Positions 1 through 64,000 of a stretch of DNA of 64,000 bases are shown piece after piece (the stretch's first letter is position 1; every line of letters starts with the position of its first letter). A program made the position numbers and the translations under genes. The notes beneath the pieces are model-generated. The model was not told where the DNA came from and made no database searches. It saw only the letters and a list, made by a program, of their open reading frames with translations. The stretch spans positions 62,001 through 126,000 of the forward strand of contig NZ_JASCXX010000013.1 in NCBI RefSeq assembly GCF_030012215.1, read 5' to 3'. Origin of the DNA: Anaerobaca lacustris. GTDB lineage: Bacteria > Planctomycetota > Phycisphaerae > Sedimentisphaerales > Anaerobacaceae.

Positions 1-1875
1 CACGACCTCTTTGAGGAACTTCTCACCGACGTAGCTGACCTTCGTGGCGTTCTTGATTGCGGTCGCGTGCGCATCGACACACCGTTTCTGCTGATCGATC
101 GATACGTACAGCGCATCCCAGAGTTTCTGGAGGTTCACGCCGTACAGCATTTCGAGCGGGATGTGCCCCGTGTGCGTGTTGTGGACCGTGTGCAGGATCG
201 GAATCCGGCGAAGGGCCGCGTAGGCCAGCGCGACGCCGCCGGCCATCCAGTCGTTCGTATGCAGGATGGCCCGACCTTCGTACTTGCTGCGGATTTCCTT
301 GATGTACGTGTTGACGATCTGGCGCTGGAACTCGGCCGCATTGGCCAGTGGCCATCCTTCGTAGGCGCTGCGGTAGCCCTCGAAGATCGACGAGCTGACG
401 AGATGGACGTTTTCCGGATTGAGCTGGTGACGTTTCTGAATCCACTCCGTCTCGCTCAGTCCTGCCTCTTCGCGGAACCGTCTCGTGAGGTTCATCGTGA
501 TCAAATGGACGGGGATGCGCCTCTCGGACAGTCCCATGCACAGCGCGGAGATCACCTCACCCAGCCCGCCGCTCTTGCCGGAGACGTACCGGGCGAACTG
601 GCCCATGCCCTCCGACGGCAGGCGGGCCGTCTCGGGCGTAATGATGATCACGGGGGTCTGGTCGCTCGTCTGACGAATGTTGAAGTTCCGAATGGCAAAT
701 GCCAGCTCATCGGTCGCGTGCGTCAATGCGAAGGCGGCTGTCGCCGGCGAGTCGTACGGACTAACGGCCTCGCAGGGCAGGGTTCGCGCCGCATCGGCCG
801 TCTCCAGATAGCGCCAGTGGTCCGACGTGGTCAGGTAGCGGAACTTGCGAAGCAACTCACCGCCGGCGCGGGTGGCCTGTTCTTCCATGCCTTCAACCCG
901 GCGGAACAGGATCCGTTGCGCCTGCGATCTCAGCAGCGTCGGGCCGTGAACGTCGGCGCCGGTCCCGCACGGGCATTCCGGGCAGGGACAGTCGATCATG
1001 GGGCAGTCGGTAATCTGAAACCACTCGGCGACCTCAGTGGGGTTGGCCGCCATCAAATCGACGTGCTCGGCGAACTCGTCGCGCAGCCCTCGCCAGAAGG
1101 CCTCCATCTGCTCGTAGGCGGGTGTTCCCGTCTCGATGAGCGGAAAGTCGCATACGATCAGGACGACCTCTCCGCCGCTCTGGTGGAGGCGCGCCGCATA
1201 TTCGTGTGCGGTAAAGGACGGGGCGCCGAGACGCGAGACCAGTTCGCGGCTCAGGACGGCGTTTCGTGGCAACACGGCGAATTTGCGGGCCCGTCCGTGT
1301 CTGCCTTTGGCGCGAAAGACCCGGTTGGTGGCGATCGCCTCGCCCGTTCGCCCGTCGATCATCTTGCCGCAGGGTTCGCAGAGAGCCGCCTTGTACCCCA
1401 TGTCGGCCACGACGTTGGCGAACTCGTTGTTGTAGAGCAGATCGGTGTTGGCGAAGGCCGTGGGGCGCACGCCGAAGAAGTCATGGATCTTCTGTCGGTG
1501 GAGGGAAACCTGCTGCTTGAACTCGGTCTTCTCCTTGTCGGCAAAGAATGAGGTCAACGAGTGATGGTACGTCTGTTCCAGAAGCTCGACCTGCCGGGTG
1601 TGGCGGCCGGCGTTGAACGAATCGGCCAGCGCACCGATGACCTGCGGCTCGTAGAGTTCCGCCTGTTCGAGGAAGGTGCCGGATATGCAGTAGCAGACCT
1701 TGAAGTCGATGTGGGTTTTCACTAGGTCGGTGAACAGGCGGACGGTTGGGAGATAGCATCGCTCGGCCCGATGCGCAAACACAGCCTGGTTCCGCTCGTC
1801 CCAGAGAAACGTCGCGCCGTCTGCGGCCAGACGGAACGGTTCGTGCATTCGCAAACAGAGCGTTACCAGGGGCAT
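1..1875 (-). CDS. GH57 alpha-amylase-like / GT5 glycogen synthase fusion (3' end outside window)
   Basis: The 625 visible codons begin MPLVTLCLRMHEPFRL, the usual start of the alpha-amylase-like branch of glycoside hydrolase family 57, and run without a stop into a GT5 glycogen/starch synthase domain. The GT5 part begins near residue 420 and shows the ADP-glucose-binding loop KSGGLGEV at 434-441, then HTNDW and HTVHNTHTGH. In the GH57 half, the segment that normally reads NTELIYNN is NTDLLYNN, so the expected nucleophile Glu is Asp145; the acid/base region reads CDFPL around Asp243. A cysteine-rich stretch (CPMIDCPCPECPC) lies near residues 290-302, between the two domains. The ATG at 1875 has GGGAG upstream. 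Known for the families: GH57 acts on alpha-glucans and GT5 elongates glycogen. Inferred: glycogen synthesis with a weakened or purely glucan-binding GH57 module. The C-terminal GT5 lobe lies beyond the window. Confidence 0.9.
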   Translation of the reverse strand, partial: MPLVTLCLRMHEPFRLAADGATFLWDERNQAVFAHRAERCYLPTVRLFTDLVKTHIDFKVCYCISGTFLEQAELYEPQVIGALADSFNAGRHTRQVELLEQTYHHSLTSFFADKEKTEFKQQVSLHRQKIHDFFGVRPTAFANTDLLYNNEFANVVADMGYKAALCEPCGKMIDGRTGEAIATNRVFRAKGRHGRARKFAVLPRNAVLSRELVSRLGAPSFTAHEYAARLHQSGGEVVLIVCDFPLIETGTPAYEQMEAFWRGLRDEFAEHVDLMAANPTEVAEWFQITDCPMIDCPCPECPCGTGADVHGPTLLRSQAQRILFRRVEGMEEQATRAGGELLRKFRYLTTSDHWRYLETADAARTLPCEAVSPYDSPATAAFALTHATDELAFAIRNFNIRQTSDQTPVIIITPETARLPSEGMGQFARYVSGKSGGLGEVISALCMGLSERRIPVHLITMNLTRRFREEAGLSETEWIQKRHQLNPENVHLVSSSIFEGYRSAYEGWPLANAAEFQRQIVNTYIKEIRSKYEGRAILHTNDWMAGGVALAYAALRRIPILHTVHNTHTGHIPLEMLYGVNLQKLWDALYVSIDQQKRCVDAHATAIKNATKVSYVGEKFLKEVV

Positions 1876-2053
1876 GGCGAGGTGCTCCCGTGCGGGTGGA
1901 GATCATGCACCCTGATTGCGGCAGGGCACGTGCTTTGTTGCTTCAAGAGGCCGACCATCCTTGACTCCGACACACCGCGACGTCCACGCCACGATCCCAC
2001 CGACAGCGGGAACCGACGGACGTCGATACGCCATCTACCGTGTCAAACGCGAT

Positions 2054-2083
2054 ACTCTACTCGACGGGGTTGCCCCTCGGCAA
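2054..2083 (-). promoter_or_regulatory. Candidate promoter for the GH57-GT5 gene
   Basis: On the minus strand TTGCCG (2083-2078) is followed after 18 bases by TAGAGT (2059-2054), about 180 bases upstream of the ATG at 1875. It shares the TTGCCx -35 box with other candidates in this window. Apart from this box and the terminator at 2125-2146, I see nothing coding in the 367-base gap 1876-2242. Confidence 0.35.
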
Positions 2084-2124
2084 GTGGCATTCGCATTCTG
2101 CAGGCGTCTTTTGTGTATCGTCCG

Positions 2125-2146
2125 AAAAAAGCGGCCGTCCGGCCGG
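2125..2146 (-). terminator. Rho-independent terminator of the MotA-like gene
   Basis: On the minus strand a 5-bp all-GC stem (CGGCC/GGCCG, loop GGAC) is followed by C and six T residues. It lies about 100 bases beyond the stop codon of the gene at 2243-2665. Confidence 0.65.
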
Positions 2147-2242
2147 GTGACATCAGACGCATCGCGGGCGACTGTGGCCGAATTGTCGCGTCGGTTTTCG
2201 TTCGAACCGCCATGGTGCAGAGCCGGGCGCCGTCCGGCGTCT

Positions 2243-2665
2243 TCAGCAGTTTCTTCCGATCAGATCGAGCTGCTGTTCCTTGGCCCATTTGTAGCCGTGC
2301 TCGCCCAGGTAGGACAGAAGCTTGTAATGGAAGACCTTGAAGGTGTCTTCGCTGAGGATGGAGGCCATCGCTTCGGTGATAATGACGCGGCGGAGCAGTT
2401 CCTTTCCCTTGCAGTTGTCCACCAGGATGCGCCGTTCCTGGATGTCGCGGAACAACTCGCCGCTGACGCCGTCGATGCCCATCTGGATGCTGGTCGCCAG
2501 GAACTCATCGTCGATATTCTTCAGTTCCTCCTCCAGGGCGAGGAACCCTTCCTGCCGTATGGTCGAGGCATACTTCCGCAGCCTGACGATCAGGTCGAAG
2601 CATTCCTTTCGCTCTTCAATGCTGCACTGAATACGTTCGGCAAACTGCCAATCGTAGTATAACAT
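2243..2665 (-). CDS. Soluble protein related to the MotA cytoplasmic domain
   Basis: The 140-residue protein has no hydrophobic segment. Residues about 33-75 (IRQEGFLALEEELKNIDDEF, then SIQMGIDGVSGELFRDIQER) resemble the cytoplasmic helical loop of flagellar stator MotA, where the family has R-x-EG-x-LALEE followed by a DG-x-x-x-E-x-x-x-I-L segment. The membrane helices and proline-containing pore helices of MotA are absent. The remaining C-terminus is helical and rich in Leu and Tyr. The ATG at 2665 is preceded by AAGGAG at ideal spacing and a terminator follows, so it is a monocistronic gene. It may be a free-standing regulator or a cytoplasmic partner of a motor, but function is unknown and no flagellar gene is nearby. 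Confidence 0.8.
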   Translation of the reverse strand: MLYYDWQFAERIQCSIEERKECFDLIVRLRKYASTIRQEGFLALEEELKNIDDEFLATSIQMGIDGVSGELFRDIQERRILVDNCKGKELLRRVIITEAMASILSEDTFKVFHYKLLSYLGEHGYKWAKEQQLDLIGRNC

Positions 2666-2805
2666 GCTCGTCTTCTCCTTGGCTGCCTTTGCTGATTGTT
2701 ACGCCATCCCCGCCGGACGGCTATACGCCGAGCCCCCCAGGCAAGGTGAACATTATGAGGTCGGGATCATAGCAGGGCCGGGAGGGCTTGGCAACCGACG
2801 AATGG

Positions 2806-2838
2806 AAAAAGGGCGGCCATCCTGCGATAGCCGCCCTT
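2806..2838 (-). terminator. Rho-independent terminator after the PEP-CTERM gene
   Basis: On the minus strand AAGGGCGGC (2838-2830) and GCCGCCCTT (2817-2809) form a perfect 9-bp stem with a 12-base loop. A run of T residues follows (minus strand, 2810-2806). It sits about 30 bases after the stop at 2871. Confidence 0.8.
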
Positions 2839-2870
2839 CAAGAAGCGAGTGTGTCGATGCGGTCGTGCGA

Positions 2871-3512
2871 TCAGAACGTGTTGCGTCGGCGGAAATAGCC
2901 GGTCAGACCGAGACCGATGGAACCGAGCAGGAGCGCGCCGGGGACCGGAACGGTCGTGATCTGGATGTTGTCGAAGAAGGCGTCGCCAGCCACGCCGGCG
3001 CCGCCGTAGTAGCTGAAGTCCTCGAACATCAGGTGAATGCTGCTGCCGATCGAGGTCGGAGCGGTGAACTCGTACGTGTAGGTGTGCCACTGCCCGTCGT
3101 CGATGAGGACGGGGGCCGCGCCGCTGGTCGCGTTGGTTCCATAATACCAGAGGTGCGTTCCCGGATAGGCTTGCGAGAGGCCTGCGAATCCGCCGGAGCC
3201 GCCGGCGACCTGGCTGGGCATGCCGAGGTAGTCGAACGAGATGGTGTACGATTGCCCGGCCGCGAGGTCGAAGGCCGCGATCGTGAAGATGTCTCCACCG
3301 CTGGCCGTGGCGCTGAACGACAGGACGTTGTTGCCGGCGTTCAGCGGATCGGCCACGATGATCCCGTTGTGGGCTCCGCCGTTCTTACCGATCCACTGCG
3401 ACAGGTCGGTCTCAAAATCTTCGATGAACACGGGATTGGCGACAGCGCCGGCGCTGAAGAAACCCACAAGGACAAGCATACCGATAGAGGTTCGTTTGAC
3501 GCGATGGCTCAT
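2871..3512 (-). CDS. PEP-CTERM-type exported protein with a carbohydrate-binding-like fold
   Basis: The 213-residue protein starts with a signal peptide (hydrophobic stretch 9-24, cleavage likely after AVA). It then has FIEDFETDLSQWIGKNGGAH and a Gly/Ser/Tyr-rich beta region typical of jelly-roll or discoidin-like surface proteins. It ends in VPVPGALLLGSIGLGLTGY followed by FRRRNTF: a Val-Pro-x-Pro motif, a transmembrane helix and an Arg cluster. That is the C-terminal sorting signal processed by exosortase-type transpeptidases. No exosortase gene lies in this window, which is normal because substrates are scattered. The start has GGGGGGTG upstream and a TATAAT box about 60 bases before it; a strong terminator follows. 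The protein is probably secreted or attached to the envelope; its ligand cannot be told. Confidence 0.88.
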   Translation of the reverse strand: MSHRVKRTSIGMLVLVGFFSAGAVANPVFIEDFETDLSQWIGKNGGAHNGIIVADPLNAGNNVLSFSATASGGDIFTIAAFDLAAGQSYTISFDYLGMPSQVAGGSGGFAGLSQAYPGTHLWYYGTNATSGAAPVLIDDGQWHTYTYEFTAPTSIGSSIHLMFEDFSYYGGAGVAGDAFFDNIQITTVPVPGALLLGSIGLGLTGYFRRRNTF

Positions 3513-3569
3513 TTCAACACCCCCCAGAGTGTTTTGCTGTGCTCGCGATCCCGTCCATGACCAGTCGTT

Positions 3570-3598
3570 ATTATACCCGATCTCCCGTGGCCGGAAAA
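3570..3598 (-). promoter_or_regulatory. Promoter of the PEP-CTERM gene
   Basis: On the minus strand a perfect TATAAT (3575-3570) has only a poor -35 box (TTTTCC at 3598-3593, spacing 17). It is the only consensus -10 upstream of the ATG at 3512. Confidence 0.5.
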
Positions 3599-3727
3599 AG
3601 GGAAAAACGTGACGTGCGGACCTCGAATCGTCTCGGCCTCTCTGCCGCGCCGCACGCGGGGCGATTATCAGACTCCGGCTCGATTTGCGGCGAGATTTTT
3701 TTGCCCGCCTTTGCGGTCGTCGGCGGG

Positions 3728-3733
3728 TATAAT
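3728..3733 (+). promoter_or_regulatory. -10 box upstream of the radical SAM gene
   Basis: A perfect TATAAT in the context GGGTATAATG lies 52 bases before the ATG at 3786. No good -35 box sits at 16-18 bases. It overlaps the 3' arm of a GC-rich inverted repeat (CCCGCC/GGCGGG). Confidence 0.45.
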
Positions 3734-3785
3734 GCGCGCGGGTGGCCTGCTCGATTCATGGGATAGCATCGGCACAACGCCGGAT

Positions 3786-5267
3786 ATGACAGACAAGACG
3801 ACGATTCTCGATTGTTATACGGACGAACCGGCCGGTTTGGGTGTCCCTCCGTTCGTGGGGGTGTGGCCACGCTACGTCGCCGGTCAGTACGAGCGCGAGC
3901 CGACCTATCTGACCATCGACGATCTGCGGTGGCTTCGCTATCGCGAGCACGTGCCTGGGGCCACAATCGATCCGCCGGTCGGCCGGACGCACATTGAGGC
4001 GTTGAACCATACGCGCGATCCCGACGAGATCCGTCGCGTCCTTCTGGAGGCCGACCCGCTCGTCGTGATCGCGGGCGTGCAGACCCCCGGCAAGTATCTC
4101 AGCGCGCGTCCCGGCACGCTGCGCGAGGTGAGCAAGCTGCTATCGTCGATGGCGCTTCGCAGGGTGCTCACCGGTCCCGTTCTGACGGGGGGGACACAGG
4201 TGCGCGGTGGACTGCGGCCTCAACTGCCGCAACCCGGCGACTACGACGCGTTGCAGCCGTTCGTCTTCGATTCGTACGAGCAGCTCCAGCCGTATGCCCT
4301 GCGCGGCGCCGGGCTGATCGGACAGATGCCCCACATGCCGAACCGAATCGTCGAGATCGAGACCGGCCGCGGCTGCCCGCGAGAGGAAGGCTGTTCGTTC
4401 TGCACCGAACCGCTCAAGCACGCCGTGCAGTGGCGACGGGCAGAGTACATCGCCGAAGAAGTGAGGACGCTGATGGAGTTGGGCGCCCAGGCCTTTCGGC
4501 TCGGCAAGCAGTCCTGCATCTACAGCTACGAATCGGGCGATCCGGCGAAGATCGAGGCGTTGCTGTCCAGTCTGGCCGCCCTGAACCCCGCGGTCCTGCA
4601 CCTGGACAATGCGAACCCCGCGATGGTCGACGAGCGGCGAACCGAGCTGTTCGTCAAGTACCTGACACCCGGAAGCACCGCGGCGATGGGCGTGGAGTCG
4701 TTCGACCCGGAGGTGGCCCGCGCCAACAATCTCAACTGTACGTTCGAGACGGCCTTCGAAGCGATCCGGACCGTCAATCGCATTGGCGGCGTCCGAGGCG
4801 AGAACGGATGTCACGTCTTGCTGCCCGGAGTCAATGTCCTGCTCGGCCTGGCCGGGGAGACGCCGGACACGCTGGACCGGAATCTCGCGGCGCTGAAGCG
4901 CCTTCTCGATGAAGGGCTTCTCATCCGGCGGATCAATATCCGCCAGGTCGTGCCCTTTCCCGGCACGGCCCTTTACGAGCGGGCCGGGCAGAAGTATTTG
5001 CGAATGAACCGCCGATACTATCCCGCCTGGATCGACAAGGTGCGTCGGGAAATCGACGTGCCCATGCTGGAGAGGTTGTTTCCGATTGGAACGGTCCTGC
5101 GAGACTTGTGCAGCGAGGTTCACAACGGCGCCACCACCTTCATGCGGCAGATCGGCAGCTACCCGATCCTGGTGGCCGTTCCGGAACGCCTGGCGCTCCA
5201 GGAGCGCTACGACGTGCGCGTCACCGGCATCCTGCCTCGCAGTCTCACGGCCGAATGGATTCGCTGA
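3786..5267 (+). CDS. Radical SAM enzyme of the COG1031 type
   Basis: From the ATG at 3786 the protein is 493 residues and opens with ILDCYTDEPAGLGVPPFVGV, typical of the archaeal/bacterial COG1031 Fe-S oxidoreductases. The reading frame is open further upstream, but the family start and the TATAAT box at 3728 favour 3786. The cluster motif is C197-PREEG-C203-SF-C206, so the first two cysteines are five residues apart instead of the common CxxxCxxC spacing. Further on come a TIM-barrel-like core with a VLLPGVNVLLGLAGET segment and a C-terminal region (TTFMRQIGSYPILVAVPERL) like the RNA-binding or TRAM-like tail of this group. Known: radical SAM proteins bind a 4Fe-4S cluster and cleave S-adenosylmethionine. 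The substrate is unknown; RNA or protein modification is possible. No partner gene is adjacent. Confidence 0.85.
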   Translation: MTDKTTILDCYTDEPAGLGVPPFVGVWPRYVAGQYEREPTYLTIDDLRWLRYREHVPGATIDPPVGRTHIEALNHTRDPDEIRRVLLEADPLVVIAGVQTPGKYLSARPGTLREVSKLLSSMALRRVLTGPVLTGGTQVRGGLRPQLPQPGDYDALQPFVFDSYEQLQPYALRGAGLIGQMPHMPNRIVEIETGRGCPREEGCSFCTEPLKHAVQWRRAEYIAEEVRTLMELGAQAFRLGKQSCIYSYESGDPAKIEALLSSLAALNPAVLHLDNANPAMVDERRTELFVKYLTPGSTAAMGVESFDPEVARANNLNCTFETAFEAIRTVNRIGGVRGENGCHVLLPGVNVLLGLAGETPDTLDRNLAALKRLLDEGLLIRRINIRQVVPFPGTALYERAGQKYLRMNRRYYPAWIDKVRREIDVPMLERLFPIGTVLRDLCSEVHNGATTFMRQIGSYPILVAVPERLALQERYDVRVTGILPRSLTAEWIR

Positions 5268-5335
5268 CGGCCGACCCGGCATGCGCCGATGTCGCGGTCA
5301 GTCCGTTGCCGAGACGTGTGGACGTGACGCGATCC

Positions 5336-5836
5336 CTATGGCCAGACACCGGCCCGGTGGAGCTGGAGCGTCAGCTCGCGGATGCGATCCTCCGCCTTCG
5401 TGGCCTTGTCCATCGCTTCGTCCCGCTCTTGCTTGATCTCTTGCAGCGAGAGAAACTCCTTGAGCCTGGCCGCCTCGAGGTGGGTCGTCTGAAGTCTGGT
5501 CTCCAGTTCCTGCACCCTCTGATTGGCGACGGCAACCTGGGCCACGAGCGTATCCCGCTCCTGCATCAATGCGTCCAGTTCCGAACGGACCTTCTCAAGG
5601 AGTTGTTCGGTCTGAGCCGCTTGCGTGCGGAGGGCCGCATGGTCCTGGCGTGCCGTTGTCAGAGACGCCGCGAGCTGTGAGATGTGCCTGGTCTTGTGGG
5701 CGTTGGCCACGGCCAGTTCGTCGCGCGCCATGCCGGGATTGAGGCGGGGGCCCACCATCGTCGCGATGAGCAGGACAACCACGCTCGACGCAACGGCCCC
5801 CCTCTCAAACAGCGATAGGTTCTCTTCCTTCATCAT
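5336..5836 (-). CDS. Membrane-anchored coiled-coil protein
   Basis: This 166-residue protein has one N-terminal transmembrane helix (about residues 12-31, AVASSVVVLLIATMVG) followed by a long heptad-rich coiled coil (about 45-155; many Leu, Glu, Gln and Arg). No enzymatic motif is visible. The start has two ATG codons in a row (5836 and 5833) with only a weak GGGA upstream. It stands alone between two plus-strand genes. I do not recognise a family; an inner-membrane scaffold or periplasmic spacer is the most that can be said. Confidence 0.65.
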   Translation of the reverse strand: MMKEENLSLFERGAVASSVVVLLIATMVGPRLNPGMARDELAVANAHKTRHISQLAASLTTARQDHAALRTQAAQTEQLLEKVRSELDALMQERDTLVAQVAVANQRVQELETRLQTTHLEAARLKEFLSLQEIKQERDEAMDKATKAEDRIRELTLQLHRAGVWP

Positions 5837-5974
5837 ACAGCAAATCCCAACCTGTCCGAATGAATCACCCTCTCGGCTTATTCCTATCGGCTATTTCTCG
5901 CTTCGACTCCGGGATCGAAATCCCAAAAACCGAGCTCTCTTGCGTCCGGTCCCGTCCTGCGACAGGCTCTGTTT

Positions 5975-6008
5975 GGTCCGAAAACGACCGAAACGCCGTT
6001 TTCGGGCC
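5975..6008. repeat. Perfect long inverted repeat
   Basis: GGTCCGAAAACG (5975-5986) pairs with CGTTTTCGGGCC (5997-6008) through 12 pairs including one G-U, leaving a 10-base loop. No T-tract follows on either strand, so it is not a classical terminator. It lies between the divergently transcribed genes at 5836 and 6372. Confidence 0.6.
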
Positions 6009-6245
6009 GATACGGGCCTTATCTCTGCCCACCGGGTTCTCGGAGCCTCCTGTCTCGCGCCGCCCACGGGCAGGGCTGTCAATGGCCCTTGAAATTTCCC
6101 AGATACCCTATAATACCAAATTCGGCCCGCCTTGGCAACCCCTACCCGATAATGGGCTGATGCGGCGACACCACCGGACAAGCGTGGTGTGGGTGAAGGC
6201 GTCAGCGTGTGCCTCGTTCACGATCTGCGCGACGGGAGTCCGACA

Positions 6246-6274
6246 TTGCCTGGGGGCTGCATTCCTGGTAGAAT
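6246..6274 (+). promoter_or_regulatory. Promoter of the aldo/keto reductase gene
   Basis: TTGCCT (6246-6251), 17 bases, then TAGAAT (6269-6274), preceded by TGG as in an extended -10. It lies about 98 bases upstream of the ATG at 6372. The same combination occurs upstream of the dksA-like gene. Confidence 0.6.
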
Positions 6275-6371
6275 AGCCATCGCCCCGCAGAGGCCTTGGC
6301 CAGGTTGCGGGGATGCTGTGCGAACGGGCATATCGCCAAACCGGATTGACAATGAAGAAGGGGGACGCATC

Positions 6372-7400
6372 ATGGAACGACGCGCATTTCTCAAGGCCAT
6401 CGGGACCGTCGCGGGGAGCTATGCATTGGGGGCCGGACCGCTGTCACCCGCTCAGGGGGCTGGTCTGGCCGAGGAGCAGCTCGGTCTGCCGCGACGCATT
6501 CTGGGCCGAACAGGTGAGAGGATTTCGGTCGTCGGTTTTCCCGGTCTGGCCTTGGCCAATTACGACCAGGAGCAGGGCACTGCCAGCCTGCACAGGGCGT
6601 TCGATCACGGCGTCAACTATTTTGATGTCGCTCCGGCTTATGGAAGGGATGGTGACGCGGAGATCAAGATGGGGATCGGTTTGCAGGGGATCGATCGCAG
6701 CCGCATCTTCCTGGCCTGCAAGACCAAGATGCGAGACAAAGACGGGGCACGCAAGGAGTTGGAACGCTCGCTCAAGAGACTCAAGACGGATTACTTCGAC
6801 CTGTATCAGATGCACGCGATCTTCACCGAAGAGGAAGTCAAGCAGGCGCTGGGGCCGGGTGGGGCTATTGAGACGTTCTTGAAGGCGAAGGAAGAAGGCA
6901 AGGTTCGACATTTCGGCTTCTCGGCCCACACCACAGTGGGGGCTTTGGCGGCCCTGAACGGGTTCGCGTTTGATGCGGTGATGTTCCCTCTGAGTTTCGT
7001 CGACTACTTCGCGACCGGGTTCGGCAAGGACGTGGTCGAATGCGCCAACGAGAAGGGCGCCGCGGTCGTCGCCATCAAGGCGATGTCCAAGGGATCGTGG
7101 CCGCAAGGCGCCGAGCGGACGAGGAAATGGTGGTATCGTACGACAGAGACGCAGAAAGAGATTGACCTGGCTACGCGTTTCTCTCTTTCGCTTCCCGGTG
7201 TGGTTGCGTCGATCCCGCCCTCGTGGCTCGACCTGCTGGACAAAGCCGTTGAAGCGGGCCGCTCGCCGGGTCCCATTACCGAGATCGAGCTATTGGAGTT
7301 GCGGACGATGGCCAAGGACTGCCAGCCCCTGTTTCGCGAGGAAGAACGGCGCGTCGCGGCCCGTCACATCGATCCCGACTGCCCCCATTACCCGGCATAA
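6372..7400 (+). CDS. Tat-exported aldo/keto reductase
   Basis: The 342-residue protein starts with a twin-arginine signal (MERRAFLKAIGTVAGSYALG), so it is exported folded, presumably with its nicotinamide cofactor. The AKR barrel follows: the tetrad Asp85, Tyr90, Lys117 and His148 is complete (FDVAPAYG, ACKTK, MHAI). AKR members reduce aldehydes and ketones or oxidise sugars. Tat-exported versions are common in Planctomycetota, often with sugar-oxidation genes, though none is adjacent here. The C-terminus (MAKDCQPLFREEERR, then DPDCPHYPA) keeps two cysteines but not a full ferredoxin cluster. The ATG at 6372 has GGGGGA at good spacing and the promoter at 6246; upstream in-frame codons lack support. 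Substrate unknown. Confidence 0.9.
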   Translation: MERRAFLKAIGTVAGSYALGAGPLSPAQGAGLAEEQLGLPRRILGRTGERISVVGFPGLALANYDQEQGTASLHRAFDHGVNYFDVAPAYGRDGDAEIKMGIGLQGIDRSRIFLACKTKMRDKDGARKELERSLKRLKTDYFDLYQMHAIFTEEEVKQALGPGGAIETFLKAKEEGKVRHFGFSAHTTVGALAALNGFAFDAVMFPLSFVDYFATGFGKDVVECANEKGAAVVAIKAMSKGSWPQGAERTRKWWYRTTETQKEIDLATRFSLSLPGVVASIPPSWLDLLDKAVEAGRSPGPITEIELLELRTMAKDCQPLFREEERRVAARHIDPDCPHYPA

Positions 7401-7532
7401 CTCCGACTGCGTCACGAAGATTCGGATGGCCGTTCCCACGACAGAGCTCCGTCACACGTCCGCAGTGGGAAAATCGCGGAGCTTTCCGGCGGAATCTGCG
7501 CAATGAATTCTGGTCGCGCGCGTCTATAGGGG

Positions 7533-7538
7533 TATAAT
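7533..7538 (+). promoter_or_regulatory. -10 box of the export operon
   Basis: TATAAT in the context GGGTATAATG lies 49 bases before the ATG at 7587. There is no clear -35 box, so activation or an unusual spacing is possible. Confidence 0.45.
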
Positions 7539-7586
7539 GCCGGTGGATGAAGTAGCCCGACATGCGGTTGGTGACTTGGGAAGGAA

Positions 7587-9038
7587 ATGGCGGTGAGGTT
7601 CACTCGGATACTGATCATTCTCGTGGTGGTTGTCCTGGTCCTGGGTGCGATGGGAGGCGGTGGGTTCGTCTGGCTCAAGAGTCGCGGCGCTGCGGCCAAC
7701 AAGGCGACCATCGTTCGCGTGGAAGAGGCCGGGATCGGCGAGTTGATCGAGGTGGTCAGCGCTCCGGGCGAGATTGAGCCGAAGACCAAGGTGGAGATCA
7801 GCGCCAAGACCTCGGCGCGGGTCGTCGAGTTGCCCTACGAGGAAGGCGCTACGGTCACCAAGGGTGATCCGGATGCCGATCCGCCGATTCCCGCGTCGGT
7901 GCTGGTGCGACTCGATTCGAAGGAGCTCGAGAGCCGCCTGCTCTCGACCCAGGCCAGCCGGGCCGCCCAGGCCGCCCAGATCGAGGTGGAGAAGGCCAGG
8001 ATCGCCAGCCAGCAGGCCGGTCTGATGGCGCAGGAAGCCGCTGTGGAGAAGGCCCGGCGCGACTATGAACGCCAGTGTGCACTGCTCCTGACGAATGACG
8101 TCAGCCAGGTCTCGTGCGACGATGCCCGATTCAGAGTCGAAGAGCTGGAATCGCAACTGGAGGGCGCCCGGCACAACCTCGAAGCCGCCCGCCTGAATCT
8201 CCGCGTGTTCGAGCACAACCTCGAAGTGGCCGACGCCGGAATCGCGCAGGCCAAAGAGGCGCTGAGCCATACGACGATCGAGTCGCCCATCGACGGCGTG
8301 ATCACGCGAATCAACGCCAAGGTCGGCGAGATGGTGGTCACGGGAATGATGAACAACCCCGGCACGAAGATTCTCGAGGTCGGCGACCTCTCGGAGATGC
8401 TGGTCGTCGCACAGGTCGATGAATCGGACGTAGGCAAGCTCCGGGTCGGGCAGGCATCGCAGGTGCACATCCAGGCCTGGCCGGACAAGGTCTTCCCCGG
8501 CAGGGTCCGGGCTATCGCGCTGAGCCAGAACATAGGCACCCAAGGCGCGAAATACTACGAGACGGAGATTCTGCTGATCGACCCCAGCGAGCAGATCTTC
8601 ACCGGCATGACGGCCGACGCGGATATCGAAGTGGCCGAGCACGAAGGCGTCCTGGTCGTGCCGAGCCAGGCCGTGCTCGGGCGCGAGGTGGATACGCTGC
8701 CCATCGACATCCGCGATCGGCTCAGCGAGGAAGAGAAGAGCAAGACGTTTGCCACGGTCGTCTTTCGCTACCTCGACGGCAAGGCGGCGATCACGCCCGT
8801 CCAGATCGGCGCCAGCAACGCCACGCACACCATTATCGAGTCCGGCATTTCGCCCGGCGAGAAGATCGTGGTCGGCCCGTTCAAGGAACTTGAGAAGCTC
8901 GCGCACGATCAGGCGATCAAAGACGAACGCGAGGCCAAGGCCGAAGAGGAAGCCAAGAAGAAAACGGAAGAGACCCCAGCCAGTGACTCCAACAATGTCA
9001 ACGACGCCAACAGTCTCCCCGATGCCAACGCCGCATAA
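7587..9038 (+). CDS. Periplasmic adaptor (membrane fusion) subunit, MacA/HlyD type
   Basis: This 483-residue protein is the first gene of a four-gene export operon. It has one N-terminal membrane anchor (about 7-29), a split lipoyl domain (SAPGEIEPKTKVEISAKTSA and later IESPIDGVITRINAKVGEMV), and a long helical hairpin between them (about 108-225, Ala/Glu/Gln-rich coiled coil). Beta-barrel and membrane-proximal domains follow, then a charged Lys/Glu-rich tail ending in an Asn/Asp/Ser stretch. Such adaptors bridge an inner-membrane ABC transporter to an outer-membrane TolC channel. AAGGAA precedes the ATG. Its last 44 bases overlap the ATPase gene. Confidence 0.93.
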   Translation: MAVRFTRILIILVVVVLVLGAMGGGGFVWLKSRGAAANKATIVRVEEAGIGELIEVVSAPGEIEPKTKVEISAKTSARVVELPYEEGATVTKGDPDADPPIPASVLVRLDSKELESRLLSTQASRAAQAAQIEVEKARIASQQAGLMAQEAAVEKARRDYERQCALLLTNDVSQVSCDDARFRVEELESQLEGARHNLEAARLNLRVFEHNLEVADAGIAQAKEALSHTTIESPIDGVITRINAKVGEMVVTGMMNNPGTKILEVGDLSEMLVVAQVDESDVGKLRVGQASQVHIQAWPDKVFPGRVRAIALSQNIGTQGAKYYETEILLIDPSEQIFTGMTADADIEVAEHEGVLVVPSQAVLGREVDTLPIDIRDRLSEEEKSKTFATVVFRYLDGKAAITPVQIGASNATHTIIESGISPGEKIVVGPFKELEKLAHDQAIKDEREAKAEEEAKKKTEETPASDSNNVNDANSLPDANAA

Positions 9039-9777
9039 CAAGGTCGTCATTCGACTCGACAACGTCACGCGTGTGTACAAGGTGGGCGTAGAGCGCATCC
9101 ACGCGTTGGATGGAGTCAACCTCGAACTGCGCCAGAACGAGTATGTGGCCGTGATGGGTCCATCCGGCTCGGGCAAGAGCACGCTGATGAACCTGCTGGG
9201 CTGCCTGGACCGCTGCACGAGCGGGGTCTACGAGCTGGACGGGTACGACACGACGCGGCTCGGGGCCGGCGGCCTGGCGCATATTCGCAATACGCGGATC
9301 GGGTTTGTATTCCAGTCGTTCGAGCTGATGGGCCGATCCAGCGCGCTGAAGAACGTGGAAATGCCTCTGATCTACTCCCGCGACGGCTGGTGGTCCCGGC
9401 ACAAGCGGGCCCGACACATGCTCGAACGCGTCGGCCTGGGCGACCGGGTCAAGCACCGGCCGAATCAACTGTCCGGCGGCGAGAAGCAGCGCGTGGCCAT
9501 CGCGCGGGCCCTGGTCTGCAACCCGAGCATCCTGCTGGCCGACGAGCCGACCGGCAACCTCGACAGCAAGACCAGCGAGGATATCCTGCGGCTTTTCGAT
9601 CAGCTCCACGCCGAGGGGCAGACCATCGTTCTCGTGACGCATGAGGAGAGCGTGGCCCGACACGCCAAGCGCGTGATCCGCATGATGGATGGGCGCATCT
9701 TCACGGACCTGACCAGCGAGGAGGACCAGGCCCGGCGCGCGACCCTGGCCGAGCACTTCGGGGAGGTGTCGAAATGA
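8995..9777 (+). CDS. MacB/LolD-type ABC transporter ATPase
   Basis: This is the ATP-hydrolysing subunit of the tripartite exporter, 260 residues from the ATG at 8995; an ATG at 9022 (MPTPHNK) is equally possible. All ABC motifs are intact: Walker [10 protein letters not shown], the Q-loop in GFVFQSF, signature [15 protein letters not shown], Walker [14 protein letters not shown] and the switch His in VTHEES. The start of the domain ([14 protein letters not shown], then [11 protein letters not shown]) is typical of the LolD/MacB branch, which powers mechanotransmission to periplasmic partners rather than transmembrane transport. Its stop overlaps the next start as ATGA, so ATPase and permease are translationally coupled. 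Confidence 0.95.
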
Positions 9778-11042
9778 AAGCCGTTCTGGGCATGCCGCTG
9801 GCCTTCCTGAAGCTGTTCTATCAGAGCGTGTATCTGGCGCTCGGTCAGATCTGGGCGAACAAGGCGCGATCGGTGTTGACCACCACCGGCATCGTGATCG
9901 GTGTGGCGTCGGTCACGTCCGTGATTGCGGCCTTGACCGGTCTGAAGGCCAACGTGCTGAGCAACTTCGAGTCGCTGGGGACCAACAAGATCTTCATCAG
10001 TCCGCACTGGCCGAGAGAAGGGCGGTTCAAGAATGCCTCGTGGCGTTTGATTCGCTTTCGTCCCGAAGTGTTCGAAGGACTCCGCGACCGATGTCCCTCG
10101 ATCGACGACTACACGCTGATGACCGAGCGAAACGAGTCGGTCCACTACGGTGTCTACAACATCGACAGCGCCCGCGTCTATGGCATCAATCCCTCCTGGC
10201 ACCGGATCGAGAACCGGTCCGTGATTATGGGCAGGCCGTTCAGTCTGATGGACGAGGAGAACGGTTGGCAGGTGTGCCTGATCACGCCCAAGGTCCGTGA
10301 CGAACTGAGGATGGATCGCAACTGCATCGGCAAGCGGATCGTGGTCGGACAGCGCAGCTTCACCATTGTCGGCGTGGTCGAGCAACGGGTCGAGTCGTCG
10401 ATGTTCGGCGGGATGGGGTCGTCGCAGGAGGTGTTCATTCCCTTTCCGACGGCGTGGAAGCTCTGGGGGCCCTGGACGTGGATGTACGCCATCGCCAGTT
10501 GCCGCAAACCCGAACTGTCGGCCGAGGCCCAGGCGGAGTTGCGCTTCTTCCTGAGACGGGCCCGTCGTCTGGGTCCGGGCGATCCCGACACATTCCGCCT
10601 GGACGTCATCGAGGAGTACCTGCGTCAGTTCAATACCGTCGCCCAGACCACGACCGCCATCGCCGGCGGGGTCGTGGGCATTTCGCTGCTGGTCGGCGGG
10701 ATCGGCATCATGAACATCATGCTCGTGTCCGTCTCGGAGCGGACACGCGAGATCGGTCTGCGCAAAGCGGTGGGGGCGCGACCGTCGGCCATCCTGTTTC
10801 AGTTCCTGGTGGAGTCGGTGGTGCTCTGTCTGTTCGGCGGCCTGATCGGCGCCGGCTTCGGGCAGATGCTGACGGGGCTGATCGCCAAAATTCCCAATGC
10901 CAGCCTCGACAAGGCGTACATCCCGCTGTGGGCGCTGGGCCTTTCGTTCGGTTTCGCGGCGGCTACCGGCGTGTTCTTCGGCATGTTCCCGGCCATCAAG
11001 GCCGCCCGTTTGGACCCCATTGAGGCGCTGAGGCATGAGTAG
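9774..11042 (+). CDS. MacB/FtsX-type ABC transporter permease
   Basis: This 422-residue permease has the MacB layout: one transmembrane helix near residues 22-50 (the ANKARSVLTTTGIVIGVASV segment), a large periplasmic core (about 60-280), then three helices. These begin with GGVVGISLLVGGIGIMNIML, continue with SVSERTREIGLRKAVGARPS, the coupling segment conserved in the family, and end with LDPIEALRHE. It overlaps the ATPase gene by 4 bases and the outer-membrane gene by 8, so all four subunits are made together. Substrates of such systems include peptides, antibiotics and lipoproteins; nothing here decides among them. Confidence 0.94.
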   Translation: MKAVLGMPLAFLKLFYQSVYLALGQIWANKARSVLTTTGIVIGVASVTSVIAALTGLKANVLSNFESLGTNKIFISPHWPREGRFKNASWRLIRFRPEVFEGLRDRCPSIDDYTLMTERNESVHYGVYNIDSARVYGINPSWHRIENRSVIMGRPFSLMDEENGWQVCLITPKVRDELRMDRNCIGKRIVVGQRSFTIVGVVEQRVESSMFGGMGSSQEVFIPFPTAWKLWGPWTWMYAIASCRKPELSAEAQAELRFFLRRARRLGPGDPDTFRLDVIEEYLRQFNTVAQTTTAIAGGVVGISLLVGGIGIMNIMLVSVSERTREIGLRKAVGARPSAILFQFLVESVVLCLFGGLIGAGFGQMLTGLIAKIPNASLDKAYIPLWALGLSFGFAAATGVFFGMFPAIKAARLDPIEALRHE

Positions 11043-12720
11043 CAGGCATTTGTCGAGATCGATCTGTCGTGCGATGGTTGCGGCCCTGGCGGCGGCCCTG
11101 CTGAGCGGCTGCGACGCCTATCTGCCCGGTCCGGGCTACCAGGACGTCAAGATTCCCCAGGAGAAGTTCCGCCGGATCGAAACGCTTCAGCTTCAGGAAG
11201 CGGTGCCCGAACCGGTCCAGTCGTCCGATGCCGATCCCGAGGGACAGGGCGACCCGCCGGCCGAGATGGAACTGTCTCTGGAGCAGTGCCGGGCCCTGGC
11301 CCTGACCAACAACCTCGCGCTCAAGGCCAGGCTGGTCGATCCGACCATCGCCGCCGAACGACTCAGCGAGGAGGAATCCAAGTTCGAATCGTCGTTCTTC
11401 ACCAATGTGAATCTGGATAAGTCGGAAGTGCCCGGAGGGACGGTGGTGGAGGTGGGCGAAGGGATTTACGTCCCTTCGGTGGGCGCCGCCAAGAGCGAGA
11501 GCGTCCTGACGAACCTGGGGGTTCGAGTCCCGCTGCGCACCGGGGGCACTGTAACGCTCGACTTCGCGGACTCGCAGACCGAAAATCTCAGTGGGGGTGG
11601 GGTGTTCAACCCGACCTATCGCAACCAACTCAACATGTCGGTGAGCCAGCCTCTGCTGCAGAACGCAGGCCGCTGGGCCAACACGCATTCGATTCGCGTC
11701 GCGGCATACAACTACCAGATGACCGACGCGCGCACCAAGCTCGAAGTGATCGCGGTCCTGGCGGCGGTCGATCGCGTGTACTGGCGTCTGTACGCCGCCC
11801 AGAAGGAACTGGACGTGCGCCGGCAGCAGTACGATCTGGCACAGGCTCAGCTCGAGCAGGTCCGGCGGTTCGTCAATGCCGGTGAGAGATCGCAGGTCGA
11901 GGTCATCCGCGCCGAGGCGGGCGTCGCGCAGCAGCTCGAGGCGATCATCATCGGCGAGAACAATCTGCGCGATCGCGAGCGTGAACTCAAGCGCGTCATC
12001 AACAAGGTCGGTCTCGATATGCGCGGTCCGACCGTGCTCGCTCTCTCGACCGAGCCCGATCCCGTTCGGTACAGCCTGGAGCCGTCCGGCCTCGTCCAGA
12101 CGGCGATGGAGGCCCGGATGGAACTGCTCGAATTGCAGCTTCAGTTGCTCTCCGACGCCAGCAGCATCGACTACGCCCGCAATCAGGCCCTGCCCCTGGC
12201 CAGCCTGGGCTACACCTACAACATCAGCGCCACCGAGGCGAGTCGTTCCGATTCGCTCGACATGCTCTTCGACAGCGAGTTCACGGGCCATCGTCTGAAC
12301 CTGCAGATGGTCGTCCCGCTCGGCAACGAAGTGGCCAAGAGCCGTATTCGCCAGGCGATCTATCGACGCCGCCAACGAATGGCCACCCGCGATGACCGCG
12401 CGGTCTTGATCGAACTCGAAGTGCTCAACGCGATCGACCAGGCCGAAGCCAACTGGCAGCGGATCCTCGCCGCACGGCAGAACAGCATCCTGAACGGCCG
12501 GCTGTACGAGGCCGAGAAACGGCAGTTCGAGCTCGGTCTGCGCACCAGCACCGATGTCCTGGACGCCCAGACCAAATTCGCCAACGCCCAGAGCGCCGAG
12601 ATCGCCGCCCTGGCCGAGTATCAGATCGCCCTGGTGGACCTGGCGTACGCCACGGGGACCGTGCTCGGCGCCGCTCGCGTCCAGTGGGACCCGATCGTTC
12701 CCGTGGCGGACGATTTCTGA
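11035..12720 (+). CDS. TolC-family outer-membrane efflux lipoprotein
   Basis: The 561-residue protein has a lipoprotein signal ending in LLSGC (Cys near residue 25), so it is predicted to be an acylated outer-membrane factor. The repeated TolC helical pattern is visible: LSLEQCRALALTNN at the start of the first repeat, QPLLQNAGRW, a long heptad region around 240-320, then the second repeat ending with ELGLRTSTDVLDAQTKFANA and DLAYATG. It completes the exporter with the adaptor, ATPase and permease just upstream. The ATG at 11035 overlaps the permease end by 8 bases. Confidence 0.92.
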   Translation: MSSRHLSRSICRAMVAALAAALLSGCDAYLPGPGYQDVKIPQEKFRRIETLQLQEAVPEPVQSSDADPEGQGDPPAEMELSLEQCRALALTNNLALKARLVDPTIAAERLSEEESKFESSFFTNVNLDKSEVPGGTVVEVGEGIYVPSVGAAKSESVLTNLGVRVPLRTGGTVTLDFADSQTENLSGGGVFNPTYRNQLNMSVSQPLLQNAGRWANTHSIRVAAYNYQMTDARTKLEVIAVLAAVDRVYWRLYAAQKELDVRRQQYDLAQAQLEQVRRFVNAGERSQVEVIRAEAGVAQQLEAIIIGENNLRDRERELKRVINKVGLDMRGPTVLALSTEPDPVRYSLEPSGLVQTAMEARMELLELQLQLLSDASSIDYARNQALPLASLGYTYNISATEASRSDSLDMLFDSEFTGHRLNLQMVVPLGNEVAKSRIRQAIYRRRQRMATRDDRAVLIELEVLNAIDQAEANWQRILAARQNSILNGRLYEAEKRQFELGLRTSTDVLDAQTKFANAQSAEIAALAEYQIALVDLAYATGTVLGAARVQWDPIVPVADDF

Positions 12721-12846
12721 CCGGCTGAGCCCTGCGTCCGAGAACCTCGGCTAATCCTTCCGTGTCTTTCTGCCGATAAGGTCCATAGAAGCCGGGCGGC
12801 CTGTGCGCCCGTGCCTCGCTATGGGAACGCCTACGGGAGTGATCCG

Positions 12847-13266
12847 ATGAGATCGAATCGACGAACGGTTGTCGCTATCGCGGGTGCTGTGGTCGGCATG
12901 ATCGTCCTGGCGCTGCCGACGTCGGTCGGCCAGAACCAGAGGAATTACGAGGTCCAGACCCGCATTTATGCCACGCCCGAATACCGAACGGATACGACGA
13001 GGGCCATCGACGCCTACGAGCGCGTTATGGAACGCTATATGGACGCGACGGAGCGGAACTTCGCGCTGATGGCCGCCGACATCGGGGCCGTCGCGGTCCG
13101 GCTGGAGGCCATCGACGCAGGACTGGCAAAGCTGGACGAACGTCTCGAACGCATCGAACGCCACCTCGGCATTCTCCCGCCGCTTCCCGCACCCGATCCC
13201 AACATCCCGCAGCCGCCGACGGCAACGCCCCTGCATTCGCCCACCCCCCGTCCATACGGCCCATAA
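12847..13266 (+). CDS. Small exported coiled-coil protein
   Basis: The ATG at 12847, with GGGAG seven bases before it, gives 139 residues. Residues 1-30 form a signal peptide or anchor (MRSNRRTVVAIAGAVVGMIV, LALPTSVGQ). The middle (about 45-105) is an amphipathic helix with heptads (IDAYERVMERYMDATERNF; LDERLERIERHLG). The last 30 residues are proline-rich. No family is recognised. It follows the exporter on the same strand after 126 bases and may be read through from it. Confidence 0.7.
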   Translation: MRSNRRTVVAIAGAVVGMIVLALPTSVGQNQRNYEVQTRIYATPEYRTDTTRAIDAYERVMERYMDATERNFALMAADIGAVAVRLEAIDAGLAKLDERLERIERHLGILPPLPAPDPNIPQPPTATPLHSPTPRPYGP

Positions 13267-13342
13267 CCCCTCCCATCATCCATCGCCGCCGGCGTTGCCG
13301 CGAACGGATCGCGTGGATCGATCCCATTTCTCCGTTTGGCGG

Positions 13343-13371
13343 TTGATTTGGCAAGTGGATGCAACTATAAT
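13343..13371 (+). promoter_or_regulatory. Promoter of the DUF4406-like gene pair
   Basis: TTGATT (13343-13348), a 17-base spacer and a perfect TATAAT (13366-13371). The start codon at 13506 lies about 130 bases beyond the likely start site. Confidence 0.65.
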
Positions 13372-13505
13372 GGATACCGGACAGTGGAACGGACAACCTG
13401 TGAAGCCGAGGGGTACAGCGCGTGTGCTGGAATCTCGCGCGTGACATGCTCTTCAGGCGGCCTGTCAAGAAGCCGTGAGCCAACTCACACAGGCGGAAAG
13501 CTGGA

Positions 13506-13889
13506 ATGGAAAAGCCGATCGTATATATCGCATCACCTTATACCAGCGGTGACCCCGCGATCAACACCCATTTTCAATGCAAGACATTCGACCAGTTGCT
13601 TTCGGATGGAGTTGTATGGCCCGTAGCACCGCTTTGGACTCACTTCCAACACACGGTGTTTCCCAGGCCCTACGAAGACTGGATCGCATACGACAGAGCG
13701 ATGCTCCACCTCTACGATGCATGTCTTCGCCTGAATGCGGAGGAATCGTCTATCGGGTACAAACAGGAGGAGTCATCCGGTGCGGACGGTGAGGTCGACG
13801 CATTCAAGGCAATGGGGAAACCGGTGTTCTATTCCGTGCCACGTTTGTACGAATGGGCGAGAACGGCAGTCGTCGAGACCCGAACCTGA
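13506..13889 (+). CDS. DUF4406-like nucleoside 2-deoxyribosyltransferase-fold protein
   Basis: The 127-residue protein opens with KPIVYIASPYTSGDPAINTH and continues with DGVVWPVAPLWTHFQHTVFP, YEDWIAYDRAMLHLYDACLRL and GADGEVDAFKAMGKPVFYSV. This is the pattern of the DUF4406 family, which shares the Rossmann-like fold of nucleoside 2-deoxyribosyltransferases and is frequent in phages. The early Tyr, the YEDWIAYDRA segment and the late GADGEV could form the nucleotide pocket; activity is unproven. Codon choice is noticeably poorer in G/C at third positions than in neighbouring genes, and a well-formed promoter stands upstream. Both features fit a recent acquisition. Confidence 0.8.
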   Translation: MEKPIVYIASPYTSGDPAINTHFQCKTFDQLLSDGVVWPVAPLWTHFQHTVFPRPYEDWIAYDRAMLHLYDACLRLNAEESSIGYKQEESSGADGEVDAFKAMGKPVFYSVPRLYEWARTAVVETRT

Positions 13890-13953
13890 GGGATGCGTAT
13901 CTCCGTCTCATACTGGCTTTGAAAACGGGATTTGAATGTGGAGGGATGCCGCC

Positions 13954-14652
13954 ATGGAAGCGGGTGGTGGGCCCACGAAAGAACTCCACTGGAGTTTCGT
14001 TGCCATGCTCTTTGCCCTCGCCATCGGCGAGGTCGCGGTCGGTCTGAGCAATCTGATCAATCTCAATATTCAGGGTCATATCCGCTTCCGGGATGGTCTC
14101 CCGGCCTATTCTCATCTGTTGCTTGCGGCAACAGTGATTGCCGCGAGTTGGGTAGGCTGGAGAAACTCAGAGTATAGCGGAACGCATGTTCAATCCGTGT
14201 TCAGCCTGGACTTCATCGTACTCATGGTCGACGTGGCTCTGGTCGTCTGCTATTTCTTGTTGGCCCGCGTAGCGGAATCTCCTCAGAGGCCATCCTATGC
14301 AATCATTCCCGATGCATCCCGCGAAGCATGGATCATCGCGGTCATTATGCTGATCTATGTCGTGTGGGATTTGCTTTCGTCCTGCAACCACCGTAACAAA
14401 CTGGGGAAACGACTCTGGGCATCCGTGATTCCGTTTGTCCTCTCTGTGGTTGCTCTCTGGCTTTTCCCATTGCATTCCGATGACAGCCGTGCCGTGGTCT
14501 TCACCGATATTGCCTTGTTTGGATTGGTGCTGCTATTTCGTGCCCTGAAGCTGCACGATTGGGGGTGCCATACGCCCCTGTCGAAGTTGGCAATCGGGGT
14601 ATCGGTCTTCGTGTTCCTCGCATTCCTGGTTCTTGCTCGCAGCGTGGCATGA
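13954..14652 (+). CDS. Polytopic membrane protein, unknown function
   Basis: From the ATG at 13954 (GGAGGG eight bases upstream) the protein is 232 residues; an in-frame ATG at 13936 is less well placed. It has about six or seven hydrophobic segments, for example FVAMLFALAIGEVAVGLSNL, HLLLAATVIAASWVGW, FIVLMVDVALVVCYFLLA, IIAVIMLIYVVWDLL and IGVSVFVFLAFLVLA. There is no large soluble domain or known motif. Base composition matches the gene before it, and the two probably form one small acquired unit. It converges on the deaminase gene 21 bases further on. Confidence 0.75.
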   Translation: MEAGGGPTKELHWSFVAMLFALAIGEVAVGLSNLINLNIQGHIRFRDGLPAYSHLLLAATVIAASWVGWRNSEYSGTHVQSVFSLDFIVLMVDVALVVCYFLLARVAESPQRPSYAIIPDASREAWIIAVIMLIYVVWDLLSSCNHRNKLGKRLWASVIPFVLSVVALWLFPLHSDDSRAVVFTDIALFGLVLLFRALKLHDWGCHTPLSKLAIGVSVFVFLAFLVLARSVA

Positions 14653-14673
14653 TGGCCTCGAAATGCGTCGGTG

Positions 14674-15279
14674 TCATTCACCCGCTCTGATGTCGCAGCG
14701 GGCGTTGTAGATGCGGCCGCCGGTGGTGCGGTAGTGCTCGAGGACGGCTCGGGCCTCGGTGCGGCAGAGATCCTGGACAACTTCGATTCGCCGGCCTTGG
14801 AGGGCGCCGACCCAGTCGGGGGGCTTGGCGCCTTCGTCGAAGCCGATGGCGCAGGCGTCTTCGCCGCGTGCGCCGCAGAGGACGCGCCGCACCCCGGACC
14901 ACGGAATCGCGCCCAGGCACATCGCACAAGGCTCGGTGCTCGTGACAAGCTCGCAGAACGTCTCGTCTGCGCCGAGGTCGTAGGAACCGACAACTTGCTG
15001 GGCCAACGCGATGGCGACCATCTCGGCGTGGGCGATGGAGCAGTTCGAAGGCTCGACGACGTTGACGCCGGGTGCGACGAGTCGTCCGCTGTCTGCATCG
15101 AAGATCGCTGCGCCGAACGGTCCGCCTGTCTGTTGCTCGACGTTTCGCCTGGCCAACTCGATGACGAATCGCATCTTCGCCTCGGCGTTGTCAAACGCGT
15201 GCTCCTGCTCGGTCCAGAGTCTCCGCAGCCAGTCCGGCAGCCGCAAAACGAGTTCGCCGCCATGCTCGTCAGGAAGCAT
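14674..15279 (-). CDS. Zinc nucleoside/guanine deaminase
   Basis: The 201-residue cytidine-deaminase-like protein has the complete zinc site: H84-A-E86 (HAEMVAI) and P-C118-A-M-C121 (STEPCAMCLGAI), with Glu86 as proton shuttle. The later segment GEDACAIGFDEG resembles guanine deaminases (GuaD) and related nucleoside deaminases. An N-terminal extension of about 30 residues (LRLPDWLRRLWTEQ) is unusual. Its start lies inside the end of the membrane-protein gene of the VWA/tubulin-like operon (11-base overlap), so it is co-translated as the last cistron of that operon. A role in nucleotide supply or signalling for the GTPase is possible but speculative. Confidence 0.9.
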   Translation of the reverse strand: MLPDEHGGELVLRLPDWLRRLWTEQEHAFDNAEAKMRFVIELARRNVEQQTGGPFGAAIFDADSGRLVAPGVNVVEPSNCSIAHAEMVAIALAQQVVGSYDLGADETFCELVTSTEPCAMCLGAIPWSGVRRVLCGARGEDACAIGFDEGAKPPDWVGALQGRRIEVVQDLCRTEARAVLEHYRTTGGRIYNARCDIRAGE

Positions 15280-17959
15280 GAGATGACGCCTGGCTGGAGG
15301 GTGTCGAGTCGGAATCCTGTGCGTCGGAACGATCCCATTGGCGCACCTGACTGGGCAGGGCAGGGTAGCCTCGCCAGCCCTGCGTCAGACCCTGAACGAT
15401 CTGAAGGACCAGGATGTCGTCTGTCCCGACGTCCCACTCGCGCCGCACCAGGGCCGGCGCCGCATCGACGCGCGACAGAGGCGCCAGCGCATCCCAGAGC
15501 AGGCTGCCGACCGCGACCACGCAAACGGCGACATCGGGTTCGGTCCGCGTCACCGGCCAGTTGGGCGATGCGCTTCGGCCGAGCAGGTGACCGGTCTTCT
15601 CCTCATCCGCGTCCAACACGGCCGCCAGGCTGACCACCGAGAGCGAGTCAATCCAGACCTTGACGACCTCCAGAGTGAACAAGACGCCGAGATCGGCGCT
15701 CTGGGCCTGAGGGTCCTGGAGGTGCCGCACGACGCACTGTGCCCACGCCTTCGGTTCGAGGGCCAGATCGTGCAGAGACTGGCCCATGCGAGATCGGAGG
15801 GTCTCCCGGAAGGCCCGGGCCAACTGGCGGTCCCAGTCCGTCGCGATGAAATCAAACAGCACCTCGCGGCCCTGCGTTGCGTCGGGCATGCCGTGACGAA
15901 GCAGCCCCTGTTGCGGATCGAGCGTCAGGCGATCGATCCACTGTATCATGGCGGTTACCTCCCGGACCAGATCGGTGTCGCCGGCGTCGACGGCGACACC
16001 CCCGACGAGCGGCTCGGGGACTTTGGGGATGCGTTCGATCAGGCGGACCCGGCCGAATCGGGGCCTCAGACCCAGCACCGCGCCGACGCCGATGAGCAGC
16101 AGTCCTGCGATATGGCAGGTCCATCGAACCGAGTCGTCGGCCTGAACGGGGCTTGGGGCCCTCAGACAGAGAATCAGCCATGCCGACGCCAGACAGAGCA
16201 GTCCGAAGGCCCGCCACGTCCAGAAGGGTGGACAGAGATGATCGGGCGCTTCCTCGTGCTTGGGCTGGTCGGGCCGGACCTGGACAGGTCCGGTCAGGAT
16301 GAGAGTGACGCCGATGACGCCCAAAAGTGCCGCGAAACCGCTCTGGATCGCTCCGGCAGGCGTCCACAGGTCAGGCCACAGCGACCACGTTACGGCGCCG
16401 ACGCCGATTGCGGCCAGGGCGATCGCCACGCCGCGTATCCACAGGGGGCAGCGCCTTCGGTAGTGGACGAGTGGAATGGACATGTCGACCTCGCGTCCCT
16501 CCGGCACCATCGTGCGGACGTGCTCGCCCCACCCGGTGGGTTGTACCGTCAGGACGGCTGCCGCCAGCGTCAGCAAAGCGCCCCCAAGCGCGAAGGCACG
16601 TTCGTGAAGGAACAGCGCCGCGGCGAGGAACAGCAATCCAAGGATCAAGAACAGAAACCCGAATCGCCAGGCCGCCTTCGCCGCCGGACGGCTCACAGCC
16701 ACCTGAGGCTGCGTCTCCACCGTCGGCGTGAAGCGGTCCGCCCAGACGGCCTGGGCGTTCTCCAGCCAGACTCTCATCGGCTGGTACGTCTGCTCGTCTC
16801 GGCGCTGAAGAGCATCGGCGGCGAGCGCACGGACGCGTTGTCGCTCGATCAGCTTGTGTCGGGTCAACAGGCGGCGAAGCTTCGGCTGAAGGCACTTGAG
16901 AAGGTGGCACAGACTCGCCAAAGGGGCACGACCACAGGCGCGGGTGACGGCGTCTGCGATCGCCTCACAGACGGCGTCATTGCGGACGGCCGGTTCATAC
17001 GGTGCGGCGGCCGGCTCCTCATCGCGGTCGGTTGGGATTTGCGACCGGACCTCGTAGATCCCCTCGATCTGTTCGACGAGGACCTGCGCCTCGTCGTCGA
17101 TCTGGCGACGGCGCTCCTCCGGCAGCGTTTCCTCGTAGAGGGCGGCGAGATCTTCGTGGACCAGCCGTTGTGCGGTCCGTGCGATCACCTCGGGCCGGTC
17201 CAGACGAATGGTCCGCACGCCAAACGATCCACAGACGCTCAAGACGTTCTCCTGCGGACAAATGCGACGGCGTTCGTTCTGACGCAGGGGGCCGCGACAG
17301 GTGATCCCGTGCTGAAGGAGAAACTGCGCGGCGAACCGATCCATCTGCTCGGGTCGTTCGAACCATGTCCCGCCGGCCGTACGTCCGTCGAGCAGGTAGA
17401 TCTTCTGGGCCAGCAGATCGTCCTGCAGGCGGGCGGTCAACGCGCTCCAGGCTTCAAACCAGACGTCGTCGAGTTCGCAGCCTGACGCTGCGGTCCGGCC
17501 CGTCAGGGCGACGACCGCCATGTCATGGGCCGGATCGGCCTTGCGGAGAAGCCTCATCATCTGCAGGGCCCGATCGACCGTCCCGGCCTGCGACAGATCG
17601 ACCAGGACGTAGGAACTCATTCGAATACGCACGGGACGGCTCGGGTCGGCAACGGGCTCCTTGGATTGCAAGGTCCGAACGAGCGAAGCAACGGCCGTCG
17701 GCAGGGCGTCGTCCGACGCATCGACGCTCTGAGCGGACACGGGGACATCGAAATCGGAAAGCCAGGTCCAGTGGGCGACCGACAGACGCCGGCCCGTCGC
17801 GTCGGCCGACAGCAGGCCGAAGGGACCCTGGACGGGAACGGTCAGGGCGCCGGCCACCTGAGAGAACTCGCAGATCGTCCGTTCCGCGCGATGGCCGACC
17901 GTGACGAACAAGACCGGCACCGGGCCGATTCCCTTCGTCTGTGTGTCATTCTCTCTCAC
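15269..17959 (-). CDS. Six-helix membrane protein with a degenerate tubulin-like N-terminus
   Basis: The 896-residue protein starts at GTG 17959, 37 bases after the tubulin-like gene. Six transmembrane helices lie at about 431-452, 455-472, 507-527, 538-557, 582-600 and 614-632. The soluble N-terminus looks like a decayed version of the upstream protein. VPVLFVTVGHRAERTICEFS occupies the place of RPTLIVGLGGTGVLVCQWVE; YVLVDLSQAGTVDRALQMMR replaces the signature-loop segment; and a SFGVRTIRLDRPEVI segment follows near 245, as in the tubulin-like family. The glycine-rich nucleotide loops are gone, so it should not bind GTP normally. The C-terminal soluble domain (about 640-896) is not recognised. 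Inferred role: membrane receptor or adaptor that co-assembles with the GTPase. The resemblance was seen by eye and needs a profile comparison. Confidence 0.8.
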   Translation of the reverse strand: MRENDTQTKGIGPVPVLFVTVGHRAERTICEFSQVAGALTVPVQGPFGLLSADATGRRLSVAHWTWLSDFDVPVSAQSVDASDDALPTAVASLVRTLQSKEPVADPSRPVRIRMSSYVLVDLSQAGTVDRALQMMRLLRKADPAHDMAVVALTGRTAASGCELDDVWFEAWSALTARLQDDLLAQKIYLLDGRTAGGTWFERPEQMDRFAAQFLLQHGITCRGPLRQNERRRICPQENVLSVCGSFGVRTIRLDRPEVIARTAQRLVHEDLAALYEETLPEERRRQIDDEAQVLVEQIEGIYEVRSQIPTDRDEEPAAAPYEPAVRNDAVCEAIADAVTRACGRAPLASLCHLLKCLQPKLRRLLTRHKLIERQRVRALAADALQRRDEQTYQPMRVWLENAQAVWADRFTPTVETQPQVAVSRPAAKAAWRFGFLFLILGLLFLAAALFLHERAFALGGALLTLAAAVLTVQPTGWGEHVRTMVPEGREVDMSIPLVHYRRRCPLWIRGVAIALAAIGVGAVTWSLWPDLWTPAGAIQSGFAALLGVIGVTLILTGPVQVRPDQPKHEEAPDHLCPPFWTWRAFGLLCLASAWLILCLRAPSPVQADDSVRWTCHIAGLLLIGVGAVLGLRPRFGRVRLIERIPKVPEPLVGGVAVDAGDTDLVREVTAMIQWIDRLTLDPQQGLLRHGMPDATQGREVLFDFIATDWDRQLARAFRETLRSRMGQSLHDLALEPKAWAQCVVRHLQDPQAQSADLGVLFTLEVVKVWIDSLSVVSLAAVLDADEEKTGHLLGRSASPNWPVTRTEPDVAVCVVAVGSLLWDALAPLSRVDAAPALVRREWDVGTDDILVLQIVQGLTQGWRGYPALPSQVRQWDRSDAQDSDSTPSSQASSHAS

Positions 17960-17996
17960 GGACGCTCACCAGCCTTCCATCGATGTTCCCGCTCGT

Positions 17997-20921
17997 TCAA
18001 AAGCTCACGACGTCCACGACGGTCACGTCGTCCCGGAACTTCCTCAGGTCTTCCCGGCAGGTGCCGAGCACGTCGCGGGCGATTCTCTGCTCGCCTTCCG
18101 GAAGGGTTCGGACCGACTCGTCGGCGCATTGCACCATGTGTTCGAGAAGGGCCAAGGCCCGATTCAATCCCTCCTGGACGGCGTCGCAGTCGGTCAACGC
18201 GATGTCCTGCAGGATCAGATCGATCCTGGAATTGGTGCCGCCCTGCAACTCGGCCAGGCGAATGGCCGCCGACGGATCACCGAGCGACCGGAGATGTTGT
18301 CGAAGTCGCTCGTTGACCGTTTCGGTCGTCCGGCGAAACGCGCCGACCTTGGCGGCGCCGGCTTCATAGACCTCTCGCTCGAGCGCATTGCCCTGCCGGG
18401 GCAGCGCGCTTCGCCATTCCGCCAAGGCACTCTGGAAGGCGGTGTACCAGTTTTTGTCCAGCCAGAGATCGGCGTACTCGAAGCCCATCCGCCGGACGTA
18501 TTCATCGGTGGCGGCAACGTACTTGCCGTATCGGCTGATCGCCTCCAGGCAGAACCCGTAGCTCAGCCGCAGGACCTGGAGCCATTCGCCGGTCCGTCGG
18601 TTGCACGCCTCCGCAACGCCCGCCTCACGCAGACTGACTTCCAGGTTGTGGGTCAGAAGCCTCGGAACGCACGAGCCCGGGACCTGCTGTGCGATGGCAA
18701 CCGACAACGGCGGGGCGTATTTGCGCGATTTGTCCAGATCGATCTTGGGCTCGGCCAGCCGCCAGATCTCACAGATGCTTCCGTAATAGGGGTGGTCGTT
18801 GATCGGTTGGCTTGCCGGCGGGCTGTTCCGGAAGAGGTCCCAGCTATGGCGTTCGATGTCGTGAAGGAACCGGTTCATGCCCTCCGACAGCCGGGCCAAG
18901 CTCTCGGCCAGCCGGTCTTCCACGGATCGGACCTCCGCCAGATCGGTCCTGGGCTCGCGGACCGAAAGCACGCAGGACTCCAGAACGGGCCGGAGCAGAC
19001 TCTGACGAAAGTCCCGGACAGCCACGGCGTCCAGAGCATCGTCCGCTTCCAGCGACAGGCACAGCGGGGTAGAGAAGAAGTCCGCCTCGCGATCTCGGCC
19101 GAATCGCGACTCGGGAGTGCCCCGCGTCCCGAGGTCCGCCAGCACGTCGCCGTTGCCGCCGGCCTTCTCGCCCACGGACCTTCGCTGCCAGGCAAGGGCG
19201 ACGACGGCCTCCAGCGCCTGCTTCCTGACTCGAAAGACGCGAACGGTGGTCTTGAGTGACTCGATCAGATTCTCGTGGAGCAGGGCCTCGGCCACCGCAG
19301 ACCAGCAGGCATCGATGGTCTTGTCGATAACGGGTACGATATCGCTCGATGTCCACGACAACGGGGGAACGCGCGTTTGAAGCGTTTCCAGGGCACTGCG
19401 GGCCTGGGTGAGAATGTCTGCGACGACGGCGTTGGCGTTGGGCGGCGCCGAGGTTTGTCTGCGGCCGAGCATGGCGTCCGCCGCTTCGGTCCAGGTGTCG
19501 AGACACGCGCCGACCTGGTTGAGCGGACGCAGTGGCTCGGCATCGAAGAAATCCCGTTCGATCATCTCGTCGGCCGCGGCCAGAAGACCTCCGATGGGCT
19601 TGTGCGAAGAGACGAGCGTCTCGGCTTCCTTTCGGGCCAGAGGGATGAGCGATCCTTCCAGGTGACGGCGAAGACCTGCCAGCACGCTCGATACGACCTC
19701 CGGCGAGGTCCCCTTGCCCGGCGGCTCCCAGAGGAACGAGATCGTCGGTTGCATGAGTTCCTTGGCGGCAGGGATGAACCTTGCATCGCCCGCGATCGCG
19801 TGCTCGACTTCGCGGCGATAGTGCGTCCGTCCGTCGTTCTGACCGGCGTTGAGGTTCTCCAGGTCCGCCAGCACGCGCGACTGGATGTTCCGCTTCCTGT
19901 GACCGGGCACGCCGCACCAGAAGCCGTAACTCGAAAAGCACTGGCGGTGGTTGTTCACCGGATCGCGCTGGGGAAGGATCTCGGCCAGCTTGTTGTTGGC
20001 GTCCGACCGCACCTGCTGGCTCAAGGGCTCGACCGTCAGGGCGCGGAGCGCGCGGGCGATGAGGCGGACGAGGTGCTTGCGGTCGCCGCTGCCCATATCG
20101 ACCTGGCCGTTGAGCAGGTAGAGGAAGTTGAACGGTCCGGTGTCACGGCGGAAGCAGTCTTCTCCGCTGCGGTCGCTGCGGTACCGGACGCGGATGTCGG
20201 ACCGCCGTTCATCGCTGAGAAACTCGATCTGGTCGAGCGTCGCACACGCGGTGGCCTCCAGCTTCGGGCGCAGCATGGGATCGACACGGAAGGCGTCGGG
20301 CAGCAGCAGGTGTCCGACGATCTCGGCCGGTTTCGGGAACGACTCGCGCGACCACCAGCGCAGGTTGTACGCCATGTCGATGAGCATTCCGGCGCCGGTC
20401 CCGCCGCACACGCTGCTGGCAATGTGCACGACCGGGGCGCCGTCGGAGGCCAGAACGAACGGGCCCGTGGTCTCGTCGAGAGGCTGCTGCGTGCTCGTGC
20501 GGAGGCTGCTGAACCGGGTGGCCACCGCTTCGTGGATGACGCTCTCGCGCAGCTCGAAGAACACGAGCCGGCCCAGACGGGGAATGCCCTGGCAGCCGTA
20601 GTCGGCGAACGTCGCGTCCTCACGAAACCCGCGCATCCAGTCCAGGTGCGGATGGAATTGCGGATAGCTGGCGTTGTCCCGCACGACCTCGCCGACGTCG
20701 AGGTAGTGGAACAGGTTGATGAAGTCCGACAGGATTCCCTCGGGCGGACCGCCGTCGTCGGAGGCGTCGGTGTCGAGCTTGAGAAAGCGAATGAAGGGCG
20801 GCACGGTGCCCAGCAGCTCTCGAATATAATGCTCGACCCACTGGCAAACGAGGACCCCGGTGCCTCCGAGACCCACGATCAACGTCGGGCGTACGACGAT
20901 AGGACTGTCACTCAGTCGCAT
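17997..20921 (-). CDS. Tubulin/FtsZ-like GTPase (Tubulin_2 type)
   Basis: This 974-residue protein carries a tubulin-superfamily GTPase domain in its first ~350 residues. The N-terminal beta-strand and glycine loop read PTLIVGLGGTGVLVC (loop 17-22), and the signature loop is VHIASSVCGGTGAGM (CGGTGAG at 172-178), matching GGGTGTG of FtsZ and tubulin. A FSSYGFWCGVPGH segment near 329-340 matches the conserved SFG region of the Tubulin_2 family. The remaining ~600 residues are helical, with conserved-looking Trp and Arg and no membrane segment, so it acts in the cytoplasm. Known: such proteins bind GTP and polymerise. The VWA protein lies directly upstream and a membrane protein directly downstream, which suggests GTP-driven assembly at the membrane. 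AAGGAA lies eight bases before the ATG. Confidence 0.9.
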   Translation of the reverse strand: MRLSDSPIVVRPTLIVGLGGTGVLVCQWVEHYIRELLGTVPPFIRFLKLDTDASDDGGPPEGILSDFINLFHYLDVGEVVRDNASYPQFHPHLDWMRGFREDATFADYGCQGIPRLGRLVFFELRESVIHEAVATRFSSLRTSTQQPLDETTGPFVLASDGAPVVHIASSVCGGTGAGMLIDMAYNLRWWSRESFPKPAEIVGHLLLPDAFRVDPMLRPKLEATACATLDQIEFLSDERRSDIRVRYRSDRSGEDCFRRDTGPFNFLYLLNGQVDMGSGDRKHLVRLIARALRALTVEPLSQQVRSDANNKLAEILPQRDPVNNHRQCFSSYGFWCGVPGHRKRNIQSRVLADLENLNAGQNDGRTHYRREVEHAIAGDARFIPAAKELMQPTISFLWEPPGKGTSPEVVSSVLAGLRRHLEGSLIPLARKEAETLVSSHKPIGGLLAAADEMIERDFFDAEPLRPLNQVGACLDTWTEAADAMLGRRQTSAPPNANAVVADILTQARSALETLQTRVPPLSWTSSDIVPVIDKTIDACWSAVAEALLHENLIESLKTTVRVFRVRKQALEAVVALAWQRRSVGEKAGGNGDVLADLGTRGTPESRFGRDREADFFSTPLCLSLEADDALDAVAVRDFRQSLLRPVLESCVLSVREPRTDLAEVRSVEDRLAESLARLSEGMNRFLHDIERHSWDLFRNSPPASQPINDHPYYGSICEIWRLAEPKIDLDKSRKYAPPLSVAIAQQVPGSCVPRLLTHNLEVSLREAGVAEACNRRTGEWLQVLRLSYGFCLEAISRYGKYVAATDEYVRRMGFEYADLWLDKNWYTAFQSALAEWRSALPRQGNALEREVYEAGAAKVGAFRRTTETVNERLRQHLRSLGDPSAAIRLAELQGGTNSRIDLILQDIALTDCDAVQEGLNRALALLEHMVQCADESVRTLPEGEQRIARDVLGTCREDLRKFRDDVTVVDVVSF

Positions 20922-20970
20922 ATGCTGTTTCCTTAAGCCTTTTCAGGCGACTCTTGGGTCTCTTTTTCGC

Positions 20971-23900
20971 TCAGACGCCGAAATCGGCATCGGTTGGTTT
21001 TTCCTCGGTCTGCGGCGCGCCGTTTCGGATCTTTACACTGACGCGGATCGATCTGGACATGCCACCCATCTCATAGCCCAGATCCAGAGCGATTGACACA
21101 GCCTGTCCCTTCTCGGGGATCGAGGTTGAACCGCCCTGGCTGGACCACACCCGGCCTTTCCTTGCGAGCGGCCCCGTCCAGACGCACAGAAGCCCTTTCT
21201 GAACGCGGCCGACACCGGCGCCGATCCTCGGTGTGATCAGGGCCCAGGCCCATCGTCGCGGCAAGACGGCCCGTCTGAGGATCACCCCGGCCGCCACGAA
21301 CGTCACGGCGAGCAGTCTGGCGCCGGCCGCCTTCGAGCGGCTCAGCGCGTGGGCGACGTGCAGGTCGATGTCGCTCGCCAGCGAGCTTGGAACCAGTTCG
21401 ATTGCTACGGGGCTCCGGAGTGATGCAGGTTCGACGGTGGCCACGCTCTCCTCGAGCCGAACGTCGAGGTCGAGCCGGCTCGGATGCGGCGCCAACATCT
21501 TCAGTCCAAACACGGCCAGCAGTGCCAGCACCGCGGCCGCCAGCACCCACCAGCACCACGGCACGACCTGGGCCGTCACGATGTCCACAATGGCCACTTC
21601 GGTCCATTCTGCAATCGGCGAACCGCCGGTGCCGTCGGACGGCTGGAATGCTGCCGAGGCCACGACGGCATACCGTTGCGTCGCGGGCCCTCTCGGCCAA
21701 CCCCAGAACCCGCGCGGGGCCAGCGCCGGGAGGACCCTCACGGGGTCGGCGCCGTCGCGTGCGTCGAACGTGCGCGTCGAGGCGCCCTGGGCCTCAAGCT
21801 CCTGCAAGAATCTCACAGAGAGGTCGGTCGCGGCCATCGGGTCGTCGCTGCACGGCCACAGATAGATCGTCGTCGCGCCTCGGGTCCATTGGCCGGCCAG
21901 TTCGGGCGCCGCGCGGAACACCGGTCGCGCCCACAATCCCGTCGATCCGTCGAGGTCGATGCGGCCCTCGGCCGCGACGATCTCAGGCCCTGTCCGGTGT
22001 CCGCTGAAGGCAAGCCGTTCCAGCAGCGGTGAGAGAACACGCACGTTCGGATAGTCCCAGCGAACCAGTTCCTGCCCGTGCGACGACAGCCGAAATTGCA
22101 CGGTACCGTCGATGGGGGTCTGCAAGGGAGGCAGCAGGTCGGGCCCCTTCAGCGATAGCGACGTGGCCTCAGGGCCGGCCGATCCGACGGCGCGGACGCT
22201 TCCCTCCTGCCAGACGGGCTGCGCCGACGGCAACTGGAATTGGAAGGCCATCGCCGAAACCTGCGGCGCCGCTCCATTGTCTTTGCGCACGGTGACTTTG
22301 TATTCGAAGGGCCACTGTCGGACGCGCGGCGTGATCCACGCGGCCGGCGCACGGACGGGGGCGATCTCGTGGGGTTGGATCGACAGCACCACGGGCGTGG
22401 TGAGGCTGGCGACAACCTGCCCGCTCCGGCGGTCTCGGCCTATCACCTCCACCGCATACTGGCCGTTGTCCGCGACCTGTGCTTCGTGCGTAAGCGGTCT
22501 TTCAGCGGTTAACTCCCCTTCGGTGGATGCCACAACAGCCCAAGGCGCGTCCGGCGATGAACGACGCAGGACCCGCAGGGCGATCGTCAGCGGCGCGGTG
22601 GTCCAGTGGACCGGCCGCACGGCAAGCCGCAGGCGCGTGGAGAGCTGCGTTGTCATGGGTGACAGACCACCCGAGCCGGCAGCCCACGCCTGGGAATCGA
22701 AAAGAGAATCCTGTTGCGACGACGTCACTCTCTGGATGCTCAATGCCAGCCGAGGTTCGCGGATCGCCAGATGACCGTTCGCGCGTTGCGTCGCGGGGGC
22801 GGCCGGTTCCCCGGCGAATTCAGCGGTCATCTCTACAACGGCCCGCCCGGTATGGCGGGGGGTATAAGGGGCATAGCCCTTCAATTCGCATCGTGTGGCT
22901 CGGCCCTCGCTCACGTCGCTGGCAACCAGGGTCGTCCATTCGATCGATTCGGTCGCATCGTGCACCTGGCCGGACGGCGATGTCACGGTCACACGGCACG
23001 ACGTCTTGACCTGGTCGATCAGCGCGTTGTGCTGCGCGTTGCCCGCGATGTACCCGCCGAAAACGACCCGCAACGGGATCTGGACCGGCTCCCAGGGGTA
23101 GCCAGCGATGTCCCTGCCTGCCTCCTCCCCGATGGCCAGCTCTTCGAGGAGCAGCCTTCGATCGCGGGCGTGGAACCGGCCGCCCCGGAGCCTGATTTCT
23201 GCCGGAGGCGCTTCACTCGAAGGCTTCGTCGTCACGTATACGTGGACCGGATAGGTCTGTCCGGACCGGAGCCCGGGCAAGGTTCGTTCGAGCGATGTCT
23301 GGTGGCTGTCCGAGGCGATCGGCATCTCCACGACCAGAGGTTCATCCGGCTCGGGACGCGCGATCTCGAAGCGAACGGCCGAGACATTCTGGTTCGCCTG
23401 CCATTGGGCCGTGAACCGAACGGGTTCGCCGCAGAAGATGGTTTCCGCAAGGCCCTGCGGCGATGTATTCTCGGGCGGCTGATCCAGCGTCCATCTGAGG
23501 AGGCCGGCCGCGATGGGGTCGACGACCCCGTACGTCTTCACACCACCCTGGAGACCTTCGATCGATCCTTCGAGGCTGATCTCACATTGATCGGCGCGGG
23601 GCAGCGGAATCTCGGACTCCAGGGCATAGACGGCCGTCAGGGTGCGTCCCTTGGGGCCCGTTGGTTTTGGCACCTCCACCAGGCGTCCTCGCGGCGTCAT
23701 CACCTGGGCCGTCCCGCTGGTCAGATCGACCGTTCGGATGCGCGCGCCGCTCAGCGTATCGGGGAACATCGCCAGCACCCGCTCGCGGTCGCGCTCGAAC
23801 ACGGGGAACGCCGAGACCGTCAACAGTTGCCGATGCAGCTCACCGGTCCACAACGCAGCACGCGGCTCGGCAAAAGCCGATTCGATCCGCACCGGCGCCG

Positions 23901-25653
23901 GTCGATACACCAATTCGAAGCGGGGCAATCGAAACGGCAGCAGGCTCCCCGCCACTTCGACCTCGACCTCGGCCCAGCCGGAGATCCGCTCCTCGCCTTC
24001 AGGCAGTTCCACGAACTCGGTGACGAGACTTGCGTCCGCGTCCTTCCGGAAGCTCCAGTTCGTCTGTGCCAGAGGCTCGACGCGGAGCACGCCGGACGTG
24101 GGTTTGGCGCCGAACGTTCCTTCCGGCGAGAGGCGAAAGGACACGCGCTGACCGCCATGCAACTCGATGGAGAGCGGCTCGGATGCCCCGGACAACGGGC
24201 CAAGCACCTCACGCGAGGCGTCCAGAACGCTCAGGCCGAAGCAGGGCGGGTGAACGAGGACCTCGCTGGTCGCGTCGAGCAGCACGGCATTCGTATCGGC
24301 GATCGTGTGGATCAGTTCCGCTCGGAAGTCGTACAGGCCGAACGTCTCGACCGTGAAGGGATCGCTTTCGTAGAGGCGCAATGGGGACGTCCATCGACCG
24401 GCGTCCAGACGCCGAGGCTCGTCCTGGCCCTGCGATCGCGCGGTCAGCCGGACGGAGAGATGGCCCGACGGATCGACCCGATGGGCGGACCCTGCCCCTT
24501 TGTGACGATCGACGACGTGCGCTGCCAGGCGCGTCTGCTGATGGGCCCACCAGGGGGATCCGGGCCGGGGCTCCAGTTGCAGCGCGAAGCCGGGTATTCG
24601 GTACATCCGCACTTCGGTCTGAGGTGAAAGCGTCCAGTATCCTTCCCAGGCGCGCTCGACTTGACCGTCCGTATCCGGCCGGCGCAGAATCGTGGTGTGC
24701 CACTGGCTCGACGTCACGCTGCTGAGGCGAATCCCCGAGCGGGCTTCGAACTGTCCATCGACGGCCCACACACCAGGGGACGCTTGCGATGTTTCAGCGG
24801 CCGGCGCGATGCTGACCGATGCCGGTACCGGCCCGACGACGGCAGTCGCCCAATCGTATCGACTGACCGGCGATCCTTCGGCCAGCGGAGTCCCCAGGCC
24901 GAAGACGTCCATCAAGATATCGGGCAGACCCGTCGTCGGTGTGATACGGTAGGCTTTGCCGTCGGTCAGCGACGCCAGGGCCGTCAGCATCGCCTCGGCC
25001 GTTCGCTCCGTCGCGGTCGGCGCGGCAATGGGCGCCCCGGCGCGATGCGACCCTCTGTTGAGGATGACCGGATAGATGCGGACGTTCTGTTGGGCGAGCC
25101 GGGTCGCTGCGTCAGACAAGGGACCACCGGCCTCGATGTCGCGGACGGCGGCATCGCGCGGGTCGCCCCGACTGAGGAGAACGATCTTGCCCGGCCCGTC
25201 GCCGTGCTGCCGCCGGGCCGCCTGGATCCGTGCCAAGGCCCATGCCAACGGCCGGTCGATCTCGGCGTTGAAGGTCCCCGTGAAGTCCGGGGAGCGAACC
25301 ATGTTGCGACAGGCCGCTTCATTGAGATAGCTGCCGCCCCAGGCCAGAAGGGGGGCCGTATCTTCGCTGGGCAACGCGTAACGCACGCGGTCGGAGAAAT
25401 GGCACACACCGATGTAGAGGTCGGAATGGATGTAGGGCAGAAGCTGCATGGCCACCAGTTGTGCGTCGGCCCGCAGCGTGGTCCGGCGGCCGCGGGCGTC
25501 CTCGGCGGGACTGTCCGTTCGCTCCATGCTTCCGGAGACATCGATGGCGATCACCACATAGCAGGGCTGCGAGGCCACAGGCATCGGCTCGGCCGCACCG
25601 ACGGCGGCAACGGCAAAACCTGTCAGCAGGATGAACAATGCTCGTCTATCCAT
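20971..25653 (-). CDS. Giant periplasmic von Willebrand A protein with C-terminal membrane anchor
   Basis: The 1560-residue protein has a signal peptide (1-20), then a VWA domain beginning CYVVIAIDVSGSME, with the metal site DxSxS at 38-42. The segment that usually reads LTDG is LLSRGDP here, so one metal-site Asp is replaced by Arg. A very long beta-rich part (about 250-1350) made of Ig-like or fibronectin-like stretches follows. A single transmembrane helix lies near 1365-1387 (CWWVLAAAVLALLAVFGL), with a basic cytoplasmic tail of about 173 residues. The topology lets it sense or bind something outside and contact the cytoplasmic tubulin-like protein encoded next. VWA domains mediate metal-dependent protein binding. 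GAGGG precedes the ATG. It is far longer than typical VWA partners of MoxR ATPases, and no MoxR gene is near. Confidence 0.9.
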   Translation of the reverse strand: MDRRALFILLTGFAVAAVGAAEPMPVASQPCYVVIAIDVSGSMERTDSPAEDARGRRTTLRADAQLVAMQLLPYIHSDLYIGVCHFSDRVRYALPSEDTAPLLAWGGSYLNEAACRNMVRSPDFTGTFNAEIDRPLAWALARIQAARRQHGDGPGKIVLLSRGDPRDAAVRDIEAGGPLSDAATRLAQQNVRIYPVILNRGSHRAGAPIAAPTATERTAEAMLTALASLTDGKAYRITPTTGLPDILMDVFGLGTPLAEGSPVSRYDWATAVVGPVPASVSIAPAAETSQASPGVWAVDGQFEARSGIRLSSVTSSQWHTTILRRPDTDGQVERAWEGYWTLSPQTEVRMYRIPGFALQLEPRPGSPWWAHQQTRLAAHVVDRHKGAGSAHRVDPSGHLSVRLTARSQGQDEPRRLDAGRWTSPLRLYESDPFTVETFGLYDFRAELIHTIADTNAVLLDATSEVLVHPPCFGLSVLDASREVLGPLSGASEPLSIELHGGQRVSFRLSPEGTFGAKPTSGVLRVEPLAQTNWSFRKDADASLVTEFVELPEGEERISGWAEVEVEVAGSLLPFRLPRFELVYRPAPVRIESAFAEPRAALWTGELHRQLLTVSAFPVFERDRERVLAMFPDTLSGARIRTVDLTSGTAQVMTPRGRLVEVPKPTGPKGRTLTAVYALESEIPLPRADQCEISLEGSIEGLQGGVKTYGVVDPIAAGLLRWTLDQPPENTSPQGLAETIFCGEPVRFTAQWQANQNVSAVRFEIARPEPDEPLVVEMPIASDSHQTSLERTLPGLRSGQTYPVHVYVTTKPSSEAPPAEIRLRGGRFHARDRRLLLEELAIGEEAGRDIAGYPWEPVQIPLRVVFGGYIAGNAQHNALIDQVKTSCRVTVTSPSGQVHDATESIEWTTLVASDVSEGRATRCELKGYAPYTPRHTGRAVVEMTAEFAGEPAAPATQRANGHLAIREPRLALSIQRVTSSQQDSLFDSQAWAAGSGGLSPMTTQLSTRLRLAVRPVHWTTAPLTIALRVLRRSSPDAPWAVVASTEGELTAERPLTHEAQVADNGQYAVEVIGRDRRSGQVVASLTTPVVLSIQPHEIAPVRAPAAWITPRVRQWPFEYKVTVRKDNGAAPQVSAMAFQFQLPSAQPVWQEGSVRAVGSAGPEATSLSLKGPDLLPPLQTPIDGTVQFRLSSHGQELVRWDYPNVRVLSPLLERLAFSGHRTGPEIVAAEGRIDLDGSTGLWARPVFRAAPELAGQWTRGATTIYLWPCSDDPMAATDLSVRFLQELEAQGASTRTFDARDGADPVRVLPALAPRGFWGWPRGPATQRYAVVASAAFQPSDGTGGSPIAEWTEVAIVDIVTAQVVPWCWWVLAAAVLALLAVFGLKMLAPHPSRLDLDVRLEESVATVEPASLRSPVAIELVPSSLASDIDLHVAHALSRSKAAGARLLAVTFVAAGVILRRAVLPRRWAWALITPRIGAGVGRVQKGLLCVWTGPLARKGRVWSSQGGSTSIPEKGQAVSIALDLGYEMGGMSRSIRVSVKIRNGAPQTEEKPTDADFGV

Positions 25654-25679
25654 AATCCCTCAAGAATGCGGACGGTATC

Positions 25680-28259
25680 TCAAGCGTCCGGATGATCGGA
25701 CGCCTCCGTGCCGTCATCATGCGAATCGACATGTTCCTTCGCCAACGTCTTTGCGCCGGGTAGATGCTCCTTGACCTCTGCAATGCGCCGGACGATGTCC
25801 TGTTCTCCGATCCGCTGTACGGCTTCGTCCGTGAGCCCGTTTGCCCATGCATCGATCGCATCGAGCACCTGCCTCTGTATGCGCGGCGGGTCTTGGGCAT
25901 GGGGGGCCGTGAGATAGACGCACGTCGCGACGCGCCGGACCTGGTCGCGGCTGTCGAATCCCATGTCCATCGCCCAGGTGATGTATTCGCGGGCTTCCTT
26001 GACCTTCGCCGGCTCGGCATCCAGCAGTTGTTCGGCCGTCGCCAGGCAACGCGCCTTCTCGCACGATTCGAGAAACAGGCGCACCGGATTGCGCGGGTCC
26101 GATCGAGTGGTCGTCCGGGCCTTTCCCGTCGGCCAGTGGGCAAGGCATGTGCCGGCGATCTCTTCCATCTCGGCGATCTTCTCCAGCGTCGCATCCGCTA
26201 AAGCCGGTTCGAGCGTATTGCACACACGATTCCAGAGATGCAGAAACCGCCCAGGGTCCGCGTGAAGCCTTCGAAACGCTCGATCCAGAAGCGGACCTGC
26301 ACGGCGCAGCAGATTGTGCGGGCGATCCCGCTGGTCGTCCAGGGCATCTGAGGCCGGCTCGTACAGCAGACGGCCGGCCGCCTGCTCCAAAGCGGCTCGC
26401 ATGTCCGCCCGCGCTTCCGAGTCGGTGTCACGGGATGACTCGCCGATCAGGCCGAACAGCGGCGCGATCGTTGCCCACGAGTCGGGGCGAAGACTCAGCG
26501 CTTCGGCCAGGACCGCCTCCATCTTCTCGGAGGAAAGGCCTTCTCGCGGCAACATGGCCAAGGCGGTCTGAAGACGATGGCGCGCCTGGTGTGCGTCAAG
26601 CTGCGCTCGAAGACGCGGCCAATCCTCGATCTGGCCGTTCGGGTCGTTGAAATGGCACTCCGCCAGCGCCGTGTATGCGGCGTCCGGGACCGGCGTCGTC
26701 CAGTCCGCGGGCCAACTCGTGCGAAGCTGCCGCAGCGACTCCCGGATTCTCTTGCGAACGTCCAGCCGTCGCAAGCGGACGACGTGCCGCTCGGCCCGGA
26801 AAGAGAGTTCGTTCAGAAGTCCCCCCACCTCCTCCGCAGCCTGTGGAGCGAGGCGGGCCCTGTGCTCGTCCAGCCTGTGTCGGAGGTCCTCCGCCTGTCG
26901 TTCGGCGGGCGCCAGGCTCGTGAGTTTGCAGAACCGCTCCAACTCGGAGACGAGCTTGGCACAGGCTCTCTGGAGCTGAAGCTGTTCGAGTTCCTTTTCG
27001 GCGTGGTGTATCGACAGCAGTTCGGCATCCACCCTGGCGAGAAGGTCGCCGCGGCGATCTTGAGAGTCCAGAGCGCAGAGAACCCTTCGCTGGACTTGCA
27101 GGCGGCAGCGCGCCAGTTCGAAGTTGCCCGCAACGACGAGATTCTCGATCTCTGCCAGTTCTTCCTGGGCCAACTGCTCGGCCCGCTGCCCGGGACTCGT
27201 GCCACGGGTCAGTGAGGACGGGACTAGGTTGCCCGGAAGAAGCGCCGCCGCTTCAGCATGGCGATCCTGCAGGCATGAGGAGAGATCATCGTCGCATTCC
27301 GGCCCGGACTCCCCGCCGTGCACAGTGGACGCGCGGCGATCACCCCAAAGCCGCAGCGAACGGGGCCGCTGCCAGTCGTCCAGGTCTTCGACCGTCTGCT
27401 GACGATTCAGCAGGCGGGCCCGAGAGGCGAGATGGCAGGTCAATCGGTTCACAGACCTGTACGTCGGATCGCTCAGAATGGACCATCGCGACGAAGACGT
27501 GTCACCATTGCCCGAAGGGGAGGCTGCAGCGGCTGGCGGATGTATCTCGTCGTCGGTATTCCGCTGAGCCGATTCGGCCCCCAGCCAGAAGAGCTTCGTA
27601 TCCTCGGGAAGCTGGGCGAAGAACTCCGTCAACTCACCGTCCACGGCGCCGGTGAGGTTGTCGGTCGCCGAAGCGACTTCGATCACGTTGAGCAGGTTGA
27701 AGCAGGCGGCCGGCAAGCCCGGCGCCGGCAGGGTGGTATTCGCCTGCGATGCAATCGCCGATCGTGCCAGGTCCTGAACGCCATCGAGCCTTCCCAGACG
27801 GATGCACAGCACGCCTCGATTGTTGTAGGCCAGAAGGCGCAGATGCGATTCGTGGCAACGGGTCTGAAGAAAGGCGTCGTAATAGCTGACAGCGGCCTCG
27901 AAGCGATCGGTCAGCTCGTTGAGCCAGGCGGCGCCCCACAGGAAACGGGCCCGTATGTTCGGCTGGTCCCAACGCCACTGGCATAGAGATTCCACGCGCG
28001 TTCGGAGCGGGTCGATATTCTCGCCGGGCCCACCCCGGCGATACAGGGACTGCAATCGAACGAGCAACTCCTCCGTCAGGGCCTCGAGGTAGGGAGCTTC
28101 GAGGGCGCGTTCGAGCGGCTGCTCCGTCGCCCCGTCGGACGACTTGGCCGGATGGTACCGGTCCACCTTGCCGTCGAAGACCATCTGCGCCAGAGAGGCC
28201 GGCATGACCTTCACTTCACGGTTGTCGACACGAACCCTCAGCATGGAACTCTCGTCCAC
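25680..28259 (-). CDS. Helical-repeat (TPR-like) protein, first gene of the VWA/tubulin-like operon
   Basis: The 859-residue protein starts at GTG 28259; an in-frame ATG at 28244 (MLRVRVDNREVKVM) is a good alternative. After a short beta N-terminus (MLRVRVDNREVKVMPASLAQ, MVFDGKVDRY) the rest is almost wholly helical. A TPR-like pair lies near 115-170 (WGAAWLNELTDRFEAAVSYY, LAYNNRGVLCIRLGRLDG), then a low-complexity linker near 235-260, a heptad-rich stretch around 390-500 and an Arg/Glu-rich C-terminus. No signal peptide or membrane helix is seen. It ends 26 bases before the VWA gene, so they are one transcript. It probably serves as a cytoplasmic scaffold for the VWA/GTPase system; I know no named family for it. 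Confidence 0.8.
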   Translation of the reverse strand: MDESSMLRVRVDNREVKVMPASLAQMVFDGKVDRYHPAKSSDGATEQPLERALEAPYLEALTEELLVRLQSLYRRGGPGENIDPLRTRVESLCQWRWDQPNIRARFLWGAAWLNELTDRFEAAVSYYDAFLQTRCHESHLRLLAYNNRGVLCIRLGRLDGVQDLARSAIASQANTTLPAPGLPAACFNLLNVIEVASATDNLTGAVDGELTEFFAQLPEDTKLFWLGAESAQRNTDDEIHPPAAAASPSGNGDTSSSRWSILSDPTYRSVNRLTCHLASRARLLNRQQTVEDLDDWQRPRSLRLWGDRRASTVHGGESGPECDDDLSSCLQDRHAEAAALLPGNLVPSSLTRGTSPGQRAEQLAQEELAEIENLVVAGNFELARCRLQVQRRVLCALDSQDRRGDLLARVDAELLSIHHAEKELEQLQLQRACAKLVSELERFCKLTSLAPAERQAEDLRHRLDEHRARLAPQAAEEVGGLLNELSFRAERHVVRLRRLDVRKRIRESLRQLRTSWPADWTTPVPDAAYTALAECHFNDPNGQIEDWPRLRAQLDAHQARHRLQTALAMLPREGLSSEKMEAVLAEALSLRPDSWATIAPLFGLIGESSRDTDSEARADMRAALEQAAGRLLYEPASDALDDQRDRPHNLLRRAGPLLDRAFRRLHADPGRFLHLWNRVCNTLEPALADATLEKIAEMEEIAGTCLAHWPTGKARTTTRSDPRNPVRLFLESCEKARCLATAEQLLDAEPAKVKEAREYITWAMDMGFDSRDQVRRVATCVYLTAPHAQDPPRIQRQVLDAIDAWANGLTDEAVQRIGEQDIVRRIAEVKEHLPGAKTLAKEHVDSHDDGTEASDHPDA

Positions 28260-28383
28260 TCGAAATCCGAACGCGCGAACCTTACGCTTTCCTCATCCCC
28301 ATCCGTCGTATGTGCATCTCCCGTCGAATCGCCCGGCCGGACATGCACGATCGCTGAGAAAGGGCCCCAGCGATGCCCACACC

Positions 28384-28413
28384 ATTATGCGCGACGAGAT
28401 GGTGTTTGTCCAA
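28384..28413 (-). promoter_or_regulatory. Promoter of the VWA/tubulin-like operon
   Basis: On the minus strand TTGGAC (28413-28408), 18 bases, then CATAAT (28389-28384). It lies 125-140 bases before the first gene and inside the 289-base gap to the 105-residue gene, so the operon can be expressed without that gene. A short stem (TCGCTG/CAGCGA) sits in the leader. Confidence 0.5.
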
Positions 28414-28548
28414 TGGCAATTGTTGCATCTGGTTGCCCGCCGGTGACGGTTCGGATTTCGCTTTGACCGGCCGTGAACGGCCCACAGAGGCGGCAGATGG
28501 AGCCTGGCATGGTCTTGTGAGGGCGGGATGAATTGTCGGTGGCGCGGG

Positions 28549-28866
28549 CTACGCGTGGTTGGCGATCAGCAGAATCCCATCGCAGATCCCCTTGAGCCAG
28601 TTGACCTCTTCCGATTCGCCGACGAGGGGCCCGCCGTCGTTGAAGAGCATGGACTGCCAGAGCGAATCGGGCAGTTCGAAGTCTCTGGTCAACGTGGTCA
28701 CGGTATTCAACGCGGAAAACAGCGATACGAGAACCTTGGTCTGCGCCGGAAGCTTCTCGTACGTGACTCGGATGAAACGTTCGACATTGCCGCCGCCGGG
28801 TTTGTCCGAGGAGGTCTTCTCGCGAGGCGATGGTCCCTTCGTTCCATCGGAGGTTGATCCGTCCAT
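28549..28866 (-). CDS. Small hypothetical protein upstream of the VWA/tubulin-like operon
   Basis: The 105-residue protein has an excellent ribosome site (AAAGGAG) before the ATG at 28866. Residues 1-28 are polar and disordered (Ser/Gly/Lys-rich). The remainder is a compact helical domain (VERFIRVTYEKLPAQTKVLV, LFSALNTVTTLTRDFELPDS, WLKGICDGILLIANHA). There is no membrane helix or known motif. It is co-oriented with the operon starting 289 bases downstream and may be an accessory part of it, but a separate promoter lies between. Confidence 0.7.
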   Translation of the reverse strand: MDGSTSDGTKGPSPREKTSSDKPGGGNVERFIRVTYEKLPAQTKVLVSLFSALNTVTTLTRDFELPDSLWQSMLFNDGGPLVGESEEVNWLKGICDGILLIANHA

Positions 28867-29076
28867 GAATTCTCCTTTCGCTGCACCGGAACGGCTGGAG
28901 CCAATCTCACAACCGCTGCTGCCCGCCTGCCCGGTGAATTCTCAGTCCAAACACGCTCTTCGTGGCTCTCCTGGCCGCCTGAGCGACGTCCCTTCCCGGC
29001 CACGGCACGTTCACCCGGGACCGAGTGAGAACGACACCCGCAATCCGCAACCGCTGTTTCCCCGGAGCGCACGCTT

Positions 29077-29104
29077 ACTCTACGCAGGTTCAACAATCCG
29101 TCAA
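29077..29104 (-). promoter_or_regulatory. Possible promoter of the 105-residue gene
   Basis: On the minus strand TTGACG (29104-29099), 16 bases, then TAGAGT (29082-29077). The leader would be about 200 bases, which lowers confidence. Confidence 0.35.
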
Positions 29105-29132
29105 TTGTGGAGACTACGTATTTTTCCTGCGC

Positions 29133-29516
29133 TCAGCGATCGATGGGTTCCATGATGTACTTGATGAGGTCCCTTCGGCTGATGATGCCGACGAGGCGCC
29201 CGTCCGAGAGGATGGGCACCCTCCGCAGATGGTTTTTGGTCAGGCACTCACACACGGCGATGATGTCATCGTTCTCGTCGAAGCTCAGGACCTCTTCGGT
29301 CATATAGTCCCGAGCCGTTCCGGATGGCGTTTCCTGACCGACAAGGAGACCGATCATGTCCTTTTCGGTTACGATGCCCACGAGCTCGCCGTCGGACTCG
29401 ACGACGGGGACACCGGTGATGTCGTTTTCGATCAGGAGTTCCAGGACTTGACCAATTGGCGTCTCCGGATGGACGTGCACGACGTCCCTTGACATGATGG
29501 CCTTTGTCTCATACAT
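29133..29516 (-). CDS. CBS-pair protein
   Basis: From the ATG at 29516 (AAAGG eight bases upstream) the protein is 127 residues and consists only of two CBS motifs. The first contains VVHVHPETPIGQVLELLIEN, DITGVPVVESDGELVGIVTE. The second contains DENDDIIAVCECLTKNHLRR and VPILSDGRLVGIISRRDLIK. CBS pairs bind adenosine nucleotides and act as energy sensors. It lies 41 bases after a close paralogue on the same strand. The longer open frame upstream (from 29585) runs into the paralogue's end and has no ribosome site. Confidence 0.93.
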   Translation of the reverse strand: MYETKAIMSRDVVHVHPETPIGQVLELLIENDITGVPVVESDGELVGIVTEKDMIGLLVGQETPSGTARDYMTEEVLSFDENDDIIAVCECLTKNHLRRVPILSDGRLVGIISRRDLIKYIMEPIDR

Positions 29517-29557
29517 AGCGAAGCCTTTCGGTTGCCGCCGGGGCAACAATCGTTGTC

Positions 29558-29956
29558 TTACGCCGAGGCACTCTGCGTGAGCCACTGCTGTTTGATGTGC
29601 TTGACGATGTCCTTCCTGCTGATGATTCCGACGAGCGTGCCGTCGCTCAGAATCGGGACGCGCCGGAAGTGGTGCGCCGCCAGACCCTCAGCGATGGCCG
29701 TCACGGCGTCCTCCTGACCGTAGGCGACGACCGACCGCGTCATGAAATCCTCGACCGCGCCGGGCCGATCCTCGATTTCGTAGAGCAGCCGCAGAACGTC
29801 CTTCTCCGTGACGATTCCGACCAGCATCCGATTCTCGTCGACCACAGGAAGTCCGGTAACATTGTTTTCGACCATGATTCGTATGGCCCGGTAGATATCC
29901 GCATCCGCTGCCACGGCCAGTACGTTCGTCTTCATGATGTCTTTTGCCTTCAGCAT
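29558..29956 (-). CDS. CBS-pair protein (tandem paralogue)
   Basis: This 132-residue protein comes from the ATG at 29956 with GGAGG nine bases upstream; a TTG at 29971 is in frame but badly placed. It has two CBS motifs: AADADIYRAIRIMVENNVTG, LPVVDENRMLVGIVTEKDVL and AVTAIAEGLAAHHFRRVPIL, SDGTLVGIISRKDIVKHI. It is clearly related along its whole length to the following gene, so a local duplication is likely, and the two may form mixed dimers. The gene is divergent from parA, with both promoters in the 284-base space between. Confidence 0.93.
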   Translation of the reverse strand: MLKAKDIMKTNVLAVAADADIYRAIRIMVENNVTGLPVVDENRMLVGIVTEKDVLRLLYEIEDRPGAVEDFMTRSVVAYGQEDAVTAIAEGLAAHHFRRVPILSDGTLVGIISRKDIVKHIKQQWLTQSASA

Positions 29957-30131
29957 CTGGCGAACCTCCAAGGGCTATACGGGTCCCATAACCAATGATC
30001 CCTATGTCCAGTGCTCTTATCGGCAGCCCTATGACGGGACATAAGGATTTCCTTGGGCTTGCGTCTGTCGAGCGGCGCTCTGGCGGCACTTTCCGGCACG
30101 GCCTTGTCGCGTCGGCAGGTCGGTTTTTTAC

Positions 30132-30161
30132 TTGAAATGACCGGGCCCCGGAGGGTAAAAT
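30132..30161 (+). promoter_or_regulatory. Promoter of parA
   Basis: TTGAAA (30132-30137), 18-base spacer, TAAAAT (30156-30161), about 80 bases before the ATG at 30241. Confidence 0.6.
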
Positions 30162-30240
30162 AGAAGTAACGGATGCGCGGGTGACGACCGAACGGAGGCG
30201 ATTCAATCCCTGATGCAGTTGGCTCGACTCTACTGGCGTG

Positions 30241-31050
30241 ATGCAGATCATAGCCGTTTCAAATCAGAAGGGGGGGTGCGGCAAAACGACCACCTCGATC
30301 AATCTGGCCGGGGCCTTCGCTCGGATGAGCTACAAGGTTCTGCTGGTGGACTGCGATCCGCAAGGACATGCCACGCTCGGTCTGGGATACGACCCGGCCC
30401 AACTCGACGCCACGGTCTACGATGTCATGACCGGGTCTGTCGATTCGGTGGCATCGGTCGCCCGGCGAACCGGCATGGATGGCCTTGACCTTCTGCCGGC
30501 CAATATGCTGCTGACCGGGATCGAGATGGAGTTGCACAATGTGCCCGGAAAGGAGCTGATCCTGGGCGAGCAACTGCGCGTCCTTTCCGATTGGTACGAC
30601 GTGTGCCTGATTGACTGCCCATCGACGCTCGGCCTGGTCATGCTGAACGCTTTGACCGCCAGCACGAGCGTGGTCGTTCCGGTCCAGGCGCACTTCTACG
30701 CCATTGACGGTCTCAAGCGACTCCTTGAGACGATTGAGGTGATGCGCACGCGATTTCACCCTTGCCTGGTCCGACCGCTCGGATTGGTGTTGACGTTCGT
30801 CGAGGGTCGAACGCTGCTGAGCCAGCGGGTGGAAGAGGGTCTGCGCGATTTGTTCGGGCCGCTGGTCTTCGACACCGTCATCCACAAGACCATCACGTTG
30901 GCCGAGGCGCCAAGCATGGGCCAGGCGATCCAAACCTATGCGCCCGACAGCAGGGGAGCCGCAGAATATGAGGCCCTCGCCCGCGAAATTCTGGGCCGGC
31001 TCCACAGGCCGGACGTCATCGACATCCCTGCCCACGAGATGCCCCTGTAG
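30241..31050 (+). CDS. parA: ParA/Soj-family ATPase (orphan)
   Basis: This 269-residue deviant-Walker ATPase starts at ATG 30241, with a GTG directly before it. Walker A is SNQKGGCGKTTTSINLA with the signature lysine before GG, the switch I segment is VLLVDCDPQGHATLGLG, and the Walker B-like strand is CLIDCPSTLGLVMLNAL. The last part (TITLAEAPSMGQAIQTYAP) is typical of chromosomal ParA. Known: ParA dimers on DNA segregate parS-ParB complexes or position other cargo. No parB is adjacent; instead ftsW and murG follow, so it may position cell-wall or division machinery, or pair with a distant parB. An independent promoter precedes ftsW. Confidence 0.92.
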   Translation: MQIIAVSNQKGGCGKTTTSINLAGAFARMSYKVLLVDCDPQGHATLGLGYDPAQLDATVYDVMTGSVDSVASVARRTGMDGLDLLPANMLLTGIEMELHNVPGKELILGEQLRVLSDWYDVCLIDCPSTLGLVMLNALTASTSVVVPVQAHFYAIDGLKRLLETIEVMRTRFHPCLVRPLGLVLTFVEGRTLLSQRVEEGLRDLFGPLVFDTVIHKTITLAEAPSMGQAIQTYAPDSRGAAEYEALAREILGRLHRPDVIDIPAHEMPL

Positions 31051-31092
31051 GCGGCATAGGCTCGGCCTTTTTTTGCAGATTGAAACGCGGGT

Positions 31093-31121
31093 TTGCCGAA
31101 AGGTAAACTGGGGGATATACT
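31093..31121 (+). promoter_or_regulatory. Promoter of ftsW-murG
   Basis: TTGCCG (31093-31098), 17 bases, TATACT (31116-31121). The likely start site near 31128 would leave only ~12 bases before the GTG at 31140, which favours the ATG at 31176. Confidence 0.6.
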
Positions 31122-31175
31122 CTATGGCGTCCCCACGAGGTGGCAATCAGAGAAGTGTTTAGAGCCAATGATGTT

Positions 31176-32354
31176 ATGAACGATCCACAGGGCCGGCTGG
31201 CCGATTACATCGCCATGGTGATCGTCTTTCTGATGGGCATCGGGGCGGTGATGGTCTTCTCGGCCGGGGCGAACCTCGGCTACGAGTTCGACCTGAGGCG
31301 GTTCTACGACTTCCCCGCCCTGCGGCAGATCATGTTCTTCCCGTTGGCGGTCGTGGTTCTGCTGGTCGCCTCGTGTCTCGACTACCGATGGCTGCGGCTT
31401 CGCGACCGCTGGTGGAAATCGCTCCCGGTCTGGCTGGTCTTCGTCTCGATCGTTCTGCTGGGCGTCGTTCTCATCCCGCAATTGGGCACCCAGATCAACC
31501 AGGCGAGGCGCTGGCTTCGTCTGACGGTCGGGCCGGTCAGCATCAGCTTTCAGCCGTCCGAACTGGCCAAATGGGCGATGGTGTTCGGCCTTGCCGCCGC
31601 ATGCGCCAGGAGCGGGCCGAATGCGCGTCGCTACTGGACGTGGTTCGTCCCTCTGTGCCTGTTGATCGGGCTGGTCTGCGGGTTGATCGTGGTGGAGGAC
31701 TTCGGCACGGCCGTGTTCGTCGCCCTGATCAGCTTTGTGATTCTCGCCATCGCCGGCGTCCGGTGGTGGCACGTTCTGACGTTGCTGCCGTTCGCCGGCG
31801 GTGGACTGATCGCTGGCCTGATCCACTCGCCGCATCGCATCAAGCGCCTGCTGGCCTTCCTGCGCCCGGAGGAGTGGGCCGACGTCGCCTATCAGGCGAA
31901 TCAGTCGCTGATTGCCATCGGCTCCGGCGGGCTCTGGGGCAAGGGGCTCGGCGAGGGGATCTCCAAGTACGGCCATCTGCCCGAGGACACGACGGATTTC
32001 ATCTTTGCCATCGTAGGAGAAGAGCTGGGGCTGATCGGCACGATTGGGGTCATTGGCTTGTTCATCGTGTTCGTTGGCCTCGGCTGGGTGGTGGTGATGC
32101 GTTGCCGCGACCGGTTCGGCAGGCTCCTGGCGGCCGGCATCGTCCTGACGATCAGCATCCAGGCGGCGATCAACATCGGGGTTGTGACGGTCGTTCTGCC
32201 GACCAAGGGGATTCCGCTGCCCTTCATCAGCTCGGGGGGCACGAGCATGTTGTTGTCGGCCGCGGCCGTGGGCGTGCTGCTCAATATTGCCTCGCAGACC
32301 GATCGCAGCGATTCCGATATGTGCGACCGTGCCGATGGCGATTCCGATGTCTGA
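31176..32354 (+). CDS. ftsW: FtsW/RodA-family peptidoglycan polymerase (SEDS)
   Basis: The ATG at 31176 gives 392 residues beginning MNDPQGRLADYIAMVIVFLM; a GTG at 31140 would add 12. About ten transmembrane helices are visible. SEDS hallmarks are present: FQPSELAKWAMV, VVEDFGTAVFVAL, AYQANQSLIAIGSGGLWGKG, FIFAIVGEELGLIG and PFISSGGTSMLL. The protein polymerises lipid II at the septum (FtsW) or wall (RodA). The neighbouring murG argues for FtsW, as in division-cell-wall clusters. The C-terminal tail is Asp/Ser-rich. It shows that the organism makes peptidoglycan. Expressed with murG 38 bases downstream. Confidence 0.93.
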   Translation: MNDPQGRLADYIAMVIVFLMGIGAVMVFSAGANLGYEFDLRRFYDFPALRQIMFFPLAVVVLLVASCLDYRWLRLRDRWWKSLPVWLVFVSIVLLGVVLIPQLGTQINQARRWLRLTVGPVSISFQPSELAKWAMVFGLAAACARSGPNARRYWTWFVPLCLLIGLVCGLIVVEDFGTAVFVALISFVILAIAGVRWWHVLTLLPFAGGGLIAGLIHSPHRIKRLLAFLRPEEWADVAYQANQSLIAIGSGGLWGKGLGEGISKYGHLPEDTTDFIFAIVGEELGLIGTIGVIGLFIVFVGLGWVVVMRCRDRFGRLLAAGIVLTISIQAAINIGVVTVVLPTKGIPLPFISSGGTSMLLSAAAVGVLLNIASQTDRSDSDMCDRADGDSDV

Positions 32355-32392
32355 CAGGGTTCCACGTGGACTGACCAGCAGGGAGGCTGCCG

Positions 32393-33538
32393 TTGAGTGA
32401 CATCTCGTTCTTCTTCGCCGGTGGAGGGACAGGCGGGCACATCTATCCGGCCCTGGCGGTGGCCGAGCAGATCGTCGAACATCGGCCCGATGCGCGGATT
32501 CACTTCCTTTGCAGCACGCGTGCGGTCGATGCGCGAATTCTGGACGGGACGACCTTTCCGTACACCGCTCTGCCCGCAACGGGCCTGTATTTCGATCCGC
32601 GCCGATTCGTCGCCTTCTGCCGGACGTTCCGGCAAAGCTATCGTCTGGCCCGGCATCTGATCGCCGACAGTCCGCGTCCCGTCATCATCGGGGCCGGCGG
32701 GTTCGTGGCGGCGCCGGTGTGCATGGCCGGTCACAGGCTCGGCGTCCCCGTCGTGTTGGTCAACGTCGATCTCCTGCCCGGCCGAGCCAACCGGCTCAGC
32801 GCCCGCTGGGCCGACGAGATCTTCGTTCAATTCGAGGAAAGCACCCGCACGTTCGGCGCTCGCCGCGCCACCGTCACAGCGATCGGCTGTCCCTTGCGAA
32901 AGGGATTCGCCCAGCCCGACCGGAGGCGGGCCATCGAGGCCCTGGACCTGGACGCAGACAAGAAGACCCTGCTGATCACGGGGGCATCGAGCGGGGCGAC
33001 GCGCATCAACGAGGCGATCTGCATGTTGCTTGCGAAGCTCGATGCATTCGCCGAGACGTGGCAGATCGTCCACCTGACGGGCCTGGACCATCACGAGCAG
33101 GTGGCGAGCCGGTACGAGGGAGTCCGCATACGCCACAAGGTGGTCAGCTACTACGATCAGATGCCGGACCTTCTCGCGACGGCGGATCTGCTCGTGGGAC
33201 GTAGCGGCGCCGTCAGCGTTGCCGAGTACGCCGTCGCAGGCGCGCCGAGCATCTGTATGCCGTATCCCCACCACAAGGACAGACACCAGTACCGCAACGC
33301 CGGGAAGCTCGTCGAGGTGGGCGCGGCGGTCATCGTGGACGACGTCAGCGACCCGGACGACCGCGCCGATTGGCTCTGGGAAGAACTGCAACCACTGATG
33401 GCCGACGACGCAGTGCGCCGCCAGATGGCCGACGCCTGCAAGCTCATCGCGAGGCCCCATGCCGCCGCCGACATCGCACAGCGGCTGATCCGCCTGGCCG
33501 AACGCGCCAGCGGTCTGGGATGGGAAAGAGGGGCTTGA
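32393..33538 (+). CDS. murG: UDP-GlcNAc--lipid I N-acetylglucosaminyltransferase
   Basis: This 381-residue enzyme adds GlcNAc to lipid I to form lipid II on the cytoplasmic side of the membrane. Motifs: FAGGGTGGHIYPALAVAE near the N-terminus, the PGRANRLSARWADEIF segment, GASSGATRIN in place of the usual GGSQGA, and the donor-binding region LVGRSGAVSVAEYAVAGAPS followed by PYPHHKDRHQYRNA. The start is TTG 32393, with GGGAGG six bases before it; no in-frame ATG fits. Directly after ftsW, so lipid II synthesis and polymerisation are co-expressed. Confidence 0.94.
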   Translation: MSDISFFFAGGGTGGHIYPALAVAEQIVEHRPDARIHFLCSTRAVDARILDGTTFPYTALPATGLYFDPRRFVAFCRTFRQSYRLARHLIADSPRPVIIGAGGFVAAPVCMAGHRLGVPVVLVNVDLLPGRANRLSARWADEIFVQFEESTRTFGARRATVTAIGCPLRKGFAQPDRRRAIEALDLDADKKTLLITGASSGATRINEAICMLLAKLDAFAETWQIVHLTGLDHHEQVASRYEGVRIRHKVVSYYDQMPDLLATADLLVGRSGAVSVAEYAVAGAPSICMPYPHHKDRHQYRNAGKLVEVGAAVIVDDVSDPDDRADWLWEELQPLMADDAVRRQMADACKLIARPHAAADIAQRLIRLAERASGLGWERGA

Positions 33539-33562
33539 CGTAAGTCAATTGCATGGTAGCAT
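33535..33562 (+). promoter_or_regulatory. Promoter of the DUF1080 gene
   Basis: TTGACG (33535-33540), 16 bases, TAGCAT (33557-33562). The -35 box overlaps the murG stop codon. Confidence 0.5.
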
Positions 33563-33610
33563 CATGGCCTGGGTCTTCAATGGTTTTTGGAACAGTAAGG
33601 AGTTCAGGCA

Positions 33611-34588
33611 ATGACCAGGCACACCGCGATTCGACTCGTCGTCCCCACCCTCGCTCTTCTGATCGCTTCGGTTGGATGGGCCGACCCGTTCATGGGCCAG
33701 TATGCAGGGACCTTCCATGCCGACGGCATGATCCAGATGCCGGCGACCGCCGTCGTCGTGGCCGAGGGGGAGGACCATTACCGCATTCGCCTTGAGGCGA
33801 CGAGCAACGATCCGGGCCGTGAAGGGGCGACCATCGAGGTGTATGCCAGCCGCAGCGGGTTTGAGGCGCTGATCGGCTCGCGCTCGGGCGGATACCACTG
33901 GCACGGCCAGATCAAGGACGGCCGGCTCTCGGTGGCCAGTGCGTACGGGACACGTTTCGAACTGAACAAGGTGGTGCGAAAGAGCCCGAAGGAAGGGCTC
34001 GAACCGCCCACAGGAGCGGTCGTCCTGTTGCCCTACAAGGAGGGGACGAAGCCCGATCTGAGCGCGTGGACAAATCAGGAGTGGAAGGCCCTGGACAACG
34101 GCGCCATGCAGGTCAGCAAGGGCTCGACGACAACGAAAGAGCGGTTCGGCGATATCCAGCATCTGCATCTGGAGTTCTGGCTTCCACTGGAGCCCCTCAA
34201 TCGCGGGCAGGGCCGCTGCAACAGCGGCGTGTTCCTCAACGACCAATATGAGGTGCAAATTCTCGATTCCTTCGGTCTGGTCGAGACCTCCGGCGATTGC
34301 GGCGGCCTCTACAACGTCAAACGCCCCGATGGGAACGCGTCGCTGCCGCCATTGACGTGGCAGACATACGATATCGAGTTCCGCGCCCCGCGCCTCAACA
34401 GCGACGGGACCGTCAAGGAACAGGCCCGCATAACGGTCTACCTCAACGGTGTGAAGATCCACGACAACGTGGCGATCCCGCATCCGACGGCCAATCCGAA
34501 CGCCGAGCCGAAGCCCACCGGGCCGATCCAGTTGCAGGACCACGGCCATCCGATCCAGTTCCGCAACATCTGGCTGGTCAAAGGCTGA
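33611..34588 (+). CDS. Exported DUF1080 (3-keto-disaccharide hydrolase-like) protein
   Basis: This 325-residue protein has a signal peptide cleaved after SVGWA (residue 24). The N-terminal ~110 residues (FMGQYAGTFHADGMIQMPAT) are a small beta domain. The C-terminal ~190 residues are a concanavalin-like jelly roll of the DUF1080 family: HLHLEFWLPLEPLNRGQGRC, NSGVFLNDQYEVQILDSFGL, DCGGLYNVKRPDGNASLPPL, and a final IQLQDHGHPIQFRNIWLV. Known: DUF1080 proteins are very abundant in Planctomycetota, and some hydrolyse 3-keto-glycosides in the periplasm. AAGGAG lies nine bases before the ATG. The sugar-type permease gene follows 99 bases later. Confidence 0.9.
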   Translation: MTRHTAIRLVVPTLALLIASVGWADPFMGQYAGTFHADGMIQMPATAVVVAEGEDHYRIRLEATSNDPGREGATIEVYASRSGFEALIGSRSGGYHWHGQIKDGRLSVASAYGTRFELNKVVRKSPKEGLEPPTGAVVLLPYKEGTKPDLSAWTNQEWKALDNGAMQVSKGSTTTKERFGDIQHLHLEFWLPLEPLNRGQGRCNSGVFLNDQYEVQILDSFGLVETSGDCGGLYNVKRPDGNASLPPLTWQTYDIEFRAPRLNSDGTVKEQARITVYLNGVKIHDNVAIPHPTANPNAEPKPTGPIQLQDHGHPIQFRNIWLVKG

Positions 34589-34687
34589 CGCCATTGACGT
34601 GGCGCAGCGCCGTCCGGCGCGGTCCGAATGTCTGTCGGGCAGAGGATGGGTCGGACGCATTGTGACGTGAGCGCGGCGGGGTGTCGT

Positions 34688-35677
34688 ATGGGCGAAGGCA
34701 AAGCAGGCAGGCGCAGTGACGTCAGACGACTGGCGACCGATTATCTCGGCATGGTCGCGGCGCTGGTTCTGCTCGTCATCGTCTTCGGAGCCACGGCGAA
34801 GAACTTCTTCACCATTACGACGTTTCGCACCATCGCCAATCAGATTCCGGATACGACGGTGGTGGCGGTGGGGATGACGTTCGTTCTGATCATCGCGGGT
34901 ATCGATCTGTCGGTGGGCTCGGTCCTGGCGCTGGCCGGCGCCGTGCTGGGCATCGCCCTGGTCAACTGGGGTTTGCCCTTGCTGCCGGCGATCGGGCTGT
35001 GTCTGTTGGTGGGTCTGGTCTGCGGGGCCGCCAACGGGCTGATCGTCATTCGATGGCGACTGCCCTCGTTCATCGTCACACTGGGGATGCTGGAAGCGGC
35101 GCGCGGAGCGGCCTACCTCGTGACAGGCTCCCGCACGATCTACATCGGCCAACCGGTCGAGGTCGTCACGGACACCGCGATTCTCGGTTTGTCGCTTCCG
35201 TTCGTACTGGCGATCTGCATCGTGGTGACGGGCCAATTGGTGCTCTCGCGAACGGTGTTTGGACGTTATCTGATCGCGATCGGGACCAATGAGGAGGCCG
35301 TCCGTCTGTCGGGGATTGACCCGCGGCCGTACAAGCTGGCGGTGTTCGTTCTCTGCGGCCTGCTGGCGGCCGTCGGGGCGGTCATTCAGTCGGCCCGGAT
35401 GTCGTCGGCCAACCCGAACACCGCCACCGGGTTCGAGTTGCAGGCCATCGCCGCCGTCGTCATCGGGGGCACCAGCCTGATGGGGGGGCGCGGCTCGGTC
35501 GTTCGATCGTTCTTCGGGGTCCTGATCATCGCCGTACTCGGGACCGGACTGGCCCAGGTCGGCGCCCAGGAATCCACCAAACGGCTCATTACCGGCTGCG
35601 TCATCGTCGCCGCGGTCATCCTCGACCAGTACCGTTATCGGTCGCGCCGGAGCCTCAAATCGGCTGCGAAACACTAA
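34688..35677 (+). CDS. ABC sugar transporter permease, RbsC type (orphan)
   Basis: From the ATG at 34688 the protein is 329 residues; an open frame extends 20 codons upstream. It has about nine or ten transmembrane helices and the family signatures VVAVGMTFVLIIAGIDLSVG near the N-terminus, FGRYLIAIGTNEEAVRLSGI, and GFELQAIAAVVIGGTSLMGG near the C-terminus. RbsC-type permeases import ribose, xylose and similar sugars together with an RbsA-like double ATPase and a binding protein. Neither is encoded beside it, which is unusual. The partners may be elsewhere or lost. Confidence 0.9.
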   Translation: MGEGKAGRRSDVRRLATDYLGMVAALVLLVIVFGATAKNFFTITTFRTIANQIPDTTVVAVGMTFVLIIAGIDLSVGSVLALAGAVLGIALVNWGLPLLPAIGLCLLVGLVCGAANGLIVIRWRLPSFIVTLGMLEAARGAAYLVTGSRTIYIGQPVEVVTDTAILGLSLPFVLAICIVVTGQLVLSRTVFGRYLIAIGTNEEAVRLSGIDPRPYKLAVFVLCGLLAAVGAVIQSARMSSANPNTATGFELQAIAAVVIGGTSLMGGRGSVVRSFFGVLIIAVLGTGLAQVGAQESTKRLITGCVIVAAVILDQYRYRSRRSLKSAAKH

Positions 35678-35741
35678 TGGCCGCCGTTTCGCAGGATGAA
35701 GCCGCCTTTCGCACGCCGCAAATTGCCGGGAAATTGTTTCC

Positions 35742-35770
35742 TTGACAGGGGGGCCCCAACGGACGATAAT
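35742..35770 (+). promoter_or_regulatory. Consensus sigma70 promoter of the FHA gene
   Basis: TTGACA (35742-35747), 17 bases, GATAAT (35765-35770), giving a start site near 35777 and a leader of about 35 bases. Confidence 0.75.
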
Positions 35771-35811
35771 ACCATCAGCCTAATATGAACCCGGATGCGG
35801 AGGTAAAAACG

Positions 35812-36690
35812 ATGCGTCTGGTACTCAAACAAAAAGACGGCGAAACCAAAGAATACCAATTCGCCCAAGGGCCCATCGAGATCGGCCGAGGCGCCGATAA
35901 CCACGTCTTCCTTCCCGATCGCACCGTTTCCAAGAAGCACGCGGTGATTCTCTGCGATGGTGATGGGCGATGGGAAGTGCAGGACCTCGGCTCGGCGAAC
36001 AAGACCTATCTCAACGGGGAGATGGTCAGCAAAGCGCCCATCAAGACCGGGGATGCGATCCGCATCACCGAGTTCACCATCGAAGTCAGTCTGGACGGGC
36101 AGCCGCAAGGGGATCACTCCGGGCAGTTCGAGGACACGCTGAACCTCGAAGCCGGTCTGGCGACGCCGATGCACGAGACCGTGGTGCGAAAGCCCGACGC
36201 GGGCCATGCCCCGGCGATGCGCCTGGCCGCCAAGAGGTTGTCGGATTTCTCGTACGCCTGCGACGCGATCTGCAAGGCCGCCAATCTCGAAGAGATGCTC
36301 GTGACCCTGCTGAACGTCGCGTTGCAACAGTTCGGTGCGTTCCACACCTGGTGCGCCCTGCGGGAGCAGCCCAGCGGCCCCATGACCTACCATGCGGGCA
36401 AACGCCGGGACGGCAAGACCGTGGACCTGGGCGAACTGATGCTGGCCGACAAGATCAACCAGGCCGTCGAGCGGGCCCAGTCGGTGGTCATGCCGCGTGT
36501 TGCCGCCGACCTCGAATCGAAAGAGCGGATCCGTTCGGCGCTGATCGCCGCGATCTGCGGGCCCGGGGGCTGTTACGGCGTGATTTACGTCGACAACGCC
36601 ATGATCCACGACCACTACACACTCGGCGACCTGGACTACCTGATGCTCATCGCGATGCACACGGCCGCTGTGCTGAAGCGGTTCGTCTGA
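35812..36690 (+). CDS. FHA domain protein with a GAF-like C-terminal domain
   Basis: The ATG at 35812 has GGAGG eight bases upstream and gives 292 residues; an ATG at 35785 is in frame without a ribosome site. Residues 1-100 are a forkhead-associated domain: IEIGRGADNHVFLPDRTVSK with Gly25-Arg26, Ser40 and His43 for phosphothreonine recognition, then LGSANKTYLNGEMV. Residues about 150-292 (AICKAANLEEMLVTLLNVAL, GAFHTWCALREQP, GCYGVIYVDNAMI) look like a GAF sensor domain. It is a cytoplasmic signalling adaptor that probably reads phosphorylation by a Ser/Thr kinase encoded elsewhere. Confidence 0.9.
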   Translation: MRLVLKQKDGETKEYQFAQGPIEIGRGADNHVFLPDRTVSKKHAVILCDGDGRWEVQDLGSANKTYLNGEMVSKAPIKTGDAIRITEFTIEVSLDGQPQGDHSGQFEDTLNLEAGLATPMHETVVRKPDAGHAPAMRLAAKRLSDFSYACDAICKAANLEEMLVTLLNVALQQFGAFHTWCALREQPSGPMTYHAGKRRDGKTVDLGELMLADKINQAVERAQSVVMPRVAADLESKERIRSALIAAICGPGGCYGVIYVDNAMIHDHYTLGDLDYLMLIAMHTAAVLKRFV

Positions 36691-36807
36691 GTCTGTCCGT
36701 TTCGGCCGCAATGCCGGTGGCGCTTCGGGCGCTGCGCTCGGATCGCGCGGGCCTCTCGCGTCGTACGCAAGTCGTGATTTCCATCTCGCATAACCCCTCA
36801 CGTCGGA

Positions 36808-36813
36808 TATAAT
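36808..36813 (+). promoter_or_regulatory. -10 box of the lactonase-fold gene
   Basis: A perfect TATAAT (GGATATAATG) lies 72 bases before the ATG at 36885. No convincing -35 box is seen. Confidence 0.4.
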
Positions 36814-36884
36814 GGGCCCACCGATGTCTGGGTGACGCGTGGCAGACGGGATGGCATGGAACTCCAAATTGGTGAGGACGGCTC

Positions 36885-38000
36885 ATGGACACGAAAGCTC
36901 TTGCGATGGCCTTGATCTCCACGGTGGCGCTGTCAACGGCCTCGGCGAGATCGGTATCGGTGTACATCGGAACGTATACAGGAGGCGGCAGCCAGGGCAT
37001 CTATCGCACCACGCTCGATCTCGCTACGGGCGAGTTGGCCGAGCCGGTCCTGGCCGCCGAGGCGAGGAACCCGTCGTTCATCGAGATTCACCCTGCGGGC
37101 CAGTTTCTCTATGCCGTCAGCGAGGGGGGTGGGGCCGGGAGTGTCAGCGCCTTTTCCATCGATCCGGACACGGGCGATCTGAAGGCCCTCAACCAGCAGC
37201 CCTCAGGCGGCGCCGGCCCGTGTCACGTCAGCATCGACCACGCCGGACGCAACGTGCTCGTGGCCAATTACGGCAGCGGCAGTGTCTCGGTGATCCCGAT
37301 TCGTCCCGACGGCTCGCTGGGCGAGCCCACCGGCTTCGCTCAACACGTCGGTTCCGGCCCGAATCCCGGCCGGCAGAAGGGCCCCCACGCCCATTCGGTC
37401 AACGTCAGTCCCGACGACCGTTTTGCCTTCGTCGCGGACCTCGGGATCGACAAGGTCATGATCTATAGGCTCGACGTCGAGGCCGGGACCATTACGGCCA
37501 ACGATCCGCCCTTCGCGGCGCTCGCCCCCGGCGCCGGACCACGTCACTTTGCCTTCCACCCCAAAGGCAGGTACGCGTATGTCATCAACGAGCTGAACTC
37601 CACGATGACCGCCTTCGCCTACGATCCCGCATCGGGCGTGCTGACGGAAGTCCAGACGGTCCCGACGCTGCCGAGCGGGTTCACCGGGTCCAGCACCTGT
37701 GCGGAGGTCCGTGTGCACCCGAGCGGGCGATTCCTCTACGGCTCCAATCGTGGCCATGACAGCATCGTCGTCTACCGGATCGACCCAGGCGAGGGGACGC
37801 TCACGCTTGTCGAGCATCAGACAGCCGACATCAAGACCCCACGAAACTTCAATGTGGACCCGAGCGGGGCGTTCTGCCTTGTGGCCAATCAGGGCAGCGA
37901 CAGTGTCGTCGTCTTTCGCATCGACCCGCAGACCGGGTCGCTGGAACCGACGGGGCACAGAGTTCCTGTCGGTCGGCCGGTCTGCCTCCGTTTTCGGTAG
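36885..38000 (+). CDS. Exported lactonase-family beta-propeller (6-phosphogluconolactonase-like)
   Basis: This 371-residue protein has a signal peptide (residues 1-22, ALISTVALSTASA). A seven-bladed propeller follows with repeated blade motifs: VYIGTYTGGGSQGIYRTTLD, NPSFIEIHPAGQFLYAVSEG, GPCHVSIDHAGRNVLVANYG, KGPHAHSVNVSPDDRFAFVA, GPRHFAFHPKGRYAYVINEL and TPRNFNVDPSGAFCLVANQG. It matches the YbhE-type lactonase family. Export makes a role in the cytoplasmic pentose phosphate pathway unlikely; hydrolysis of extracytoplasmic sugar lactones is more plausible. GAGGA precedes the ATG. Confidence 0.92.
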   Translation: MDTKALAMALISTVALSTASARSVSVYIGTYTGGGSQGIYRTTLDLATGELAEPVLAAEARNPSFIEIHPAGQFLYAVSEGGGAGSVSAFSIDPDTGDLKALNQQPSGGAGPCHVSIDHAGRNVLVANYGSGSVSVIPIRPDGSLGEPTGFAQHVGSGPNPGRQKGPHAHSVNVSPDDRFAFVADLGIDKVMIYRLDVEAGTITANDPPFAALAPGAGPRHFAFHPKGRYAYVINELNSTMTAFAYDPASGVLTEVQTVPTLPSGFTGSSTCAEVRVHPSGRFLYGSNRGHDSIVVYRIDPGEGTLTLVEHQTADIKTPRNFNVDPSGAFCLVANQGSDSVVVFRIDPQTGSLEPTGHRVPVGRPVCLRFR

Positions 38001-38029
38001 GTTGCCAGGGCAATATTCGGATTTCCCGT

Positions 38030-38058
38030 TTGACAGTTGCCCGCGGGGTCGTTAGCGT
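38030..38058 (+). promoter_or_regulatory. Promoter of the acidic small protein gene
   Basis: A perfect TTGACA (38030-38035) with TAGCGT (38053-38058) after 17 bases. The -10 is weak. Confidence 0.45.
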
Positions 38059-38154
38059 GACGCTGACACCATGACGGCGGACGCGAGATGGCACGGTCTC
38101 GCGTGTCGCTCTTCGCTCGTTTTTGTATGTTGCCGCGTGCCGGAGGTTTCGCTT

Positions 38155-38451
38155 ATGGAACGTTTGCCGCAGTCCAAGGCCAGATTGATTGTCAACGTGA
38201 TGGAGCATGGAACCATCGTCGGCACCGACGATGCCGGGACACTGGAGTTCGATGACTGCGTCAACGCCGTCGAGGGTCTCGCCAGTTGGCTGGGTGAGGC
38301 GCTGGCCGAGGTGAACGAGGAGGATGGCATCGAGATTACCGCGGCCATCCTGATTGACGCCCTGCATCGCTGGACGTTCGACGAGCACGTCCATGAGGAC
38401 GACCACGAAGAGGACGATGAGCCGGCCGACGGCGATTTTCCGCCGAATTGA
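38155..38451 (+). CDS. Small acidic protein, unknown function
   Basis: From the ATG at 38155 (GGAGG eight bases before) the protein is 98 residues. A compact N-terminal domain (RLIVNVMEHGTIVGTDDAGT, LEFDDCVNAVEGLASWLGEA) is followed by a strongly acidic His/Asp/Glu tail (DEHVHEDDHEEDDEPADGDF). The tail could bind metal ions, which is a guess from composition. It converges on rpsU. Confidence 0.7.
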   Translation: MERLPQSKARLIVNVMEHGTIVGTDDAGTLEFDDCVNAVEGLASWLGEALAEVNEEDGIEITAAILIDALHRWTFDEHVHEDDHEEDDEPADGDFPPN

Positions 38452-38491
38452 CGCACCGTCTCCGCTGACGGGCCATCGTAACGGATCGGAA

Positions 38492-38525
38492 CCGAGCAGA
38501 GCGCAGGAAACGCACGTCTGCTCGG
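38492..38525. terminator. Inverted repeat between convergent genes
   Basis: CCGAGCAGA (38492-38500) and TCTGCTCGG (38517-38525) form a perfect 9-bp stem with a 16-base loop, midway between the converging stops at 38451 and 38565. Neither side has a T-tract, so termination is plausible but not certain. Confidence 0.4.
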
Positions 38526-38564
38526 ATTGGTCTCAGGGATGAAACGGCGGGAAACCCGGTCGGG

Positions 38565-38741
38565 TCAGCGTCGTGCCGCCCGTTGGGCTTTTCGCATGCG
38601 TCGGCGTTCGCGCTCGGAAGGCTTCTCGTAATACGCGTTGCGCTTCATGTCACGAATCAGACCTTCCTTTTCGCAGAGCTTCTTGAACCGTCTGATCATC
38701 TGCTGCACCGACTCGCCTGTACGCACTTTGACTTTCAACAC
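38565..38741 (-). CDS. rpsU: 30S ribosomal protein S21
   Basis: The 58-residue frame is easily missed because it is short. It reads (V/M)LKVKVRTGESVQQMIRRFK, KLCEKEGLIRDMKRNAYYEK, PSERERRRMRKAQRAARR. This is S21: the ESVQQMIRRFKK helix, the conserved Y-Y-E-K-P-S-x-x-R-R segment and a basic tail. The start is GTG 38741, with AAGGAG eight bases upstream; a TTG directly follows and could serve. S21 binds the 30S platform near the anti-Shine-Dalgarno end of 16S rRNA and is needed for initiation. It is transcribed alone from the promoter at 38831-38859 with a leader of about 80 bases. Confidence 0.95.
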   Translation of the reverse strand: MLKVKVRTGESVQQMIRRFKKLCEKEGLIRDMKRNAYYEKPSERERRRMRKAQRAARR

Positions 38742-38787
38742 TCAGTCGACTCCTTAACACGGCTATTTCGCCCAAACCCGAACACGC

Positions 38788-38803
38788 GGGAGCACGTACT
38801 CCC
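38788..38803 (-). promoter_or_regulatory. Hairpin in the rpsU leader
   Basis: GGGAG and CTCCC pair around a 6-base loop inside the rpsU 5' leader, about 50 bases before the start. It could be a translational control element, but no known motif is recognised. Confidence 0.35.
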
Positions 38804-38830
38804 AATATCGACATAACACGTGAACCAAAT

Positions 38831-38859
38831 AAGCTAATCGCTCGGCCACTCCTTTTCAA
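38831..38859 (-). promoter_or_regulatory. Promoter of rpsU
   Basis: On the minus strand TTGAAA (38859-38854), 17 bases, then TAGCTT (38836-38831). Confidence 0.5.
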
Positions 38860-38967
38860 GCCGAAAATACGACCGTGACCGCTTTTTCCGCAAATTATGG
38901 GGCCCCCTGGGGCGGAAACAGGCCCGGCCGGCCAGTGGGAATCTGCCCCATCAGGCGTTGGGGAGGC

Positions 38968-38996
38968 TTGAAAAACGGGGGGGAATCTGTTATTGT
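38968..38996 (+). promoter_or_regulatory. Promoter of hflX
   Basis: TTGAAA (38968-38973), 17 bases, TATTGT (38991-38996), giving a leader of about 25 bases. Confidence 0.6.
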
Positions 38997-39025
38997 GACC
39001 TTGTTCTTGGGAGGTATGCCTTTAC

Positions 39026-40342
39026 TTGGAAAAGTTTCGCCAGACCCTGAAAGTCAGAAAAGAACGTGCCATCCTGGTGGCCGCGAACCTGTCGCGGTCC
39101 AACGGATCCGATGATCTGGCCGAGTTGACCGCCTTGGCCGAGAGCGCCGGGGCGATTGTCGCCGACCGATTTCAGCAACGAATCCGCACGGTCAACCCAT
39201 CGACCTACATCGGCAAGGGCAAGGCTCTTCAACTCGCCCAGCGGGTCACACGGTTCAAGGCCGACGTGATTGTCTTCGACAATGACCTGTCGCCGGCCCA
39301 GATTCGCGAACTGGAGAAGATCACCGAGACCAAGGTGCTGGACCGCAGCGAGTTGATCCTCGACATCTTCGCCACGCGGGCCAGGACCAAGCAGGCCAAG
39401 CTCCAGGTCGAGCTGGCGCAGTTGGAGTACACGTATCCGAGGCTGACGCGAATGTGGTCGCACCTCGACACGGTCGCCGGCGCCGGCGGCGCTACGGCGG
39501 CAGGCGCCGTGGGAGGCATCGGTACGCGTGGCCCGGGCGAGCAGCAGTTGGAGATCGACCGACGCCTGGTCAACAAGCGGATCCGCGATCTGAAGCAAGA
39601 ACTGGCGGGCATCGACGATCGCAAGCTGCGCGAGATCAAGGGCCGTCATGGGCTCTTCAAGATCTGCCTGGTCGGGTACACCAACGCGGGCAAGAGCACA
39701 CTGCTCAACGCGCTGACCGATGCGGGCGCGTTCGTCGAGGACCGTCTGTTCGCTACGCTCGATACGCGGACGCGGAAGTGGTCTCCGGAAAAAGGGGTCG
39801 AGGTCCTGCTCAGCGATACGGTGGGATTCGTCAAGAAGCTGCCGCACCAGCTCGTGGCCTCGTTTAAGGCGACGCTGGAGGAGGCGGTCAATGCCGATCT
39901 GCTTCTGCACGTGATCGACGTGGCCAATGAAGACGTCCTGGGCCAGATGGAGTCGGTCAAAGCCGTCCTGAAAGAGATCGGCTGCGGGCACAAGCCCACA
40001 CTACCCGTGCTCAACAAGATCGATGCGATCAAGGACATCGGTTCGCTCGAAATGCTCGAGACTGTCTATCCGGAGGCTGTGTCGGTCTCGGCCCGGAGTG
40101 GGCTGGGCCTGGATGCCCTCGCGCGCAAAGTGACCGGGTTCTACCGGGGAGGAGAGCTGGTGCTCCGTGTGAGCAGCCGGCAATCCGATGGACGGATCCA
40201 GAGCTTCCTCCGCGCCCACGGGCAGATCCTCGACGAGCAGTATGGCGACAGTTCGGTGATCATCGAAGTCCGAATGGGCCGGAACCAGCTTCCCGAACTC
40301 CAGCGCCTCAAGCCCGACGCCCTCGAAATCGTGAAACACTGA
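39026..40342 (+). CDS. hflX: Ribosome-splitting GTPase HflX
   Basis: This 438-residue protein has the HflX N-terminal domain (NPSTYIGKGKALQLAQ; VIVFDNDLSPAQIRELEKIT), the glycine-rich linker GGIGTRGPGEQQLEIDRRLV and a G domain. G1 is VGYTNAGKSTLL near residue 216, G3 is DTVGFVKKLP and G4 is NKID. HflX binds the 50S subunit and splits stalled or hibernating ribosomes after stress. The start is TTG 39026 with GGGAGG about 11 bases before it; the ATG at 39016 is too close to that site and out of frame. It is divergent from rpsU, so two ribosome-related genes share the regulatory region. Confidence 0.94.
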   Translation: MEKFRQTLKVRKERAILVAANLSRSNGSDDLAELTALAESAGAIVADRFQQRIRTVNPSTYIGKGKALQLAQRVTRFKADVIVFDNDLSPAQIRELEKITETKVLDRSELILDIFATRARTKQAKLQVELAQLEYTYPRLTRMWSHLDTVAGAGGATAAGAVGGIGTRGPGEQQLEIDRRLVNKRIRDLKQELAGIDDRKLREIKGRHGLFKICLVGYTNAGKSTLLNALTDAGAFVEDRLFATLDTRTRKWSPEKGVEVLLSDTVGFVKKLPHQLVASFKATLEEAVNADLLLHVIDVANEDVLGQMESVKAVLKEIGCGHKPTLPVLNKIDAIKDIGSLEMLETVYPEAVSVSARSGLGLDALARKVTGFYRGGELVLRVSSRQSDGRIQSFLRAHGQILDEQYGDSSVIIEVRMGRNQLPELQRLKPDALEIVKH

Positions 40343-40386
40343 GGTTCCCTGCACGACCGGGCGAAGACGATCCCCGCAAGGCGGAA

Positions 40387-40415
40387 TTGACAGGGTGGCC
40401 CTTCCCATGTTTAAT
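40387..40415 (+). promoter_or_regulatory. Near-consensus promoter of gpsA
   Basis: TTGACA (40387-40392), 17 bases, TTTAAT (40410-40415). Confidence 0.7.
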
Positions 40416-40461
40416 GCGTCCCGACCCGATTCGAACGCAATCGTCGCAAATGGAGTCAACG

Positions 40462-41469
40462 ATGCCGGATAACGAATTCCACAACGTCTCGATCATCGGT
40501 GATGGCGGCATGGGGACCGTCCTGGGCATTCTGCTGTGCGAGAAGGGCATCGTTGCACGCCTGTGGGGCCACGACGCGGAACAGCTTGCCGAGATCGAGC
40601 GGAATCGCGACAACAGGAAGTTCCTGCCGGGCTACAAGCTTCCGTCGTCTCTGCTCTTCGATGCGAGAGATGACCGGGTTCTGGCCGGAGCGGACCTGAT
40701 CGTCTCGGCGGTGCCGTGCCAGTACATGCGGCCGGTCTGGACCCGCCTGAAAGACCATACTCCGCCGGGCGTTCCCGTGGTGTCGGTCGCCAAAGGGATC
40801 GAGAACGGCACGCTGCTGCGTCCGACGCAGATTCTCACCGACGTGCTGGGGGCAGGGGCGCCGAAAGCGGTCCTGAGCGGGCCGACGATTGCCGACGAGC
40901 TGGCTCGGAAACTGCCTGCGACGGCTTGTGCAGCGGCGGAGGATGCGAGTCTCAGCGCTCGGATCCAGCGCACGTTCACATGTCCGTGGCTTCGGGTCTA
41001 CACGAATTCGGACGTGGTCGGGGTGGAGTTGGCCGGCGCGCTGAAGAACGTGATTGCCATCGCGGCCGGGATCATCGATGGCGTTCGCGCCGGCGACAAT
41101 GCCAAGGCGGCCCTGCTGGCGCGCGGTCTGGCGGAGATCAGCCGGCTGGGGCTGGCCATGGGGGCCACGGAGCAGACGTTCGCGGGACTGACGGGTCTGG
41201 GCGATCTGGTGACGACGTGCATCTCCCCATCCGGACGGAACCGGTCGTTTGGCGAGCGGATCGGCCGGGGGCAGACGGTGGCCGAGGCGCAGGGCGCCAC
41301 ACACTCCGTGGTCGAGGGCATCGCCACGTGCGAGTCCGTCGTCTCGCTCGCATCGAAGCACGGCGTGGAAATGCCGATCACGCGGGCGGTCTATCAGGTC
41401 CTGTTTGAGAACAAGCCGGTGCGGTCGGCCATTGAAGACCTGATGAGCCGCCGCCTCAAAGCCGAGTAA
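40462..41469 (+). CDS. gpsA: Glycerol-3-phosphate dehydrogenase [NAD(P)+]
   Basis: This 335-residue protein starts at ATG 40462, with GGAG six bases before it. It reduces dihydroxyacetone phosphate to sn-glycerol 3-phosphate for phospholipid synthesis. The Rossmann start is VSIIGDGGMGTVLGILLCEK. Further family segments are VVSVAKGIENGTLLRPTQIL, VLSGPTIADELARKLPATAC, VVGVELAGALKNVIAIAAGI with the catalytic Lys, and GLTGLGDLVTTCISPSGRNR. It is transcribed alone from its own strong promoter. Confidence 0.94.
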   Translation: MPDNEFHNVSIIGDGGMGTVLGILLCEKGIVARLWGHDAEQLAEIERNRDNRKFLPGYKLPSSLLFDARDDRVLAGADLIVSAVPCQYMRPVWTRLKDHTPPGVPVVSVAKGIENGTLLRPTQILTDVLGAGAPKAVLSGPTIADELARKLPATACAAAEDASLSARIQRTFTCPWLRVYTNSDVVGVELAGALKNVIAIAAGIIDGVRAGDNAKAALLARGLAEISRLGLAMGATEQTFAGLTGLGDLVTTCISPSGRNRSFGERIGRGQTVAEAQGATHSVVEGIATCESVVSLASKHGVEMPITRAVYQVLFENKPVRSAIEDLMSRRLKAE

Positions 41470-41795
41470 GCCAGTCCTTCCGCAGCCGCGTGCTCCCGAC
41501 GCGGGAATGGATCTCCTTATGTTATCGGAACGGCCCTGCTGGTCGGTGCGCGCGAAGACCGTCTGACGGGCCAATATCCAGCACATTTTTTGTCCGGCGC
41601 GCTTCCGTTGATATATTTTAATCGGCGCGACACGGATGGTCGAAACAGTACTGCCGGGAAACCGAGCATCCGTGGTGATGCAACGGCGTTGAGAAAAGGA
41701 ACGAGGGGGTACATGCAGAGCCAATTCACAGCCAAGATCGGCCGCCGTGACAAGAGCAGGCACTATCAACCCGTTTTGAGGTAGGCTACGGTCGT
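41470..41795 (+). promoter_or_regulatory. 326-base leader region of the pilus operon
   Basis: The region contains a candidate promoter, TTGTCC (41590-41595)-N16-TATATT (41612-41617), within an AT-rich patch. A perfect 8-bp stem follows: CACGGATG (41631-41638) with CATCCGTG (41667-41674), enclosing an A-rich loop with a small CCGG/CCGA element. A 23-codon frame beginning at ATG 41713 after GAGGGGG (MQSQFTAKIGRRDKSRHYQP) ends 11 bases before pilM and could be a leader peptide. It lacks the conserved bases of c-di-GMP riboswitches. Confidence 0.45.
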
Positions 41796-42734
41796 ATGTT
41801 CGGACTCCTAAAAAAACAATCGCATCTCATTGGGGTCGACTTGGGCAATGACTGCCTGAAGCTCGCCCAACTGACGAACGGAACGGAGGAGGCCATGCTG
41901 CTGGCCGGCCAGTACGTCAACCGTCCGGCTGAGATTGTCGCCGGAACGGCCCGCTGGCAGCGATGGGCGATCGACGTGATGCGTGACGCCACGGCCAATG
42001 GACGGTTCAAGGGCAAAGACGTCGTCGCGGCACTGCCCGCCAACGAGGTCTACGTCGATCACATTCGGTGGCCCAAAAAGTTCGACGGCAAGATCGAAGA
42101 CGCCATCTTCTCGAAGATCAAGCAGAAGTTGCCGTTCGAGCCGATCCAGAAGAACACCCTGATCAAGTACATTCCCACCGAGCAGGACAACGTCATGGTG
42201 CTGGCGACGGAGCGGACCGTGATCGACCGGCATCTGGCCATCTACGAACGGGCGGGCCTGACGATCAACTCCATCGGCGTCTGGCCGGTGGCGTTGGCCA
42301 CCTGCTACGCCCATTTCTTCGGTCGGCGTAAGACCGATCTCGACGCGATCGTCATGCTGTTGGACATTCAGTCCGAGTGCACGAACATGGTCATCAGCAG
42401 GCACAAGAACCCGCTGTATGCCTGCTCGGTCCCGATTGGAGCGAAGATGCTCAAGGAAGAGCCGATGGTGGGCCGGCTGGTGATGGAGCTGACCGCAGGT
42501 CGGCGGGAGTTCCTGGCGGCCTACAAGAATGCACAGATCGAGCGTCTGATCTTCCTGTCGGGGCTGGCGGTGGAACCGGACATCTATCGCACCATCGCGC
42601 GGCAGTTGGAGGTGCAGGCGCAGATGGGAGACTGCATGGCGGCGATCACGGTGAGCGACCCCGACCGATTCGGCCTGGACCGCCGAAGCGACAAGGTCAG
42701 TTGGGCCCTGTCGTTTGGTCTGAGCCTGTCCTGA
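41796..42734 (+). CDS. pilM: PilM-like actin-fold pilus assembly protein
   Basis: This 312-residue protein starts the pilus operon. The actin-like ATPase opening LIGVDLGNDCLKLAQLTNGT is present, followed by VVAALPANEVYVDHIRWPKK, DAIFSKIKQKLPFEP and VMLLDIQSECTNMVISRHKN (phosphate-2-like loop). PilM docks on the cytoplasmic tail of PilN and links the inner-membrane PilNOP platform to the motor. The N-terminal hydrophobic residues do not form a membrane helix. Only a weak ribosome site is seen before the ATG. Confidence 0.88.
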   Translation: MFGLLKKQSHLIGVDLGNDCLKLAQLTNGTEEAMLLAGQYVNRPAEIVAGTARWQRWAIDVMRDATANGRFKGKDVVAALPANEVYVDHIRWPKKFDGKIEDAIFSKIKQKLPFEPIQKNTLIKYIPTEQDNVMVLATERTVIDRHLAIYERAGLTINSIGVWPVALATCYAHFFGRRKTDLDAIVMLLDIQSECTNMVISRHKNPLYACSVPIGAKMLKEEPMVGRLVMELTAGRREFLAAYKNAQIERLIFLSGLAVEPDIYRTIARQLEVQAQMGDCMAAITVSDPDRFGLDRRSDKVSWALSFGLSLS

Positions 42735-42785
42735 GGGGTGTTTGACAACCATTGAGTGCTCCGCAAACGGAGGTGGATAGAGACA

Positions 42786-43505
42786 ATGCCGAACATAAAC
42801 TTCGTACCGGATGATTACGTGCAGAGCAACGAGTCGCGCAGGGCCAACCTGATGTGCCTCGTATTGTTCTCTGTTGTAATGGCCGCCCTCGGAGGCTCGT
42901 TTGTCACGATCAAGATCCGGCAACGGGCCTGCGGCGCCGAAGAATCCCTCGTCAATGCAAAGATGGTGCGGATGCAGGAATCGATCAAGAAGTTCGAGGA
43001 ACTGCAGACGAAACGCAAGGAGATGATGAAGACGGCGCTGACGACCGCCGAGCTGATCGAGCCGGTGCCACGCAGCGTGGTTCTGGCCTCCTTGACGAAC
43101 ACCCTGCCGCCCGGCGTCTCGCTCGTGAAGCTGAACGTGATGCAGAAGGAGCCGGCGAAAGGAGCGACGCGAACCCGGACCACGCGGGGACGCTACGAAG
43201 CGGCCCAGGCCCGCAACGAGGCGGACGCTTCGGGTCGATTCTCGGCCGAGGAGAAACTGGAAACCCATATGGATATCGAGGGAATGGCGCCCAGCGATAT
43301 CCAGGTGGCCGACTACATCAAGCGTCTGAGCAATTCGCTCCTTCTGGACAACGTTGCGCTGGTGGAATCGGCCGAGAAGAAGGTGGAGGACGCCTCGTTT
43401 CGGCACTTCAAGCTCAAGGTCACGCTGGCCGAAGAGGTGCACCTGACCAAAGAAGACGTGGACGAGATACGCGCGCGAGCCGAACACTCCGTGTATCAGT
43501 TCTGA
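42786..43505 (+). CDS. pilN: PilN-like pilus assembly protein
   Basis: The ATG at 42786, preceded by GGAGGT, gives 239 residues. The N-terminus MPNINFVPDDYVQSNESRRA carries the short conserved PilM-binding motif (N-x-x-P). One membrane helix follows (about 20-42), then a coiled coil (about 55-85) and a ferredoxin-like periplasmic domain (VPRSVVLASLTNTLPPGVSL to LLLDNVALVESAEKK). A basic Arg/Thr insertion near 125-140 (KGATRTRTTRGRYEAAQARN) is unusual. Forms heterodimers with PilO. Confidence 0.85.
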   Translation: MPNINFVPDDYVQSNESRRANLMCLVLFSVVMAALGGSFVTIKIRQRACGAEESLVNAKMVRMQESIKKFEELQTKRKEMMKTALTTAELIEPVPRSVVLASLTNTLPPGVSLVKLNVMQKEPAKGATRTRTTRGRYEAAQARNEADASGRFSAEEKLETHMDIEGMAPSDIQVADYIKRLSNSLLLDNVALVESAEKKVEDASFRHFKLKVTLAEEVHLTKEDVDEIRARAEHSVYQF

Positions 43506-43576
43506 TTTCCCATCGAGCCTGACGCGCCCGGAGAACCAGCGGGTGTCACAGCCCCTTCGGGGCAGGAGCAAGAACC

Positions 43577-44113
43577 ATGACCAGTGGCTTCAGAAAGGCG
43601 ATCTTCTTCGTGTTGTTGGTTGGCGTAGCGGCCGCAGGCTATCAGTTCATGATCAAGCCGGCCAACCAGCATCTGGCGACGGCGCGCCAGCGCGTCGACG
43701 GCAAGCGGGCCAAGCTGGCCGAATTCGAAAAGGCCACCGCCGAAGCCGAGGATCTCAACCGGCAGCTCAGCCAGCTTGAAGAGGCCATTCGCTTCTTCGA
43801 GAGCAAACTTCCGCCCACCAGCGAAATCCACAAGGTGCTCGAACAGGTCACGCTGATCGCGCAGAAGCAGGGGCTTCAGCCGAAGACGATCCGGACGCTC
43901 GTTCGCAAGGACAACAACGGGTACGTCGAGCAGCCCCTGACGATGAAGCTGGTCGGCAATTTCAACGCGTTCTACTCGTTCCTGCTGGAGATCGAGAAGC
44001 TGCCGCGCATCATGAAGCTGCGGGAGCTGAACCTGGAGAAAGACCGGGGCGGCGAGGGGGAGATCGGCGCCGAGTTCATCCTGAGCATCTTCTTCCAGAA
44101 CAAAGCGGCGTGA
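43577..44113 (+). CDS. pilO: PilO-like pilus assembly protein
   Basis: This 178-residue protein has an N-terminal membrane helix (about 7-22), a coiled coil (33-75, VDGKRAKLAEFEKATAEAED) and a PilO periplasmic domain (GNFNAFYSFLLEIEKLPRIM, KLRELNLEKD). It pairs with PilN in the inner-membrane alignment complex. It is 72 bases after pilN in the same operon. Confidence 0.88.
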   Translation: MTSGFRKAIFFVLLVGVAAAGYQFMIKPANQHLATARQRVDGKRAKLAEFEKATAEAEDLNRQLSQLEEAIRFFESKLPPTSEIHKVLEQVTLIAQKQGLQPKTIRTLVRKDNNGYVEQPLTMKLVGNFNAFYSFLLEIEKLPRIMKLRELNLEKDRGGEGEIGAEFILSIFFQNKAA

Positions 44114-44178
44114 CCGGCGTGTGCATGGTACGGCGGCGCACCGGTACAGTCGAGATCGGAAATTGATGGAGTCGAGCT

Positions 44179-44888
44179 ATGTTGTCTTTTCTGCGTGAAC
44201 AGGGCCCGGGGGAGATGCCGGGGAACGAAAGCGGCTGTCCGGGCCAGCGAGGCGCGAACGTCCCGAGCGGCGGTGAGCCGCAGGAATACCTGACCGTTGC
44301 GGCGAACAGCCAGAACCTGCGCAAGAGCACCATTCTGGTGGCGATCCTGGTGGCGATCGGGCTGGTGGGTCTGGGATACATGATTCGCAAGAGTCAGCCC
44401 CAGGCGGCCTTCGCTCAGTCGAACAAAGACGACGAGAAGAAGATCGAAGTGGCGATCAGTCGGTTGACGGGCGTCAGCTCGGAAATGGTCAGCCGCATGG
44501 ATGAAATCGTCAGCAAGTTCTACGAGTTCTCCGACGTCATCCAGGTGGGTGTGAGCGAGCTGGCGAAGAATCCGTTCGAGGTGGAGTCGTTCATGGGGGC
44601 CATCAAGGAAGAACCGACGCCTCCGCAGGACGACCGAGCGAAGGCGGCCCTGATCCAGCGCGAAATAATCAAGAAGCAGGCCGCGAAGCTGGCGCTCTTG
44701 AGCGTGATGCGCTCGGAAGACGGCAACGCCTGCATGATCAATGACCGAATTCTTCGGCAAGGCAGCTCGATCGAAGGGTTCGTGGTGACGCGAATTGCCG
44801 GCGATTCTGTCGAACTGACCTGGAAGGGCGACGGGACCGGCGTCGACGTGGGAACCGAAGAGTTGACCATACTGCTGAAGTTGGCGCA

Positions 44889-44892
<4 letters not shown>
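44179..44892 (+). CDS. Single-span membrane protein in the PilP position
   Basis: This 237-residue protein has a long cytoplasmic N-terminus (about 45 residues), one membrane helix (about 49-68, TILVAILVAIGLVGLGYMI) and a periplasmic domain. That domain ends in MINDRILRQGSSIEGFVVTR, DSVELTWKGDGTGVDVGTEE, LTILLKLAQ. The C-terminus resembles the short beta domain of PilP/GspC homology-region proteins, which contact the secretin. It lacks the lipobox expected of PilP, so it may be GspC-like. Its stop overlaps the pilB start by 4 bases. Confidence 0.75.
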
Positions 44893-46772
<1,880 letters not shown>

Positions 46773-46817
46773 CGCCGTCGGAGCCCGGAACCCCTTATAC
46801 AGGATTAGGATGCAGTT

Positions 46818-47924
46818 ATGATCGATATCAAGAACATTCTCGCCCTGGCCATTGAGAACCGCGCCAGCGACGTGCATATCAACGTGGGCATGCCTCCGGT
46901 GCTGCGGCGCGACACGGACCTGATCGACATGGACGCGCCGCCGGTCACCGATCAGGACGCCCGGGCCATGGTGCTGGCCATGGTCGGCCCGGAGAAGACG
47001 AAGAAGTTCGAGGAGCACCGGGACCTGGATTTCTCGACGGAGATCACCGGGGGCCACCGCTTCCGCGTCAACGCGCATTTCCAGCGGGACACCGTGGCCA
47101 TCAGTTTCCGCGTGATCCCCAACCAGGTGCACAACATCGACGATCTGCATCTGCCTGGGATCGTGAAGGAACTGACCGACCTTCCCCGAGGGCTGGTGCT
47201 GGTCACCGGGCACACCGGGTCGGGCAAGAGCACCTCGCTGGCCGCCATGATCGGCCTGATCAACTCGCGGTACAGCAAGCGCATCATCACGCTGGAAGAC
47301 CCCGTCGAGTATCTGATCGAGAACGACCGGTGCATGATCGAGCAGCGCGAGATCGGGTCGGATTGTCCGAACTTCGCCTCCGGGCTACGCCACGCGCTGC
47401 GTCAGGACCCCGATATCATCATGGTCGGCGAAATGCGCGACCTCGAAACCACGAGTTTCACCATTACCGCCGCCGAGACGGGGCACCTGGTCTTCAGCAC
47501 GCTGCATACGATCAATGCGCCGCAGAGCATCGAGCGCATCATCGATATCTACCCGGCCGGCCAGCAGAACCAGATCCGAACCATGCTGGCCAACACGTTG
47601 CAGGCGGTCATCTCGCAGACCTTGTTCCGCCGGATCGACGAGCCGGGCATGGTGCCGTGTACCGAGATTCTGCTGTGCACCTCGGCCACGCGCAACTGCA
47701 TCCGTGAAAACCGGATTTATGAAATCCCGAACATCATCGAAACCTCTCGCCGGCTGGGCATGCAGACCATGGACCACGGCATCGCTGAGATGTATTTCAA
47801 GGGGTTCATCGACCGGGACGAGGCCATCGTGCGATCCAGCAATCCGGGGAAGATGGAGAAGATGCTCGTCAGCGCAGGCAAGATGGACAATGCGCCGCAA
47901 GTGGTCAAGGCCGGGGCAGACTGA
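46818..47924 (+). CDS. pilT: Pilus retraction ATPase PilT
   Basis: This 368-residue protein is the depolymerising motor of type IV pili. It has RASDVHINVGMPPVLRRDTD, Walker A GHTGSGKSTSLAAMIG, Asp box ITLEDPVEYLIEND, Walker B DIIMVGEMRDLETTS and His box VFSTLHTINAPQSIE. The region where PilT proteins have AIRNLIRE reads CIRENRIYEIPNII, a shifted version of the retraction motif. The presence of PilT argues for a dynamic type IV pilus rather than a pure type II secretion system. Confidence 0.94.
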   Translation: MIDIKNILALAIENRASDVHINVGMPPVLRRDTDLIDMDAPPVTDQDARAMVLAMVGPEKTKKFEEHRDLDFSTEITGGHRFRVNAHFQRDTVAISFRVIPNQVHNIDDLHLPGIVKELTDLPRGLVLVTGHTGSGKSTSLAAMIGLINSRYSKRIITLEDPVEYLIENDRCMIEQREIGSDCPNFASGLRHALRQDPDIIMVGEMRDLETTSFTITAAETGHLVFSTLHTINAPQSIERIIDIYPAGQQNQIRTMLANTLQAVISQTLFRRIDEPGMVPCTEILLCTSATRNCIRENRIYEIPNIIETSRRLGMQTMDHGIAEMYFKGFIDRDEAIVRSSNPGKMEKMLVSAGKMDNAPQVVKAGAD

Positions 47925-47939
47925 TAGACGGGGGACAAC

Positions 47940-49148
47940 ATGGCACCACAGGCCGTTCAAGAATATGAGGGACGCGCGGTCGCGTCCGAGGAACGCCACA
48001 CGCAGGCTTCGGCTGGCGCAAGCAGCCGACACAGTCACAATCGAGAGGCGAGTCCCGCCGGCACCGGGTCGGTTATCGACCGGATGAGGGGCTTTCGGGT
48101 CGAGTTCGGACCGAGCCGCAAGGATATCCTGCACTTCACCAGCCAGTTGGCCGTTATGGTCAGGGCGGGCATCAGCCTCCAGGACGCTCTCGAAGCGATC
48201 GGCGAGCAGTCCGACAACGCCAAGTTTCAGAGCGTGCTTCGCGATCTGAAATTGCGCATCGAGGAGGGCAACAGCTTCTCGCAGGCCCTGGCCGAGCACC
48301 CGCAGGTATTCACGAACCTGTACGTGAACATGGTGGCGGCGGCGGAGGCCTCCGGCTCGCTCAGCGACATGCTCCAGAAGCTCGCCGAGTATCTGGACCA
48401 GGAAGCGGAGACCCGCTCCCAGGTCAAGAGCGCGATGGTGTACCCGGTGATCATCGCGGTGATGGCCATCGGCGTTACGACCTTCCTGCTGTGCTTCGTG
48501 CTGCCTCGGTTCACCGCCATCTTCCAGGGCAAAGAGCATCTGCTGCCGCTGCCGACGATCCTGTTGATGACCGCCAGCCACTTTCTGCGCACCTGGTGGT
48601 ATGCGATCATTCCGGTGATCGGTGCGGCGATCTGGGCCCTTCACTACTTCATCAACACGACCACGGGCCGGCTCTGGTGGGACAAGACCAAGCTGGTGCT
48701 GCCACTGATCAGGACGCTGTGCCGCAGTCTCTACATCACGCGAAGCCTGCACACGATGGGCGTGTTGACCCGGGCGGGTGTGCCGATCCTCAACACGCTG
48801 TCCATCACGGCCCATATCTCGGGCAACGTCCTGTTCAAGGACATGTGGCTGGGGGTCTACGAGGAGGTGCGGCAGGGCAAGAAGATCGCCGCGAGCCTGA
48901 TGCGTTACACGCTCATGCCCAGCAGCGTCGTCCAGATGATTCGAAGTGGAGAGGACTCCGGCAATATGGCGGAGGTCCTCCGAGACATATCGAGCTTCTA
49001 CGCTCGCGAGCTGAAGGCCGTGATCAAGGCGGTGACCTCGATGATTGAGCCCATCATGATCTGTGTCATGGGTGTCCTCGTGGGGTTCATCGCCATGAGC
49101 ATCATCCTGCCGATCTTCAAGATGTCGAATCTGGTCACGGGGAAGTAG
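47940..49148 (+). CDS. pilC: Inner-membrane platform protein PilC/GspF
   Basis: This 402-residue protein has two GspF domains, each with a membrane helix at the end: FTSQLAVMVRAGISLQDALE to YPVIIAVMAIGVTTFLLCFV, and TRSLHTMGVLTRAGVPILNT to IEPIMICVMGVLVGFIAMSI. The N-terminal ~55 residues are polar and probably cytoplasmic. The motor ATPases turn it to add or remove pilins. GGGGGA precedes the ATG. Confidence 0.95.
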   Translation: MAPQAVQEYEGRAVASEERHTQASAGASSRHSHNREASPAGTGSVIDRMRGFRVEFGPSRKDILHFTSQLAVMVRAGISLQDALEAIGEQSDNAKFQSVLRDLKLRIEEGNSFSQALAEHPQVFTNLYVNMVAAAEASGSLSDMLQKLAEYLDQEAETRSQVKSAMVYPVIIAVMAIGVTTFLLCFVLPRFTAIFQGKEHLLPLPTILLMTASHFLRTWWYAIIPVIGAAIWALHYFINTTTGRLWWDKTKLVLPLIRTLCRSLYITRSLHTMGVLTRAGVPILNTLSITAHISGNVLFKDMWLGVYEEVRQGKKIAASLMRYTLMPSSVVQMIRSGEDSGNMAEVLRDISSFYARELKAVIKAVTSMIEPIMICVMGVLVGFIAMSIILPIFKMSNLVTGK

Positions 49149-49177
49149 GCTCGTCGCGCAGGCATGGGGGGTGTGGT

Positions 49178-49603
49178 ATGAAGGATGCGAAACGTCGGAA
49201 GGGATTCTCATTCGTCGAGATCCTGATCTCGATCATCCTGGTGGGGCTGTCCATCACGGCCCTGGTCATTGCCAGCAACTCGTTCACACAGGCCAACGCC
49301 GCCGGCGCCGACATCTCCACCGCGGAGTTTCTCATCGAGCAGATCCGCGAGCGAACGGCCCTGATGTCGTTTGCGGATATTGCGGCGATGGGCGATGCAA
49401 CGCATACGCCGCCGATCGATGCCCAGGGAACTCCATTGACTGCCCTGGCGTCCTTCAGTCAGCAGGTCTCCGTGGCATATGTGAATCAAAATGATTTCAC
49501 CACGGAGGCCGTGTCGCCGACGGACTTCCTGCGCGTGACCGTTACCGTCGCCCTGAATGGTCGGCCCATCAGCTCCGCCGGTTGGATTCGAACAAGGTAC
49601 TGA
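49178..49603 (+). CDS. Type IV pseudopilin (PilV/GspI-like)
   Basis: This 141-residue prepilin has a short basic leader and cleavage/N-methylation site G-FSFVE (RKGFSFVEILISIILVGLSI), with Glu5 of the mature protein, followed by the hydrophobic spine. A small, Thr/Ala-rich beta head follows. It probably forms part of a pilus tip complex with the next gene. No prepilin peptidase is encoded nearby. Confidence 0.9.
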   Translation: MKDAKRRKGFSFVEILISIILVGLSITALVIASNSFTQANAAGADISTAEFLIEQIRERTALMSFADIAAMGDATHTPPIDAQGTPLTALASFSQQVSVAYVNQNDFTTEAVSPTDFLRVTVTVALNGRPISSAGWIRTRY

Positions 49604-49651
49604 TTGACGCCTGTGGAACCCGAACGCCGATCTACGTCCCGGGGGGGAACG

Positions 49652-50143
49652 ATGAAACGCAAGCACAGCCTGCACAGCCGCGCCGTCGGCTTCACGGTCG
49701 TCGAGTGCCTGATCAGTCTGGCGATCTGCGCCATGCTGATGACGGCGGTCGCCGTGGCCTTCAACGCCTCGCTCGTCAACTTCCGTGAGAACGAGGAGAT
49801 GTTCCAATCCATCAACAGCGCCCGTCAGGCACTGACTCGGATGACCACCCAGCTCCGCACGGCCGACGGTGTCGACACGACGACCCCAAGTCATCAATGC
49901 ACCTTCGTCACTGCGGACGGTGAAGACATCACGTACGAATTTCGATCCGCCGACAACAGACTGTATCTGATCACCAACAGCGACAATAACGAATACGTGC
50001 TCTGCGACAACGTCACGAACGCCGGTTTCAGTAAGACGATAACCGACGGCGAGTGCAAGAGCGTGCTGATCTCACTGACGGTGCGGTGCGGCGGGAGCGA
50101 GCGGACGCTGTCCGCGGCGGCTGTAGTGCGGCGCGCTCTCTGA
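49652..50143 (+). CDS. Type IV pseudopilin (PilW/GspJ-like)
   Basis: The ATG at 49652 after GGGGGGG gives 163 residues. The cleavage site is G-FTVVE (AVGFTVVECLISLAICAMLM), with Glu5 retained and a Cys at position 6. The head domain contains three cysteines that could form a disulphide, and SINSARQALTRMTTQLRTAD matches the helix-to-head transition of GspJ/PilW proteins. Last gene of the operon, convergent with the dehydratase gene 21 bases away. Confidence 0.88.
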   Translation: MKRKHSLHSRAVGFTVVECLISLAICAMLMTAVAVAFNASLVNFRENEEMFQSINSARQALTRMTTQLRTADGVDTTTPSHQCTFVTADGEDITYEFRSADNRLYLITNSDNNEYVLCDNVTNAGFSKTITDGECKSVLISLTVRCGGSERTLSAAAVVRRAL

Positions 50144-50164
50144 TTCCGATCTGCGGGATGGTCG

Positions 50165-52135
50165 TCAGCCGATCCATCCGGCCCCGGCGGGAATCGCGTA
50201 TTCCGGGACGAGGTCCTTGACGGCGGCTACGATGGCCTGCGGTTCGGCGTCGGGACGGCGAGCCAGTTCCACCAGATGGTCGATGCCGGCCCGCAAGCGG
50301 TCGCGGTCCATGGGTTTGTTCCGCCAGATGCGAATCTTGGGATGCCGCGTGCGCTGCATGTCCTCACCTTCGATGCGCAGTTCCTCGAATAGCTTCTCGC
50401 CCGGTCGCAGGCCCGTGAACACGATCTCGATGTCCTGACCCGGCCGGAACCCGCTGAGCGTGATCAATTCCTTGGCCAGATCGACGATCTTGACCGGCTC
50501 ACCCATGTCGAGGACGAAGATTTCCCCTCCTTTGCCCATGGTGGCCGCCTGGAGCACGAGTTGGCTGGCCTCGGGGATCGTCATGAAGTAGCGCTTCATC
50601 TCCGGGTGCGTGACGGTGACGGGCCCGCCCTCGGCGATCTGCTTGCGGAAGATCGGCACGACCGAACCTTCGGAGGCAAGCACGTTGCCGAACCGCACGG
50701 TGACGAAGTGCGTTTCGCTCGTGCGGCTGAGGTCCTGGACATACATCTCGGCGATCCGCTTCGATGAGCCCATGATGCTGGTCGGGTTGACCGCCTTGTC
50801 GGTGCTGATCATCACGAAGCGGGCGACCCCGTGTCGGTCCGATGCGTCGGCGACGACCTGCGTGCCCGCGATGTTGTTCTTCACGGCCTCGCCGGCGTTC
50901 AGCTCCATCAGGGGCACGTGTTTGTGGGCGGCGGCGTGGATCACCACGGCCGGGCGGTACCGGTCGAAGATGTCCTCCACCCGGCTGCGATCCGTGATGT
51001 TGCAGACGATCGGCTCGATCGTCACGGCGGCAAAGCGCTTTCGCAGATCGCGTTCCACGTAGAACAGCGCATTCTCCGCCTGCTCGACCAGAAGGAGCCG
51101 CTCGGGCCCGAACTGGCAGATTTGCCGGCACATCTCCGAGCCGATGGACCCGCCGGCCCCGGTGACGAGGATCGTCTTGTCTCTGGCAAAGGCTTCGATC
51201 GAGTCGAGGTCGAGCTGAACGGCCCGACGGCCGAGCAGGTCGTTGATGTCCACGTCGCGAATCTGGCTGACCCGCAGCTTGCCGGAGGCGATGTCCGTGA
51301 TCGAGGGAACCGTTCGAAACCGAACTTTGGCGCCTTCGCAGAGCTGGATGACCCGTCGAAGCTGCTGGTGAGTGGCCGACGGCATGGCGATCGCGATCTC
51401 TTCGATGTTCCGTTCGCGGCAGATCCGCGGCAACTGGTCTACGGTCCCGAGCACGGCGATCCCGTGGATGCTCGTCCCTTGTTTGGCGGGGTCGTCGTCG
51501 ATGAAGCCGATGACGTCATATCGGACGATGCGCATTCGGAGGATCTCGCGGAGCAAGCCCTCGCCGGCGTTTCCGGCGCCGACGATCAGGAAGCGCTTGA
51601 GGAGACCTCCTTCGGTCGTTCGAAACTCCTCATGGTACAGTCGGATGAGCATTCGCAAGCCGGCGGGCAGAAGAATGGTCCCAAACAGATCGGCCATGAA
51701 GACGCCCTGGCTGACGGCGGCGATGCCGGGCGGCAACGCCTTGCGGACGGCGGGAATCTGGAGCATGACAGCGAACCAGATGGTGACGATGATCAGCGTG
51801 CTCACCAGCGCGGCCCGCAGGATCCCCAGCAGGTCCGAAATGCTGACGTAGCGCCACCAGGGCCGGTACTGCTTGAAGAGCCCGAACACCGGCAGCTTGA
51901 CCATGAGAGAGAACAGCAGGAAGAACGGGTACTGTTCGACGAGCCAGTGCCGGCTGAACTGCATGTTGCTGGCCACCAGAAAGGCGAAGATCAGCGACAT
52001 GGCGAAGGCGCCGATGTGGGCCAGGATGATCAGCGGCTTGCGAATGGCCAGAAACAGGCCGGGAGACGGGGCGGTGGAGCCGGATAGAGTGTCTTCCGGA
52101 GCTTCTGCGTGTGTGTCTTTCCAGGGCTCAGGCAT
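50165..52135 (-). CDS. Membrane-bound UDP-sugar 4,6-dehydratase (WbpM/CapD/FlaA1 family)
   Basis: From the ATG at 52135 the protein is 656 residues; a GTG at 52279 would add 48 but has no ribosome site. Four membrane helices occupy about residues 30-160. A CoA-binding-like Rossmann domain follows (FLIVGAGNAGEGLLREILRM), then the short-chain dehydratase domain: TILVTGAGGSIGSEMCRQIC, VVIHAAAHKHVPLMELNAGE. The usual catalytic Tyr is replaced by Met in the family motif (FVMISTDKAVNPTSIMGSSK), as in other large WbpM-type enzymes. It makes 4-keto-6-deoxy UDP-sugars for glycans or lipopolysaccharide. Confidence 0.93.
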   Translation of the reverse strand: MPEPWKDTHAEAPEDTLSGSTAPSPGLFLAIRKPLIILAHIGAFAMSLIFAFLVASNMQFSRHWLVEQYPFFLLFSLMVKLPVFGLFKQYRPWWRYVSISDLLGILRAALVSTLIIVTIWFAVMLQIPAVRKALPPGIAAVSQGVFMADLFGTILLPAGLRMLIRLYHEEFRTTEGGLLKRFLIVGAGNAGEGLLREILRMRIVRYDVIGFIDDDPAKQGTSIHGIAVLGTVDQLPRICRERNIEEIAIAMPSATHQQLRRVIQLCEGAKVRFRTVPSITDIASGKLRVSQIRDVDINDLLGRRAVQLDLDSIEAFARDKTILVTGAGGSIGSEMCRQICQFGPERLLLVEQAENALFYVERDLRKRFAAVTIEPIVCNITDRSRVEDIFDRYRPAVVIHAAAHKHVPLMELNAGEAVKNNIAGTQVVADASDRHGVARFVMISTDKAVNPTSIMGSSKRIAEMYVQDLSRTSETHFVTVRFGNVLASEGSVVPIFRKQIAEGGPVTVTHPEMKRYFMTIPEASQLVLQAATMGKGGEIFVLDMGEPVKIVDLAKELITLSGFRPGQDIEIVFTGLRPGEKLFEELRIEGEDMQRTRHPKIRIWRNKPMDRDRLRAGIDHLVELARRPDAEPQAIVAAVKDLVPEYAIPAGAGWIG

Positions 52136-52309
52136 ATGTTCTGGCTGCACCGTTCGGACGTTCTTCGCAATCAGAGGGCCCCACGCGGCAATCAGCGACA
52201 GGCCGCGGGCGGCCACGCCTTTATCATCGGCACAACAGAGGGGGGGGTTGAGTTCGGCCGGACATTGCCGGGCGCGCACAGCAGCCGCAATGAGCGAGGC
52301 GACCCGTTG

Positions 52310-53614
52310 TTATTCGGACTTTTCCTGGGCCGGCGGCGGGCCGTCCTCATCGCGGGCCGGCGGTCTGGCGACCTGGAACGCCGACTCGGGCCCGCCCGCC
52401 ATGTTGTTCGAGCTCGGGTGGATCTCGTCCAGGGCGGTCTTGTCGACCCGATTTCGCATCAAGGCATAGATGATCGTGTTGGCGGAGAAGTAGAAGCTGA
52501 TGACGAACGACACCATCAGACCGACCACGATCAGGACCCAGACATAGATCAGAAAGGCCGCAGCCGACGTGGACCAGTTCGTGGGCTGGGCAGCGGTCAG
52601 GCCGAGAAGGTCGGTCAGGTCGGGCTGCGGCCAGATGGCCGTCAGTTTCCTGTTGCCGTCGAAGAAGCCGATCCGCAGGAAAAGGTGTGTGATCGCCAGC
52701 AGCAGGAAGGAGAAGAACCGAACGAACACATAGCAAATCGCTCCATAGAGGACCGCGACGACGGTGTAGAAGCCCATCCGCCACGGCTTGGCGTAGACGT
52801 AGCTGAACGCGCGGCTGATCGCGTCGAAGCAGTCCGAGTCTTCGTAGGCGATCGTGGGGAACATCAGACCGAATCCCGCCAGCGTTCCGATCACGATGAT
52901 CGCGATCAGGGCCGCGGCAAGAAAGGCCAGAGGCAACAGCAGGCCCACGGACAGTTCGCCGACGATCGGAATGTTGCCGATGAGTCCCAGGAGGAAGATG
53001 AACAGTCCGATCACGGCCATGATGGCGAACGGCGTCACGGGCGCGGTGAGGAAGCTGCAGAACTTGGCGGCGCTGAACCGTACGGTTTCCACCAGTCCGG
53101 GCTTCTCTCCCTGAGCGAACTGAAGCGCCGCAATGCGACAGATGGCCCCGCCGGAGAGGGCCATCACGGCCAAGGTCACGGCGAACAGGATCACGCTGTA
53201 CACCGGGTGATATGTGAACGCCCAGCCGAGAGCGGCGAAACAGGCGGCGATATCGGCGAAGATGCCCAGACTGTCGCGACGCGGAATCCCGAGCACCGCC
53301 GAGTGAAAACGCTTGGCACCGAAGTGCCACAGCGTGGAAAACACCCCGGTCCGCTCGCCCGTCTCGCCGAAGAGGCGGATGTGCTCGTCCACCTGGGGTG
53401 ACGCGGAAACGTATTCATCGAGTTCGGTCAGGCCGCTGGGCGCCACGACCACGGTCTTGTTCAGATCCATCACGCGGCCGGTCAGACAGACGGCCGTCAG
53501 GGCCAGAAAGGCCAGCAGCAACTTGGTCGGCTGGATGGCCATGCGAAAGGCCTGGAAAATCCGGGGAAACAGAAAGCTCCCGAGAGGCAGCACCGGCTCT
53601 TTGTCCTCATGCAT
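52310..53614 (-). CDS. Polytopic membrane protein, unknown function
   Basis: From the ATG at 53614 (AAGGGAG six bases upstream) the protein is 434 residues. It has about seven hydrophobic spans: LLLAFLALTAVCLTGRVM, YSVILFAVTLAVMALSGGA, PFAIMAVIGLFIFLLGLIGN, LAFLAAALIAIIVIGTLAGF, YTVVAVLYGAICYVFVRFFS, FLIYVWVLIVVGLMVSFVIS. The segment IAYEDSDCFDAISRAFSYVY resembles proteins annotated as glycerophosphoryl diester phosphodiesterase membrane domains, though the match is loose. The C-terminus is proline-rich and soluble. It lies between yacG and the dehydratase. Confidence 0.75.
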   Translation of the reverse strand: MHEDKEPVLPLGSFLFPRIFQAFRMAIQPTKLLLAFLALTAVCLTGRVMDLNKTVVVAPSGLTELDEYVSASPQVDEHIRLFGETGERTGVFSTLWHFGAKRFHSAVLGIPRRDSLGIFADIAACFAALGWAFTYHPVYSVILFAVTLAVMALSGGAICRIAALQFAQGEKPGLVETVRFSAAKFCSFLTAPVTPFAIMAVIGLFIFLLGLIGNIPIVGELSVGLLLPLAFLAAALIAIIVIGTLAGFGLMFPTIAYEDSDCFDAISRAFSYVYAKPWRMGFYTVVAVLYGAICYVFVRFFSFLLLAITHLFLRIGFFDGNRKLTAIWPQPDLTDLLGLTAAQPTNWSTSAAAFLIYVWVLIVVGLMVSFVISFYFSANTIIYALMRNRVDKTALDEIHPSSNNMAGGPESAFQVARPPARDEDGPPPAQEKSE

Positions 53615-53733
53615 CTTGCTCCCTTTCCAAAGCAGCGCCTTCACTTGATCGGGCTGGGTGCTCTGCGGGCATCATACCGGGCGATTCCGACGGAGTCCAC
53701 AGGATTCTGCCGGGAGACGGATTCGCGGGTTCG

Positions 53734-53976
53734 TCAGGAGGGTGACTCGTCGCCGGCCAGCGCGTCTTCCGATTCCTCGTCCGGTCGAGCCACAATGCGG
53801 TAGTCGGCGTCGAGCCAGGCGTTGAGGTCGATCAACCGGCATCGCTCCGAGCAGAAGGGAAAGAACTTGGTCCGACCGGATGCGTCGGTGGCCGGGACGT
53901 ACAGTTGCCTTCTGCACGTCGGACACGCGACCCGGGTTTCCCCTGAGGGTTGCTCTGTGTTGATGGATGGACTCAT
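53734..53976 (-). CDS. yacG: DNA gyrase inhibitor YacG-like zinc protein
   Basis: This 80-residue protein has a four-cysteine zinc knuckle C18-x2-C21 ... C42-x3-C46 ([33 protein letters not shown]) and the Asp-rich acidic C-terminus typical of YacG. Known: E. coli YacG binds GyrB and inhibits gyrase. Its start overlaps the stop of the dksA-like gene by 4 bases (ATGA), so the two zinc-finger-type proteins are made together. Confidence 0.9.
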
Positions 53977-54425
53977 GCGCCTTCGACGCGACCCTCTTCA
54001 ATCATCCTGGCGTATTCGACACAATACCGAGCCCAAGGTTGAGCTTCCAGACGCGCTCTCGGAATCGGTTCTCCCGTTCCTTCGCAAATGCCGTAGGTTC
54101 CCTCTTCCACTCTGTTCAAGGCGTCGTCGATTTCGTGCAGGATCTTTCGCTCGCTATCCATCAGACCCAGCGCAAACTCCTGTTCATAGTTGTCCGTGCC
54201 CAGGTCCGCCATGTGAATCGGCATGCTGGACAGGTCTCCGCTGGCGTCGAGACGAGACTTCTTGAGGGTCTCTCCCTCGATATCGAAGACGTTTTGAAAG
54301 ATCTCCCTCCTCTTCTGAAGGAGCAATTCTTTGAAGTACTCGACATCGGCGGCGCTGAGAGGCTTGGCGTTCTTGCGCTTCCGCACCGGTTTCTTTTTCG
54401 CTGTTCTCTTGCGTTCTTCGGCCAC
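53973..54425 (-). CDS. DksA/TraR-family protein with an incomplete zinc site
   Basis: This 150-residue protein starts at GTG 54425. A Lys/Arg-rich tail (1-22) precedes a helical coiled-coil region with the acidic tip ([11 protein letters not shown] near 73-82). The C-terminal motif [28 protein letters not shown] aligns with the CxxC...CxxC finger of DksA. Only Cys114 and Cys135 remain; the second and fourth positions are Thr117 and Tyr138. DksA family proteins bind the secondary channel of RNA polymerase with ppGpp. Zinc-free variants exist, and this looks like one. Promoter at 54479-54506; coupled to yacG. Confidence 0.88.
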
Positions 54426-54478
54426 TTCTGCATCTACCTTTCATGGAGGGCAAAGGCATTGTACCTATAGAAATAACA

Positions 54479-54506
54479 ATTCTACCATATATCCGGGATC
54501 AGGCAA
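54479..54506 (-). promoter_or_regulatory. Promoter of the dksA-like gene
   Basis: On the minus strand TTGCCT (54506-54501), 16 bases, then TAGAAT (54484-54479) with TGG before it. It nearly copies the promoter at 6246-6274. Confidence 0.6.
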
Positions 54507-54617
54507 AGCGTCATTTATCCGGAAGTGCCACAGTCTTGCCATCGCGGGCAAACGTCGCCGGCGAGGGACGGGCGGAGATGCCGCCATATGCGACGTAACA
54601 TATTGTGAGGAAATCAT

Positions 54618-55502
54618 TTAGAGCGGGTTTGCCGAAGGGGGCGGCGGGGGGCTTATCCGGTCGGCGTCCTTGGCCATCCTGCCCAGGGGCAGGAACATGG
54701 TCTCGACGCCGACGGGTGCTGAAAAGACGCGTATCCCGAAGACCCTTTCGATCTCGTCCTGTCGGAAGACCTTGCTCGTGGAGCCCATCTGGTAGTGAAC
54801 GCACGGATCGGGGCCCCGGCTGCTCTCGCCGGCGACTGGGTCGGGGCAACACGGCCGCAGGAGCAGGGCCTGGTCGCAGTACTGGGCGGCCAGATTGATA
54901 TCGTGTGTGATGGCGACGACCGTCCGGCCCTTATCCCGCTGGACCGACTTGAGCAGATCGTACATTGCCACCTGGTGGCGCAGATCGAGGAAGCTCGTAG
55001 GCTCGTCGAGCAGGATGGTCTGCGTATCCTGGGCCAGGGCGCGGGCGATGAACACCCGCTGCCGTTCGCCTCCGCTGAGGCTGGCCAGGGGGCGCGTTGC
55101 GAACCGGGCCGTGTCCGTCATCTCCATCGCATCGGTCACGATCTGTCGGTCCATCGGACGCTCGAAGCCCCATTGGGTGAAGTGGGGCGTCCGGGCCATC
55201 AGGACTGTCTCGGCTACGGAGAACCCGAACGCCGGAATGTGCTCCTGCTGAACCAGTGCGATCTTCCGGGCGACCTCATGCCTGCTGTACGATTGGGTGT
55301 TCGTGCCGTCGATTGCGATCGTGCCCGCCTGCGGCCTGAGCAGGCCGGCGAGCAGATTGATGAGCGTGCTCTTGCCGGCCCCGTTCGGCCCGACCACGGC
55401 CAGGAACGTCCCCGTCTCGACCGTCAGGCTGATGTCTTTCAGCACGGGCTGGTCTGGCCGGTAGGCGAATGTCACATGGTCCAGTTGTATGCCGTTGGTC
55501 AT
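54618..55502 (-). CDS. ABC transporter ATPase, BtuD/FepC type
   Basis: This 294-residue ATPase starts at ATG 55502, overlapping the permease stop by 4 bases. Walker A is [20 protein letters not shown], the signature [20 protein letters not shown], Walker [17 protein letters not shown] and the switch ITHDIN. The C-terminal ~60 residues (after [13 protein letters not shown]) extend beyond the usual domain, with [20 protein letters not shown] and a proline-rich end. With the two upstream genes it makes a vitamin B12/iron-siderophore-type importer. Confidence 0.93.
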
Positions 55503-56548
55503 GATAGCCAACACACCTTCCTGTTGTAGCGCATCAGCAGGATCAGGAAGAACGGCCCGCCCAGCATCGCCGTGATGACGCCGACCGGCAGTTGGGCGGG
55601 CGCTATGATGCGACGGGCGATCGTATCGGCCGTGACGAGGAACACCGCCCCAAGGATACTGCTCAGCGGCAGCAGTTGACGGTGGTCGGGCCCGACGACG
55701 AGCCGCACCGCGTGGGGCACGATCAGCCCGACGAAACCGATCAGGCCGCTCAGGCTCACCGCCACGGCCGTCACGAACGCCGAGACCGCCAGGGCGACGA
55801 ACTGGACCCGCTCGACGTGGATGCCCATGCTTCGGGCGTCGGTCTGTCCGAAGCTGATGGCGTTGAGCGCAGCGCTGAGGAAGAACAGTGCCACGAGCCC
55901 GGCGGCGACGCATCCGCCACTGGCCCAGAGGACGAATGCGTCCTCTTCGGCCATGTTGCCCATGAGCCAGAACACGGTCGCGTAGACGTCCTGGCTCTTG
56001 GAGATTGAGGTGAGGAACATGATAATGGCCGAGAAGCACGCGTTCACGACGACGCCGGCCAACAGCAGCCCGGTGACGTGAAACCGACCCGTGATGCGGC
56101 CGATGGCCCAGACCAGCCAGACCGTGCCCAGCGCACCGACAAAGGCGAAGACGGCGATGGGGGATCGCCCCCACAGGGTCCAGTTGATCCCGCTGATGAC
56201 CGCCAGCATGGCGCCGAGCCCGGCGCCGCTGGAGACGCCGAGGATGTAAGGGTCGGCCAGCGGATTCCGCAGGACGGCCTGGAACACGACGCCGGCGCCG
56301 GCCAGTGCCGCCCCTACGATGGCCGCCAGGAGGATGCGAGGCACCCGCACCCGCAGCAGGATTTCGTAATCGGGGTTGGGCGATCCCGACGGGCCCGGGC
56401 CGGCCAGGGCCGCCTTTATGCTGACAGGCTCGGTGCCCACGAGCGAACAGGCGACCATGACCAGCAGGAGCAGCGCAATAGCCGCCAGCGTCCGGGTCAG
56501 CAGCGTTCTCGGCGACAGAAGTGACTGCACGGCTCTACTCTCCCGCAT
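55499..56548 (-). CDS. ABC transporter permease, FecCD/BtuC type
   Basis: This 349-residue permease has about ten helices and the family signatures RVPRILLAAIVGAALAGAGV, FQAVLRNPLADPYILGVSSG, the coupling segment TDARSMGIHVERVQFVALAV, and LIGFVGLIVPHAVRLVVGPD. It translocates a cobalamin, heme or siderophore substrate. Its ATG at 56548 overlaps the end of the binding-protein gene by 14 bases. Confidence 0.95.
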   Translation of the reverse strand: MRESRAVQSLLSPRTLLTRTLAAIALLLLVMVACSLVGTEPVSIKAALAGPGPSGSPNPDYEILLRVRVPRILLAAIVGAALAGAGVVFQAVLRNPLADPYILGVSSGAGLGAMLAVISGINWTLWGRSPIAVFAFVGALGTVWLVWAIGRITGRFHVTGLLLAGVVVNACFSAIIMFLTSISKSQDVYATVFWLMGNMAEEDAFVLWASGGCVAAGLVALFFLSAALNAISFGQTDARSMGIHVERVQFVALAVSAFVTAVAVSLSGLIGFVGLIVPHAVRLVVGPDHRQLLPLSSILGAVFLVTADTIARRIIAPAQLPVGVITAMLGGPFFLILLMRYNRKVCWLS

Positions 56549-57431
56549 CGTCGGACCACAGGCAATCGGCGATCAGTTCGATTCCCTGGCACAGCCTTGG
56601 GCTCAGGCGCGAGACTGTGTCGGCTTCGATCACGTTAATCCGACCGGCGGCAACCGCGGGGACATTGGGAAAACGGCCCCAATAGGCCAGGGCCTGGCGA
56701 TGCTGGTCGGCGAGGTTTCCGCCCATCATGGCGGGTTCGATGATGACCTGGACGTTTGCCCCGATGACCTGCTCGGCCCCGATGGGCGGATACTTGTGCA
56801 GCGTCGGGCCGATGGCATTCTGACCGCCCGCCAGTTCGATCAGATCGTTGATGAACGTGTTCCGTCCGGCGACACGCAGCGGCTCTCGCTGGACCACCCA
56901 TAAGACGCGCGGCCGGTCTCGGCCCGCGCGGATCTGTCCCAATCGCGCGATACCCTCCCGGATACCGAGAACGAGCGACTGCGCTTCGGACTGTCGCCCG
57001 GCTGCTTGTCCGATGGTCTCGATGGCGCCGAACAGATCGTCGACCGTCCAGATACTCACAGCCAGGCAGTGGTAGCCCATTCGGCGTAACCGGGTGGCCA
57101 AACCTCTCTGTTGGGGAATCTCAAGGGTCAAGACCAGATCGGGGCGACAGGCGATGATCGCCTCGACGTTCGGAAGCCAGAAGCTGCCTACGTTCGGCTT
57201 GCCTGCGACCTGCGGCGGATAATCGCTGTCGCTTGTGACGGCCGCCACGCTTTCGCCCAATCCGAGTGCGTAGAGGATCTCCGTGAGGTTCGGGGCCATG
57301 GAGACGATTCGCATCGGACGCGACCGGTTCGGTGCGCGGGCGATGGCATCGACCTGTTGCGGTCGCAACAGCGCATAGCCGAGAAGAACCCAGGCCACGA
57401 AGCCCGCCGATAGCAAACACCACCTGCGCAT
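56535..57431 (-). CDS. Periplasmic cobalamin/siderophore-binding protein, BtuF type
   Basis: From ATG 57431 the protein is 298 residues; an upstream in-frame start at 57503 lies inside mutL. The N-terminal hydrophobic helix (5-22) is a signal peptide or anchor without a lipobox. The mature part reads MRIVSMAPNLTEILYALGLG, SDSDYPPQVAGKPNVGSFWL and PNVEAIIACRPDLVLTLE, and near the second lobe VLWVVQREPLRVAGRNTFIN, DLIELAGGQNAIGP. The SDYPP and PNVEAI segments are typical of cobalamin-binding members. The start overlaps the mutL stop by one base (TGATG), an odd coupling of DNA repair and transport genes. Confidence 0.88.
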   Translation of the reverse strand: MRRWCLLSAGFVAWVLLGYALLRPQQVDAIARAPNRSRPMRIVSMAPNLTEILYALGLGESVAAVTSDSDYPPQVAGKPNVGSFWLPNVEAIIACRPDLVLTLEIPQQRGLATRLRRMGYHCLAVSIWTVDDLFGAIETIGQAAGRQSEAQSLVLGIREGIARLGQIRAGRDRPRVLWVVQREPLRVAGRNTFINDLIELAGGQNAIGPTLHKYPPIGAEQVIGANVQVIIEPAMMGGNLADQHRQALAYWGRFPNVPAVAAGRINVIEADTVSRLSPRLCQGIELIADCLWSDDAGE

Positions 57432-59233
57432 CAGGTCCTCTTGAACTGCTTTTCCAGCTCTTTCATCGAAAACGCGATCGTCGTCGGGCGGCCGTGCGGA
57501 CACCGGCTGGTGGATTCGTATCGCTGCCGGTCAGCCAGCAGTTGCTGAATCTCGCTCTCGGTCAGCTTCTGGCCCGCCTTGATAGCCGCCTTGCAGGCCG
57601 TCATGTTGAGCACTTCATCGAGCATGTCCTCAGGGTTCAACGTCGCCCTCCTCGTCGCCAGCAGGTCCACGAGGTCCTGCACGAAGCTGACGGCAGAGAC
57701 CTTGGCCAGCAGTGTGGGGAAGGCCTGGACCGCATACGTTCGTGGCCCGAAGGGCGCCAGCTCCACCCCGAGCCGGCGGAAGACCTCGGCGTTGTCCTCA
57801 ATGGCGTCGGCCTGGGCGTCGGTGACGTCGAAGGTCTCCGGCAGCAGAAGCCGCTGCGATTCGAGGGGCCCACTGCCGGCCCGCTCTCGCAGCATCTCGT
57901 ACAACATCGCCTCGTGCAATGCGTGCTGATCGATGATGACGAAACCGTCGTCCGTCTGTTCGACGATATAGCTATCGTGAATCTGGAGGTATCGCGGCCC
58001 GTCAAAACTCAGCATGGCCGGTGCCGGTTCGTGGGAGATCCGAGACTCTCTCTGGGGCGATCCGGCGTCGTGCGGGGCCCTGCCCGCCTGCAAGTCGAAC
58101 TGCTGCTGCCGATGGGCGGGCCGATGCTGCTTGAAGAAGTCCGCCATCGCGTCGGCGATCTCCTGGCGTCTGGCCCGCTGCGTCTGTCGATGGTCATCGA
58201 GAGAGGCCGCCGGGCCCGAGGGCAGCCGGGCAGGCATGTGCAGATCGGTGCCGAGCAGCTTCTCCCGCATCGTGGCGAGGATCTGCGAGTGAACGAGATT
58301 GGAGTTGTAGAAGCGGACCTCCGTCTTGGTCGGATGCACGTTGACGTCATACTCGTCGTACGGCATCTGGATGAAAAGGAACACGACGGGAAACCGGTTC
58401 GGTTCGAGCAGACCTCTATAGGCCTCCTTGATGGCGTGCGAGATGAACTTGTCGCGGATGAAACGCCCGTTCAAAAACGCGTATTGGAACCTATTGTTTG
58501 TCCGGGAGGTACTGGGGTGGCCGAGCAGGGCGCGAATCCGGATTCCCTTCTCATCGGTCGATGCCTCGACCAGATCGTCGGCCTCCAGCATGGGGAAGAG
58601 CTGCGCGATCCGCTGGCGCAGCGCGAGGCTGCCGGAGAGGCGATACAGTTCCCTGCCGTTGTGAATGAGCGTCAGCCCGAGTTGGTCCTTGGGCAGGGCG
58701 ATTCGCGTGAACTGCTCGGTGATATGACCCATCTCGGTGTTGGCGGTCCGCAGAAACTTACGGCGGGCGGGCGTCTTGTAGAAGAGATCGCGAACCTGGA
58801 TCGTCGTCCCGACGTCCCCGCTGCACGGACCGACGGACTGTCTGTCGCCGCAGTCGATCTCGATGCAATTGGCCTGGTCGGACTGGGGCGTCCGGCTGAC
58901 GGCCCGCACGTGAGCGATGGAGGCAATGCTGGCCAATGCCTCACCGCGAAAACCCAGGGTGGTGATGCCGCTCAGGTCGGAGGTGTCCCTGATCTTGCTT
59001 GTCGCATGCGATTCGAATGCGGCCGCCAGATCGTCGCGGTCCATCCCCTCGCCGTTGTCGGTGATGGAGATCAGCTTGCGCCCACCGTCTTCCACGGTGA
59101 CGACGACGGCCGTTGCGCCGGCATCGATGCTGTTCTCCATGAGTTCCTTGACCGCACTGGCCGGGCGCTCGATGACCTCGCCGGCCGCGATCATGTTCAC
59201 CATATTCTGGTCAAGGCGGACGATTCGACCCAT
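57431..59233 (-). CDS. mutL: DNA mismatch repair endonuclease MutL
   Basis: From ATG 59233 the protein is 600 residues; a GTG three codons earlier is possible. The GHKL ATPase half has AAGEVIERPASAVKELMENS with catalytic Glu33, the DNGEGMD loop (59-65) and GFRGEALASIASI. The C-terminal half carries the metal-dependent nicking motif DQHALHEAMLYE at 435-446 (DQHAx2Ex4E), the ACKAAIKAG motif and CPHGRPT near 578-584. So this MutL is an endonuclease of the MutH-independent type. It acts with MutS to nick the new strand. It lies 58 bases after gpmI. Confidence 0.96.
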   Translation of the reverse strand: MGRIVRLDQNMVNMIAAGEVIERPASAVKELMENSIDAGATAVVVTVEDGGRKLISITDNGEGMDRDDLAAAFESHATSKIRDTSDLSGITTLGFRGEALASIASIAHVRAVSRTPQSDQANCIEIDCGDRQSVGPCSGDVGTTIQVRDLFYKTPARRKFLRTANTEMGHITEQFTRIALPKDQLGLTLIHNGRELYRLSGSLALRQRIAQLFPMLEADDLVEASTDEKGIRIRALLGHPSTSRTNNRFQYAFLNGRFIRDKFISHAIKEAYRGLLEPNRFPVVFLFIQMPYDEYDVNVHPTKTEVRFYNSNLVHSQILATMREKLLGTDLHMPARLPSGPAASLDDHRQTQRARRQEIADAMADFFKQHRPAHRQQQFDLQAGRAPHDAGSPQRESRISHEPAPAMLSFDGPRYLQIHDSYIVEQTDDGFVIIDQHALHEAMLYEMLRERAGSGPLESQRLLLPETFDVTDAQADAIEDNAEVFRRLGVELAPFGPRTYAVQAFPTLLAKVSAVSFVQDLVDLLATRRATLNPEDMLDEVLNMTACKAAIKAGQKLTESEIQQLLADRQRYESTSRCPHGRPTTIAFSMKELEKQFKRT

Positions 59234-59291
59234 GATTCCCACCGGATTCCATTCGCGCGACGAGGGGGCACAGCCGGAAATCGGGCCTGTA

Positions 59292-60869
59292 TCAATCCCC
59301 CTGGAGAACGCTGCGGCCCGTCATCTCCTCCGGCTGAGGCAGCCCCATGATCTCCAGCATCGTCGGCCCGATGTCGGCCAGGGTCCCGCCTTCTCGCAGC
59401 GTCGTGCCCTTGTAGCGGTCGTCGAAAACGATCAGCGGCACATCACCGACCGTGTGGGCGGTGTGCGGGCTGTCCGGCGCGCCGTCGATCATCTTCTCGA
59501 AATTGCCGTGATCGGCCGTGATGACCGCGGCGCCCCCCATGCTTTTGACCTTGTCGAGAATCCTGCCGACGCACTCATCGACCGTCGCGGCCGCCTGGAC
59601 GGCCGCGGAGAGGTCCCCCGTATGGCCGACCATGTCGGGATTGGCGAAATTGACGACCATCACGTCGTACTTGTCTGAGTCGAGCCTCTCCAGGACGACG
59701 GCGGCCACCTCACGGGCGCTCATCTCCGGCTTGAGATCGTACGTGCGCACCTTGGGCGACGGGACGATCTGGCGGTCTTCCCCTTTGAAGGGCCGTTCCG
59801 TATAGTCGTTGAAGAAGAACGTCACATGAGCGTACTTCTCCGTCTCGGCGCAACGGAACTGCTTGAGACCCAGTTCGCTCCAATAGGCGGCCAGGATGTT
59901 CTTCATCTTGGCGCGTTTGGGAAACGCGACGGGCGCCGGGATGCTCGCGTCGTATTCGGTCAGGCACACGAAGTAGAGCTGCGGCAGCGTGGTCCGCACG
60001 AATTCCTTGAACTCAGCATCGACGAAGGCGCGGGTCAGTTCGCGGGGCCGGTCGCCTCGGAAATTGAAGAAGATCACGCCGTCTCCGTCATCGATCGTGG
60101 CCAGTGGTCCGCCGTCCTTGTCGACGATGCAGGTTGGTTCGATGAACTCGTCGGTGACGTCTTTGTCGTAGCTGCTCTTGACGGCGTCCTGAGCGCTGGG
60201 GGCCTTGAGGCCCTTGCCTGTCCGCAGGCATTCGTAGGCCCGCTGGACGCGGTCCCATCGGCTGTCGCGGTCCATCGCATAGAACCGGCCCATGACGGTG
60301 GCGATCTTGCCGACACCGATTTCGGCCGCCTTCTTCTCGACGTCCTGGATGTATCCAAGGCCGCTGTCGGGCGGCGAGTCCCGACCGTCCATGAACGCAT
60401 GGATGAACACGTCGGTCAGGTCGTTTCGCTTGGCCAGTTCGAGCAGGCCGTACAGGTGTCCGAGCAGCGAATGCACGCCGATATCGCTGCACAAGCCCAT
60501 CAGATGCACTTTGCCGTTGTGCTCCTTGACGAACCTGACGAGCTTGAGGAACTCCTCGTTCTGGAAGAACGATCCATCGCGTATTGCATGGGTCAGCCGA
60601 ACGGATTCCTGGGGCACGATGCGTCCGGCGCCGATGTTCTGGTGGCCCACCTCGCTGTTGCCCATCGTCCCGTCGGGCAGACCGACGGATTCCCCGTGGG
60701 TGTGGATCAGGCAGTGCGGATAGTCGGCCATCAGCATGTCATCCGTGGGGGTATGCGCCTGCTTGATGGCGTTGTATTGGTCTTCGCCGGGGTCGGGGTT
60801 GTAGCCCCATCCGTCGCGTATGATCAAAACACAGGGTCTTTTCGCAAGTTTCGTCTTCTCTTTCGCCAT
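59292..60869 (-). CDS. gpmI: 2,3-bisphosphoglycerate-independent phosphoglycerate mutase
   Basis: The ATG at 60869 gives 525 residues; a TTG six codons upstream is in frame. The enzyme interconverts 3- and 2-phosphoglycerate in glycolysis and uses two Mn ions. The first metal segment is VLIIRDGWGYNPDPGEDQYN (Asp19). The nucleophile is Ser72 in MGNSEVGHQNIGAGRIV, and substrate-binding segments include HAFMDGRDSPPDSGLGYIQD and VIFFNFRGDRPRELTRAF. The second metal cluster includes NFANPDMVGHTGD and VITADHGNFEKM. First gene of a five-gene minus-strand series ending with the BtuD-type ATPase. Confidence 0.96.
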   Translation of the reverse strand: MAKEKTKLAKRPCVLIIRDGWGYNPDPGEDQYNAIKQAHTPTDDMLMADYPHCLIHTHGESVGLPDGTMGNSEVGHQNIGAGRIVPQESVRLTHAIRDGSFFQNEEFLKLVRFVKEHNGKVHLMGLCSDIGVHSLLGHLYGLLELAKRNDLTDVFIHAFMDGRDSPPDSGLGYIQDVEKKAAEIGVGKIATVMGRFYAMDRDSRWDRVQRAYECLRTGKGLKAPSAQDAVKSSYDKDVTDEFIEPTCIVDKDGGPLATIDDGDGVIFFNFRGDRPRELTRAFVDAEFKEFVRTTLPQLYFVCLTEYDASIPAPVAFPKRAKMKNILAAYWSELGLKQFRCAETEKYAHVTFFFNDYTERPFKGEDRQIVPSPKVRTYDLKPEMSAREVAAVVLERLDSDKYDVMVVNFANPDMVGHTGDLSAAVQAAATVDECVGRILDKVKSMGGAAVITADHGNFEKMIDGAPDSPHTAHTVGDVPLIVFDDRYKGTTLREGGTLADIGPTMLEIMGLPQPEEMTGRSVLQGD

Positions 60870-60901
60870 GCAGTGCGTGCCTTTCAAACCATAACAAGAA
60901 A

Positions 60902-60920
60902 GACGAGGCGCAGCCTCGTC
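60902..60920 (-). terminator. Terminator-like hairpin in the gpmI leader
   Basis: GACGAGGC and GCCTCGTC form a perfect 8-bp stem with a 3-base loop, followed on the minus strand by TTTCTTGTT. It lies between the promoter at 60952-60980 and the gpmI start, so it may attenuate transcription. Confidence 0.55.
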
Positions 60921-60951
60921 CCAGCGTATACCGAATCACGAACAGCCGCAC

Positions 60952-60980
60952 AGCATAGCCGCCGCCCGAGCCTCTGTCAA
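60952..60980 (-). promoter_or_regulatory. Promoter of the gpmI-mutL-btu-like series
   Basis: On the minus strand a perfect TTGACA (60980-60975), 17 bases, TATGCT (60957-60952). It is divergent from the promoter at 61029. Confidence 0.7.
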
Positions 60981-61028
60981 ACACTTCCCTCTCTTCAATG
61001 GAGGGGGATTCCAGGGGACCTGGGGACT

Positions 61029-61056
61029 TTGACAGGCAGGAGGGTTCTGGTATAAT
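61029..61056 (+). promoter_or_regulatory. Strong promoter of the TPR lipoprotein-lspA pair
   Basis: Perfect TTGACA (61029-61034) and perfect TATAAT (61051-61056), 16 bases apart, with TGG just before the -10. It is the best promoter match in the window. Confidence 0.8.
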
Positions 61057-61132
61057 CCACCCGTTGGCGGGAAACGCGATCGTCAGCTTGACCGGTTGCG
61101 GACCTCGCAGGATTGGGAAAGGCTTCCGACGC

Positions 61133-62140
61133 GTGTTCGAGGGAAACGACAGGGGGATCTTGGCTTGGCTTGGCACGGTCGTGCTGGGGATGGGCCTCAT
61201 TTCCGGCTGCGCCGAGCGCCGGCAGGCGGTGGATCTGTACCTCGACGCGGTCATGCTGCGTGAATTGGGCCGGGACGAAGCCGCGGTTCGGCAACTCAAG
61301 GCCGCCGTAGCGCAAGACCCCGATCTTGTCCTGGCCCAATCGGAACTGGGCCGGGCCTATCTGGCGTTGAACGAGTTGGAGTTGGCCGCCGAGGCCTTCC
61401 GACAGGCGGTGCGTCTGGATCCCTGGTCGTTTCAGGACCACATGGACCTGGCGATGGCGTACGAGAAACTGGGCCGGTTCCGCGAGGCGGCCCAGGTCTT
61501 TGCGCGAGCCGGCGAACTGAACGCCGAGAGCCTGGAGGCCCAGTTGGCCGCTGCGCGATGCTATCTGAGCGCCGGGCGGCCCGTCCAGGCGCTGGTCCAC
61601 TGCGAGTCGGCGCGACAGATCGATCCGGAATCCGAGGAGGCCCTGCGTCTGCTCGCCAAGGCCTATGAGGGGCAGAAAGACTACGAGCAGGCGGCCCTGA
61701 CATACCAGCAGTTGCTCAAGGACAACCCGGAGCGTTCAGAGGTCGCGCTGGCGCTGGCGATGGCCTACATCAAGAGCGAGTTGTATGACCCGGCTAAGGA
61801 TGTGCTGCTCGGCGTAGTCCAGACCCGGCCCGACCAGTCGCGCGCATTTCGCGATTTGGGGTACTGCTTTCTGAAGCTCGGCGACGCCGACCAGGCGATC
61901 GCCATGTACGAGAAGGCGACCGTTCTCGACAACGGCGATTGGGAGGCCTATCGAGGGTTGGGGGTGGCCTGCATGGTCAAGGCCCAGCGCACCGGCGACG
62001 AGGCGCTGCAAGCGGCGGCGTTGCGGCACTGGCGGCGCTCGCTGGCGATCCATCCCGACCAGCCCAGACGAGACTGGCTGGAGAAGCTGATCAAGGAGCA
62101 CTCACGCACGACGGACCCATTGCGAGGATTCGATGACTGA
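61133..62140 (+). CDS. TPR-repeat lipoprotein
   Basis: I take GTG 61133 as start (GGAAAGG about ten bases upstream, downstream of the promoter), giving 335 residues; the frame is open to 60998. The signal ends in LISGC, a lipobox. The rest is about eight TPR units, for example AAVRQLKAAVAQDPDLVLAQ, SELGRAYLALNELELAAEAF, LAMAYEKLGRFREAAQVFAR, LAKAYEGQKDYEQAALTYQQ and LGYCFLKLGDADQAIAMYEK. It probably scaffolds a complex at the periplasmic side of a membrane. The stop overlaps lspA by 8 bases, so its lipid processing enzyme is co-translated. Confidence 0.85.
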   Translation: MFEGNDRGILAWLGTVVLGMGLISGCAERRQAVDLYLDAVMLRELGRDEAAVRQLKAAVAQDPDLVLAQSELGRAYLALNELELAAEAFRQAVRLDPWSFQDHMDLAMAYEKLGRFREAAQVFARAGELNAESLEAQLAAARCYLSAGRPVQALVHCESARQIDPESEEALRLLAKAYEGQKDYEQAALTYQQLLKDNPERSEVALALAMAYIKSELYDPAKDVLLGVVQTRPDQSRAFRDLGYCFLKLGDADQAIAMYEKATVLDNGDWEAYRGLGVACMVKAQRTGDEALQAAALRHWRRSLAIHPDQPRRDWLEKLIKEHSRTTDPLRGFDD

Positions 62141-62732
62141 ACCGACGACGACACAGCAGCAGCAGGGCGAGGCGGTGCCGCGCCAAGGGCTTCTGGAGTA
62201 CTGCCGAGGAGCATTGCCCGACAGGATCGCTCACCTGATCTTCTGGCCCATCGCGACAGTGGGTCTGCTGCTGGACTTGTGGACGAAACAGGCGGTATTC
62301 GCCGCATTACGTGATGAGCCCGATCAGAGCCGGACGATCATCGGCGGCGTTCTCACGTTCCGGCTGGCCCTCAACGACGGCGCCGCCTTCGGCATCGCCT
62401 CCGGCCGCCAGGCCTTTCTTGTGGGCGTCTCTACCGTGGCTTTGGTGATCATTCTGGGCGTCTTTCTGTTCGGCGCGGCGCGGCAGCGAATCGTCCAGGT
62501 CGCCTTGGGGTTGTTCGCCGCCGGCGTTTGCGGCAACCTGTACGACCGGGCGTTCAACGATGGGCGGGTCCGCGACTTCATCGACGTGGTCTACTGGCCG
62601 GGCCGGCACTGGCATACGTTCAACGTGGCCGACGCGATGCTGTGCGTTGCCGTGGGACTGCTCATGATCGCGACGCTGTTTACGGACCCGTCTTGTCGAA
62701 GACATGATCGGCCACAAAAATCGGCGCATTGA
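62133..62732 (+). CDS. lspA: Lipoprotein signal peptidase (signal peptidase II)
   Basis: This 199-residue membrane protease cleaves prolipoproteins before the acylated Cys. Four membrane helices are visible. The catalytic pair is Asp148 in GNLYDRAFNDGRVRDFIDVV and Asp167 in FNVADAML. The N-terminal ~30 residues, Gln/Thr-rich and polar, are longer than usual. The 3' end overlaps the convergent DUF151 gene by 53 bases. Confidence 0.94.
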   Translation: MTEPTTTQQQQGEAVPRQGLLEYCRGALPDRIAHLIFWPIATVGLLLDLWTKQAVFAALRDEPDQSRTIIGGVLTFRLALNDGAAFGIASGRQAFLVGVSTVALVIILGVFLFGAARQRIVQVALGLFAAGVCGNLYDRAFNDGRVRDFIDVVYWPGRHWHTFNVADAMLCVAVGLLMIATLFTDPSCRRHDRPQKSAH

Positions 62733-63075
62733 TCGCCGCACACAAAGCGATGGCGTCGGAGGGACGCGAATCGATCTTCACCGTCCGTCCGTTCACCTGC
62801 AGGTAGATCTTGGCATAGAAGGTGTGCTCGCGCAGGTCGTCGATCACGATTCGCTGGACTTGTGCGCCGAGACCATCGATGACGTTGGCCAGCAGGTCGT
62901 GCGTCATCGGGCGCGGCGGGGTAATCCCTTTGAGCCGGCGGTCGATGGCGAAGATCTCCACGATCCCGATCACGATGGGGAAGGCCCGCTCGCCGTGCCG
63001 CTCCTTCAAGACGATGATCTGCTGGTCGGACGTCTCATTGATGATGATTCGTGACAGTTCAACTTCCACGTCCAT
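62680..63075 (-). CDS. DUF151 bifunctional nuclease-like protein
   Basis: This 131-residue protein shows the BFN/DUF151 pattern: IIINETSDQQIIVLKERHGE, RAFPIVIGIVEIFAIDRRLK, PRPMTHDLLANVIDGLGAQV, TFYAKIYLQVNGRTVKIDSR, PSDAIALCAAINAPIFVADH. Members are cytoplasmic; plant and thermophile homologues have been described as nucleases, but bacterial roles are unsettled. It starts 21 bases after valS on the same strand and is probably co-transcribed with it. The C-terminal coding end overlaps that of lspA on the other strand. Confidence 0.9.
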   Translation of the reverse strand: MDVEVELSRIIINETSDQQIIVLKERHGERAFPIVIGIVEIFAIDRRLKGITPPRPMTHDLLANVIDGLGAQVQRIVIDDLREHTFYAKIYLQVNGRTVKIDSRPSDAIALCAAINAPIFVADHVFDKTGP

Positions 63076-63096
63076 CTTGGGTCTCCCTTCGTCGGG

Positions 63097-64000
63097 TCAG
63101 CCGCCCAGTTCCGTCAGGTGCGTTTCCACCGCCTGCAACTGCTCCTGAAGCTGCGTGAGCCTCTCTCTGGCCTGGGCGACGACCTCCGGCTTGGCCCGGC
63201 TCACGAAATTCTCGTTGGCCAGCTTGCCTTCCACGGCCTTCTTGGCCTGCTGGATCTCCTGCTTCTGCTTGTCGAGACGGGCCCGTTCCGCGGCCGGGTC
63301 GATCACGTCGTGCACGAAGACCTGCGTCCCTTCTACTATGGTGGTGGCGGCGTTGTTCGGCTTGGCCGCCCCCTCGGCCGCCTGGAACGAAGTCAGGTTG
63401 GCCAGTTGGCAGATCAAATCGGCATTGGCGTTGAGGACCTCGGTGGTGGCCTGTGGTGCGGCCGCCGAAGCCGCCAGCACTTCGCTCGATTTGTTGTATT
63501 TGTTCCGGATGTCGCGGATCGCGCGGATCGTCTCCTGCACGAGGCGGATCTGCTCTTCCACGTCGGCGTTGACGAGTCCGTCGAGCCCTCTGGGCCACTG
63601 GGCGACCGTCAGGGCCTCCGAGCCGTCGCCGGCGGCGATGCTCCCGAGTCCTCTGGCAGGGGCCAGTTCGTTGAGCTTCTGATAGATGCCCTCCGTGATG
63701 AACGGCACGAACGGATGCAGCAATCGCAGGGTGCGATCGAGGACGAACGCCAGGACGTTCTGGGCGATGGGCCGGCGGGTCTCGTCGCGCATGCTGAACT
63801 TGACCCACTCGAGATACCAGTCGCAGAAATCGTTCCAGAAGAAACGATAGAGCAGCGCCAGCGGCTCGCTGAACTTGAAGGCCTCCAGGGCGGCGGTGGC
63901 CTCCGCCTCCGTAGCGGCCAGGCGAGACAGGATCCACCGGCTGATGACGTCCAGGTCGTCGGTATCGAACGGGGTCGGCGCGAACCCGTCGAGGTTCATC
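63097..64000 (-). CDS. valS: Valyl-tRNA synthetase, C-terminal part (5' end outside window)
   Basis: About 300 C-terminal residues are visible. After LDVISRWILSRL comes the anticodon-binding helical domain (FFWNDFCDWYLEWVKFSMRD, RLLHPFVPFITEGIYQKLNE). The class I valine-specific C-terminal coiled coil follows (AERARLDKQKQEIQQAKKAV, NENFVSRAKPEVVAQARERL). The motif FVSRAKPEVV is characteristic of ValRS. The catalytic Rossmann domain and start are upstream of the window edge. The enzyme charges tRNA-Val. Confidence 0.95.
   Translation of the reverse strand, partial: MNLDGFAPTPFDTDDLDVISRWILSRLAATEAEATAALEAFKFSEPLALLYRFFWNDFCDWYLEWVKFSMRDETRRPIAQNVLAFVLDRTLRLLHPFVPFITEGIYQKLNELAPARGLGSIAAGDGSEALTVAQWPRGLDGLVNADVEEQIRLVQETIRAIRDIRNKYNKSSEVLAASAAAPQATTEVLNANADLICQLANLTSFQAAEGAAKPNNAATTIVEGTQVFVHDVIDPAAERARLDKQKQEIQQAKKAVEGKLANENFVSRAKPEVVAQARERLTQLQEQLQAVETHLTELGG

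Follow-up and report, generated by a model that had tools for sequence, protein, structure and literature searches.

The window analysed here is a 64,000-nucleotide stretch of the Anaerobaca lacustris genome, and five open reading frames on its minus strand were confirmed, named A to E in their order of transcription (Table 1). Gaps of 26, 49 and 37 bases separate A/B, B/C and C/D, respectively, and D overlaps E by 11 bases, in agreement with the coordinates and spacing given by an earlier sequence-only reading of this DNA. The third-position GC content of all five frames (0.75-0.82) matches the coding signature of the genome. Genes neighboring the operon encode ABC/efflux proteins, CBS proteins, ParA, FtsW and MurG, and no tRNA or Rfam element was detected in the window.

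Table 1. Genes and domains of the minus-strand operon (positions are those of the window).
Feature	Position	Strand	Description and basis
Gene A, 859 aa	25680..28259	-	GTG start, ATG 5 codons inside; soluble, all-helical, probably TPR-like scaffold
Gene B, 1560 aa	20971..25653	-	Signal peptide, then a divergent VWA domain, an extended periplasmic region that is probably beta-rich, one membrane helix and a C-terminal tail
B divergent VWA domain, residues 33-260	24874..25557	-	hhalign to B', E=1.2e-5
B single strong membrane helix, around residues 1370-1388	21490..21546	-	Hydropathy, all 9 orthologues
Gene C, 974 aa	17997..20921	-	Tubulin_2/FtsZl1; N-terminal GTP-binding domain and long helical C-terminal region
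C T1 loop GLGGTG	20856..20873	-	Sequence; invariant across orthologues
C T4 loop CGGTGAG	20388..20408	-	Sequence; invariant across orthologues
Gene D, 896 aa	15269..17959	-	Degenerate tubulin-like domain followed by six membrane helices and a helical C-terminal domain
D degenerate tubulin-like domain, residues 12-220	17300..17926	-	hhalign, Foldseek
D six membrane helices, residues 426-629	16073..16684	-	Hydropathy; AF2 helices 428-631
Gene E, 201 aa	14674..15279	-	Cytidine/nucleoside deaminase-like, PF00383 E=1.2e-17; accessory neighbor

The sequence-only reading had treated the five genes as one unit and had set the conservation of their order in related genomes as a test beforehand. Comparison of orthologous loci showed that the conserved unit is four genes, A-B-C-D, and not five. 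This order is kept down to about 44% identity, with loss of the flanks and the deaminase, and is unchanged where flanking genes differ between loci. Two genomes from a different planctomycete family show it again, as A'-B'-C'-D'. A, B, C and D were shown to be inherited together. The earlier identification of the 201-residue product as a deaminase held. As a fifth component it was ruled out and placed outside the conserved unit, because it is found only in two close relatives (loci L025 and L032); other genes occupy its position in loci L027, L028, L029, L030, L031 and L080.

Profile searches and a structural model showed that gene C encodes a tubulin-superfamily protein with intact GTP loops, both points proposed by the earlier reading, which had set superfamily membership as its other test. 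The protein matches PF13809 (Tubulin_2) with E=6.8e-37 and 128 bits, against a curated cut-off of 27, and a Foldseek search of the PDB with its AlphaFold (AF2) model returned as best matches CetZ (E=5e-6), FtsZ, TubZ and tubulins. A PDB sequence search gave weak coiled-coil-type matches only. Orthologues of C are 67-88% identical. A QxDxxN stretch (candidate QRDPVN) lies after H7 and is conserved only in near relatives; it was dropped as a candidate T7 loop, its conservation being not wide enough. No firm assignment of T6-H7-T7 in C was obtained from sequence, and this region was likewise not assignable in the FtsZl1 family (Makarova and Koonin 2010, PMC2875224). In the literature searched, we found neither an experimental function for Tubulin_2 proteins nor a demonstration that they polymerise.

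Sequence comparison showed the product of gene B to be a predicted exported VWA protein of a divergent type, with one membrane helix placed with certainty and a cytoplasmic tail. Its VWA domain is too divergent for Pfam (best value 0.014 across 9 orthologues), and its identity follows from the match to B', the distant counterpart, which is itself a VWA_2 protein (8.5e-14); the VWA partner recognized in the earlier reading is thus retained. In the alignment, D38 and S40 are invariant, the third MIDAS serine is not conserved, and TDG is replaced by (T/S)(N/H/R)G. Hydropathy of the main helix is 2.3-2.8 in the 9 orthologues, with a weaker and variable second stretch (0.9-1.8) around residue 1447. 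A PDB sequence search with B returned nothing. Gene A, whose orthologues are 43-65% identical, is the first gene of the operon in every case and had no match in Pfam, PDB (sequence search) or PADLOC. It shows a weak co-linear match (E=6e-4) to A', which opens the distant planctomycete operon and itself matches TPR_17 at 0.0026, under the family cut-off. The product of gene A is probably a TPR-like scaffold.

Gene D had been described as a six-helix membrane protein. That description stands, with six strong hydrophobic helices, and the membrane linkage proposed for the operon is supported, but a degenerate tubulin-like N-terminal domain had been missed. No known family matched D, and a PDB sequence search was also empty. 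Windowed hhalign against a tubulin N-domain profile gave E=5e-5 at S1-T1-H1 (score about 40), with a further match, in co-linear order, over S6-H6 (residues 184-219) at E about 0.003; the middle (T4) part had no profile match to tubulin. The match emerged only once the comparison was limited to the N-terminal domain and the tubulin profile was deepened, and two nulls were therefore run: the highest score was 21.8 among 100 column shuffles and 17.6 among 33 windows taken from A and B. Whole-length hhalign of D with C and with D', its distant counterpart, was not significant; D' matches the tubulin N-domain independently (2.5e-5). An AF2 model of D built without templates (moderate confidence, limited by the depth of the alignment; mean pLDDT 70.5, pTM 0.39) placed tubulin-superfamily proteins (TubZ, CetZ, FtsZ) at Foldseek ranks 1-5 (best E=3.1e-3, prob 1.00). 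The T1 and T4 glycine motifs are missing in all 11 aligned orthologues; the T1 position reads VGHRAER or VGPCAER and the T4 position DLSQAGT, and D therefore has no nucleotide loops.

These data show, with moderate strength, that D carries a tubulin-like domain devoid of nucleotide loops and joined to six membrane helices; its recognition as a degenerate tubulin relative is new in the present analysis. Genome G230 offers a statistically solid parallel: an intact Tubulin_2 gene is directly followed by a second member of the family (2.6e-12) whose T4 loop is ruined (ADPLASG). The third proteins of Thermaceae and Azospirillum and the gene downstream in G191 are suggestive by eye as degenerate tubulins, without reaching significance. 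D could instead be an unrelated Rossmann-like alpha/beta membrane protein that resembles tubulin through fold convergence, as the modest Foldseek E-values and the Ras-like and other alpha/beta folds lower in the list would allow. The profile match, however, falls at two co-linear places in the correct order, the first far above both nulls, and together with the tubulins at the top Foldseek ranks and the parallel in G230 this makes convergence quite unlikely.

Of the 89 family genomes, the 12 with the C orthologue are exactly those with the D family, and both are missing from three members of genus g40. Genome G080 has a second C and a second D, and one copy of each gene is divergent. The operon is present in every one of the six genomes of the organism's own genus. 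Among 392 genomes of the phylum, a search with D found it only in its own genome, so that in the data searched D proper is limited to two genera. FtsZ (PF00091) gave no match in any of these six genomes of the genus, and the same search was positive in 13 of 14 controls, in line with the earlier reading's point that many Planctomycetota lack FtsZ. This absence, the presence of the operon in every genus genome and the FtsW and MurG genes 3-5 kb upstream could suggest that the operon replaces FtsZ as the division ring. However, FtsZ-less family members that are at least 90% complete (e.g., G011, G022, G024 and G029) have neither FtsZ nor Tubulin_2, the operon is absent from the three g40 genomes, and C, a PF13809 protein and not a canonical FtsZ, is very divergent from it. 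The division role raised by the sequence-only reading is thus highly improbable, and replacement of FtsZ was rejected on distribution.

Operons of this kind have been described before; the present one is a distinct variant that has no OmpA, P-loop GTPase or GAP1. FtsZl1-vWA operons, for which membrane remodelling was proposed and whose known holders include Planctomycetes (PMC2875224), share an N-terminal FtsZ-like domain with a long helical C-terminus, an adjacent exported or membrane vWA protein and lineage-specific membrane partners. They often, though not always, include genes for OmpA-family proteins and for a P-loop GTPase or kinase; no such gene was found in the present operon, as the earlier reading had noted, or among the flanking genes inspected. 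Here the A-B-C-D set is fixed and the membrane partner is recognized as a degenerate tubulin relative. That reading had missed a published alternative, in which tubulin-vWA GAP1-N2 systems are predicted to be biological-conflict systems (Kaur et al. 2020, PMC7159879). These also combine a tubulin with a helical C-terminus and a membrane-bound vWA protein with a beta-strand-rich domain, and their Firmicutes versions have two tubulin-domain genes, like the C and D pair. As published, the GAP1-N2 tubulin theme was restricted to Firmicutes and Actinobacteria (PMC7159879), and membership was ruled out here, as PF20013 is absent from the whole genome and the operon has no TRAFAC GTPase gene. A vWA - Tubulin_2 - third protein order is also found on Thermaceae plasmids (L112, L115 and L116), annotated only as tubulin-like proteins, where the third protein has about 680 aa and is followed by BrxL. 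The tubulin N-domain is homologous (E=3e-30 against a profile including C); unlike the present operon, these clusters lack gene A, and their third protein has no membrane helices and no significant similarity to D.

Tubulin-fold partners and membrane-tethered polymers are familiar from BtubA/B, alpha/beta tubulin and FtsZ-FtsA/SepF. In the present operon, by contrast, the anchor would be a polytopic membrane protein that bears the degenerate tubulin domain. Throughout, the function of the operon is what we infer, and the reading we prefer, with a probability of roughly 45%, is that A-B-C-D forms a membrane-anchored tubulin assembly distinct from the main division ring. The tubulin-like domain of D would face the cytoplasm and, itself non-catalytic and fixed in the membrane, act as a partner or nucleation platform for the assembly of GTP-loaded C, so that C and D form an intact/degenerate tubulin pair on the inner membrane. 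With its VWA domain and the region that follows, B may sense conditions outside the cell or in the periplasm, and its tail could gate C/D assembly, contact of the tail with C or D being a guess; A might bridge the parts through helical repeats. A polymer or ring would thus form locally and switchably at the membrane, to remodel or reinforce the envelope or to signal across it. The incompletely conserved MIDAS of the B VWA domain counts against this mechanism.

Membrane remodelling or vesicle formation could instead be constitutive, D and B acting as structural anchors without any step of sensing. This alternative would fit the FtsZl1 proposal (PMC2875224), the membrane parts in every examined operon of that kind, and the ABC ATPase gene that follows D in g40, accompanied in three loci by an ABC-2-type permease. 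It appears unlikely, given that the filament-forming element (T7) was not confirmed in C, that an exported VWA protein suggests ligand recognition, and that most relatives in the same family lack the operon. Such patchy presence is in line with a conflict system (anti-invader or self-sacrifice) in which B would detect an invader- or stress-linked envelope signal and trigger GTP-dependent C/D assembly, leading to membrane disruption or effector recruitment. The prediction for GAP1-N2 systems (PMC7159879) and the Thermaceae plasmids point the same way, since BrxL follows the trio in all three, with Hma genes adjoining in L116 and a BREX/DISARM-like helicase and methyltransferase in L112; a defense role thus stays open. 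Yet no defense gene lies beside the window operon, no effector domain was found, the genome lacks GAP1-N2 and BrxL, and all six genus genomes keep the operon, unlike typical defense islands; the Thermaceae loci are moreover one lineage. A conflict role is accordingly somewhat improbable, and a catalogued defense annotation was rejected, A-D matching nothing in PADLOC.

A wider and doubtful conjecture is that FtsZ-less bacteria keep a heterotypic tubulin machine, in which active C would co-assemble with the polytopic, nucleotide-free pseudo-tubulin D of the inner membrane under the gating of the exported VWA receptor B. The trio of vWA, tubulin and degenerate tubulin would then be an ancient signalling module, which Planctomycetota reuse to control the envelope and Thermaceae, with BrxL, for defense. 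Tubulin_2 is widespread across prokaryote lineages, and two different ideas on its role have been put forward, membrane remodelling and conflict. The BrxL-linked Thermaceae version occurs in named sequenced strains, which makes the defense idea directly testable. Recognition of the conserved membrane partner as a degenerate tubulin would provide a concrete, testable mechanism, an intact/degenerate pair pinned to the membrane, in a genus without detectable FtsZ.

Rechecking the open reading frames of the five minus-strand genes, here called A to E, gave exactly the coordinates, gaps and overlap of the sequence-only reading, with spacing along A-B-C-D-E of 26, 49 and 37 bases, then an 11-base overlap. 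All five carry the coding signature of the genome (5.7 Mb, 117 contigs), whose named relatives are Phycisphaerae, Phycisphaerales and Sedimentisphaerales MAGs. That reading described a five-gene operon; judging from sequence comparisons, the conserved unit is the four genes A-B-C-D. Their order is kept in relatives, with near full-length matches to about 44% identity for A, B and D and 67% for C. The flanking genes are common to the closest genomes only and the deaminase gene E occurs at only two relatives' loci (L025 and L032), unrelated genes lying downstream of D elsewhere, so that conservation of A-B-C-D is more than mere synteny. Two genomes of a second planctomycete family (G275 and G523) carry the identical order, A'-B'-C'-D', at far greater distance (profile similarity E=1e-20 for C vs C', 1.2e-5 for B vs B', and about 6e-4 over two co-linear stretches for A vs A'). 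Gene D was found in 12 of 89 family genomes and the same 12 carry a C orthologue; being kin, they represent fewer than 12 co-inheritance events. By genus, C and D are present in 6/6 genomes of the window's genus and 6/9 of genus g40, whose remaining three lack both.

Coordinates of the operon and of related loci (L, loci in other genomes)
Feature	Position	Strand
Gene A	25680-28259	minus
Gene B	20971-25653	minus
Gene C	17997-20921	minus
Gene D	15269-17959	minus
Gene E	14674-15279	minus
ABC transporter ATPase after D, g40	L029:15828-17656 (with ABC-2-type permease)	same as D
ABC transporter ATPase after D, g40	L030:8175-10027 (with ABC-2-type permease)	same as D
ABC transporter ATPase after D, g40	L031:15691-17516 (with ABC-2-type permease)	same as D
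ABC transporter ATPase after D, g40	L080:2844-3842	same as D
Thermaceae vWA - Tubulin_2 - ~680-aa protein without assignment - BrxL	L112:7069-14622	
Thermaceae cluster, same composition	L115:8314-16273	
Thermaceae cluster, same composition	L116:8009-16086	

The ABC transporter ATPase downstream of D in g40, beside an ABC-2-type permease at three loci (L029, L030, L031), may be a lineage-specific partner. One genome (G080; L084, L085, L121, L122) has two module copies, with two C and two D, of which one C (46% identity to the window's C) and one D are strongly diverged. Whole-genome search also showed a single in-frame stop in the D orthologues of G073 (TGA) and G005 (TAG), possibly an edge of match or an assembly error.

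Gene C belongs to Pfam Tubulin_2 (E=6.8e-37), a family that Makarova and Koonin (PMC2875224) call FtsZl1, and has intact T1 (GLGGTG) and T4 (CGGTGAG) loops and LDTD strand. Its AF2 model (22 sequences, pLDDT 65) matches CetZ, FtsZ, TubZ and eukaryotic tubulins in the PDB (44 at E<=0.001). C is predicted to be a GTP-binding tubulin that would assemble; it may have a working T7 loop and, with it, polymerisation-linked hydrolysis. In other planctomycete Tubulin_2 proteins (L062, L063, L091-L094) the glycine loops are changed, to GVGGIG/GGAGSG or similar sequences; at L062, L063 and L094, read by eye, the ORF start resembles a protein-kinase glycine loop and an FHA-like ORF precedes.

Sequence searches of Pfam, NCBIfam, PADLOC and PDB gave no match for D. 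Three lines of support suggest that the N-terminal part of D is a degenerate tubulin domain. In a template-free AF2 model (11 orthologues), strands and helices alternate across residues 16-220, and Foldseek against 350,542 chains placed phage TubZ (E=3.1e-3, probability 1.00), CetZ and FtsZ at the top. Residues 1-260 match the tubulin N-domain profile at S1-T1-H1 (E=5e-5) and residues 184-219 match S6-H6, a second segment in correct order; the score of 40 compares with null maxima of 17.6 (33 windows of A and B) and 21.8 (100 column shuffles). D' matches the N-domain on its own (2.5e-5). D lacks the glycine loops (VGHRAER or VGPCAER at T1, DLSQAGT at T4) and is therefore not expected to bind GTP. 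After this domain come a long helix, six membrane helices and, at the C-terminus, a further helical domain; the even number of crossings places both soluble domains on the same side, presumably the cytoplasmic one. A clear-cut parallel to C-D is found in G230 (L088:8451-14058), where an intact Tubulin_2 gene is followed by a second (2.6e-12) with ruined T4 (ADPLASG) and altered T1 (GLGSFG).

Gene B starts with a signal peptide and a divergent VWA, below detection by Pfam alone (best 0.014) and assigned because B matches B', a VWA_2 protein at 8.5e-14. The MIDAS motif is retained in part, with D38 and S40 invariant but no conservation of the third Ser or the TDG aspartate. One strong membrane helix near residue 1370 is present in 9/9 orthologues and precedes a tail of about 170 residues. 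Gene A, soluble and probably helical, had no match in Pfam, PDB or PADLOC; A' carries a TPR_17 match below threshold, and A is a probable TPR-like scaffold.

A division role was among those suggested, on the premise that many Planctomycetota lack FtsZ. In the window's genus the premise holds: PF00091 was detected in none of the six genomes (up to 99% complete) vs 13/14 controls. The division role itself lost ground, since FtsZ and Tubulin_2 are both absent from several family members of high completeness, which rules out the operon as a general FtsZ replacement. A cell-wall route exists, given the genes for FtsW and MurG 3-5 kb upstream of the operon. The segment at 30238-33538 of the window, with consecutive ParA/MinD-type ATPase, FtsW/RodA and MurG genes in a genome without detectable FtsZ, is a dcw-like remnant minus ftsZ. 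Also upstream are two tandem diverged CBS-domain-pair genes (29133-29971), both kept by the closest relatives; an ORF run at 41796-50143 resembles a type IV pilus assembly cluster (PilM-, PilB- and PilT-like starts).

The operon could instead be a biological-conflict system. Tubulin-vWA genes were already assigned to predicted conflict systems by Kaur et al. 2020, where BREX is unmentioned (PMC7159879), and a tblastn search of plasmids using a related Tubulin_2 turned up three from Thermaceae in which vWA, tubulin and a third gene precede BrxL; this version, in Thermaceae, may well have a part in defence. The L116 cluster adjoins HmaB/HmaC-like genes, L112 lies near a BREX/DISARM-like helicase and methyltransferase with its trio flanked by two copies of one IS701-family transposase, and L115 has a TROVE-domain gene upstream. 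However, the window's operon has no defence gene among its neighbours, and its whole genome yielded no GAP1-N2 or BrxL, for which reason we rank the conflict reading second here; A-D had no match in PADLOC.

The kind of operon is already known. A keyword search of the open-access literature found no report of this variant or of a polytopic degenerate tubulin partner, and we judge both the variant and the recognition of this constant partner to be new. Beyond the computed fold assignments, topology signals and co-inheritance, we infer interaction, polymerisation, sensing and output for A-D. Most likely, D would present, at the inner membrane, a tubulin-like face that carries no nucleotide and upon which GTP-bound C would assemble; B, exposed to the outside, would switch state upon ligand binding and relay the signal via its tail, and A would link B, C and D together.
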